Counted from the stretch's first letter, positions 1 through 43,524 are shown. The stretch is DNA of 43,524 bases from Sharpea porci (GCF_009695655.1 NZ_VUNM01000022.1:1-43524), one strand, 5' to 3'. The notes: a model not told the origin generated them from the sequence alone. Numbers and translations are program-made.

Positions 1-147
1 GGAGAGCATCTAGCTCTCTTATGCTTTCATTCTTCCGAATGTCAATTCTTGTTTTATCTGACGTGTTTCTGTTCAGTTATCAGTGTTCGGCTTGCGTCCC
101 TCTCGGGACTGCTCGCCTATAGTACCATGCATATTTACATAATGCAA
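1..147 (-). promoter_or_regulatory. Putative stable-RNA (rrn-type) promoter and leader, running off the left edge
   Basis: On the minus strand a -35-like TTGCAT (142-147) lies 17 bp before TACTAT (119-124). Downstream comes a transcribed-looking leader with no ORF. It holds a GC-rich hairpin (GTCCC/GGGAC around 96-109), a stretch containing ACTGATAACTGAACAG like those in Firmicutes rRNA leaders and spacers, and a perfect 6-bp hairpin GAGAGC/GCTCTC (2-18). I infer the leader of a 16S rRNA operon that begins beyond base 1. The rRNA itself is not in the window, so a different stable RNA is possible. Confidence 0.45.
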
Positions 148-154
148 GCATAAA

Positions 155-200
155 ATTAAAAAAATATAAAATAATAGTTCCAGGGCATTCTGGAACTATT
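155..200 (-). terminator. Rho-independent terminator of nrdD
   Basis: An 11-bp perfect stem (AATAGTTCCAG 173-183 with its complement 190-200) and a 6-nt loop are followed on the minus strand by a T-rich tract (plus-strand A run 155-172). The nrdD stop codon lies inside the stem. Confidence 0.85.
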
Positions 201-2565
201 TAAGTGTTTCGATATACTTCTTGATATCTGATGCATTTGTGTATTTTCTATACTGTTTGTCTGTCACTGCAACAAGTGTTGGTGCTTGCATAATTGAGAA
301 TCGACGCGTTAATTCCACTTCTTCCTCAGCATCAATGCATTCATATGGAATATTTGCTTTAGCAAGCATCTTTTTCACTATACGACAGTTTGGACATGTT
401 TTTGTAGTAAAGAGATAAAGCTTTTCCTTAACTTGTGGCATAACTTGCTCTTCTTTTATTTCTTTTTCTACTTTTAAGTCTCTCCCTTTTAAAACGGAAT
501 GCCCCATATCATATGTTTTTCTTTCATGCCATTCCTGTGTTTTACCAGCATTCCAGTTCTTTACAGGACGATAATATCCGGTAATACGACTCCATACTTC
601 TGTAGGTTTTCCACATATAGGACACACTGGTTGTTCTCCTGCAAGATAACCATGTTCTTCACAAATAGAATAAGTAGGAGATATTGTGTAGTAAGGAAGG
701 CGATAGTTCTCCGCAATTTTTCTTACAAGCATCATTGCTCCACGCCAATCGGGCAACTTTTCTCCTAGAAATGCATGGAAGACCGTTCCTGATGTATAGA
801 GTGTTTGAAGTTCATCCTGGATATCTAAAGCTTCAAAAATATCATCCGTATAACCTACTGGTAAATGTGATGAATTTGTATAGTATGGTGTGTCACTTTC
901 TGTTGCCGTAATGATATCCGGATATTTCTCTTGATCATGTTTCGCAAGACGATAAGCTGTTGATTCGGCTGGTGTTGCTTCAAGATTGTAGAGATCACCA
1001 TACCGCTCCTGATACTGCACTAATCTTTCTCGCATATGATTCAAAACATTCTTGGCAAAGACTTGTGTTTCCTTATGTGTTAAGTCTGCTCTTAACCATT
1101 TCGCGTTCAATCCAGCTTCATTCATACCAACTAACCCTATTGTTGAAAAGTGATTATTGAAACTTCCAAGATAACGCTTTGTATAAGGATAAAGTCCTTC
1201 TTCTAGTAATTTTGTAATAACATCACGTTTGATTTTTAATGAACGTGCTGCTAAATCCATCATATGATCAAGACGTTTATAGAAATCCTCTTCATCTTCT
1301 GCCAGATAAGCAATTCTTGGTAAATTAATTGTCACAACACCAACAGATCCAGTCGATTCACCACTCCCAAAGAAGCCACCAGATTTCCTTCTTAATTCAC
1401 GTAAATCTAAGCGTAAACGACAACACATACTGCGCACATCACTAGGTTCCATATCGCTATTAATATAGTTGGAGAAATAAGGTGTGCCATACTTTGCTGT
1501 CATCTCAAATAACAATTTATTATTCTCTGTTTCTGACCAGTCGAAGTCTTTTGTAATAGAGTAGTTTGGAATAGGGTACTGAAAGCCTCTACCATTGGCA
1601 TCTCCTTCAACCATAACTTCAATAAAGGCCTTATTGATCATGTCCATTTCAGCCTGACAATCTTTATACCGAAAATCCATTTCTTTTCCACCAACAATAG
1701 CATTTAGTTCAGCTAAATCATTTGGGACAACCCAATCCAATGTAATATTGGAGAAAGGAGCTTGAGTTCCCCATCTTGATGGTGTATTCACACCATATAT
1801 GAACGATTCAATACATTTCTTGACCTGATCATAAGTTAAATGATCTGTTTTCACAAATGGTGCTAAATAAGTATCAAAAGAACTAAAAGCCTGTGCCCCA
1901 GCCCATTCATTCTGCATGATGCCCAAGAAATTCACCATTTGATTACATAATGTCGCAAGATGTTTAGCTGGCTTAGACGTGATTTTGCCAGGTATCCCAC
2001 CTAGCCCTTCAACAATAAGCTGTTTAAGTGACCAGCCTGCACAATAGCCTGTCAACATCGATAAATCATGAATATGAAAATCACCGGAACGATGGGCATT
2101 CGCAATCTCATCATCATAGATTTCACTCAGCCAGTAGTTAGCTGTAATAGCCCCACTATTTGAAAGAATCAACCCACCAACTGAATATGTTACTGTTGAA
2201 TTTTCTTTAACCCGCCAATCAGTTGCTTTGACATAGCTATCGACAAGATCTTTATAATCAAGAATTGTTGATTTCATATTTCTGACTTTTTCTCTTTGTT
2301 TACGATAAAGAATATAGCTTTTAGCTACATCACCATATCCTGATTGTGACAACACAGCTTCTACTGAATCCTGAATATCTTCAACTGCAATCAAGTCATT
2401 CTTAATCTTCTTTTCAAAATCACTTGTCACTCTTAATGCCAACATATCAATAACAGAAGGATGCGTATGTTTGCTTAATGACTGAAAAGCTTTTTCAATT
2501 GCCCGAGATATCTTATTGATATCAAAGTCAGTCACACTGCCATCTCTCTTCACAACTTTATACAT
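196..2565 (-). CDS. nrdD: Anaerobic (class III) ribonucleoside-triphosphate reductase with C-terminal redoxin domain
   Basis: Oxygen-sensitive glycyl-radical enzyme that reduces NTPs to dNTPs for DNA synthesis in the cytoplasm. The 789-aa protein starts with an ATP-cone (about 1-95: VVKRDGS...). The reductase body has a Cys pair in SMCCRL, a zinc-type site C635/H638...C648/C651, and the glycyl-radical loop RITGYYRP with Gly663. Unusually, residues 713-789 form a glutaredoxin/thioredoxin-like domain with a CPNC active site (724-727) and a QAPTLV cis-Pro segment. The protein is therefore longer than a plain NrdD. I infer that the tethered redoxin may supply electrons, as thioredoxin does for the NrdD2 subtype, instead of formate. 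Its ribosome-binding site (AGGGGTGATT) overlaps the stop of the activase gene, 10 bp upstream, so the two are co-expressed. Confidence 0.95.
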   Translation of the reverse strand: MYKVVKRDGSVTDFDINKISRAIEKAFQSLSKHTHPSVIDMLALRVTSDFEKKIKNDLIAVEDIQDSVEAVLSQSGYGDVAKSYILYRKQREKVRNMKSTILDYKDLVDSYVKATDWRVKENSTVTYSVGGLILSNSGAITANYWLSEIYDDEIANAHRSGDFHIHDLSMLTGYCAGWSLKQLIVEGLGGIPGKITSKPAKHLATLCNQMVNFLGIMQNEWAGAQAFSSFDTYLAPFVKTDHLTYDQVKKCIESFIYGVNTPSRWGTQAPFSNITLDWVVPNDLAELNAIVGGKEMDFRYKDCQAEMDMINKAFIEVMVEGDANGRGFQYPIPNYSITKDFDWSETENNKLLFEMTAKYGTPYFSNYINSDMEPSDVRSMCCRLRLDLRELRRKSGGFFGSGESTGSVGVVTINLPRIAYLAEDEEDFYKRLDHMMDLAARSLKIKRDVITKLLEEGLYPYTKRYLGSFNNHFSTIGLVGMNEAGLNAKWLRADLTHKETQVFAKNVLNHMRERLVQYQERYGDLYNLEATPAESTAYRLAKHDQEKYPDIITATESDTPYYTNSSHLPVGYTDDIFEALDIQDELQTLYTSGTVFHAFLGEKLPDWRGAMMLVRKIAENYRLPYYTISPTYSICEEHGYLAGEQPVCPICGKPTEVWSRITGYYRPVKNWNAGKTQEWHERKTYDMGHSVLKGRDLKVEKEIKEEQVMPQVKEKLYLFTTKTCPNCRIVKKMLAKANIPYECIDAEEEVELTRRFSIMQAPTLVAVTDKQYRKYTNASDIKKYIETLK

Positions 2566-2575
2566 CTAATCACCC

Positions 2576-3715
2576 CTATTCAATTCCTCTTATTTCAACA
2601 TGATCAACATATTGTAAAAGGATATTTTTATAGTCTTCTAATATTTCTTTTCTTACCGCATGTAATCTATTATCAATGACATGTTCGTTATTTTCAAAGC
2701 TTTGTAGAAAATAGGACTGGGCTCCTTTAATCCATTGTCCAATCGCTTCAATATCTTCTTTTTCATGAAATTCTTGTACGATTGTAGTACGGAATTCATA
2801 AGGAATATGATTTTCCATAAGATAATGCATACTCTCTTCAATAGCTTCAAGATTAAGCTGTTCAACACCTGCTGTTAGGGCATATTTAGCTGGCGCATTC
2901 TTGATATCCATAGCCACATAGTCCACAAGCCCTTCCTCGACAAGTTCTTTCAAATAGCCAGGATAAGTCCCATTGGTATCCAGCTTGATTTTATAACCCT
3001 TAGCTTTCATCTTTTTAATCGCATTTTTCAATCCTGGATGAATGAGTGGTTCACCTCCAGTAATACATATTCCTTCAAGCAATCCTTTGCGCTTATCAAG
3101 AAACTGATCAATATCATCCTGATTGATTTCCATCATACTTTCAGGTAAAAAAACCAATTCCGAATTATGACAAAAAGGGCATTTCATATTACATCCACCC
3201 GTAAAAAGTGTACAAGCCATTTTCCCAGGATAATCCAACAACGATAATTTCTGTAAACCAAAGAAATGCACCGCTTCACTTTCAATATCCATATAGCTCT
3301 GTGCTCGGTCTACAACTTCCTGCATCACTTTAGCGAATAATTCACTGCTTTCAACATCTAATCCACTATTAAGATGTTCCCACCACTCTTTTCTCACTAA
3401 GTAGATTTTTGTTATCAATTCTTTCGCTTGATCCGTTGTATAAAGAAGTTTTGAACGCTTATCCTTCTCATTCTCTTCTAAACGCACATAATGAAGCTTT
3501 TCAAGCTTGCTGATGGCTTTAGTGATTGTGCCCTTGTCGAAAGAGCCCATCTTGGCTAACTCTTTCATCGTAATGCCTTCATGCTCATAAATCATGATCA
3601 AATACACTACCTGACCATAACCAACATCATATTGTGCTAATTGTTGATCATAATATTTTTGTGTACAACGATAAAGAATAGAATTGTTCACCAGCAAATC
3701 CGTACTTTTATCCAT
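2576..3715 (-). CDS. nrdG: MarR-domain / radical-SAM fusion: anaerobic RNR activating enzyme
   Basis: One uninterrupted 379-aa frame. Residues 1 to about 145 are a MarR-type winged helix (GITMKELAKMGSFDKGTITKAISKLE recognition region near 48-72; ENEKDKRSKLLY wing). Residues about 150-379 are a radical-SAM activase: C175-x3-C179-x2-C182 for the 4Fe-4S cluster and TGGEP (219-223) for SAM binding. It lies directly upstream of nrdD, so the enzymatic role is most likely to generate the glycyl radical on NrdD (Gly663). The MarR half could bind the perfect palindrome just upstream and autoregulate the nrd pair, perhaps sensing redox state or the Fe-S cluster. That regulatory role is inference. A good SD (GGAGG) sits 6 nt before the ATG. 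Confidence 0.9.
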   Translation of the reverse strand: MDKSTDLLVNNSILYRCTQKYYDQQLAQYDVGYGQVVYLIMIYEHEGITMKELAKMGSFDKGTITKAISKLEKLHYVRLEENEKDKRSKLLYTTDQAKELITKIYLVRKEWWEHLNSGLDVESSELFAKVMQEVVDRAQSYMDIESEAVHFFGLQKLSLLDYPGKMACTLFTGGCNMKCPFCHNSELVFLPESMMEINQDDIDQFLDKRKGLLEGICITGGEPLIHPGLKNAIKKMKAKGYKIKLDTNGTYPGYLKELVEEGLVDYVAMDIKNAPAKYALTAGVEQLNLEAIEESMHYLMENHIPYEFRTTIVQEFHEKEDIEAIGQWIKGAQSYFLQSFENNEHVIDNRLHAVRKEILEDYKNILLQYVDHVEIRGIE

Positions 3716-3726
3716 GTGATGCCTCC

Positions 3727-3748
3727 ATTAGTTGGACTTCCAACTAAT
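3727..3748. promoter_or_regulatory. Putative MarR operator
   Basis: Perfect inverted repeat of 10-bp arms, ATTAGTTGGA and TCCAACTAAT, with a 2-bp centre. It sits 11 bp upstream of the ATG of the MarR-NrdG gene and just downstream of its predicted -10. Length, symmetry and position suit a MarR-family operator. The assignment to this MarR domain is inference. Confidence 0.7.
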
Positions 3749-3751
3749 ATA

Positions 3752-3780
3752 AGTTTATCATTCACACTAACTCCCTTCAA
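3752..3780 (-). promoter_or_regulatory. Promoter of the nrdG-nrdD operon
   Basis: Minus-strand TTGAAG (3775-3780), a 17-bp spacer and TAAACT (3752-3757) preceded by TG at the extended -10 position. The predicted transcription start falls at the edge of the 22-bp palindrome, so a bound protein would block initiation. Confidence 0.55.
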
Positions 3781-3796
3781 TCTTTTTCATGCAACC

Positions 3797-3828
3797 AAAA
3801 AAAGACCTATCACCAAAGTGATAGATCT
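3797..3828 (-). terminator. Rho-independent terminator of metG
   Basis: An 11-bp stem (AGATCTATCAC pairing with GTGATAGGTCT, one G-T wobble) with a 4-nt loop, then seven T residues on the minus strand, begins 5 bp after the metG stop. Confidence 0.9.
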
Positions 3829-3833
3829 CATCC

Positions 3834-5756
3834 TTAATGAATAATTGTACCAACAGGTAAATCAGCCGTAGCTACTTTTAGCTTCTTGCCTTTTCCACCC
3901 GCAAGAATCATACCCTGTGATTCCACACCTCTTAACTTAGCAGGCTTTAAGTTATTCACAACAATAACCTTTGTCCCTACAAAGTCTTCAGGCTTATAGG
4001 CATCGGCAATACCTGAAACAATCTGCTTTGTCTCCTCACCCACATTAATTTGTGAAACAAGTAGTTTATCGGCGTTAGGATGCTTTTCACATTTCACAAC
4101 CTCACCAACAACCAATTCCATCTTTCCAAAGTCATCAATTGTAATCTCTGGAGTCTTTTTCTTTTCTACAACAGGTTTTGGTGGATTAAGTTTTTCCACC
4201 TTAGCCATGACTTCTTTTGGATCTAGACGGGCAAAGAGCACTTCTGGATGATCAGTGACTTTTGTACCTGACTGATAGAGACCAAAGGTATCAAGTTTGA
4301 GTAAGTCTCTTTGATCAGTATTGATCATGTCTAAGATTTTCTTGCTTGTAGAAGGCATGATGGATTCTAATGTAATAGCTGCAAAACGAATAGCTTCTGT
4401 CAAGTTATAGAGAACTGTCGCAAGACGGTCTTTCTGGCTTTCATCCTTGGCAAGTACCCATGGTGTTGTATCATCAATATACTTATTTGTACGTCTTAAT
4501 AAGACAAAGATTTCATCAATTGCCTTAGCAAGCTTATATTCATCCATCAGCTTATTGAACTTAGGAACCATATTTAAGGCAGTCTGTTTAAGTTCTTCAT
4601 CAACAGGTTCACTAACCCCACGATCTTCCACAATACCGCCAAAATACTTATTACTCATAGCTAACGTACGATTAACAAGGTTACCCAAAATATTAGCAAG
4701 ATCACCATTTATACGTTCAATCAATAAATCCCAGGTAATTGAACCATCATTGTCATATGGAATTTCATGCAAGAGATAATATCTTACAGCATCCACACCA
4801 AACATTTCTACTAAGTCATCCGCATAAATCACATTACCAAGATGCTTACTCATCTTACTTTCACCCATCAACAACCATGGATGACCAAAGACCTGTTTAG
4901 GTAAAGGTAAATCTAAAGCCATTAAAAGAATAGGCCAATAAATTGTATGGAATCTCACAATATCCTTACCAATAACATGAACATCAGCAGGCCAGAATTC
5001 ATTATAAAGTTCACCATTATGACCATCAACATCATAACCAATTCCCGTAATATAGTTAATCAACGCATCAATCCATACATAAACAACATGCTTAGGATTA
5101 AAATCAACAGGAATAGACCACTTAAATGATGTTCTTGATACACAAAGATCCTGTAAGCCTGGTTTTAAGAAGTTGTTGATCATCTCATTCTTTCTACTTT
5201 CAGGTTCAATGAATTCAGGATGATCATTATAATACTGTAATAAACGATCCTGGTATTTAGAGAGCTTGAAGAAATATGCTTCTTCTTTCGCTAAATGCAC
5301 TTCACCACCACAATCCGGACACTTGCCATCCACTAACTGGCTTTCAGTAAAGAAAGATTCACAAGCATCACAATAATAACCTTCATAATAATCAAGATAA
5401 ATATCACCCTGATCATAGAGTTTCTTGAAAACTTTCTGAACTTGTTTGACATGATATTCATCCGTTGTTCTGATGAAATGATCATAGCTTGTATCCATTA
5501 AATCCCAGATACGTTTAACTTCAGCCGATACCTTATCAACATAAGCTTTTGGTTCAAGACCTGCTTCTTTCGCTTTCTTTTCAATCTTGATACCATGTTC
5601 ATCAGTACCTGTCTGGAAATATGTGTTATAGCCTTCTTGTCTCTTATGTCTTACAATTGCATCACTTAGGACAATCTCGTAGGTATTACCAATATGAGGT
5701 TTACCTGATGTGTATGTGATGGCTGTTGTAAGATAAAAATTCTTTTTGTCTTTCAT
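3834..5756 (-). CDS. metG: Methionyl-tRNA synthetase
   Basis: Charges tRNA-Met in the cytoplasm. Class I signatures are the HIGH-type HIGN (21-24) and KMSKH (301-305), where the usual final Ser of KMSKS is His. Four zinc-type Cys (129, 132, 146, 149) lie in the connective domain. The C-terminus (about 535-640) is an EMAP/Arc1-like tRNA-binding OB fold (VGEVVKCEKHPNADKLL... GMILAG), giving the 640-aa long form usual in Firmicutes. Transcription is controlled by a Met T-box leader. The ATG follows a GGGGATGA-type SD. Confidence 0.97.
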   Translation of the reverse strand: MKDKKNFYLTTAITYTSGKPHIGNTYEIVLSDAIVRHKRQEGYNTYFQTGTDEHGIKIEKKAKEAGLEPKAYVDKVSAEVKRIWDLMDTSYDHFIRTTDEYHVKQVQKVFKKLYDQGDIYLDYYEGYYCDACESFFTESQLVDGKCPDCGGEVHLAKEEAYFFKLSKYQDRLLQYYNDHPEFIEPESRKNEMINNFLKPGLQDLCVSRTSFKWSIPVDFNPKHVVYVWIDALINYITGIGYDVDGHNGELYNEFWPADVHVIGKDIVRFHTIYWPILLMALDLPLPKQVFGHPWLLMGESKMSKHLGNVIYADDLVEMFGVDAVRYYLLHEIPYDNDGSITWDLLIERINGDLANILGNLVNRTLAMSNKYFGGIVEDRGVSEPVDEELKQTALNMVPKFNKLMDEYKLAKAIDEIFVLLRRTNKYIDDTTPWVLAKDESQKDRLATVLYNLTEAIRFAAITLESIMPSTSKKILDMINTDQRDLLKLDTFGLYQSGTKVTDHPEVLFARLDPKEVMAKVEKLNPPKPVVEKKKTPEITIDDFGKMELVVGEVVKCEKHPNADKLLVSQINVGEETKQIVSGIADAYKPEDFVGTKVIVVNNLKPAKLRGVESQGMILAGGKGKKLKVATADLPVGTIIH

Positions 5757-5773
5757 TCTGTCATCCCCTTTTT

Positions 5774-5989
5774 TATATAAAAAAACGCCCTCACAAAAGG
5801 ACGAATTGCTCGCGGTACCACCTTTATTTCCTTGCGGACTCTCATTCTCTTAACGCGAGTTAACGTCTACTCCTGTTAGAAGCAGCAGCTCCCAGTTCAT
5901 CTTCATAAGCTTTCCCATCTATTTTCACCAGCCATAGACTCTCTAAAAGGATCCACTTACTCTCTTCTGTTCCTTGCTTTTACCTTCTC
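5774..5989 (-). promoter_or_regulatory. Met-specific T-box riboswitch (metG leader)
   Basis: The conserved T-box core AGGTGGTACCGCG is read on the minus strand at 5811-5823 and would pair with the tRNA 3' end. Stem I features include AGAGAGT and GGCTGGTG. The likely specifier codon is ATG (5898-5900) in GAAGATGAACTGGGAG, with a second ATG at 5904-5906. The attenuator hairpin CGTCC.../...GGGCG (5786-5803) is followed by a T run (5774-5785). Uncharged tRNA-Met is expected to stabilise the antiterminator and allow metG transcription. Confidence 0.93.
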
Positions 5990-6018
5990 ACTTTAACAAA
6001 CTCATGCCCTCATGTCAA
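5990..6018 (-). promoter_or_regulatory. Promoter of metG T-box transcript
   Basis: Minus-strand consensus TTGACA (6013-6018), 17-bp spacer, TAAAGT (5990-5995). It is divergent from the thiamine promoter, whose -35 begins 24 bp away. Confidence 0.8.
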
Positions 6019-6041
6019 TGAAATACCAATTTCAAGACACA

Positions 6042-6070
6042 TTGACACCTATACCAATAAGATATTAAAT
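6042..6070 (+). promoter_or_regulatory. Promoter of the thi remnant operon
   Basis: Consensus TTGACA (6042-6047), 17-bp spacer and TTAAAT (6065-6070), ending about 15 bp before the TPP aptamer. Confidence 0.65.
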
Positions 6071-6085
6071 AGAGTTGACAATTGA

Positions 6086-6164
6086 TAGGGGAGCTATCTT
6101 GCTGAGAATAGACATATGTCTAAAAACCTTTGACCTAATTTGGATAATGCCAAAGTAGGGATAA
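6086..6164 (+). promoter_or_regulatory. TPP riboswitch (thi-box) aptamer
   Basis: Hallmark blocks are present in order: GGGGAGC, GCTGAGA, a short variable P3 arm, CTTTGACCTAAT, TGGATAATGCCA and GTAGGGATAACA. It should bind thiamine pyrophosphate and repress by termination. The aptamer core shows no obvious damage although every gene behind it is broken. Confidence 0.95.
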
Positions 6165-6177
6165 CACATGTTTTTTT

Positions 6178-6210
6178 AGCGTATCACTTATTTGGTGATG
6201 CGCTTTTTTT
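6178..6210 (+). terminator. Expression-platform terminator of the TPP riboswitch
   Basis: Stem AGCGTATCAC / GTGATGCGCT with one G-T wobble and a 7-nt loop, followed by a run of T, 13 bp after the aptamer and upstream of the thiM start. Confidence 0.9.
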
Positions 6211-6240
6211 CATAAGGAGAGCTCTTGTAGGAGAAATTTT

Positions 6241-6764
6241 ATGTTGAAAGATTGTCTAGAGAATGTCAGAAAGAAGAAACCACTTATTCACAATATCACA
6301 AACTATGTCACGGTAAATGATGTTGCGAAAGCTTTACTCGCCATTGGGGCAAGCCCAATTATGGCTGATGATGTTGATGAAGTCGCAGAAATCACAAGTA
6401 TTTGTAATGGCCTCAATATCAATATTGGTACGCTCAACAAGCATACTATAGAAGCTATGAAAATAGCTGGTAAAAAGGCTAGTGAACTTCATCACGCCTT
6501 GCTTCTTAATCCCATAGGTGCTAGTACTTCTTCTTTGCGTACTAGAACAGCTGCTTTATTATATACAACGGGCGAAAAGAAATGAGTCAAATTACTATCA
6601 CAGGATGTATGCTTTCAGGCATCATGACCGCCTTTCTTGCAGCTAATAATGACAATAAGCTTGAAGCTGCTGCAACAGCCATTTGTGTAATGGGCTTAGC
6701 TGGTGAAATCGGTTATCATCATTTAAATGAAGGGGAAGGTAATGCACGTTATGAATGGCGTTAA
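6241..6764 (+). pseudogene. thiM: Broken hydroxyethylthiazole kinase gene
   Basis: Codons 6241-6582 encode the first ~113 residues of ThiM (HNITNYVTVND, GASPIMADD, NIGTLN, LLNPIGAS), then stop at 6583-6585. A second frame beginning with the overlapping ATG at 6582 encodes the ThiM C-terminus (SQITITGCMLSG... EGEGNARYEW) to 6764. Against the usual ~260-270 aa about 80-90 internal residues are missing, including most of the ATP/thiazole-binding core. The TGTGC-type loop reads TITGC. An in-cis split enzyme is unlikely because the middle is absent. The intact gene would salvage thiazole for thiamine. Confidence 0.88.
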
Positions 6765-6972
6765 GGAATCTCTGATGCTCTATGGGGTTACAGATCATCA
6801 TTGGCTTAATGGTCTTTCTTTACATGATGCAGTTGAAGAAGCAATCAAAGGGGGAACGACCTTCATTCAGTCAAGAGAAAAAGAGGATATGGCTTTAAGT
6901 CATGATGCTTTCTTACAGGAAGCCAAAGATCCCATTAAAGCCTCACTCATCAGTACCATAACCTATAAGTAG
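6742..6972 (+). pseudogene. thiE: Truncated thiamine-phosphate synthase gene
   Basis: Overlaps the end of the thiM remnant. It encodes the N-terminal ~70 residues of ThiE (LMLYGVTDHHWLNGLSLHDAVEEAIKGGTTFIQSREKE... FLQEAK), then loses similarity and stops. The family is about 210 aa, so the phosphate-binding and catalytic C-terminal two thirds are gone. A single deletion running into the following transporter gene would explain both truncations. Confidence 0.82.
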
Positions 6973-6991
6973 CTGAACGTTTCTTATTAGT

Positions 6992-7486
6992 ATGATGGCA
7001 GCGATGATGACGGGTGAAAGTGATATTGCCCAGATTATGCTGAAGGCTGGTCTTGGCATTTCAGCACTCATTATCATTATTCTTTCAACCGTTACAACCA
7101 CCTTCCTCGATGCCTTCTCTGCCGGTATTTCATTTCAGTCGATTATTTCTAAAGCTGATGGACTTATTATTGGTTTGTTGGTCACTTTTATTGGAACACT
7201 TTGTGCTCTTGTCTTTCCAATGGATGATATTACCAATTTCCTCTATTTCATTGGTTCAATCTTTCCTCCAATGATAGCAGTCATGATTGTTAGTTTCTTT
7301 GTCTTTCATGATCACAGTGAACATCAAGATTATCAATGGATGAATTTACTAATATGGCTTATTGGCTTTATATGTTATCGGTTGTTGATGCATTATGAAT
7401 ATACCTTGGGTTATACACTTGTAGATTTAATGATTACTGGCATCCTGACATATCTTGGCTATAAGCTTCATTTCAAGAAATCATAA
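6992..7486 (+). pseudogene. cytX: C-terminal remnant of a CytX-like hydroxymethylpyrimidine permease
   Basis: 164 residues, very hydrophobic, with about five predicted membrane helices (LGISALIIIILSTVTTTFLDAF..., GLIIGLLVTFIGTLCAL, NFLYFIGSIFPPMIAVMIVSFFVF). It resembles the C-terminal half of NCS1-family CytX transporters, which are typically TPP-riboswitch controlled and about 390 aa. The ATG at 6992 has no SD and follows a stop at 6974-6976 in the same frame, so this is most likely a 5'-deleted remnant. The family call rests on recognition and context. Confidence 0.65.
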
Positions 7487-7641
7487 ATAAACAATCTCTT
7501 CAAAGATAGTATTTCGTTCATAAATATTTCAAAAAACTCTATTATCCTAACCTTAGATCATTTAGGCATTTTAGAAACAAACCATTTATTTCTTTTCATT
7601 TATTAATTAAAGTGTAGAATGATTGAAGGGAGTGATAATAT

Positions 7642-9012
7642 ATGTCAGAAATTAATGATTTATTCGCTAATCAAGTAAGTTATCATTGTACACATATTAC
7701 CAATGATATTGAATTACGTATTTCCACACTGGATAACCTGAAAATATGGATTAAAGATCATGATGATCTTATCACAAATGCATTAAAAACTGATTTAGGG
7801 AAAACACCTACAGAAAGTTATATGACAGAAATTGGCTTAGTACTCGACGCTATCGACTATGCCAAGAAGCATATCAAGAAGTTTACGAAGAAACAGCGTG
7901 TTCATACACCATTACATGAATTCTTTTCACGCAGCTACTATATCAATGAAGCCTATGGCAATGTGCTCATTATGGCACCATGGAATTATCCATTCTTGCT
8001 TTCCGTTGAACCACTTGTAGGGGCTGTTGCAGCTGGTAACTGTGTCATTCTAAAGCCAAGTGAATTCGCCTTTGAAACAAGTGCTGTGATTAAACAAATG
8101 GTTGATACTGTCTTTGATGCTGGTCATGTTGCTGTTGTCGAAGGTGGGGCTGATGTAGCTGATGAGCTATTAAAACAAAACTTCGATTACATCTTCTTCA
8201 CAGGATCAGAAGCTGTTGGCAAGAAAGTCTATGAAGCAGCTGCTAAGAACCTTACACCGGTGACACTAGAACTAGGTGGCAAGTCACCAGCTATTGTGAC
8301 AGATATGATTCCAACAGATATTGCGGCTAAACGTATACTTTATGGCAAAGGACTCAATGCAGGACAGACTTGTGTAGCTCCTGATTATATCTTGGTCCAT
8401 GAAAGTGTAAAAGATGCATTCATGGAAAATATCAAGAAATATATCACTGAATTCTATGGCAACAAGCCATTAAAATCCGTTAACCTTGGTAAGATTATCA
8501 ATAAGAAACATTATGAACGTCTCAAAGGTTTATTAAAGAATCAAAAGATTCTTGTAGGTGGTGGTATTGATGAGCGTAGCTTAAAGATTGAACCTACATT
8601 TGTCGAAGCTGATTTTGATAATGTGTTGATGAAAGAAGAAATCTTTGGGCCGATCATGCCAGTCATTACTTATAAGACAATTGACGAAGTGATCAAATAT
8701 ATCAACAGTAAACCAAAACCTCTCGCTCTTTATCTTTTCTCTAATATGAAAGAGGAACAGGAAAGAGTAACAAGAGAATGTCATTTTGGTGGGGGCTGTA
8801 TCAACGATACTGTTAACCATCTCTCTAACCACAATTTACCTTTTGGTGGTGTTGGCGCAAGTGGCATGGGTGCCTACCATGGCAAATATAGCCTCGAAAC
8901 ATTCTCTCATAAGAAAGCCATCATGCATAAGGGTACACGTATTGATACACCATATCGTTACTATCCTTTTGATGAAAAAAAGACAAAGATGATCAAAAGA
9001 AGTGTGAAATAG
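7642..9012 (+). CDS. Aldehyde dehydrogenase (class 3-like)
   Basis: NAD(P)-dependent oxidation of aldehydes to acids in the cytoplasm. The 456-aa length fits the shorter ALDH3/YwdH-type group. Key residues are Asn115 (PWNYP), the FTGSEAVG cofactor loop (186-193), general base Glu210 in LELGGKSP, and catalytic Cys244 in GQTCVAPD. No N-terminal signal or acylating-domain features are seen. GGGAGTGA precedes the ATG. The gene follows the thi remnants without relation to them and precedes mrp. The natural substrate cannot be told from sequence. Confidence 0.92.
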   Translation: MSEINDLFANQVSYHCTHITNDIELRISTLDNLKIWIKDHDDLITNALKTDLGKTPTESYMTEIGLVLDAIDYAKKHIKKFTKKQRVHTPLHEFFSRSYYINEAYGNVLIMAPWNYPFLLSVEPLVGAVAAGNCVILKPSEFAFETSAVIKQMVDTVFDAGHVAVVEGGADVADELLKQNFDYIFFTGSEAVGKKVYEAAAKNLTPVTLELGGKSPAIVTDMIPTDIAAKRILYGKGLNAGQTCVAPDYILVHESVKDAFMENIKKYITEFYGNKPLKSVNLGKIINKKHYERLKGLLKNQKILVGGGIDERSLKIEPTFVEADFDNVLMKEEIFGPIMPVITYKTIDEVIKYINSKPKPLALYLFSNMKEEQERVTRECHFGGGCINDTVNHLSNHNLPFGGVGASGMGAYHGKYSLETFSHKKAIMHKGTRIDTPYRYYPFDEKKTKMIKRSVK

Positions 9013-9041
9013 TTTTCATCTCCTTTCAATCTCCTTATAAT
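9013..9041 (+). promoter_or_regulatory. Putative promoter of mrp
   Basis: TTTTCA (9013-9018), 17-bp spacer and a perfect TATAAT (9036-9041), starting right after the ALDH stop. The -10 lies within a small inverted repeat CTCCTTATAATAAGGAG. Confidence 0.5.
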
Positions 9042-9065
9042 AAGGAGAGCGAAAGGAGTTTTTTT

Positions 9066-9851
9066 ATGGAGAATAAGAATGAATTTAATCCCTTCATGAA
9101 GCGTTTAAACAAAAAAGCCAAAGTGAAAAAGGTGATCGCTATCATGAGTGGTAAAGGAGGAGTAGGGAAGAGCTTTGTGACAAGTGCTCTTGCTGTCAAC
9201 ATGGCAAGAAAGGGCTATAATGTCGCAATCATGGATGCTGATATCACTGGTCCATCCATTCCCCAAGCCTTCAATATACACGGTCAGACATATGCCACTG
9301 AGGATCAGTTGATCATTCCTTCAAGAAGTAAGAGCGGTATTCAGGTGATGAGTTTAAATCTCTTGCTTGACGATGAAACTAAACCAGTAATCTGGCGTGG
9401 GCCTGTGCTTGCGGATATGATTGGGCAGTTCTGGAGTGATGTCTATTGGCAGGATGTGGATTATATGTTTGTCGATATGCCTCCAGGAACAGGTGATGTT
9501 CCATTAACCGTCTTCCAGTCGTTACCTGTCGATGGTGTTGTCATTGTTACAAGTCCACAGGATTTAGTCAGCATGATTGTTGGTAAAGCAGTTACGATGG
9601 TCAATGAAATGCATTTGCCGATCACTGGTATTGTTGAGAATATGAGTTATTTTAAATGTCCTGACTGTGGGCATATTCATCATATCTTTGGTGAAAGTCA
9701 TATTGATGCACTCGCAAAGAAGTATGATATTGATACAATTGCTAAACTACCAATTGATCCTGAAATTGCGAAACTTGTTGATGAAGGGAAGATTGAAGCA
9801 CTTAATCATGATGAACTAGATGGTTTATCTGAAAAGATCCTGAAGATGTAG
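9066..9851 (+). CDS. mrp: Mrp/NBP35-family P-loop ATPase, Fe-S cluster carrier
   Basis: Cytoplasmic scaffold/carrier proposed to bind and transfer 4Fe-4S clusters using ATP. The deviant Walker A GKGGVGKS (29-36), the DADITGPS switch (58-65), DMPPGTGD (137-144) and the CxxC pair C198/C201 (FKCPDCGH) that bridges the cluster in the dimer are all present. At 261 aa it lacks the N-terminal DUF59 domain of longer Mrp/ApbC proteins, as is common. An AAAGGAG SD lies 7 nt before ATG. It may serve the Fe-S enzymes of this anaerobe such as NrdG, but there is no operon link. Confidence 0.92.
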   Translation: MENKNEFNPFMKRLNKKAKVKKVIAIMSGKGGVGKSFVTSALAVNMARKGYNVAIMDADITGPSIPQAFNIHGQTYATEDQLIIPSRSKSGIQVMSLNLLLDDETKPVIWRGPVLADMIGQFWSDVYWQDVDYMFVDMPPGTGDVPLTVFQSLPVDGVVIVTSPQDLVSMIVGKAVTMVNEMHLPITGIVENMSYFKCPDCGHIHHIFGESHIDALAKKYDIDTIAKLPIDPEIAKLVDEGKIEALNHDELDGLSEKILKM

Positions 9852-9870
9852 TTTATCTACATCTTTTTCT
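9843..9870 (+). terminator. Terminator of mrp
   Basis: Stem AGATGTAG/CTACATCT (9844-9851, 9857-9864), 5-nt loop, then TTTTTCT. The stop codon is part of the stem. Confidence 0.85.
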
Positions 9871-9886
9871 TTATGTTACTTAGCGT

Positions 9887-9892
9887 TATAAT
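9887..9892 (+). promoter_or_regulatory. -10 element of the EAL gene promoter
   Basis: Perfect TATAAT 30 bp before the TTG start. The -35 region 17 bp upstream (TTTTTC) is weak and overlaps the T-tract of the mrp terminator. Confidence 0.4.
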
Positions 9893-9922
9893 GACAATAA
9901 TGCAAAAAGGTGGTGAAGGGCA

Positions 9923-11833
9923 TTGCAAACACTGAATTTAGGTTTTATGATTTCTTCTATTATCGTTGCATTTTTTTGTCTCTTCTTTGATGGTATTCGT
10001 TTACATCATACACAACATCATCGCATTTATAAGATGGGGACAATTATTGTTCTCATCAGTGCCATCATGGATTTTCTCGCCTCCTATATTTCCCTCACCA
10101 GCAAGAACACCTTTTGGCTCAATACAACCAATAATATCTACTTTCTCATACATTCTGCACTTCCCCCATTATTTGTCGCTTATATCTTTACTCTGAGTGG
10201 CAAAGGCTATTCTTTTACTCGCAAACAATACTATCTCTTCTTCCTTCCTTTCATTCTCTTAGAGTCATGTATTATTTGTAATATCATATCTCCTGGTAAC
10301 CTTCTTTTTATGTATGATCATGATGGTAATTATATGCGTGGGCCATTGGCTTATCTCATATATGCCGATACAGTATTCTACTTCATAGCAATCATGATCA
10401 CCATGTATAAAACTAAAGATCTCTTTTTAAAGAAGAATTTCAATGTATTGGTGAATGCAAGCATCATTTCGATCATTGGTTTAATCATACAGGCATTATT
10501 TGTATCCATTCGTATCGAATTACTTTCTGAAGCCATTGCCTGTATTGGTTTACTGCTCTCTATTGAGAATAGGGAAATGGATATTGATCAGGACACTGGC
10601 TTATTTAATCACAAAATTTTTCTCTACCGTATTAATAGCTTACTAAAACTTAATACCCATTTTGAACTTCTTTCTCTACGTATCAGTAATATCAAGGACT
10701 ACGAAACCTTATTATCACGTGAAGAATACCAAAGCCTCATTATGCATATCGCAAGTTTCATTCAGTCTCTCTTACTTCATAATGAACTTGGCTATTACTA
10801 TGATGATGGCCTCTTTGTCATCATACTCTTCCACAACAAAATTTATCGAGTAAGCGAAATCCTCCGTCTTATCCAAGAACGAATGAATAAACCTTTCTAT
10901 ACTGAACACAATGAAATTCTTGTCCAGTCACTCATTGGATCAGGAAGTTTCCCTAATAAAATCAAATCCCTAGAAGCCATTCAATATATCTTAGAGAACA
11001 CCTATTCAACAACACATCTTGGTTGTCACTATATCAATTATAAAATCCTTCAAAATGTCTACCAGGAAGCAACACTAGCACCTTATATCGATCTCGCTCT
11101 TAAAGAACATCGCTTTGAAGTCTATTTTCAACCCATTATTGATCTGACAAAGAAACGGGCGATTGCGGGTGAAGCACTATTGCGTTTAAAAGATGAACAA
11201 GGGCATTATTTAAATACTGAACAAGTGATTAGAGTGGCGGAAAAACAAGGAAAGATTATTGCGATTGGACAACAGATCTTTGAAATCATTTGTCAGTTTA
11301 TTAGTCATATTGATATGGATGCTCTTGGTCTAGAATATATTGAATTTAATCTTTCCCCAGCACAATTAACCTATGGACAATTAACACAGTCATTTTCATC
11401 CATTCTCAATAAATATCATATTGATGTGAAGTATCTTAATATGGAGATTACGGAAACTGAAAATATGGATAATAGTGAGATGCAAGAAAAGATGAATGAT
11501 TTAAAGAATCTTGGTTTTAAATTCTCTCTTGATGATTTTGGTACAGGTTATTCTAATTTGACAAGAGTATTTAGTGGTTATTATAAGAATATAAAAATTG
11601 ATAAAAGTCTTCTTTGGGAATCAGATGGCAATAAAGAGCAAGAGACAATACTCGTTAACCTCATCAAATCCATCTCCCAGACAGACATGTCCATTATTCA
11701 AGAAGGCGTAGAAACAACAGAACAACTTGAGCGTGTTCAACAAGCTGGTGCAAAAATGATACAGGGCTATTACTTCTCTAAACCACTAACAGCTAACGAA
11801 TTCATCGACTACCTAAAAAGGAACTTGCATTAA
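9923..11833 (+). CDS. Membrane-bound EAL-domain c-di-GMP phosphodiesterase with degenerate GGDEF
   Basis: Predicted to hydrolyse the second messenger c-di-GMP at the cytoplasmic face. Residues 1 to about 213 contain roughly seven hydrophobic segments. About 215-370 form a GGDEF-like fold whose signature is replaced by YYDDG (292-296), so it should not synthesise c-di-GMP. About 385-632 is an EAL domain with the expected residues: E417-A-L-L, N476 (NLSP), E508 (EITE), D537-D538 (DDFGTGYS), K558 (KID), E594 (EGVET) and Q614. The phosphodiesterase thus looks active. The start is TTG at 9923 with AAAGGTGG about 10 nt upstream; the next in-frame ATG is codon 9. Confidence 0.9.
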   Translation: MQTLNLGFMISSIIVAFFCLFFDGIRLHHTQHHRIYKMGTIIVLISAIMDFLASYISLTSKNTFWLNTTNNIYFLIHSALPPLFVAYIFTLSGKGYSFTRKQYYLFFLPFILLESCIICNIISPGNLLFMYDHDGNYMRGPLAYLIYADTVFYFIAIMITMYKTKDLFLKKNFNVLVNASIISIIGLIIQALFVSIRIELLSEAIACIGLLLSIENREMDIDQDTGLFNHKIFLYRINSLLKLNTHFELLSLRISNIKDYETLLSREEYQSLIMHIASFIQSLLLHNELGYYYDDGLFVIILFHNKIYRVSEILRLIQERMNKPFYTEHNEILVQSLIGSGSFPNKIKSLEAIQYILENTYSTTHLGCHYINYKILQNVYQEATLAPYIDLALKEHRFEVYFQPIIDLTKKRAIAGEALLRLKDEQGHYLNTEQVIRVAEKQGKIIAIGQQIFEIICQFISHIDMDALGLEYIEFNLSPAQLTYGQLTQSFSSILNKYHIDVKYLNMEITETENMDNSEMQEKMNDLKNLGFKFSLDDFGTGYSNLTRVFSGYYKNIKIDKSLLWESDGNKEQETILVNLIKSISQTDMSIIQEGVETTEQLERVQQAGAKMIQGYYFSKPLTANEFIDYLKRNLH

Positions 11834-11846
11834 ACAAGTTCCTTTT
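11816..11846. terminator. Bidirectional terminator between the EAL gene and the small unknown gene
   Basis: Perfect 12-bp stem AAAAGGAACTTG / CAAGTTCCTTTT with a 7-nt loop and T-rich sequence on both sides. It contains the stop codons of the convergent genes. Confidence 0.85.
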
Positions 11847-12231
11847 AACGTGCTTCTAAACCAACAAGAAAAGCCAAATAAAGCCCAAAATCACCAATAC
11901 GCTTTCGATAATACTTTCCATTAGCCTCATAACCAATCGCATCACGCCAGTCTGCTTCACGATTATGTGCTTCCTGATAATCCGCTAAATTATCAAAAGC
12001 CTCAATAACCGCATTATGGGCTATTGTACGTTGATCATTATCACGTTCTTCTTTGTAGATATTCCATCTTGTACGAATAGCCATATAATGAACACTTGCC
12101 TTAATAATAGCATCATACATTTCATACTCCACACCATCCATCAAGCTATCAATAAGTTCACGGTGCATCTTATTCGCTTCTTCCATCGTAAAAGACTGTT
12201 CTGCTTCTAAATAATCATCCAGTGTATACAT
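11845..12231 (-). CDS. Conserved-looking hypothetical protein, 128 aa
   Basis: I do not recognise a family. The protein is hydrophilic, charged and probably all-helical (MYTLDDYLEAEQSFTMEEAN..., RTRWNIYKEERDNDQR, ADYQEAHNREADWRD), with no signal peptide, membrane segment or Cys motif. I chose the ATG at 12231 because AGAGGTGATAAA lies just before it; the open frame extends 17 codons further upstream but lacks an SD there. It follows the atp terminator and has a perfect TATAAT (12250-12255) of its own, so it is probably a separate transcript that also receives read-through from atpC. Confidence 0.75.
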   Translation of the reverse strand: MYTLDDYLEAEQSFTMEEANKMHRELIDSLMDGVEYEMYDAIIKASVHYMAIRTRWNIYKEERDNDQRTIAHNAVIEAFDNLADYQEAHNREADWRDAIGYEANGKYYRKRIGDFGLYLAFLVGLEAR

Positions 12232-12249
12232 TTTATCACCTCTAGCATT

Positions 12250-12255
12250 ATTATA
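12250..12255 (-). promoter_or_regulatory. -10 element for the 128-aa gene
   Basis: TATAAT on the minus strand, 18 bp before the start codon and just past the atp terminator. The -35 is poorly defined. Confidence 0.4.
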
Positions 12256-12261
12256 CCTTAA

Positions 12262-12291
12262 AGTAAAAGAAAACTGTAACAAACGTTACAG
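12262..12291 (-). terminator. Terminator of the ATP synthase operon
   Basis: Stem CTGTAAC/GTTACAG (12274-12280, 12285-12291) with a 4-nt loop, followed on the minus strand by TTTTCTTTT, 9 bp after the atpC stop. Confidence 0.85.
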
Positions 12292-12299
12292 CTTTCACT

Positions 12300-14981
<2,682 letters not shown>

Positions 14982-16505
14982 TTAGCCTGCTTTCTGGAGG
15001 TTCTCAAACTGTGTAACGTAAGCAGCAATTGTTTCTTTTAATGAAGCAATTAATTCATCTGATAATACTTTCTTTTCATTGATTTCATCAATGTATTCAT
15101 GATGATTTAAGTTGATATTGTCAACTAAGCCACTCATGAATTCATTCACTCTGTTTGTCTTAATTGTCTTTGTAAAGCCATTTTCAAGAGCGAATAATGT
15201 AATAACCTGTGCAGCAACACTACGTGGAGAATACTGGGCCTGCTTTAAGACTTCACGTACTCTTTCACCATGTTCGATTGTTGCTTTTGTAGCATCATCA
15301 AGGTCACTACCAAACTGGGCAAAGGCCTGCATTTCCTGATACTGTGCTAATTCAAGCTTCAAGTTACGAGAAACCTGTTTCATAGCTTTGATCTGGGCAG
15401 CACTACCTACACGGGATACAGATAAACCTGTATCGATGGCTGGTCTAAAGCCGGCATTGAATAATTCCTGCTGTAGGAAGATCTGGCCATCTGTGATAGA
15501 AATAACGTTTGTTGGGATATATGCTGAGATATCGCCAGCCTGTGTTTCAATAATTGGTAGGGCAGTAATAGAACCCCCACCATTTTCTTCATTCAATTTA
15601 CAAGCACGTTCAAGTAATCTTGAATGGAGGTAGAAGACATCACCTGGATAAGCTTCACGTCCTGGTGGTCTCTTAAGAAGTAAGGAGAGTGTACGATAAG
15701 CAACGGCATGTTTGCTTAAGTCATCATAAACAATTAATACATCCTTACCTTGTTCAAGCCATTCTTCAGCAATCGCACAACCTGCATAAGGAGCGATATA
15801 CTGAACTGGTGCCATTTCACTAGCTGAAGCAGAGACAACAGTTGTATAATCCATTGCTCCACCTTGTTTTAGTTTATTTACAACCTGGGCAACTGTTGAA
15901 TTCTTCTGACCAATTGCCACATAAATACAATAAATATTCTGGTCTTTCTGATTTAAAATCGTGTCGATAGCAATCGCAGTCTTACCTGTTTCTCTATCAC
16001 CGATAATTAATTCACGCTGACCTCTACCAATTGGGATAATAGAATCAATTGTTGTAATACCTGTCTGTAAAGGTTCATCAACTGATTTTCTTGTCATAAC
16101 ACCAGGCGCAATTCTTTCAATTGGTCTTGTCTTAGCGGTATGAATTTCTCCCTGGCCATCAATAGCCTGTCCTAATGGGTTAACAACACGTCCTAATAAT
16201 TCATCACCAACAGGAACTTCAATAATTCTGTTTGTTCTGCGGACTTCATCGCCTTCCCTAATTTCATCTGCGTTACCTAATAGTGTGATACCAACGCTGT
16301 CTTCATCAAGGTTCATGACCATACCATAAACACCACCAGGGAACTCAATAAGTTCACTGACCATGGCATCATCAAGACCATGAACAACAGCAACACCGTC
16401 ACCAACAGTCATAACTGTACCGACGTCTTTACTCTCGATGACATCATCATAATGCTTAATCTGATCTTTGATTAAAGCACTGATTTCATCCGGTCTTAAT
16501 CCCAC
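14982..16505 (-). CDS. atpA: F1Fo ATP synthase alpha subunit
   Basis: Non-catalytic nucleotide-binding subunit of F1, with [13 protein letters not shown] (P-loop) and the [21 protein letters not shown] signature. I placed the start at GTG 16505, giving 507 aa that begin [12 protein letters not shown] as in other AtpA proteins, with AGGTGA 6 nt upstream. An alternative GTG at 16514 overlaps the atpH stop and would add three residues. Confidence 0.96.
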
Positions 16506-16510
16506 ACTCG

Positions 16511-17047
16511 TCACCTACTTTCTAGCAAGCTCTTCTTGAGCATGCTGACTTTGTTTTTCACTGAGCCATCATAGACTCTTGTATTCACCTGTACGCGTAC
16601 ACCACCAATAAGACTTTCATCCTTGATGACACGTAAGATGACTTTCTTGTTTTCTTTCTTTGAGATTGCTTCTTCAATAGCAGCAACCTGCGCATCTGAT
16701 AAATCAAAGGCACTATAAATCTTACCTTCTTCAATACCTAAATGCTTATTACATAATTTAATGAAACTATCAACAATTTCCTTAATGTAACGAATTCTTC
16801 TCTTTCTTACAAGCAGCTTTAAGAAGTTTAAGACCATCAAATCAATATCTTCTTTGAAACATTTATCAAGAAGTTCAATCTTAGCTTCTGATGGTATTAA
16901 TACATGTGTAAAGAATGGAATAAATGATGGATCACTCTCAAGAATACTATCCACAAACTTAACATCTTTAAGATAGTCTTCTAACTGGTTATTTTCTAAT
17001 GCCAAGTCAAAGAGTGATTGAGCATAGACTTGCGCAATATCATTCAT
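16511..17047 (-). CDS. atpH: F1Fo ATP synthase delta subunit
   Basis: Peripheral-stalk protein joining F1 to the b subunits. At 178 aa it has the expected helical N-terminal domain ([21 protein letters not shown]) and C-terminal [27 protein letters not shown] signature. It overlaps atpF by one base and runs into the atpA start. Confidence 0.96.
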
Positions 17048-17562
17048 TAATGAACAACCTCATCAACAAAGTTTTTCACCATTGCATCATTTGTCGCTTC
17101 ATCCATCTTCTTATCCATAATCTTTTCAGCTACCTGAGTAGCGATATCAACGATATCTTCTTTCATGCGATCTTGAGCTTGAGCTCTTTCAAGTTCAATT
17201 TCACTTCTTGCCTGTTCAAGCTTATTTCTTGCCTGCGTATTTGCTTCATCAAGAATAGCTTGTTTCTGCTTATTAGCATCTTCTTTTGCCTGATCAATGA
17301 TTGTGCGATACTGTTTTGCCGCATCACGTGCCTGTTTATCAGCTTCATCTAAGTAAACCTGAGCTTTTTCTCTCATATCCTTAGAATCATTGATATTCTT
17401 TTCAATATAATCAGCACGCTTTTCAAAGAAGGCAAGCATTGGACGCCATAAATATTTCTTGAAGACAATCAGAAGAATTCCTGTAGAACAAATCTGAACA
17501 ATCCATGTCCAGAAGTTAGGAAATAGTTTACTAGCTATATCAGGTACAGAACTAGCATCCAT
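17047..17562 (-). CDS. atpF: F1Fo ATP synthase b subunit
   Basis: Peripheral stalk: one N-terminal membrane helix (about 17-37, WTWIVQICSTGILLIVFKKYLW) and a long charged coiled coil (about 45-150). The length of 171 aa is normal. A single b gene is seen, so the stalk is presumably a homodimer. GGAGGAAATAATC precedes the ATG. Confidence 0.96.
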   Translation of the reverse strand: MDASSVPDIASKLFPNFWTWIVQICSTGILLIVFKKYLWRPMLAFFEKRADYIEKNINDSKDMREKAQVYLDEADKQARDAAKQYRTIIDQAKEDANKQKQAILDEANTQARNKLEQARSEIELERAQAQDRMKEDIVDIATQVAEKIMDKKMDEATNDAMVKNFVDEVVH

Positions 17563-17584
17563 TGATTATTTCCTCCTAAAAATT

Positions 17585-17833
<249 letters not shown>

Positions 17834-17843
17834 CTATTACTAT

Positions 17844-18521
17844 TTATTCTTCATCTGGATTTTCAATCGCAATCAAGATAGAAGACAAGGTTACAAAAAC
17901 TAAAGCCTGAATAACACCAGAGAAAACATCGAAATAGAGATGTAACACAGGTGCCACAATAGGACCAATAAAATTGAATGGAATATGAACCAAGAACTTT
18001 ACAAGTGCCGAAGTAGCAGCATAAAGCAATGACATAATAAATGAACCACTTAATAAGTTCGCAAATATACGAATTGATAATGATAACAATGGAGAGACCA
18101 TACCAATAAGATTTGTAGGTGGCCAGATTTTATCTTTAACATATGGCCATACACCATTATGTTTGATTGAATTCCACTGAATCAATATAAAAGTGATAAA
18201 TGCTAATGCAAAAGTAATTGAATAGTTTGTAGTAGGGGCTTCAAAGCCAAGCAAGCCCCAAAGATTCGATACGACAAGAAAAGCAAACAACATCGTAAAA
18301 TAAGGATAATAATTCTTTTCAAACTTACGTGGCATTAAGCCTTTCATATAGTCATACATCATCTTTATTCCCGTTTCTGCTACTAAAACAATGCCTTTTG
18401 GTCGTGTTAACGGATCTGTTTCTTGGACTTTCTTACCTATATGAATAAATAAGATAGCCAGGATCAACGTTACTACAAGCGAACTTAGAAGCTCCGGTGC
18501 TAACGTAAACTTAGGCAGCAC
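17844..18521 (-). CDS. atpB: F1Fo ATP synthase a subunit
   Basis: Stator channel subunit with about five membrane helices. The essential Arg is R151 in LSLSIRIFANLLSG. Length 225 aa. The start is GTG at 18521, overlapping the end of the upstream atpI-like gene, with AGGAGG and GAGG just upstream. Confidence 0.95.
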   Translation of the reverse strand: MLPKFTLAPELLSSLVVTLILAILFIHIGKKVQETDPLTRPKGIVLVAETGIKMMYDYMKGLMPRKFEKNYYPYFTMLFAFLVVSNLWGLLGFEAPTTNYSITFALAFITFILIQWNSIKHNGVWPYVKDKIWPPTNLIGMVSPLLSLSIRIFANLLSGSFIMSLLYAATSALVKFLVHIPFNFIGPIVAPVLHLYFDVFSGVIQALVFVTLSSILIAIENPDEE

Positions 18522-18894
18522 GATTCCTCTTCCTCCTTTCTACAGCCTCATTGACATAAATTGTAATCTTAACAATAAAATAACCAATAAATACCGCAAT
18601 ATAATTGAGATATCCAGATAGCTTTATGGCTAAGACCAATCCCGCTGCATAAATTACTAATTTACCAATAAACATCACATAAACAACAATAACAGCATAC
18701 TTATGATCATGTATACTTAAAATCAGATCAGTCATAGAAACTGTCATATGAAAAATAAGTAATGAGATCAGATAACCAAGAATAATTCCGGTTGTATAAC
18801 TGTAATTCTTAAAGACATAACTCACAATCAAACTGATTACAAGCGCGACTATAAAGACTTTTATGGATGTTTGTCTAATCTGTTTTTCAATCAT
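18511..18894 (-). CDS. atpI: AtpI-like ATP synthase assembly protein
   Basis: Small membrane protein (127 aa from the ATG at 18894) with four predicted helices: about 10-28, 34-54, 66-92 and 97-115. Position between upp and atpB and this topology match AtpI/UncI, thought to help assemble the c-ring and possibly handle Mg2+. The sequence itself is poorly conserved, so the call leans on context. The ATG overlaps the upp stop by one base; a TTG one codon earlier is also possible. Confidence 0.75.
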   Translation of the reverse strand: MIEKQIRQTSIKVFIVALVISLIVSYVFKNYSYTTGIILGYLISLLIFHMTVSMTDLILSIHDHKYAVIVVYVMFIGKLVIYAAGLVLAIKLSGYLNYIAVFIGYFIVKITIYVNEAVERRKRNRAA

Positions 18895-19517
18895 CAATCT
18901 GTCCCGAATAAACGGTCACCAGCATCACCAAGACCTGGTACAATATAGCCATTTTCATTCAGATGATCATCAAGAGCAGCTAAAGTAATATCAACATCAG
19001 GATGCTTTTCCTGTAAGAATTTCACCCCTTCAGGTGCACCTACAAGACATACCAACATAATATCTTTACCACCGCGCTTTTTAATATCCTCAATAGCCAT
19101 ATCAGCAGAACCACCAGTAGCAAGCATCGGATCCACAATAATGATCTTGCTTGATTCTAATCCCTTAGGGAAACGCGCATAGTATTCCTGTGGTTCCAAT
19201 GTCTCTTCATCACGATACATCCCAATATGACCAATCTTGGCATTAGGCATAATCATTCTAAAGCCATCAACGAGACCAATCCCTGCTCTTAAGATAGGGA
19301 CAAGAATAATCTGTTCAGCTAATTCAAAGCCTGTTGTCTTACAGATAGGTGTCTCGATATCCTTCAGTCTGAGAGGGAAGTCTTTTGAGACTTCATAAGC
19401 CATCAACATCGCAATCTCGTCTAAGTTTTGTTTGAAGAGATATGTTGATGTGTCTTTATCACGCATGATTGAAAGCTTGTGTTTAATCAGGGCATGATCA
19501 ATAATCTTTACACTCAA
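18894..19517 (-). CDS. upp: Uracil phosphoribosyltransferase
   Basis: Salvages uracil with PRPP to give UMP. The PRPP-binding loop [17 protein letters not shown] and the C-terminal uracil site [17 protein letters not shown] are intact; 207 aa is standard. The start is TTG at 19517, chosen because a perfect AGGAGG lies 7 nt upstream, inside the end of glyA. It sits immediately before the atp genes as in B. subtilis and lactobacilli. Confidence 0.97.
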
Positions 19518-19519
19518 GT

Positions 19520-20770
19520 TTATTCCTCCTTTAAATAATCAATATCTGCATACATCGTTACTTTATCTGTTAAAGCTTTCACACGACGTAAACATTCATT
19601 CTTTACTTCATCCGTTTCTTCATTCTTTAAGCGATAAGCAATAATCTTACCAACTTCTCTGAAGTCTTCTTCTTTGAAGCCTTTCGTTGTCATGGCTGGA
19701 GTACCTACACGAATACCAGAAGCCTTAAATGGCTTTTCTGTATCAAATGGAATAGCATTCTTATTCGCTGTAATATTAACTTCATCAAGTAAACGCTGTG
19801 CTTTCTTACCTGAAATACCACAACTAGCCTTAACATCCACTAACATTAAATGGTTATCCGTACCACCACTGACAATTCTAAAGCCTTCTTCTTTTAATGA
19901 AGCTTCTAAAGCCTTGGCATTAAGAATAATCTGATGAGCATATTCTTTAAATTCAGGCTGTAAAGCTTCATAGAAACATGCTGCTTTAGCCGCAATAATA
20001 TGCATTAATGGTCCACCTTGCATACCTGGGAAAACTGCTGAATTAATCTTTTTCGCAAGTTCTTCATTATTTGTCATGATGACACCACCACGAGGACCTC
20101 TTAATGTCTTATGTGTTGTTGTTGTAACGATATCTGCCCATGGGAATGGTGATGGATGTTCACCTGCTGCAACTAAGCCCGCAATATGGGCCATATCCAC
20201 CATGAACATAGCTCCATTAGCATGCGCAATTTCAGCCATTGTCTTAAAGTCGATAATACGTGAATAAGCTGAGGCACCTGCTACGACAAGCTTAGGCTTC
20301 ACTGTTTCAACTTCTTTCTTATATTCATCCATATCCAGCATTTCTGTTTCACGGTTGACACCATAAGAATGGAATTCATATGTCTTACCTGAATAGTTAA
20401 CAGGAGAACCATGAGTCAAGTGACCCCCATCCGCAAGACTCATACCTAAAACTTTATCACCAGGATTTAATACTGCGAAATAAACAGCTGTATTAGCCTG
20501 AGCGCCTGAATGAGGCTGTACATTCGCATATTGACAATTAAAGAGTTTCTTTAATCTTTCAATCGCAAGTGTTTCTACTTCATCAACATACTGACAGCCA
20601 CCATAGTAGCGCTTTCCAGGATAACCTTCAGCATATTTATTAGTAAGAACACTCCCTGCTAATTCTAGAATTTCATCAGATACAAAGTTTTCTGAAGCAA
20701 TTAATTCAATGTTGTTTCTTTGTCTATTTAATTCTCTCTCAACACTTTCAAATACTGCTGTATCTCTCAT
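19520..20770 (-). CDS. glyA: Serine hydroxymethyltransferase
   Basis: PLP enzyme interconverting serine and glycine with tetrahydrofolate, the main source of one-carbon units. The PLP lysine is K221 in [14 protein letters not shown]. The N-terminal [11 protein letters not shown] and [13 protein letters not shown] substrate motifs are present; 416 aa. It lies 2 bp before the upp start and 13 bp after rpiB. Confidence 0.98.
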
Positions 20771-20783
20771 AGCCTCTCTCCTT

Positions 20784-21227
20784 TTATTGCTGCTTTTCTA
20801 AAGCCATCATTTTATCAATACGACGCTGATGTCTGCCACCTTCGTAGTCAGTTTCCAAGAAGGCTTTAAGTACTTCTAAAGCGACTCCTGTGCCGACTAC
20901 ACGCTGACCCATTGCAAGCATGTTCGCATCATTATGCTGGCGTGTTGCTTTAGCTGAGAATGTGTCATGGCATACAGCACAACGAATACCATGTACTTTA
21001 TTCGCTGTCATGGAAACACCTAATCCTGTTCCACATACAACGACACCACGATCAAATTCACCATTGGCAACTGCTTTTGCCGTAGGAATAACATAATCAG
21101 GATAATCACAAGATTCTTCAGTATAAGTACCAAAGTCCTTAACCTCATGACCTGCTTTCTGCATTTCCTCAATCAATACATTTTTCAACTGTAACCCAGC
21201 ATGATCACATGCTACTGCAATCTTCAT
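20784..21227 (-). CDS. rpiB: Ribose-5-phosphate isomerase B
   Basis: Interconverts ribose 5-phosphate and ribulose 5-phosphate. RpiB/LacAB fold with CDHAGLQLK near the N-terminus, the catalytic Cys in [15 protein letters not shown] (about residue 65) and [12 protein letters not shown]; 147 aa. Overlaps the upstream ywlC by ATGA. An RpiB rather than galactose-6-phosphate isomerase role is favoured by synteny. Confidence 0.94.
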
Positions 21228-21829
21228 TTAGAAAGTACCTCCTCTATGTCTCTCAAACTTATTTCGCCTTCTCTTAGAATCTTGAGCTGGCCATCGCTCA
21301 TATTCACAACCGTACTTGCCGTTGTGTTATGTGTCTCACCAGCCACCACTAAAGCAATACGTCCATCTAGCTGGGCAAGCACTTCTTGTTCATTAGTCGT
21401 ATTACTACCACCTGAAATATTGGCACTTGTAACCAGTAGGGGACCTGCTTTATCGATCAGATCTAATACAAATGGACTATCAGGAATCCTGATGCCAATT
21501 GTAGGAAGATTGTTGGTCATAGCAGGATCAACAGAGTCTTTACGTTTTAAGACAAGTGTAATCTTGCCTGGCATAAAAGCTTTTGCGACCTTTTCTACCC
21601 TTTCGTCCATTTCCGCATATTTTCCAATATCTTCGCGCTGAGAAAGCATTAAGGTGACTGCTTTAGAGTAATCACGGTTCTTCGCTTCCATCAATTTGTC
21701 AAGTGCTGCCCTGTCATTGAATTTCACCGCAACACCATAAACAGTTTCTGTTGGAAACGAAACAACCTCACCTTGCCTTAGCGCCTCAATAAGAACACTT
21801 TTTTCTTCAGGCTGAATTACTTTCGTCAT
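21224..21829 (-). CDS. ywlC: Threonylcarbamoyl-AMP synthase (YrdC/Sua5 family)
   Basis: Makes threonylcarbamoyl-adenylate for the t6A37 modification of ANN-decoding tRNAs. The 201-aa YrdC domain has SFPTETVYGVAV, KNRDYSKAVTLML, GKITLVLKR, IGIRIPD and LVTSANISGG. The C-terminal Sua5 domain of longer homologues is absent, as in short TsaC-type proteins. First gene of the superoperon; SD GAGGTGATTGC before ATG. Confidence 0.93.
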   Translation of the reverse strand: MTKVIQPEEKSVLIEALRQGEVVSFPTETVYGVAVKFNDRAALDKLMEAKNRDYSKAVTLMLSQREDIGKYAEMDERVEKVAKAFMPGKITLVLKRKDSVDPAMTNNLPTIGIRIPDSPFVLDLIDKAGPLLVTSANISGGSNTTNEQEVLAQLDGRIALVVAGETHNTTASTVVNMSDGQLKILREGEISLRDIEEVLSK

Positions 21830-21851
21830 GCAATCACCTCATTTCGAAGAT

Positions 21852-21857
21852 ATGATA
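21852..21857 (-). promoter_or_regulatory. Possible second, extended -10 promoter of the ywlC operon
   Basis: TG-G-TATCAT on the minus strand about 22 bp before the ywlC ATG. There is no convincing -35. It would lie downstream of the palindrome at 21905-21923 and so escape that control. Confidence 0.35.
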
Positions 21858-21904
21858 CCATAAAAACATAAGAATACATAGATTTTAAGGTTATTAATTT
21901 ACAC

Positions 21905-21923
21905 AAATGACCATTGGTCATTT
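21905..21923. promoter_or_regulatory. 19-bp palindromic operator at the ywlC-atp operon promoter
   Basis: Perfect 9-bp arms AAATGACCA/TGGTCATTT around one central base. It begins 7 bp downstream of a strong -10, so it covers the initial transcribed region. The form resembles TetR-family operators, but the cognate regulator is not in the window. A small RNA hairpin is the alternative. Confidence 0.6.
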
Positions 21924-21930
21924 TTAAATT

Positions 21931-21958
21931 ATTATACACATAATTATTCATTAGTCAA
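21931..21958 (-). promoter_or_regulatory. Main promoter of the ywlC-rpiB-glyA-upp-atp operon
   Basis: Minus-strand TTGACT (21953-21958), 16-bp spacer, perfect TATAAT (21931-21936). The leader to the ywlC ATG is about 95 nt. Confidence 0.7.
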
Positions 21959-21962
21959 ATTC

Positions 21963-22018
21963 TTTTTCATACATGAAAAAGAACGGAAAATACATATATT
22001 TATGCAAATTCCGTTCTT
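21963..22018 (-). terminator. Terminator of the 50-aa ORF
   Basis: Stem AAGAACGGAA/TTCCGTTCTT (21979-21988, 22009-22018) with a 20-nt AT-rich loop, then CTTTTTC on the minus strand. It separates this small unit from the superoperon promoter. Confidence 0.7.
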
Positions 22019-22032
22019 GACATATATTTTCT

Positions 22033-22185
22033 TTATTCAACAAGCCAATCCACAATATCTTTAATGACAATACCTTCAATATCATCATCAATTAACTTAT
22101 GTAGAGTAAGAACAATCTTTTGAAATGCGATCAGTTGATTTAAATAGATATCACGATGTTTCAATTCACTTCTATTTTTCATCAT
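22033..22185 (-). CDS. Small hypothetical protein, 50 aa
   Basis: An ORF with its own strong ribosome-binding site (GGGGTGATT directly before tandem ATG codons) and its own terminator 15 bp after the stop. The product begins MMKNRSELKHRDIY and ends IVIKDIVDWLVE. It is charged, probably two helices, with no Cys or membrane segment. I recognise no family. The SD, stop and terminator layout argue for a genuine small gene even though it is below usual length cut-offs. Confidence 0.6.
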   Translation of the reverse strand: MMKNRSELKHRDIYLNQLIAFQKIVLTLHKLIDDDIEGIVIKDIVDWLVE

Positions 22186-22194
22186 AATCACCCC

Positions 22195-22799
22195 TTCGAC
22201 AACATTACACTTTAAGGCATTTTAATAATAAAGTTTAGGTATTTGATTACTTAATTTTGACACATAATATATACCCACACCATGATGACACCTTATAGTA
22301 ATTTTAAAAATGAAGCCATTTCATAGTCCTTTCTTCTTATTTTTCAATACATAGTTTTCACAATGACCACACCAAAAATACTTCCCTTGATATCCTGGCT
22401 ATGAAAATAGTCATTAGCTCTTACCAATGATTATAAGTAAGAATTCAAATAAATTTTTCTTTTCAAATTCTATCTATTATTCCCTTTTAAGTATATTTCA
22501 TAACTTATCTCTACAAGATTGGAAAGAACTAGCTATGCATAGATTCATACATGTTTGTATGTTTTATTCATGAAAATAGAACTATTTTTATCATCTTTAT
22601 AAATGTAATTGCATGCTTACATATAGGAGAGATATCATAGAAATATGAATATTTAGGTGAAGCAGGAATATACTCTATTAAATCAACTTCTTTAATTGTA
22701 ATAAATCCTACATTCTAACGAATGATTACTGTTTAAACTCCTAACATTTGATCCTGCTTCCCATATTCACTTTTTGTGCTATACTTCTTTTGAGGTAAA
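22195..22799. other. Gene-poor AT-rich intergenic stretch
   Basis: No ORF with an SD and no known RNA motif is seen. It holds small hairpins (CATACA/TGTATG near 22546-22561, AAAATAG/CTATTTT near 22573-22588) and an imperfect long-range inverted repeat: GGTGAAGCAGGA near 22655-22667 against TCCTGCTTCCC near 22752-22762. An extended -10 TGCTATACT (22777-22785) serves the hydrolase gene downstream. Confidence 0.5.
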
Positions 22800-22802
22800 C
22801 AT

Positions 22803-23750
22803 ATGAAGAATAAAAAGAAGACGTGGCTGACTGTTGCTAGTGTGGGGTTAGGTGTAACAGCTGGCTATTTATTAACAGGTTATCTGAGTTTAAGATATGC
22901 CTTTAAACGTAAGAATTATAAACAGAAACATGCAACAGCAGTAACACATCCCTTAAGTGAAGAAGAGAAAAACTATATTGCTTCGCTTAAACAAGAAACA
23001 CTTACTACAACATCCTTTGATAATCTTGCCCTTAAGGCAACATTCTTTCCAGCCGATATAGCTTCCAACAAGGTTGTCATCTGTATCCATGGCTATCATT
23101 CCTATGGTATGTTGGATAATCAATACTTTATCCGTTTCTATCATGAACATGGTTTTCATGTTCTTATTCCTGATGATCGTGCACATGGTGATAGTGAAGG
23201 GGAGTATATTGGATTTGGGTATTATGACCGTCTTGATATCATGCAATGGATTATGAGAATCCAGGAATATTTTGACTATCAGCCACTTAATATAATGTTA
23301 CATGGTGTATCCATGGGAGCGAGCGCTGTCCTGATGGCAAGTGGTGAAGACTTGAGTAGCGATGTCAAGTGTATTGTTGCGGATTGTGGCTATGCTTCAG
23401 CAAGAGAACAACTCTCAAGTGTTCTTAAAGCACATCATATCCCTACACACATAATTATGTCATCGGCAAGCCTGCTTTCAAAAAAAGTTATTGGTTATGA
23501 CTTCAACAATATTGATGTCATCAAACAAGTAGAGAAGAGTCATATACCTACATTATTCATCCATGGTGATCAAGATAGCTTTGTCGACTATCAAAATGTC
23601 AAAAAGCTCTATGAAGCATGTCATGCCCCAAAGGAACTCTTCATTGTTCCTGGTGCTGAACACTGCGATAGCTATATTACTGATCCAAAGGGCTATGAGT
23701 CCCATGTTCTTCAATTCACAAATAAATACTTTACAGACGAAAAACAGTGA
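22803..23750 (+). CDS. Membrane-anchored alpha/beta hydrolase
   Basis: Serine hydrolase of the BAAT/YfhR-like type. An N-terminal membrane helix (about 8-30, LTVASVGLGVTAGYLLTGYL) probably anchors it, followed by the hydrolase domain: oxyanion HGYHSYG (96-102), nucleophile Ser170 in HGVSMGAS, acid Asp258 in HGDQDSFV and His287 in GAEHCDS. The triad is complete, so it should be active as an esterase, lipase or peptidase; the substrate is unknown. GAGG lies 7 nt before the ATG. Monocistronic, convergent with the histidine kinase gene. Confidence 0.88.
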   Translation: MKNKKKTWLTVASVGLGVTAGYLLTGYLSLRYAFKRKNYKQKHATAVTHPLSEEEKNYIASLKQETLTTTSFDNLALKATFFPADIASNKVVICIHGYHSYGMLDNQYFIRFYHEHGFHVLIPDDRAHGDSEGEYIGFGYYDRLDIMQWIMRIQEYFDYQPLNIMLHGVSMGASAVLMASGEDLSSDVKCIVADCGYASAREQLSSVLKAHHIPTHIIMSSASLLSKKVIGYDFNNIDVIKQVEKSHIPTLFIHGDQDSFVDYQNVKKLYEACHAPKELFIVPGAEHCDSYITDPKGYESHVLQFTNKYFTDEKQ

Positions 23751-23771
23751 GGATATTGTCCTCACTGTTTT
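23741..23771. terminator. Bidirectional terminator between hydrolase and kinase genes
   Basis: Perfect 13-bp stem AAAACAGTGAGGA/TCCTCACTGTTTT with a 5-nt loop. The hydrolase stop lies inside the first arm and the kinase stop codon overlaps the end of the second. Confidence 0.9.
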
Positions 23772-25596
23772 AACGTTCAAGATAAACAGATGAATGGAAG
23801 ATTGTACCTTCTGCTTTAAACTCACCATCACCATTATACTGATGCGCGATTTCCATGACTGAGCGTAAGCCAATACCTATACGCGATCCATCCGCCACTT
23901 TAGCCGATACAAAACGATCATCCTTCATACGAATATTACCATCAAATGTATTATCCATTGTAAAGATTAGAAATTGTCCTTGAATCATGGATTTAAAGAT
24001 AATATATTTATCCCCATTTTGTATTCTTTGACATGCTTCCATGGCATTCTCTAAAAGATTACCAATAATAATACATATGACATTATCTGCAATATGTTCA
24101 TTATGGGAAGAAATTTGTACTTGAATATCAATCTTGATACCATTTTTATGTGCTTCTTCATAGTAGTAAGAAAGCAAGGCATTAGCAACCTGGTTATCAC
24201 AGAAGTCTTTGATATTATTGCTTGGGATTGTTTGAGAAAGGTTGTTGATATAGGATTGTATTTCTTCAATCTTACCTTCATCCGCAAGCTGTTTAATAGA
24301 GACAATATGATGTCTTAAATCATGTCTTTGTCTTCTGACTTCATTTTCATGGGCAATTAAGATATCATTATGCTTTCTCTGGGCATCTATGGAAATCTCT
24401 AACTGATGTAAGTCATTAGCTAAACTAATGGCTTTTTGATTATCTTTAATCATGTTGTTTGAGACATGCTGGAGATAGAGGAAGAGAAGGACAAGTATTA
24501 TGTTTGTCCCAATTGTAATAAGGGAAAGACTATATGTTGGATCATAGATACGAAGGACTAAGTCAATAACTGCAAATGTCCACAAGTTAAAGGTCAATAA
24601 CGCAAACAAACCATCATCTTTTCTTCGATCTGTAAACGTATAATAAATAACGACAAAGACAATAAATGTAAGTGTTAAGAACTCTAAAATGACAAAGTAG
24701 TAATAGATAGTATGAAAGCTTAATATGCCTAAGAGCTGTAAGATGATGGCTGTAATAGCCGACAAAGCATTTATATACTTCAGTGTGATCAAGATATCAT
24801 GCCCACGTTCCTGAAACTGTACCATCATGAAACTAATAAAAGGCACCATAAAGAAGAAAAGGGCTGAATAGCTCAACAAGTACATCAGATTCATATTTTG
24901 CCTAATATAGAGCGTTAAGTCATTTTGTCCATATTGCCATAAAGACATCAAAAAGATAAATACTCCTGAATAGAATATACGTTTCTCAGGTACATTATAT
25001 TTGATAAACAACGAGAAAACGACTAAGAGTATGCCGACTGTTAATGCATAAATAGATAATCCTCTCGATAATCCTGCATGAATAGCTAAATAATGAGCTA
25101 ATGCATCTCTTTTACCGACAAAGAAATGTTCTAATTTCAGACTATCTCTACCATTCAATGTTTGATATTCAACTCTAACTTGCAGTTGAGTTTGGTTTGC
25201 ATAAAAAGGAAGGACAACACTATTGACAAGTTTTGCTGGGTCTTTCATAAATGGTGGTCTCTCATCACGGCTGCCATAGCTATAGATAAGCTTTTTATCG
25301 GCATATATTTTGATTGGTGAATAATTGCTTTTAAACAAAAGCATATCTCCTAATTTACCATGTACAGTAAAGGTCACAATGACCTTTTCATCTTGATCAG
25401 TATCTTGGAGGATATAGGGCAATTGTACATTATGTTTTTTTCCACGATAGTACATTTGTGCATTACTGATTAAGTGATGATGATTTTTATGAAAATCAAT
25501 ATTTTGATATCCATAAAATCCAAGTATCAGTTCTACGAAAAACAATGCTATGATTAAGCCTATAAATAAACGTTTTGTCCATTTTTCTTTCATCAT
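23770..25596 (-). CDS. Sensor histidine kinase, GHKL type, 7TMR-DISM-like
   Basis: Membrane sensor of 608 aa. An N-terminal membrane helix (about 9-28) is followed by an extracellular beta-rich domain (about 32-165), seven or so membrane helices (about 178-375, 7TMR-DISM-like), a coiled coil (about 380-420) and an HPK10/GHKL kinase core. The phospho-accepting His is H425 in RQRHDLRHH, the N-box is NLLENAMEAC (513-522), and a G-box SRIGIGLRSV lies near the end. It overlaps its response regulator by ATGA. This AgrC-like core pairs with LytTR regulators. The extracellular domain suggests a soluble ligand; none can be named. Confidence 0.92.
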   Translation of the reverse strand: MMKEKWTKRLFIGLIIALFFVELILGFYGYQNIDFHKNHHHLISNAQMYYRGKKHNVQLPYILQDTDQDEKVIVTFTVHGKLGDMLLFKSNYSPIKIYADKKLIYSYGSRDERPPFMKDPAKLVNSVVLPFYANQTQLQVRVEYQTLNGRDSLKLEHFFVGKRDALAHYLAIHAGLSRGLSIYALTVGILLVVFSLFIKYNVPEKRIFYSGVFIFLMSLWQYGQNDLTLYIRQNMNLMYLLSYSALFFFMVPFISFMMVQFQERGHDILITLKYINALSAITAIILQLLGILSFHTIYYYFVILEFLTLTFIVFVVIYYTFTDRRKDDGLFALLTFNLWTFAVIDLVLRIYDPTYSLSLITIGTNIILVLLFLYLQHVSNNMIKDNQKAISLANDLHQLEISIDAQRKHNDILIAHENEVRRQRHDLRHHIVSIKQLADEGKIEEIQSYINNLSQTIPSNNIKDFCDNQVANALLSYYYEEAHKNGIKIDIQVQISSHNEHIADNVICIIIGNLLENAMEACQRIQNGDKYIIFKSMIQGQFLIFTMDNTFDGNIRMKDDRFVSAKVADGSRIGIGLRSVMEIAHQYNGDGEFKAEGTIFHSSVYLER

Positions 25597-26303
25597 GACC
25601 TTGACTTCCTAAACAAATATGCCTGTAATGCTTTTTTAGCTTCAAAAATACTTGGTCGGCGAATATAGACATCATGACCACCTTTCATCACAAACAAACG
25701 ATTGTCTTTATCAAATGAACTCACATGTGCTAAGTTCACAAGATAGCTCTGATGACAACGATAAAAAGAATCAAGCGTCAATAACTTTTCAAAACTATCG
25801 AGCTTAGAAAGAACTTTATATTGATCTTCATTCACCATATGAATATATACATAATGACCATCCTGTTCTATATAGGAAATCTCACATTCAATAAGAGAAA
25901 TCATTTTACCTTCACATTTAACATCAATATGTGGTTTTAAAGCTAGCTCCTTCTTTGCCTTTAACATCACTTCTTTGACATCATCAGCACTAAATGGCTT
26001 AACAAGATATCTATTCACATGTAATCGATAGCCATCTGCAAAGTGCTCTGTACTTGTCGTAATAAAAGCAATAATAGCCTGTTCATCAAGTTCCCTGATC
26101 TTACTAACCACATCAACACCATTACTTTGTTTCATATAAATATCCATAAATATCAAATCATATTCCCCTGGATAATACTGTGCGATAAAATCTTCACCAT
26201 CCATGAAATACTGATAAGTAAACTCTACCTGACTCTCATTCATACAAGATAATAGATGTTGAAATTCCGTTTGATCATCTTCACATATCGCAATATTTAA
26301 CAC
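25593..26303 (-). CDS. LytTR-family response regulator
   Basis: Receiver domain (1 to about 120; acidic pair ED, phospho-acceptor D54 in FMDIYM, K in LVKPFS) and a LytTR DNA-binding domain (about 138-236: SYIEQDGHYVYIH, FYRCHQSYLVNL). I chose GTG 26303 because GGGAGTGG precedes it and the sequence then begins LNIAICEDD as in the family. An upstream in-frame GTG lacks an SD. A minus-strand TTGACA (26411-26416) may be its -35. LytTR regulators usually control surface or secreted factors, so the neighbouring adhesin genes are candidate targets. Confidence 0.92.
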   Translation of the reverse strand: MLNIAICEDDQTEFQHLLSCMNESQVEFTYQYFMDGEDFIAQYYPGEYDLIFMDIYMKQSNGVDVVSKIRELDEQAIIAFITTSTEHFADGYRLHVNRYLVKPFSADDVKEVMLKAKKELALKPHIDVKCEGKMISLIECEISYIEQDGHYVYIHMVNEDQYKVLSKLDSFEKLLTLDSFYRCHQSYLVNLAHVSSFDKDNRLFVMKGGHDVYIRRPSIFEAKKALQAYLFRKSRS

Positions 26304-26468
26304 ATTCCCACTCCCTATTCTATGATTAAACAATTGATATATGTTTGTAGGCCTCACATCAAAAAAAGGTCAAATACCCACACGTATATTTTCACATCAT
26401 CATGTATTGTTGTCAATTAAATTGCTTGTTTTACTGAATTATTTACTAATACTTGACACAAAAATATC

Positions 26469-26503
26469 AAAAAAGACCCACTTTGTTTTAATCAAAATGA
26501 GTC
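26469..26503 (-). terminator. Terminator of the 331-aa regulator gene
   Basis: An 11-bp stem with two G-T wobbles (GACTCATTTTG 26493-26503 with CAAAGTGGGTC 26475-26485), then TTTTTT on the minus strand. The stop codon is in the loop. Confidence 0.8.
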
Positions 26504-27483
26504 ATTTCATTAATATTATGATATTCACAAGAGAATCCTTCAGCTATATCAGCTAGCTTATTAATAGCATTGATTACCCCTACAGTTTGATGAGAAAGGA
26601 GAATATAGAATTCCCCATTCTTAAACTGCGTTATACATGCATCATTTCTGATCGCATGTAATATCCGATCTTTCAGTTCTACATTAGATAAATAGCTTTG
26701 TTTATATCGTACACATAAGACATATTGTTCTCTTGAACGATGTCTTTTTCGATGAGCAAGCTGACATAATCTTGCAAAGTAATAAGGTGTTGTTTCTAAA
26801 GCAAAATCTTCGTTGTGCTGATTTTTATTAAAGAGGGAGAGAACTTTATTTTGTAAGTGATATTGATGTTGCTGGCCTAATTTATGAAGTACTCCATTTT
26901 GAATCAATTGTTCGTCATCATGCTTAATAATATGTTCAATCGAAGAGCTTATGTTGTGGAGATGATGCTCATGATGCCTAATAAGTACATATAGTGCATC
27001 AATTACAGCCCTTATAATCCTATGGTTCATTTCAATAGTAATATGATCACTTTCCATCATTGGTAAAAAAAATCCCTTATACAACAAGATAATCTCTCTA
27101 GCCAACATGTCCTTTTCCATACTTTCCTGCATTTGTTTATGAAAGGTGAAAAGCTGATCATAGTCTGTAATAATTTCAATAGACTGATTGACATAGTAAC
27201 TATCTGCTTCATGACAGATCAGTGTATAATCCACAAAAAATTCATTAATGAGTTTTTCAGTACGCCAGATTAGAGTCTTTATACTATTGGCTTGACTTTG
27301 TTTAGTTCCACCAAATAAATATTCTGAAAGTGTCCATTTATCTAGGTCTTCTTGGCGATGTAAAATAAGCTGGCTTAATAGCTTAATAGCCATTGTTGAA
27401 TGAATGTCATTATAATTTAGTATACGTTGATTATATTCTATTTCAAATGTTCCTAACATACGTACATTTATTATAGCACTCAT
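26488..27483 (-). CDS. SARP-like regulator with degenerate GGDEF-like C-terminus (331 aa)
   Basis: Residues 3 to about 100 form an OmpR/SARP-type winged helix (INVRMLGTFEIEYNQRIL... SIKTLIWRTEKLI). About 105-215 is a helical BTAD-like region. About 230-325 resembles a GGDEF fold, with FKNGEF (287-292) where GGDEF would be, so cyclase activity is unlikely. It is a paralogue of the 392-aa regulator at 28604-29782. Probably a cytoplasmic one-component transcription factor; a role for the C-terminal domain in nucleotide sensing is speculation. SD AAAGGGG; own terminator. Confidence 0.75.
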   Translation of the reverse strand: MSAIINVRMLGTFEIEYNQRILNYNDIHSTMAIKLLSQLILHRQEDLDKWTLSEYLFGGTKQSQANSIKTLIWRTEKLINEFFVDYTLICHEADSYYVNQSIEIITDYDQLFTFHKQMQESMEKDMLAREIILLYKGFFLPMMESDHITIEMNHRIIRAVIDALYVLIRHHEHHLHNISSSIEHIIKHDDEQLIQNGVLHKLGQQHQYHLQNKVLSLFNKNQHNEDFALETTPYYFARLCQLAHRKRHRSREQYVLCVRYKQSYLSNVELKDRILHAIRNDACITQFKNGEFYILLSHQTVGVINAINKLADIAEGFSCEYHNINEMTHFD

Positions 27484-27503
27484 ATTTTTCCCCTTTTACT
27501 AAA

Positions 27504-27651
27504 CAGGAACAAAAGCTTTTAATAGATTCATATAGGTAATGATGAAATGTTTTATTAAGAGCTTAGAGATTACTTTTTCTTGTTCCTGATATTATTTTAG
27601 TGTTAATACTAGTCTTTGTTTAGGGCGAGTTATGCATGATTTTATGCATAA
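27504..27651. repeat. Inverted repeats upstream of the 331-aa regulator
   Basis: CAGGAACAA (27504-27512) and TTGTTCCTG (27580-27588) form a 9-bp inverted repeat spanning the likely promoter region. A second perfect repeat, TTATGCAT/ATGCATAA (27630-27637, 27644-27651), lies further upstream. Function unknown; regulatory sites or RNA hairpins are possible. Confidence 0.4.
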
Positions 27652-27687
27652 TTGGGCATTTCTATAAAACCTTTTTTAAACATTCAA

Positions 27688-28611
27688 TCATGTCTTTTTT
27701 CTTTGTTTGATACGTAGATTGTAGAGAGATAGTGCCTGTTCATAATTGTTATATCTTGGATCACCACGATGATCGACAAGATCATATTCAAGAGAAAGAT
27801 GCTTTCCAAAAAATAATGATGTTTTTTTAGCCCCATTGTAATTCAAATGATCACCACCATCACGACTATCCTTATTCCAATTTATTTGAAGTGGCAAAGT
27901 ATTGAAATCAATAAAGTTATATCCTTGGGACCTAAAATACTTTGACAGAGTCATATTTCTTTCTTGACTCCAGTTTTTAGCACTAGGCAGACTCATAAAG
28001 ACAAGCTTAGTATGATATTCTTTTGTCAGCTTCATGATCTTCTTTAAATAAGATAGGGCATAGGGTTGGAGATTTATATGAGGCTTCTTATGTTTTACTA
28101 AAGGCACAACGTTGTCATAATAACGAAAGCCTTTCAAGTAATCTTTTTCACTTAACGTAAATCTTGTCGAAAAATCTTTACGACTCAGATTCTTCCAGCG
28201 ATTATGAAAAAGGATGAGGGGGATTTTTATACCATATCTATTTTGTATATCTTCTTCAAAATTCATCTTTCTAAACAAAGACTCTGCTTCAAGGAATACA
28301 TACTTGGGATGTTGTGTTTTATAGACACGTTTTAGGATTTCATAGGACTCATAGATACTTTGTGCTGGCGTTGATGCTGAGTATATTGTGTAGCCATATT
28401 GTTCATAGATCAACATAGGTGAAAGTGAGGAATAAACAAGAGAATCCCCTAAAGCAATCACATCAACAGTATTTATTGTTTCCGAGAATATCTTATTACT
28501 TGTAACATAATCAACACCAAATGCTTTTTCATTAGTTTTTGGAGTAAAAATAATTGATCCAATAATAATCAATATAACCAATATAAAATGAAAGAGAATT
28601 GCTTTAACCAT
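27688..28611 (-). CDS. Membrane-anchored SGNH-hydrolase-like protein
   Basis: 307 aa from the ATG at 28611, which overlaps the stop of the upstream SARP gene by 8 bp. One N-terminal membrane helix (about 4-24) precedes an extracytoplasmic domain with a GDS block (55-57 in VIALGDSLVYSS) and a C-terminal DHLNYNGA motif (D254/H255), as in DltD/AlgJ-type SGNH proteins. Such proteins often transfer or remove acyl groups on wall polymers or glycans. The substrate and direction are unknown. The in-frame extension to 28644 is rejected for lack of an SD. Confidence 0.75.
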   Translation of the reverse strand: MVKAILFHFILVILIIIGSIIFTPKTNEKAFGVDYVTSNKIFSETINTVDVIALGDSLVYSSLSPMLIYEQYGYTIYSASTPAQSIYESYEILKRVYKTQHPKYVFLEAESLFRKMNFEEDIQNRYGIKIPLILFHNRWKNLSRKDFSTRFTLSEKDYLKGFRYYDNVVPLVKHKKPHINLQPYALSYLKKIMKLTKEYHTKLVFMSLPSAKNWSQERNMTLSKYFRSQGYNFIDFNTLPLQINWNKDSRDGGDHLNYNGAKKTSLFFGKHLSLEYDLVDHRGDPRYNNYEQALSLYNLRIKQRKKT

Positions 28612-29782
28612 ATGAGACTTCCCGTAAGGTAATATGAAAAGCAATATCTTTAGCTATAAGGTTTCTATGAATTCTTGTTGTCATTTTCTTGATATCTTCT
28701 TTTGCTTTTTCATATGTTGTGATATTCTTTAAAACCACAAATTGATTATTTGAAAAGCGACTAAAGACATCACTATATTCCAATAAACTCATCAAAGTAT
28801 TCTTCATATCATTCATCGTCTTCTCAAGATATCTCTTCACTTTCACATCATTTTCATGGGACTCAACAGTAATTAAGGCAATATAGGAATTCGCACCATC
28901 GATATCATTAAGATGTTTTTGATGTACAACCAAACGCTTAAAAGAGCCATATTCCACATATAAAGGCTGATTATTTGTACTTTCTCCAAACATATCCATC
29001 ACTTCCAACAATGTAGTATCCTGAGGATGTTCCTCTACTTGTATTTTTTCATAAATCTTTTGTAAGGCTTTATTGGGATTGGGATTGACATTAGAATACA
29101 TATATAGAGCATCAGAGGCAGTTGTATAGGCAGCTCTCGCATTTTCATATTCACCATTCAAATATAAGCCTTTAATCCATAGGGCGTAGAAATCGACATC
29201 ACTTTGATCCAGCGCAATACCTTGCTTCGCAACATCAATCATCTGCCTATAATCTTCCCGTTTCTCAAGATAACGAATATAGTCATAATAAATCTTTAAA
29301 ATCTCTTTTTGAAATTTCTTAGCTTGTCTCGCTATTCTTGGATCATTGTCTAGATCACTTAAATAAGCACCTTGATATAAACTCAGCGCTCTTTTAAAGA
29401 ATAATGTCTTTTCATAATATTGCCTCTTTTTCAATAACTCCTCAAACATCAATGCATCTACTTCAAATACATATGCAGGATTCAATTGATATTTTCCATT
29501 CCCTGTAATCAATAAATCATGAATTCCTAGTTCTTTCTTTAAGAGCGTTCTTAAACGATAAATAAGATTCTTTAAGACATTCGCATAATTCTCAATCTTC
29601 TCATACTTCCAGACATATTTCGCAATTTCTTCATTGTTCTTTTGTCTATCTTGATTACAAATAAAACATGAGAGGAGAAGAATAAGCTTAGGTGACTTGA
29701 TCTCTTGGCTTGTTATAGTTTGATTTTTATATGTGATTGAGAATTCACCAAACATCCTTACATTGATTATGTGTTTTTCCAT
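28604..29782 (-). CDS. SARP-like regulator with degenerate GGDEF-like C-terminus (392 aa)
   Basis: N-terminal winged helix (about 5-100: INVRMFGEFSITYKNQTI... VLKNLIYRLRTLLKKELG), BTAD helical repeats (about 105-250), and a C-terminal GGDEF-like fold (about 278-388) whose signature reads FSNNQF (343-348), hence inactive as a cyclase. It lies between the giant adhesin and the SGNH gene and is translationally coupled to the latter. It is the nearest regulator to the pilus operon and a plausible controller of it, by inference only. SD AGAGGTGAG before ATG. Confidence 0.78.
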   Translation of the reverse strand: MEKHIINVRMFGEFSITYKNQTITSQEIKSPKLILLLSCFICNQDRQKNNEEIAKYVWKYEKIENYANVLKNLIYRLRTLLKKELGIHDLLITGNGKYQLNPAYVFEVDALMFEELLKKRQYYEKTLFFKRALSLYQGAYLSDLDNDPRIARQAKKFQKEILKIYYDYIRYLEKREDYRQMIDVAKQGIALDQSDVDFYALWIKGLYLNGEYENARAAYTTASDALYMYSNVNPNPNKALQKIYEKIQVEEHPQDTTLLEVMDMFGESTNNQPLYVEYGSFKRLVVHQKHLNDIDGANSYIALITVESHENDVKVKRYLEKTMNDMKNTLMSLLEYSDVFSRFSNNQFVVLKNITTYEKAKEDIKKMTTRIHRNLIAKDIAFHITLREVSYG

Positions 29783-29806
29783 TCAACTCACCTCTTTATT
29801 CAATTG

Positions 29807-29832
29807 AAGGTATGGATGATCATCCATACCTT
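29807..29832. promoter_or_regulatory. 26-bp perfect palindrome before the 392-aa SARP gene
   Basis: Two 13-bp arms (AAGGTATGGATGA and its complement) meet with no spacer, 24 bp upstream of the SARP ATG. Without a loop or a T tract on the minus strand it is a poor terminator, so a dimeric protein-binding site or cruciform is likelier. Confidence 0.55.
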
Positions 29833-29843
29833 TCTTTGTATTC

Positions 29844-29911
29844 ACTGATTATGATTGAGTTCTTCTTTTTAGAAGGAATATCATATGACAAATAACAGAA
29901 GAACTCATCAT
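29844..29911. repeat. Long imperfect inverted repeat after the adhesin gene
   Basis: About 14 bp (ATGATTGAGTTCTTC pairing with GAAGAACTCATCAT, one bulge) flank about 35 nt, immediately 3' of the adhesin stop. No T tract follows on the minus strand. It could be a processing or stability hairpin of the pilus mRNA. Confidence 0.45.
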
Positions 29912-29920
29912 AGATAACCT

Positions 29921-32900
29921 TTAATGTAGTGTACGTCTCTTAAATAACAAGATTATAAGAATTAACGCCATAATCATAATTATGCTTATAAAGATATAAA
30001 TCAGTACTTTACTTTTCCATAAACCTATAGGCATAGAACCACTTGCATCATTAATATAAACAACCATATCCTGAGCAACAGGATGATTATTGATATCTTT
30101 TGATACAACAGGGGTTTCATTATTAATCTGGTGAGATACATGATAGCCTTCAACCATTTCTACAATACTGTAAGTTGCTTGCTTAGGCACATTCCTAATA
30201 ACAACTTCTTCACCATGTTTTAAATAGATGTCTGCTTGTATTACACCTTGCCTGTCGGATTTAATAAAGAGGGGGTTCTTATGTCCATCTGCATTTTCAC
30301 TCGCATGTCCTAAATCAACACTAAGTTGTGTAGATTCAGGGGCGTTAGTGAGTGTGAAATGGAACTTAAAGTACTTATTACGATCACCAAAGATACCTGT
30401 CACTTTCTTCTTTAACGTAATTTCTGCAAGATCAGGTATGTTATTTGTGAAGACTACTGTTGCATCTTCACCTTCATCCACTGTTTCTACATCAGTTGAT
30501 AAATCCTTGTTTACACCTTGGTTTTCACCATGATTGTTTACATAATGACCATTTTGTGGTGCTGTAATCGTATAGGAAGCTTGCCCAATATTGGCTTTCT
30601 CCATTATTTGGTATTTTGTCGTAACAGGGATATTCTCAAATGTCATTGTTTCACCTGCAGCCAACAATACAGTAACATCGGCTTCACCATTATCATCAGG
30701 AATAACCTTACCAGCATCGGACATAAAACCATCATTAGGAACATTCGAGAAATGTACATTGAACTTAAACTTCTCGTCCGTCTTACCACCTGTTGTTTCT
30801 TTCTTGAGCATGAGATTTTGGTATTTATTAACTGTATTTGTGAATGAAATTATGATTTGTTCTTGATCGTCAACTGTTTCCCAGGATGTTGAAAGTGGTG
30901 TATTTGTTTCATCCTTGTTATCTGCAGACTGGGCAATATGACCTGTTGATGCTTTGTTTTCAATCTTGTAAGAAGGTAAATAGTCACCTGCTTCTTCTGA
31001 GATCTTATAGAGTGTTCCAACAGGTAAATTATCAAACTGTACACTTTCATCCTTGGTAAGATTGAATGCTAAATCCGCATAACCATCTTCATGAGAAGTA
31101 AAGCTTGTCTTGCCATAACCATAGGTTGTTGATGGAACGAGGTTCTTAAAGATGATATGGAATTTATAGGCAGTATCATCATTTTGGTGGAAACCATTGA
31201 CTTCTTTCTTTAAAGTAAAGCCATTCGTCTTTTTAGGTACGAGTGTTTCTTCTTGATAATGATTCACAAATGAAACAGTTGGGTTGTTTTGAGAAGCGTT
31301 GAGTATTCCTGAGTCATTTTCACTTGTTGCGATAAGTCCTTTATATTCATCTTCTTTGACTTTATATGTTGTATTCTCTGGGAGGTCAGTAAAGTGGAGA
31401 CTTTCACCAGGCTTAAGTGAGACCTTCGCAATACCATCTTCAAAGACCGTATCCCCAAAAATCTGTGTTCCAGAAATCTTGTTTCCATTCAGTGTCACAG
31501 TAAATACATAGGATTTATCCTGGTATTCTTGAGGTACTGAACTGCTAGCTTCACCGCTCTCTGCCTTAATAGTCTTCGTTACAACATTTCCATTGGCATC
31601 ATAACCTGTTACTGTTGCATAATAGCCATAACCATCACCGAATCCACTACTATCAGAACGGAAGGAGAATGTCACACTGTTACCATCAACATCATATTGT
31701 TTTGTGTTAGAAGCATTTAAATGGTAACCACCACCTATCTTGCCAATGAGTGATGTGTTACTGTTTTTAGAGGCTTTAAAGTCAGGATGAACTCCTTGCC
31801 ACATACATAACCAGTCATAATTTGATGTTTCACCACCATAAGTGATTTGTACTTTAAGTTTTGATGCACCAGGAATTGTGATAACATCATTCGTATTCAA
31901 GTTACCATCATAGTTTGTAAGCTGATTGCCTTGATCACCCACATTAGGTGTATGGGCATATCTGACATCAGGAACAACTTTATCAACCATTTTCTTTCCA
32001 TCTATACTCTTAGTCAGAGTAAAGTCATAAGTCTTTGGTTCACTATAATTATTAGCTGTATTGGTGATTTGAGCAGGTTGCTCTTTTGTTGTTTCAGTAG
32101 GTGAAGAAGCATAGGCTGTCGATATATAGCCATCAAGATCTTCTTCCCAGGCATAATAAGTAGCCTTATCATCAGCAACACTAAATTCATAAGTCCATTC
32201 ATCACCATCTTTAGTAATCGTCGCATCAGTATCTGATGAATACGTACCATCTTCTGCATGAACAACAGTAACTAACTGAAGTTTTTCCAACAAGTTCATA
32301 GCAGCATGCCCTATTGATCTAGCCGTAGCTACAAGAGAAGAAGCAAGAGTAGGCTTACTATAAGCTTTATATGTCAGATAGCCATTTCCATCACCATCAT
32401 AATAAGCACGATTCTTATCAGTAAACGTAGCACTAAAGTTTGGTAATAAATATGTTTTCCAGAACATATCATAACTCGTTTTTACATTACTAGTATCCCA
32501 CTGATCTGACACATAGATATTGGTTAGCTGGCTACATGAACTAAACATACCTTGCATTTGCGTAACCTGAGATGTATTAAAATGAGATAAATCCAAACTT
32601 AATAGTGCACTATCACTGTAGAACATGTTTGCCATATTCGTTACTTTTGACGTATCAAATGAATCTAGATTTATTTCTTTTAAATTTGTACAAGAACTAA
32701 ACATGTAACTAAAATTCGTTACAAGAGAAGTATTAAAGTTAGAAAGGTCAATGGATTGGAGTTGGGAACAATTATAAAAGAGGTATGACATATTTGTGAT
32801 TTTTGAAGTATCTATGTTCTCGATATTGAGTTTCGTAAGACTACTACAACCATAAAACATCTTTTCCATATTAGTAAGCTTAGGTGTATAAAAGTTGGAA

Positions 32901-35900
32901 AGATCTAAAGTCTCTAGTGATTTACAGTTATAGAACATATAACTCATTGTCGTAACTTGCGATGTATCAAAGTTACTCACATCAAGCTTTTTTAACTTTT
33001 CACAGTTATAAAACATATAACCCATCGCTTTAACTAGAGATGTATTAAAGGTAGATAAGTCTAAACTCTCTATATTACTGCAGCCAAAAAACATATTGCT
33101 CATATCATTAACCTTTGACGTATCAAAGTTCTTAACATCCAACACGTTAAAACTTTTACAGTTATAAAACATATATTGCATAGATTGCACTTTCGATGTA
33201 TCAAAGTGAGATAAATCTATATCTTCAAGTTTTTGACAATCCTGAAACATTGCACTCATAGTTTTTACATTCGAAGTATTAAAGTTTGTAAGATCTAAAG
33301 AGCGTAAATTAATACAGGCATTAAACATGCCAGACATGTATTCCACCTTTGATGTATCAAATCCTGTCACATCTAATTCCGTTAAATTTTTACAGCCATA
33401 AAACATCGAATTCATAGATTTGACTTTAGCTGTATTGAAATGGGAAACATCAAGCTCAGTTAAAGATTGACATGTATCAAACATAAAGGACATATATTCT
33501 ACATTAGATGTATCAAAATGTGATACATCTAAATTTGTAAGATTTAAACAATGATAGAACATTGAAGCCATATTAACGACATGAGATGTATTGAAGGATG
33601 ATAACTCCAAATTCGTTAGACTAACACAATTATCAAACATATTACTCATGTTTGTTACTTTCGAAGTATCAAAACTTGAAATATTAAGATTTTTCAAGTT
33701 ATCACATCGCCAGAACATATAATTCATATCCTTAACATTTGACGTATTAAAGTGTGAAAGATCTAAACTTTGTAAATTTTTACATCCTTGAAAAATAGTA
33801 GCCATTGTTGTTACTTTAGATGTATCAAACTTAGACAGATCTATAGCACTAACATTTTGCATAGCACTAAACATTTTTATACTTGTATCCGTCATACGAA
33901 TGGATTGAGCATTTGTATAATAATGGAGTTCTGTGCCATCTTTCCATCCATAGATCTTATATAAGGCATCAGGGTTATCGAAATTGCGATCAAGACGAAT
34001 GGCGTTGGATGGTACTTTTGAAGCATCTGTTTCTTCAATAACTTTTGTGATCTTATCAGCTAACTCATTACTTGATGCTAGTGCAAAAAAAGCACTATTA
34101 CCTGGGCCAACATTCGCATCTCTTGTTTTATCTTCTCTCCACATAACGTAGGAAGGGACTTTGTTGATGTCGGTTGTGATATGAATAACAGGAGTAGGGC
34201 GGTTATTATTTGTTTTGTTGTCTTTCCAGAACTTCTTGACAACGATTTTTCCATCTTTTTGTTTTTCATTGTTGATACGATAATAACCTGAGTCATTCTT
34301 TTTTAAGCCTGAGATTGTGTATGTGCCATCATTCTTTAAGACAACAGTATATTTATTGGTATCAAGGTTATAGCCTGCTGGTGCACTTGTTTCCTGAAGT
34401 ATATAATTGCCTGCTTCAAGCTTATTGAAAGTGACAAGTCCATTATCCTGTGACGTAGCAGTCAGATTGACTGTTGCCCCGGTATTTGATGAACCCTTAA
34501 GTGAGAAGACTGCCCCTGGAAGTAAGCTATCATCGTAGGATGATTGTTTTGATATTTGGATAGTATGATAAGGCTCATTGTAAATAATCACATTGCCCTG
34601 TTTATCCATCGTACTATTTTCAATACCTACATTTCCATGATCATCCACAATAACCGTATATTCCTTATTGTTTGGAATATAGTTTTCTGGTGTTCCCACT
34701 TCCTTTAAATGATAAATACCATATTCAATATCCTTAAATTCAACAACACCATAATCATTTGAAGAAGCATAAAGAAGAATATCATTACCATATGCCGAAG
34801 TACCTTCAATTCTAAACTTAGCACCTTCTATACCCTTAGTTTTATCAACAGAATCTCTTTTAAAGAACTTTAAATCACCATGTATTCTTGGAGCATCTTT
34901 TAATATATAAGCATTATTCTTTTGATTAAGAGTTTTTGTATCATTTTTCTTACGAATAGTTACTTGTCCTTTAGCATCTATAATAACCTGGTATTCGGTT
35001 TGATCTAATAACCAATCTGAAGGGGAAGAGACTTCTTTAAGTGTATAAGTCCCTTTTTCTATTTCTTCAAATGTCGCATCCCCATTCTGACCTGTTACTT
35101 CAGTTATATTTACTTTTGTTCCATAATCAGAAGTACCTGTAAGAGAGTATTTAGCACCTTCAATGCTTTGATCTTCATCTTCAGTAGATTGTTTATGGAT
35201 TTTGATATTCGCCGTAATTCTTAGTGTTATTTTTGTATAATCTTGATGAATAAAATATGTTTGTTCATTATTATTAGAATCAACAAGTGTATCACTTAAA
35301 TAGACATTATTGTAGGCTGATAAATAACGATTTGTATCACCAGTTACTTCATCAGGAGCCTGCATATATATGAAGGCACTTAATGAGTCACCTTCAGGCA
35401 GAATGAAATCAGAGCCATCTGCTTTCTTCGAGCAATCAATCGCTATGGCTTTTACTGTTGAAGGATCCGTATTCTCATCAAGGACTTTCCAAATATTCGT
35501 ATTTGTAAGATCATGATTATTTTCAATAACAAGATTCTCTTTTGTACTGTAGTAGACAGTAGGGGAGATTCCTTTATCTCGTAGCTGGGAAAGATCAAGT
35601 GATTTGAATATACCATGCCAATCTGATTTCTTTCCATCACCAACATAGTTTTCTAATGAATCAAAGAAAACAAGATGCTTAGCTGTTGTTGTATAGGTAT
35701 TCTCATATCTAAGCTGATAGGCATAAGTGCTATTATGTGATGTTGTTGTATCATATGTATATTGTTGATCTCTTGCTTCCTTGACCTGCTTCTTAAGTCC
35801 AGCAATGGCTGAAGTAAGGCTATCTATTGCATAAGGTTCTTGGTCATAAAGGAACTTCTTCGCATTAGTTGTATCATCTAGATTCATCATGTAAGCCTTA

Positions 35901-38287
35901 TTTTCACCAGTCAGTGTTCTAGCGTCATCAGGATAGCCATTAGTTATAGTATCATTACCTGTTTCATAAGCTACTGGATTAATAATATCCGTACCATAAT
36001 CCTTAATCGCATTCCAATCCATAACTGCATTAAGATACAGGTTATAATATTTCGCTTGAACAGGTATCTCAACAGTAATTAAATCTCTACCACTCTGCAT
36101 ATAGTTTTCAATAATCTTATATGTGAATGAGTTTTTTGAGAGATAGCCTTTTTCAGTTTGAATCGCCACACTGCCTTTTTGAAGATGTGTTCCTTTAGGC
36201 AATAAGTCATAGAAACGACCCGATTCTTGTACAACGTAATCTTCTTTTGTATCGGTTCTTATGGTTTCTTGTTGGCTTATACGCCATCTTAAGACAAATG
36301 CCTTCCTGGCTGTATCATTACCTGTTGAAACAACATACTTATTAAGACTCGATGATTTCTTAGGGCGGATAGCACGATCAAAGGCGTATCTGCGGACATT
36401 ATAGATTTCTTCGCCTTTTTCATCAGTCAATCTCATATCTGCAAAGTTATGCAGCTTGATGTTATTCTTGTCTTTGATTTGTTTCATGACATAGTCTGAA
36501 TTCTTAAGACTAATCATTGGATAGGCATAAAGTGTTGTAGAATAATATGCATTTGATGTCGTTATTCTTAAGCCTGTGACAAGTGAGTGATCTTTAAAAG
36601 TAATTTTACTTCTATCCAATTTATCCACGATATCAGCTTTTTTAATTTCTGATGTATTCGTTCCTATATTGTATGAAGCAACTTCTATCCATTGATTATC
36701 AATCTTACCAAAGAAATGAATGATATCATCTTGAGATGGATGAGCATTTGGATCTTTTTCAAACTTTTGTGTTTCTTGATCAAATTGTCTCATTTCATAT
36801 TGAACACCCCATTGAGCACCTAAATAACGATAGTCATCTTTTGTTAGCTTTTTAGCTTGTTCAGGAATTGAATATTTATCTTCCTTACTATCGGATTGAA
36901 GAAGTTTGATATCATCATCTAGATATAAAGTATCATCCGTAAGTTCATAATTTACTTTCTTCTTTCCATAACTATTAGGATCATCAGCAGGACCATCTAC
37001 AGTCTTAGGATAAGGGTAAGCTAAAAGTTCAATATAATATTTAAATTTATCAAGACTATTCACTTTACCATCCTGGAGCTGATCTAAATCATAAGAAGCA
37101 TAATCCCAATAAGTCTTAAACTTCTCATACCAGTTATTATTCCCAAATTTTCTTCCTAGATAACTTCCAACTAAAGGTGTGAACTTAGGATTCTCCCAAG
37201 TAAATGTCTTTGTGGAAGTAGCTGAGGTAGGAGCATCAACTCCATCAATAGGAATCACTGTTGCTTTAATATCATTCTTAATATCATAGGTATCCATATT
37301 GGCATACTTTCCAGGATCATAAGCAGTAAGAACATAATTTGTTACTTTCATTTCACTAGAAGGTGCCAAACGCAAATTCTCAAATGTATTCTTTGTATTA
37401 TATTCTTCTGACGACATACGATAGCCAACAACCTGTACGCCTTCAGTAGCTGGTGTGTCATCAAGCTGCAATGTGAATGGCTGTGTTTGATTGCCTCGTA
37501 TTCTTGTCACAATTTCCCAGATTAGGAAATACTTGCCTTTTGTATTTTCTGGCTGTGTGCCCCATGAAGGATCCCACTGTCTGATAACTTCAGGCTTATT
37601 GCCAACGAAGCCTTTTGATGTCGATTGAATCTGTGCCGTCGTATTAATATAAACAGGAATCTTCTCACTATCCGCACTAGCTACATGGCCATCATTTGTG
37701 ACTTCTAGATGTGCACTAAATGGTTCACTTCCACCCATATCAACATATTCATAGGTTGTTTCTGTAGTGCTAAAGGAAACTTCAATTGATCCCTGTTCTC
37801 CTGAAGTTCTCTTAACACGATTGTAAATGATAATACTTTGGCCATCATCGCTTTCTTTCCAAGCATATTCATTAATCGTATTTGTATCACCATCACTTTC
37901 AGCTTTCTGAGCATCTTCTTCTGTTGGCACCGAAAGTTCTATACTATCCGCCACATTGCCATTACGGTCCTTGAGAATTGTTTTTGGAATAGTAATTTGG
38001 ATATCTCCTGGAGCGATATCACCAATACCTGAAAGTGCAAAATTTATACGATAAACAAAACGATGGTTAGGATATGTTGTAGAAGCATTCCAGACATATT
38101 TCCCATCATCCTGTTTACTTGCGCCCTTTGCCATTTGAATAGAGAAGGCTTCTATTGTATTCTTGCCATTTGTATTCTCTTGAGCATAGGCATATATCCC
38201 TGTAGGTACAACTAACGTTATAATCATGAACAAAGAAATCATGATTACAAACATTTTTTTATTGAAGTGCTTTATATACTTTGCCAT
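29921..38287 (-). CDS. Giant pilus-locus adhesin with DUF285 leucine-rich repeats nested in a Cna_B domain
   Basis: A 2788-aa secreted, wall-anchored protein. Order, with positions estimated from coordinates: signal peptide (1 to about 35, YAYA-QE); a ~985-aa N-terminal region I do not recognise; three SpaA/prealbumin-like domains (about 1020-1345: IKIHKQS...LKEV, LKFFKRD...LKEV, IQISKQS...LQET); the start of a Cna_B domain (KKFWKDN...RP, about 1347-1375); 18 BspA-like DUF285 repeats of about 26 aa, most with one Cys (about 1470-1950); the end of the Cna_B domain (EWTYEF...YAWEEDLDGY...ITNT, about 2025-2075); a CUB-like domain (about 2095-2235); four DUF7601-type stalk domains with Lys/Glu/Asn isopeptide triads (about 2240-2745); MPIG (2752-2755), a membrane helix and a KRR tail. 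Last gene of the pilus operon; strong SD GGAAGGAGA. Likely the tip or side adhesin. Confidence 0.9.
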   Translation of the reverse strand: MAKYIKHFNKKMFVIMISLFMIITLVVPTGIYAYAQENTNGKNTIEAFSIQMAKGASKQDDGKYVWNASTTYPNHRFVYRINFALSGIGDIAPGDIQITIPKTILKDRNGNVADSIELSVPTEEDAQKAESDGDTNTINEYAWKESDDGQSIIIYNRVKRTSGEQGSIEVSFSTTETTYEYVDMGGSEPFSAHLEVTNDGHVASADSEKIPVYINTTAQIQSTSKGFVGNKPEVIRQWDPSWGTQPENTKGKYFLIWEIVTRIRGNQTQPFTLQLDDTPATEGVQVVGYRMSSEEYNTKNTFENLRLAPSSEMKVTNYVLTAYDPGKYANMDTYDIKNDIKATVIPIDGVDAPTSATSTKTFTWENPKFTPLVGSYLGRKFGNNNWYEKFKTYWDYASYDLDQLQDGKVNSLDKFKYYIELLAYPYPKTVDGPADDPNSYGKKKVNYELTDDTLYLDDDIKLLQSDSKEDKYSIPEQAKKLTKDDYRYLGAQWGVQYEMRQFDQETQKFEKDPNAHPSQDDIIHFFGKIDNQWIEVASYNIGTNTSEIKKADIVDKLDRSKITFKDHSLVTGLRITTSNAYYSTTLYAYPMISLKNSDYVMKQIKDKNNIKLHNFADMRLTDEKGEEIYNVRRYAFDRAIRPKKSSSLNKYVVSTGNDTARKAFVLRWRISQQETIRTDTKEDYVVQESGRFYDLLPKGTHLQKGSVAIQTEKGYLSKNSFTYKIIENYMQSGRDLITVEIPVQAKYYNLYLNAVMDWNAIKDYGTDIINPVAYETGNDTITNGYPDDARTLTGENKAYMMNLDDTTNAKKFLYDQEPYAIDSLTSAIAGLKKQVKEARDQQYTYDTTTSHNSTYAYQLRYENTYTTTAKHLVFFDSLENYVGDGKKSDWHGIFKSLDLSQLRDKGISPTVYYSTKENLVIENNHDLTNTNIWKVLDENTDPSTVKAIAIDCSKKADGSDFILPEGDSLSAFIYMQAPDEVTGDTNRYLSAYNNVYLSDTLVDSNNNEQTYFIHQDYTKITLRITANIKIHKQSTEDEDQSIEGAKYSLTGTSDYGTKVNITEVTGQNGDATFEEIEKGTYTLKEVSSPSDWLLDQTEYQVIIDAKGQVTIRKKNDTKTLNQKNNAYILKDAPRIHGDLKFFKRDSVDKTKGIEGAKFRIEGTSAYGNDILLYASSNDYGVVEFKDIEYGIYHLKEVGTPENYIPNNKEYTVIVDDHGNVGIENSTMDKQGNVIIYNEPYHTIQISKQSSYDDSLLPGAVFSLKGSSNTGATVNLTATSQDNGLVTFNKLEAGNYILQETSAPAGYNLDTNKYTVVLKNDGTYTISGLKKNDSGYYRINNEKQKDGKIVVKKFWKDNKTNNNRPTPVIHITTDINKVPSYVMWREDKTRDANVGPGNSAFFALASSNELADKITKVIEETDASKVPSNAIRLDRNFDNPDALYKIYGWKDGTELHYYTNAQSIRMTDTSIKMFSAMQNVSAIDLSKFDTSKVTTMATIFQGCKNLQSLDLSHFNTSNVKDMNYMFWRCDNLKNLNISSFDTSKVTNMSNMFDNCVSLTNLELSSFNTSHVVNMASMFYHCLNLTNLDVSHFDTSNVEYMSFMFDTCQSLTELDVSHFNTAKVKSMNSMFYGCKNLTELDVTGFDTSKVEYMSGMFNACINLRSLDLTNFNTSNVKTMSAMFQDCQKLEDIDLSHFDTSKVQSMQYMFYNCKSFNVLDVKNFDTSKVNDMSNMFFGCSNIESLDLSTFNTSLVKAMGYMFYNCEKLKKLDVSNFDTSQVTTMSYMFYNCKSLETLDLSNFYTPKLTNMEKMFYGCSSLTKLNIENIDTSKITNMSYLFYNCSQLQSIDLSNFNTSLVTNFSYMFSSCTNLKEINLDSFDTSKVTNMANMFYSDSALLSLDLSHFNTSQVTQMQGMFSSCSQLTNIYVSDQWDTSNVKTSYDMFWKTYLLPNFSATFTDKNRAYYDGDGNGYLTYKAYSKPTLASSLVATARSIGHAAMNLLEKLQLVTVVHAEDGTYSSDTDATITKDGDEWTYEFSVADDKATYYAWEEDLDGYISTAYASSPTETTKEQPAQITNTANNYSEPKTYDFTLTKSIDGKKMVDKVVPDVRYAHTPNVGDQGNQLTNYDGNLNTNDVITIPGASKLKVQITYGGETSNYDWLCMWQGVHPDFKASKNSNTSLIGKIGGGYHLNASNTKQYDVDGNSVTFSFRSDSSGFGDGYGYYATVTGYDANGNVVTKTIKAESGEASSSVPQEYQDKSYVFTVTLNGNKISGTQIFGDTVFEDGIAKVSLKPGESLHFTDLPENTTYKVKEDEYKGLIATSENDSGILNASQNNPTVSFVNHYQEETLVPKKTNGFTLKKEVNGFHQNDDTAYKFHIIFKNLVPSTTYGYGKTSFTSHEDGYADLAFNLTKDESVQFDNLPVGTLYKISEEAGDYLPSYKIENKASTGHIAQSADNKDETNTPLSTSWETVDDQEQIIISFTNTVNKYQNLMLKKETTGGKTDEKFKFNVHFSNVPNDGFMSDAGKVIPDDNGEADVTVLLAAGETMTFENIPVTTKYQIMEKANIGQASYTITAPQNGHYVNNHGENQGVNKDLSTDVETVDEGEDATVVFTNNIPDLAEITLKKKVTGIFGDRNKYFKFHFTLTNAPESTQLSVDLGHASENADGHKNPLFIKSDRQGVIQADIYLKHGEEVVIRNVPKQATYSIVEMVEGYHVSHQINNETPVVSKDINNHPVAQDMVVYINDASGSMPIGLWKSKVLIYIFISIIMIMALILIILLFKRRTLH
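32440..33880 (-). repeat. 18 tandem 78-bp DUF285 (BspA-like LRR) repeats
   Basis: Coding repeats with consensus LDLSxFDTSKVTxMSxMFxxCxxLxx. Units have diverged at DNA level, so they are old rather than recent duplications. Sixteen of 18 keep the Cys after MF; the sixteenth and the last do not. Confidence 0.9.
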
Positions 38288-38311
38288 GATATCTCCTTCC
38301 TTTCCATGAGC

Positions 38312-38830
38312 TTATTTATTCTTTTTCCTTGTATGTACAATCATTCCAATAACAACAAAAGAAATAATTAATAAATATCCATAAATATTGATATTTGTTT
38401 GGTCACCCGTTTTTGGTTGTTTATAAGGGGGTGTACTTTGATTCTTTTTTGGCTCTTCAAAAGTAATATCTGCCTTATGTTCACCATCTTGTGTTGCTGA
38501 GATTGTTGCCTGAAGACGATTCTCGCTATCAACCCAAACAAAAATGACAGTAGTGAACCGCTGTCCATTCCTGTCTATCAATGTATAATGATATGTTTTT
38601 GGCTCATAAAGCTTTACAGTAAAAGACTTTGTTTCATTCTTTAAAACCTGTGTACGATTGGCAGGAAGGGGAGCATCAAGTGAAGTAATTGTGATTACAT
38701 GCTCATTAGCATCAACATGTACAGGTATTTCTACTTCTATAGGCTTTGTTTGCCCATATACTGGCTTCATGAGTACGATTGTCATGATAAGAACAAAAGC
38801 TATTATGAGCTGTTTCTTTATTTTATTCAT
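38312..38830 (-). CDS. FctB-like small pilin (putative basal/anchor subunit)
   Basis: 172 aa: signal peptide (about 1-26, cleavage near VYG-Q), one compact beta domain (EVEIPVHVDANEHVITITS... KSFTVKLYEPKTYHYTLIDRNGQ), a short Pro-rich spacer, sorting motif QPKTG (138-142), membrane helix (about 150-166) and RKKNK tail. Small size, position after the class B sortase and the LPXTG variant match FctB, the base pilin of streptococcal FCT islands. Similarity is structural and contextual; I did not align it. SD GGAAAGG. Confidence 0.75.
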   Translation of the reverse strand: MNKIKKQLIIAFVLIMTIVLMKPVYGQTKPIEVEIPVHVDANEHVITITSLDAPLPANRTQVLKNETKSFTVKLYEPKTYHYTLIDRNGQRFTTVIFVWVDSENRLQATISATQDGEHKADITFEEPKKNQSTPPYKQPKTGDQTNINIYGYLLIISFVVIGMIVHTRKKNK

Positions 38831-38859
38831 GTCTTTGCCTTTCCTATAATAATGATAAT

Positions 38860-39537
38860 TTAATCAATTGAAGCAAATACGATAATACGCTTTGTAGAAG
38901 TAACATCATTACATGTAGCTAATGCAATAATCTTTTTCGTGCGATCAAAAGGCATCACACCATTCTTCTTATTTGCATCAATAACATGAAGAATAGCTTG
39001 TGTATCTTGGTGAGAACTACCATCAAAGATATTCTGATCTGTACCATCAGCTTCAATACATGTAATAATATGAACTGTTAAAGTTTTTTTTCTTGTTTTC
39101 AGATGTCCCTTGGCATGTTTCTTCAAATACTGAAAGTCCTTATATGCATCCAAAGCTCCAAACATCTTACCCTTATCCATATGATGTCCATAAATAACAG
39201 AATAGGGATCAGAGAAATCAGAAGAAGCTGATGCATCAAGAAAGATACTTCCTGACAAAGAAAACTGTCCTAAAGGATTCTTGTTTAAATATTCACCATT
39301 ATTTTTACCTTGCATAATAGGATGATTAATATTGGTATGATCAATATCAATCCAGCCAACAGCACCAAGTTCATCTAACGTATAACCAAGATATCCAGCA
39401 CCTGCCTGATCAAGCTGACGCTCTTGCATATAGAAGCAATAACCACCTAATAAGAACATAATCACAATGGATGATGTAATAATAATGTTGATCGTCTTGT
39501 TGATGAGGAAATAGGCAACACTTTCATACTTACTCAT
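38860..39537 (-). CDS. Class B sortase, pilus-type
   Basis: Membrane-anchored transpeptidase, 225 aa: N-terminal helix (about 15-36), then a sortase barrel with catalytic His118 (YGHHM), Cys209 (LATC) and Arg217. The YGHHM...LATC pattern and the extra N-terminal helices are class B. Between a signal-peptidase-like gene and a small pilin it corresponds to SrtC2/SrtB of GAS FCT-3/4 islands, the pilin polymerase that cleaves VPTG-type signals. It overlaps the upstream gene by ATGA. Confidence 0.92.
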   Translation of the reverse strand: MSKYESVAYFLINKTINIIITSSIVIMFLLGGYCFYMQERQLDQAGAGYLGYTLDELGAVGWIDIDHTNINHPIMQGKNNGEYLNKNPLGQFSLSGSIFLDASASSDFSDPYSVIYGHHMDKGKMFGALDAYKDFQYLKKHAKGHLKTRKKTLTVHIITCIEADGTDQNIFDGSSHQDTQAILHVIDANKKNGVMPFDRTKKIIALATCNDVTSTKRIIVFASID

Positions 39538-40019
39538 GCGCTATGACCACCTGTTCTAACTGATGCAAAATAGACACCTTCAATATGATCAATAGGCATC
39601 TCCCCAAACTTACGTGAATCATTTTGATCAGTACGATAATCATTCATAATAAAGACGGATTGAATTCCTACAATATGTTCAGCCACCTGTCCACTTACTT
39701 CATAAAATGATTCCTTTTCATAACCATTTACATAAAGCTTTCCATGATCAACACTAACCTTATCTCCAGCAATCGCTACAACCCTACCCATATATAATTT
39801 TTGATTATATATATAGGACACGATATCTTCTCTTTCTGGTGTATCAAGCCTAAAGAACAAACATATTTCACCATCACTAATTGTAGGATACATCGATGCT
39901 CCATTTGCCATATGAATACTGAAAACAAACATAAATATGATTGATGTAGCCACCAAGAAAAGGGCAATCTTTTCTAGTGGCCACATCCATCGATACATCG
40001 ATTTACTCATTTTCTTCAT
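39534..40019 (-). CDS. SipA-like signal peptidase I homologue lacking the catalytic lysine
   Basis: 161 aa with one N-terminal membrane helix (about 17-36) and an S26 fold. Box B keeps the nucleophile Ser42 (GASMYPTI), but in box D the Lys that should precede Arg79 is Gly78 (MGRVVAIAGD). Box E is divergent (MNDYRTDQNDSRKFGE). In group A Streptococcus the pilus-island protein SipA likewise has Gly for the Lys (and Asp for the Ser) and acts in pilus polymerisation without peptidase activity. I infer the same chaperone-like role here. It overlaps the pilin gene by 17 bp and the sortase by 4 bp. Confidence 0.85.
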   Translation of the reverse strand: MKKMSKSMYRWMWPLEKIALFLVATSIIFMFVFSIHMANGASMYPTISDGEICLFFRLDTPEREDIVSYIYNQKLYMGRVVAIAGDKVSVDHGKLYVNGYEKESFYEVSGQVAEHIVGIQSVFIMNDYRTDQNDSRKFGEMPIDHIEGVYFASVRTGGHSA

Positions 40020-41340
40020 GTCTTGCTTCGTTCTGTTTTCTACGCTTTGTCACAACAATAGCGATAGCGGCAGAAGCTAAAGCAATACCACCAATTGTCA
40101 GCTGTGTACGATTGTTATGGAATACACCAGTTGGTACAACACCTTCACGATCATTGATGAATACAATATCATCATTGTCAGTAAGAGTTTGTTCTTCTGT
40201 GCCATCTGTATGATTCTGATCTTCATGTGTTAAGTTAAGCTCTTTATTGTCTTTTTTAGCTGTTGCCTTATAGTCCTCTGATGTTTCAGTGATTGTATAT
40301 TTTGCATCAGCTGTTAAGCCATTTAGCTTTACTGTTTCACCATTCTTTAGATAGACATCAAATGTTGCTGCACCTTGATCATTCACATTCAATGCAAGTC
40401 CTTTCATGTCATCTGATGTACCTTCTGTAATATCTGCAAAAGAGCCTACTGCAGCAACAAATCTCTTCTGGCCATCAGTTCTTGTTCCGTTTTCAGCATT
40501 ATAGCTATAAGCCACTGTGTCTGTCGCATGATAAGTTTTATTGCCAGCGTTATCTGTCACAAACAATCTTGCATTGGCATCTAGGTTTGAAACAGTTACT
40601 GTGAACTTAAAGTACTGATCTCTGAAGCCCTGGTTACCTGTAACATTCTTTGTAAGAGTAAGATCTGATGTTGTATAATTATTTGTAAAGCCTTTATTCT
40701 TGTTTGCTGGATTTGTGCCATCCTGTGCTGGATTTTCATCAGCTGTATGTAGAACATATCCCATAATAGCAAGATTGCCACTATCATCACTTGATACATA
40801 AACATCTAAGTATCTTGGATTCTTATCTGTTGAAACACCTTTTTCATTTGTTTCATTTTCAGTAACTTTATAACGATAAACACCTGGTTCTGAGAATGTC
40901 ACATTTGAAAAATCAACTGTTGAAGCCTTCTTGGCATATTTCTTTGTAGCTGCTAATCCTTCTACCTGATCATCTTGAAAATCAGTAGCTGATGTGCTTG
41001 TTGTAGCTGTACGTGTCTTTTGTGGTGTACCAAATGTTTCATCACCAGGTGCAAATGTAGTAGGGGATGCTATTGGCGCACCAATACCTTTTCTTACTGT
41101 AAGCTGTGTATTAGTAGGATTGGCTACACTTTGCATTTCATCATCTGTTGGTGTAGAGATATTAAATGTGAATGTTGCATTTGGAACATTGGCATTCTTT
41201 TCCATTACCAAATACTTATCAAAAGTAGCTGTTGTCCCCTTAACAGTACCTTGCGCATAAACATTCATCATAGGTCCTGCTAATAATGCGATTGATGTCA
41301 TTGCACTTACTGTGCTTAATTTCATAAATTTCTTCTTCAT
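40003..41340 (-). CDS. Spy0128/FctA-like backbone pilin
   Basis: 445 aa, the first gene of the pilus operon. Signal peptide (1-29, VYA-QG). Two immunoglobulin-like domains each contain a potential Lys-Glu-Asn isopeptide set: K42 (FDKYLV), E161 (KVTENE), N220/N221 (FTNNY); and K231 (LTKNVTG), E352 (TITETSE), N396 (FINDR). VPTG (402-405, in GVVPTGVF), a membrane helix (about 414-430) and a basic tail follow. The two-domain layout and VPTG-type signal match the GAS backbone pilin Spy0128. SD AAGGG 5 nt before ATG, with a second AAGGAGG further upstream. Confidence 0.88.
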   Translation of the reverse strand: MKKKFMKLSTVSAMTSIALLAGPMMNVYAQGTVKGTTATFDKYLVMEKNANVPNATFTFNISTPTDDEMQSVANPTNTQLTVRKGIGAPIASPTTFAPGDETFGTPQKTRTATTSTSATDFQDDQVEGLAATKKYAKKASTVDFSNVTFSEPGVYRYKVTENETNEKGVSTDKNPRYLDVYVSSDDSGNLAIMGYVLHTADENPAQDGTNPANKNKGFTNNYTTSDLTLTKNVTGNQGFRDQYFKFTVTVSNLDANARLFVTDNAGNKTYHATDTVAYSYNAENGTRTDGQKRFVAAVGSFADITEGTSDDMKGLALNVNDQGAATFDVYLKNGETVKLNGLTADAKYTITETSEDYKATAKKDNKELNLTHEDQNHTDGTEEQTLTDNDDIVFINDREGVVPTGVFHNNRTQLTIGGIALASAAIAIVVTKRRKQNEARHEENE

Positions 41341-41369
41341 AAATTCCCTTGCGACGAAAGCTAATCGCT

Positions 41370-41406
41370 CCTCCTTACTTTATAAAATGCTTTCTTTATT
41401 CCTAAA
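41370..41406 (-). promoter_or_regulatory. Pilus operon promoter and orphan SD-like element
   Basis: Minus-strand TTTAGG (41401-41406), 16-bp spacer, TATAAA (41379-41384). A perfect AAGGAGG (41370-41376) lies about 30 nt before the pilin ATG, which has its own SD. Such an SD near the mRNA 5' end recalls the STAB-SD of Bacillus cry genes. Confidence 0.45.
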
Positions 41407-42365
41407 GACCTATAGCTATACAATCCAAGAAACACACACACATTTCTTTCAATTCATACAACAACACAGATCTAATAGATCAATTTCCCTCTACAATAAA
41501 CAAAAGATTCAGCAAAACATTTATTGAAAAGGATTAATAAAACCTAACATCTTCAATCTTTCAAATTATTAAGAATAATGTGGGAAAAGATGATGATTGG
41601 AACTCTAATTAAATCTAGTGTACTAATTGGGAAAATTTGAATATTGCTCAAGAGACAAATTCTCAGCCATCATCTTTAAACAGAAAGTGTGATATGTTTA
41701 CCCACAACAACATATCTTTGTTCACGCTTACTTTAAATGATATTGAGTATTGCTTCTAGTGCCGAATATGTGGCTAATTATACGTAACTTGTACTTGACA
41801 AAAATAAAAAAGCAAGTTGCTTTACTTGCTTAAATTCTACGCTTATAATGCACATTTTTCTATTTGAACATCATACTAAATATACAAAAATAAAAGATAA
41901 TATACGCATTAGTATAATTATTTCAATCCATATTTATAAAGTATTCAAAATATGAAAAAAGTAAGTCATGAAAGAACACTCATTCTAACTCTTAGAGAGT
42001 TAATAATTGGAAGGAGTAACGTATTCGTCATAACTTACTATTAATTTGCTCTCATCAGCTACTTTCTAGTTAGGCGAAGATCGTAACTGAAAACGCTCTT
42101 TAATTATTGAATAGGACGTGGGAAATAAAAAAAGAACGTTGAGCCTCAGGATATTATCGTATGCTTTATTATACTAGGGATCATTTATAAAAGAATACTA
42201 AACATGAAAGAACGATGTTTCTCCAGACAATTTCTCTTTCATGTAAACATATTTTAAATTCTATTCATAAGAATAAAAAGTACGAAAAATTCATAAATAT
42301 TTTCATAATTCGTACTTGTACTTTTATCTTTATGATATTTATTAGATTATCAATAATTTCTATCA
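41407..42365. other. About 1 kb non-coding region rich in inverted repeats
   Basis: No convincing gene on either strand. Perfect inverted repeats include GATATGTT/AACATATC (41691-41716), TAACTCT/AGAGTTA (about 41986-42002) and CATGAAAGA/TCTTTCATG (42203-42242). Two structures look like minus-strand terminators: AAGCAAG/CTTGCTT followed by T residues (about 41807-41834), and AAGTACGAA/TTCGTACTT (42278-42317). Two terminators in tandem on a gene-free strand leave room for an unrecognised small RNA. A 30-codon plus-strand frame at 41952 lacks an SD. Confidence 0.5.
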
Positions 42366-42400
42366 AAAAAAAACATCAATCATTTTCAGATTGATGTTTT
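42364..42400 (-). terminator. Terminator of the repeat-protein gene
   Basis: Stem AAAACATCAATC / GATTGATGTTTT with a 7-nt loop and a run of T on the minus strand, just after the stop at 42410. Confidence 0.88.
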
Positions 42401-42409
42401 CTTATTTTA

Positions 42410-43524
42410 TTAACGAGTAGCTTTATTTCTTTTTAATACAAGAATACCACCTAAAATAGAAATACCTGCAAGAAGAACATAAATCCATAAGACTGTATCA
42501 TCACCAGTTTTTACTGCTTTAGATTTTGTTTGTTTTGTCTTTGGAGCAGGGGTTGTAGTTTTCTTTTCTTCTAACTTAGGAGTATTGTTTTTAGGTTCAT
42601 CATTATGAGGCTTTTCAGGTGTTTTTGGTGTTTCCTCAACAAGCTTGTATTCATAAATGATGTATTGTGTATCAGCTTTAACACTGCCATCCTTAGGATC
42701 TGAGTCAGCACGTACTTCCTTAGCTGTAAGCTGGTATGTCTTGCCGTCTTTATCCTTCAGGAATTCAGGTTTGAGTGTATCGTTGTCTGTTGCATACTTT
42801 TCGCCAATAGTTGTATTTGGGTCCTTGACTGTATACCAGCCTTCGTCTGTTTCACCAGTCTTCACTCTGTCACCGGCTTCTGGGTTATCCAATTCAGTAT
42901 CAGTGCCTTCGATGAAGTACTTCACTCTGACAGCACCGCCGCTGATGAGCTTGTATTCATAAATGATGTATTGCGTATCAGCTTTAACACTGCCATCCTT
43001 AGGATCTGAGTCAGCACGTACTTCCTTAGCTGTAAGCTGGTATGTCTTGCCGTCTTTATCCTTCAGGAATTCAGGTTTGAGTGTATCGTTATCTGTTGCA
43101 TACTTTTCACCAATAGTTGTATTTGGGTCCTTGACTGTATACCAGCCTTCGTCTGTTTCGCCTGTCTTCACTCTGTCACCGGCTTCTGGGTTGTCCAATT
43201 CAGTATCAGTGCCTTCGATGAAGTATTTCACTCTGACAGCACCGCCGCTGATGAGCTTGTATTCGTACTTGATGTACTGTGTATCCTTCTTGACGCTACC
43301 ATCCTTAGGATCTGAGTCAGCACGTACTTCCTTAGCTGTAAGCTGGTATGTCTTACCGTCTTTATCCTTCAAGAATTTAGGTTTGAGTGTATCGTTGTCT
43401 GTTGCATACTTTTCACCAATAGTTGTATTTGGGTCCTTGACTGTATACCAGCCTTCGTCTGTTTCGCCTGTCTTCACTCTGTCACCGGCTTCTGGGTTGT
43501 CCAATTCAGTATCAGTGCCTTCGA
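42410..43524 (-). CDS. MucBP-like repeat surface protein, sortase-anchored (5' end beyond the window)
   Basis: The frame stays open to the right edge, so the start is missing; TTG at 43502-43504 is an internal Leu codon. The visible part has about three 102-aa repeats (VRVKYFIEGTDTELDNPEAG... YQLTAKEV... QYIIYEYKL), similar in pattern to MucBP domains that bind mucin. A Pro/Lys/Thr-rich wall spacer, a VKTGD motif in the LPXTG position, a membrane helix and a KRNKATR tail follow. It points the same way as the pilus operon but ends at its own terminator 1 kb before it. Confidence 0.85.
   Translation of the reverse strand, partial: EGTDTELDNPEAGDRVKTGETDEGWYTVKDPNTTIGEKYATDNDTLKPKFLKDKDGKTYQLTAKEVRADSDPKDGSVKKDTQYIKYEYKLISGGAVRVKYFIEGTDTELDNPEAGDRVKTGETDEGWYTVKDPNTTIGEKYATDNDTLKPEFLKDKDGKTYQLTAKEVRADSDPKDGSVKADTQYIIYEYKLISGGAVRVKYFIEGTDTELDNPEAGDRVKTGETDEGWYTVKDPNTTIGEKYATDNDTLKPEFLKDKDGKTYQLTAKEVRADSDPKDGSVKADTQYIIYEYKLVEETPKTPEKPHNDEPKNNTPKLEEKKTTTPAPKTKQTKSKAVKTGDDTVLWIYVLLAGISILGGILVLKRNKATR
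42648..43524 (-). repeat. 306-bp in-frame tandem repeats
   Basis: Unit boundaries recur at exactly 306 bp (for example CAGTATCAGTGCC at 42895 and 43201). Units are nearly identical, with few differences such as KADTQYIIYEY versus KKDTQYIKYEY, implying recent duplication or gene conversion. The array continues past the window. Confidence 0.95.

What the first reader, a model, noticed from the sequence alone, without database searches (positions are those of the whole stretch)
29921..41406. FCT-like pilus island outside the streptococci, with a 2788-aa adhesin
One minus-strand operon encodes a Spy0128-like backbone pilin (VPTG), a SipA-like protein, a class B sortase, an FctB-like small pilin (QPKTG) and a giant adhesin (MPIG). 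This is the gene set of GAS FCT-3/4 islands (Cpa, SipA, FctA, SrtC2, FctB), reordered and with an entirely different adhesin. Overlapping frames indicate one unit. It may be a pilus family of gut Erysipelotrichia that has not been described.
Basis: partly seen in the sequence, partly recalled or inferred. Interest (0 to 1): 0.82.

Follow-up and report, generated by a model that had tools for sequence, protein, structure and literature searches.

The report
Class-B-sortase pilus operon, giant adhesin
This is a five-gene operon for a hair-like surface fibre (pilus) of the kind known from group A streptococci and Clostridium perfringens, found here in another Bacillota genome with a very large and mostly uncharacterised adhesin; the fibre type is known, but related genomes show that it is far more widespread than the streptococcal literature suggests.

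Summary
A minus-strand operon (41340 to 29921) encodes a two-domain FctA/Spy0128-type backbone pilin, a signal-peptidase-like protein, a class B sortase, an FctB-type small pilin and a 2788-aa adhesin. Best solved-structure matches are the group A Streptococcus (GAS) parts: T-antigens/Spy0128, SipA and SrtC1 from the single proteins, and FctB once a family profile is used. Both isopeptide Lys-Glu-Asn triads are intact. The SipA-like protein lacks the catalytic lysine. In 31 distinct pilus-linked copies none keeps that lysine, against 24 of 25 unlinked signal peptidases from related genomes. The genome has four such operons, and the module recurs in sampled Bacilli and Clostridia. One related genome has exactly the GAS gene order. 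'Outside the streptococci' is not new as a kind: C. perfringens VR-10B has the same gene set, with pili seen by electron microscopy (PMC8088525). The adhesin is not Cpa: its first ~1000 residues match nothing in Pfam or PDB, followed by SpaA domains, ~17 PARCEL leucine-rich repeats and a DUF7601 stalk. Its sorting motif, MPIG, lacks the usual Thr. Verdict: new member of the class-B-sortase/SipA pilus family. Polymerisation is inferred, not shown.

The parts
40003..41340 (-). Backbone (shaft) pilin, 445 aa; two Spy0128/FctA-type isopeptide domains (triads K42-E161-N220 and K231-E352-N396), sorting motif VPTG
39534..40019 (-). SipA-like pseudo-signal-peptidase, 161 aa; Ser42 kept, catalytic Lys replaced by Gly78
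38860..39537 (-). Class B sortase, 225 aa, with catalytic His, Cys and Arg; predicted pilin polymerase
38312..38830 (-). FctB-type basal/minor pilin, 172 aa, sorting motif QPKTGD (xTGD class)
29921..38287 (-). Giant adhesin, 2788 aa, predicted tip pilin
35207..38188 (-). Adhesin residues 34-1027: no Pfam or PDB sequence match; 45-51% identical in two further pilus loci; no Cys before residue 952
34256..35206 (-). Three SpaA/Cna-B-like domains of the adhesin (residues about 1028-1344)
32483..33916 (-). PARCEL/DUF285 (BspA-like) leucine-rich repeats, 26-residue unit, about 17 copies (residues about 1458-1935)
30053..32041 (-). C-terminal stalk of the adhesin: DUF7601 domains, with an unassigned insert at residues about 2105-2230
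30023..30034 (-). Adhesin sorting motif MPIG: Ile where relatives have Thr (LPTG)
29806..29833 (.). 12-pair terminator-like palindrome between the adhesin and the next gene
28604..29782 (-). BTAD-type transcription regulator downstream; possible local regulator, linkage not conserved in the loci examined

Best explanation
The operon makes a covalent, sortase-assembled pilus of the class-B-sortase/SipA type. Shown by sequence: the parts, their catalytic and isopeptide residues, their sorting signals and their conserved linkage. Inferred: the class B sortase takes the giant adhesin first and then polymerises the VPTG backbone pilin, joining the threonine of one subunit to a lysine near the end of domain 1 of the next (KNKGFTN region). 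The SipA-like protein, which lacks the catalytic lysine, binds pilin peptides and acts as an assembly cofactor, not a protease. Adding the FctB-type pilin, whose xTGD signal is of the kind on ordinary wall proteins of this genome, stops growth and passes the fibre to a wall-anchoring sortase. The adhesin then sits at the tip, with its unclassified ~1000-aa head and leucine-rich repeats as likely ligand-binding parts.
For: Backbone: GAS T-antigens are the best PDB matches (2.6e-18 single sequence; 6e-58 as profile, both domains covered). Six isopeptide residues are conserved in 11 of 13 backbones; the two exceptions lose Lys and Glu of the same domain together. SipA: GAS SipA 4n31 1.2e-15 against a true signal peptidase at 4e-8 (profile 1.1e-41 against 5.4e-20). 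Catalytic Lys: 0 of 31 distinct pilus-linked copies, 24 of 25 unlinked signal peptidases. Sortase: GAS SrtC1 3psq is top, 2.5e-30. Small-pilin profile: GAS FctB 3klq 1.5e-17, 67 bits, against about 39 bits per domain for a T-antigen. Linkage: 30 of 31 SipA copies lie beside an FctA-type backbone, the exception being a contig-end fragment. Sorting signals: PTG in all 13 aligned backbones, T-x-D in all 14 small pilins, [KQS][TS]GD in several other wall proteins of the genome. Precedents: SipA is essential for GAS polymerisation (PMC4049620); the C. perfringens pilus with the same gene set was imaged (PMC8088525).
Against: No expression or polymer data exist for this organism. The adhesin's motif is MPIG, whereas its relatives have LPTG (C42 and G017), so its attachment by the sortase is uncertain. 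The SipA-like protein keeps the Ser, so loss of activity rests on the missing Lys. The window's small pilin finds no PDB match alone; its assignment rests on the family profile. The backbone structure model has low confidence (mean pLDDT 46.7). The acceptor lysine is approximate, because the region is not cleanly aligned in all family members.
Confidence: 0.85

Rival explanations
1. The class B sortase does not polymerise pilins: it anchors the three LPXTG-like proteins one by one to the wall, as S. aureus SrtB anchors IsdC, and no fibre forms.
For: Class B sortases classically anchor single proteins; the small pilin has a borderline match to the sortase B target domain TIGR03063; no polymer is shown here.
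Against: The sortase matches the GAS pilin polymerase best. The operon also carries a SipA-like pseudo-peptidase and a two-domain FctA backbone; in GAS SipA is needed for polymerisation and in C. perfringens this gene set gives imaged pili (PMC4049620, PMC8088525). Small pilin and backbone carry different sorting-signal classes, which a one-by-one anchor would not need.
Confidence: 0.08
2. The locus is a decaying copy: the adhesin can no longer be joined because of MPIG, so the island makes bald fibres or none.
For: Ile replaces Thr in the adhesin's motif. A related genome, G001, holds an adhesin with a small pilin but no sortase, SipA or backbone beside it. One backbone in G017 (L041) is a fragment.
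Against: All five window frames are intact over 11 kb and all catalytic residues of the sortase are present. GAS FctB of FCT-3 carries LPLAG, so the fourth motif position can vary (PMC7900414).
Confidence: 0.15
3. The SipA-like protein is a working, pilus-specific signal peptidase using Ser with another base.
For: Ser42 is kept in the window's protein and the peptidase fold and box E motif are retained.
Against: Lys is absent in 31 of 31 pilus-linked copies and Ser is replaced by Asn, Asp, Ala, Thr, Gly, Glu or Phe in most; GAS SipA showed no peptidase activity (PMC4049620).
Confidence: 0.05

Closest known systems
GAS FCT-2/3/4 pilus (Cpa, SipA, FctA, SrtC1/2, FctB)
   Same: Two-domain isopeptide backbone with PTG motif, pseudo-signal-peptidase without catalytic Lys, class B sortase, FctB-type basal pilin; three parts match the GAS structures best as single proteins, and FctB as a family profile
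   Different: Gene order; giant leucine-rich-repeat adhesin instead of the thioester adhesin Cpa; regulators of other families nearby; Ser kept in the SipA-like protein
Clostridium perfringens VR-10B pilus (CnaA, FimA, FimB, signal peptidase, class B sortase)
   Same: Same five functions in one operon outside the streptococci; class B sortase; base pilin with a sortase-B-type signal (borderline here); a two-component system nearby (here 23770-26357) (PMC8088525)
   Different: CnaA collagen adhesin instead of the giant leucine-rich-repeat adhesin; sequences not compared directly here
Pneumococcal / S. oralis pilus islet 2 (PitA, SipA, PitB, SrtG)
   Same: PitB is an FctA-type shaft pilin and the model's top Foldseek matches include it; a SipA-type gene in the islet
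   Different: VWA-type PitA tip; other adhesin
BspA/PARCEL (DUF285) leucine-rich-repeat surface proteins
   Same: 26-residue repeats, 17 stretches
   Different: Here they are one section of a sorted pilus subunit with an unmatched ~1000-aa head

Membership tests
Class-B-sortase/SipA pilus family (GAS FCT-2/3/4, C. perfringens VR-10B) | FctA/Spy0128-type backbone with two Lys-Glu-Asn isopeptide triads and a PTG sorting motif | tested here: met
Class-B-sortase/SipA pilus family (GAS FCT-2/3/4, C. perfringens VR-10B) | Class B (not class C) pilus sortase in the operon with His, Cys, Arg | tested here: met
Class-B-sortase/SipA pilus family (GAS FCT-2/3/4, C. perfringens VR-10B) | Signal-peptidase-like protein without the Ser-Lys dyad | tested here: met
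   Lys replaced by Gly, Ser kept, so the dyad is broken
Class-B-sortase/SipA pilus family (GAS FCT-2/3/4, C. perfringens VR-10B) | FctB-type basal pilin with a sorting signal different from the backbone's | tested here: met
   the window protein alone has no PDB match
Class-B-sortase/SipA pilus family (GAS FCT-2/3/4, C. perfringens VR-10B) | Covalent polymer dependent on sortase and SipA | not testable with these tools
   Needs wall extracts and deletions
[quoted passage not shown]
   Here fctA-sipA-srtB-fctB-adhesin; relative L049 does have the GAS order
GAS FCT locus proper | Cpa-type thioester adhesin | tested here: not met
   No thioester-domain match and no Cys before residue 952
GAS FCT locus proper | RofA/Nra-family regulator beside the operon | tested here: not met
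   Downstream neighbours are BTAD, LytTR and GHKL types; upstream beyond the window not seen
Canonical class-C-sortase pilus (Corynebacterium, pneumococcal PI-1) | Class C sortase in the pilus operon | tested here: not met
   The only sortase is class B; a separate class-C-like operon lies on C10 of the same genome

The most novel reading that the evidence does not exclude
Class B sortase plus a dead signal peptidase is an old, general pilus-assembly pathway of Bacillota, of which the streptococcal FCT loci are one branch. In it the peptidase lost its lysine once while its serine position drifted freely, and the tip slot takes quite different adhesins, here a giant protein whose ~1000-residue head is a new fold and binds a host or microbial ligand not yet known.
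Probability: 0.35. Interest if true: 0.6.

Novelty: new member of a known kind. Interest (0 to 1): 0.42.

Why it matters
[quoted passage not shown] The loci collected here show the two as a linked unit, with the FctA-type backbone, across sampled Bacilli and Clostridia, always without the catalytic lysine. That gives many natural variants for testing what SipA does, in harmless hosts. It also points to a large unclassified adhesin head in a bacterium that carries four such operons.

Tried and rejected
Riboswitch or known RNA in the leader: none at the locus. Invertible promoter upstream: only weak inverted repeats of at most 26 nt at 73%. Promoter-like sites were no more frequent than in shuffles (60 against 70.5). 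Relatives in viral contigs: none. The genome-contig scan returned one relative, a Clostridia MAG (L038), which proved useful. PF00746 and a [VI]KTGD pattern to survey sorting signals in the genome: too few hits to settle the housekeeping motif. Structure of the adhesin head from one sequence: mean pLDDT 38, not used. The insert at adhesin residues 2105-2230 looked CUB-like to me, but no PDB sequence match supports this (best E 4.8). Sortase tree: the window's group is well supported (100/99) but its deep relation to GAS SrtC1 is unresolved. BTAD regulator as a conserved part of the module: no relative found beside the other pilus loci examined.

Full report
Observation. In transcription order they are backbone 41340-40003, SipA-like 40019-39534, sortase 39537-38860, small pilin 38830-38312 and adhesin 38287-29921. 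The first three overlap and the others are 24-29 nt apart, as in one operon. A 12-pair terminator-like palindrome lies between the adhesin and the next gene (29806-29833).

Identity of the parts. The backbone has a Spy0128-like domain (TIGR03786 3.5e-11, PF12892 2.6e-6) and a DUF7601 domain. Its best PDB matches are GAS T-antigens (8f70 2.6e-18, 6bbw, 3b2m). A family profile covers both domains of Spy0128 and the T-antigens (up to 6e-58). The window residues K42-E161-N220 and K231-E352-N396 form the two Lys-Glu-Asn isopeptide triads; the 11-residue spacing from N220 to K231 equals that from N168 to K179 in Spy0128 (Spy0128 numbering from my own knowledge). Among 13 backbones the triads are complete in 11. 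The two exceptions each lose Lys and Glu of one domain together: L007 in domain 1, L006 in domain 2. A model from two sequences has low confidence (mean pLDDT 46.7), yet its Foldseek matches are led by PitB and T-antigens.

SipA. The best PDB match is GAS SipA (4n31 1.2e-15), well ahead of a true signal peptidase (4e-8). GAS SipA has Asp48 and Gly85 in place of Ser and Lys, shows no peptidase activity and is essential for polymerisation (PMC4049620). The window's protein has Ser42 but Gly78 at the Lys position. Across 31 distinct pilus-linked copies (15 plus 17, less one duplicate) none has the Lys, and Ser is kept in a minority. Among 25 unlinked signal peptidases from related genomes Ser is kept in 25 and Lys in 24, with one Arg. 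The 16 copies added were found with a profile that itself lacks Lys, so their count leans that way; their linkage to a backbone gene is independent of that.

Sortase and small pilin. The sortase is class B (TIGR03064 9.4e-38, below that model's curated cut-off) and matches GAS SrtC1 (3psq) best at 2.5e-30, with His, Cys and Arg in place. The small pilin has no PDB match alone, but a 14-member profile matches GAS FctB 3klq at 1.5e-17 and 67 bits, against about 39 bits per domain for a T-antigen. With the window's protein left out, the other 13 recover it at 3e-25, or 1e-10 on the mature part alone. All 14 small pilins end in a T-x-D signal (mostly TGD), while all 13 aligned backbones end in PTG or TG. 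Other wall proteins of this genome carry AVKTGD, AVQTGD or VVKSGD. This parallels GAS, where FctB carries the housekeeping signal (PMC7900414), but the sample is small.

Adhesin. Residues 34-1027 match nothing in Pfam or the PDB but are 45-51% identical in two other pilus loci, one in the same genome and one in another genus. Three SpaA domains, about 17 PARCEL repeats of 26 residues and a DUF7601 stalk follow. There is no Cys before residue 952, so no Cpa-type thioester. The motif is MPIG; the two close relatives have LPTG. Other loci carry VWA-type or shorter adhesins, so the tip is exchangeable.

Distribution. The same genome has three more operons of this type on C42, C37 and C20. The module is in 6 of 36 other genomes of the family sampled, in 5 of 295 of the phylum sample above the clear score gap and in 14 of 391 of a Clostridia sample. 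Of the 31 SipA copies, 30 lie beside an FctA-type backbone, the exception being a contig-end fragment. Gene order varies; L049 has exactly the GAS order adhesin-sipA-fctA-srtB-fctB. In the same-genus genome G001 the window's synteny stops at 23771, and an adhesin with a small pilin but without backbone, SipA or sortase sits elsewhere, so the island is accessory and can decay.

Comparison. The operon is a member of the class-B-sortase/SipA pilus family. It is not an FCT locus: order, adhesin and regulators differ. C. perfringens VR-10B already shows the same gene set outside streptococci, with pili imaged (PMC8088525). No paper in the searched library was found that describes it for this group, but that library lacks most subscription journals. 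What is new is the breadth of the module, the consistent loss of the lysine and the giant adhesin with an unclassified head.

Noticed in passing
window 42410-43522 (runs off the end): Repeat protein of near-identical ~100-residue units with an AVKTGD anchor, directly upstream of the pilus operon
   Followed up: no
window 23770-26357: GHKL sensor kinase and LytTR response regulator; with two BTAD-type regulators (26488-27483, 28604-29782) the region downstream of the operon is rich in regulators
   Followed up: partly
window 41810-41831: Strong terminator-like hairpin on the operon's strand about 470 nt before the backbone start; possible attenuator in a long leader, untested
   Followed up: no
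L141 (G000:C10): Separate pilus operon of class C type in the same genome: LPDTG adhesin, LPETG backbone, VKSGD protein, signal peptidase, sortase
   Followed up: partly
L006 9366-10589 and L007 2781-3995: Backbones that lost Lys and Glu of one isopeptide domain together (domain 2 and domain 1 respectively)
   Followed up: yes
L038: In a Clostridia MAG the pilus module lies among genes that look like a conjugative element (sigma-like factor, DNA methylases), suggesting mobility
   Followed up: no
window 5794-5983 (-) and 6077-6179 (+): T-box leader and TPP riboswitch
   Followed up: no
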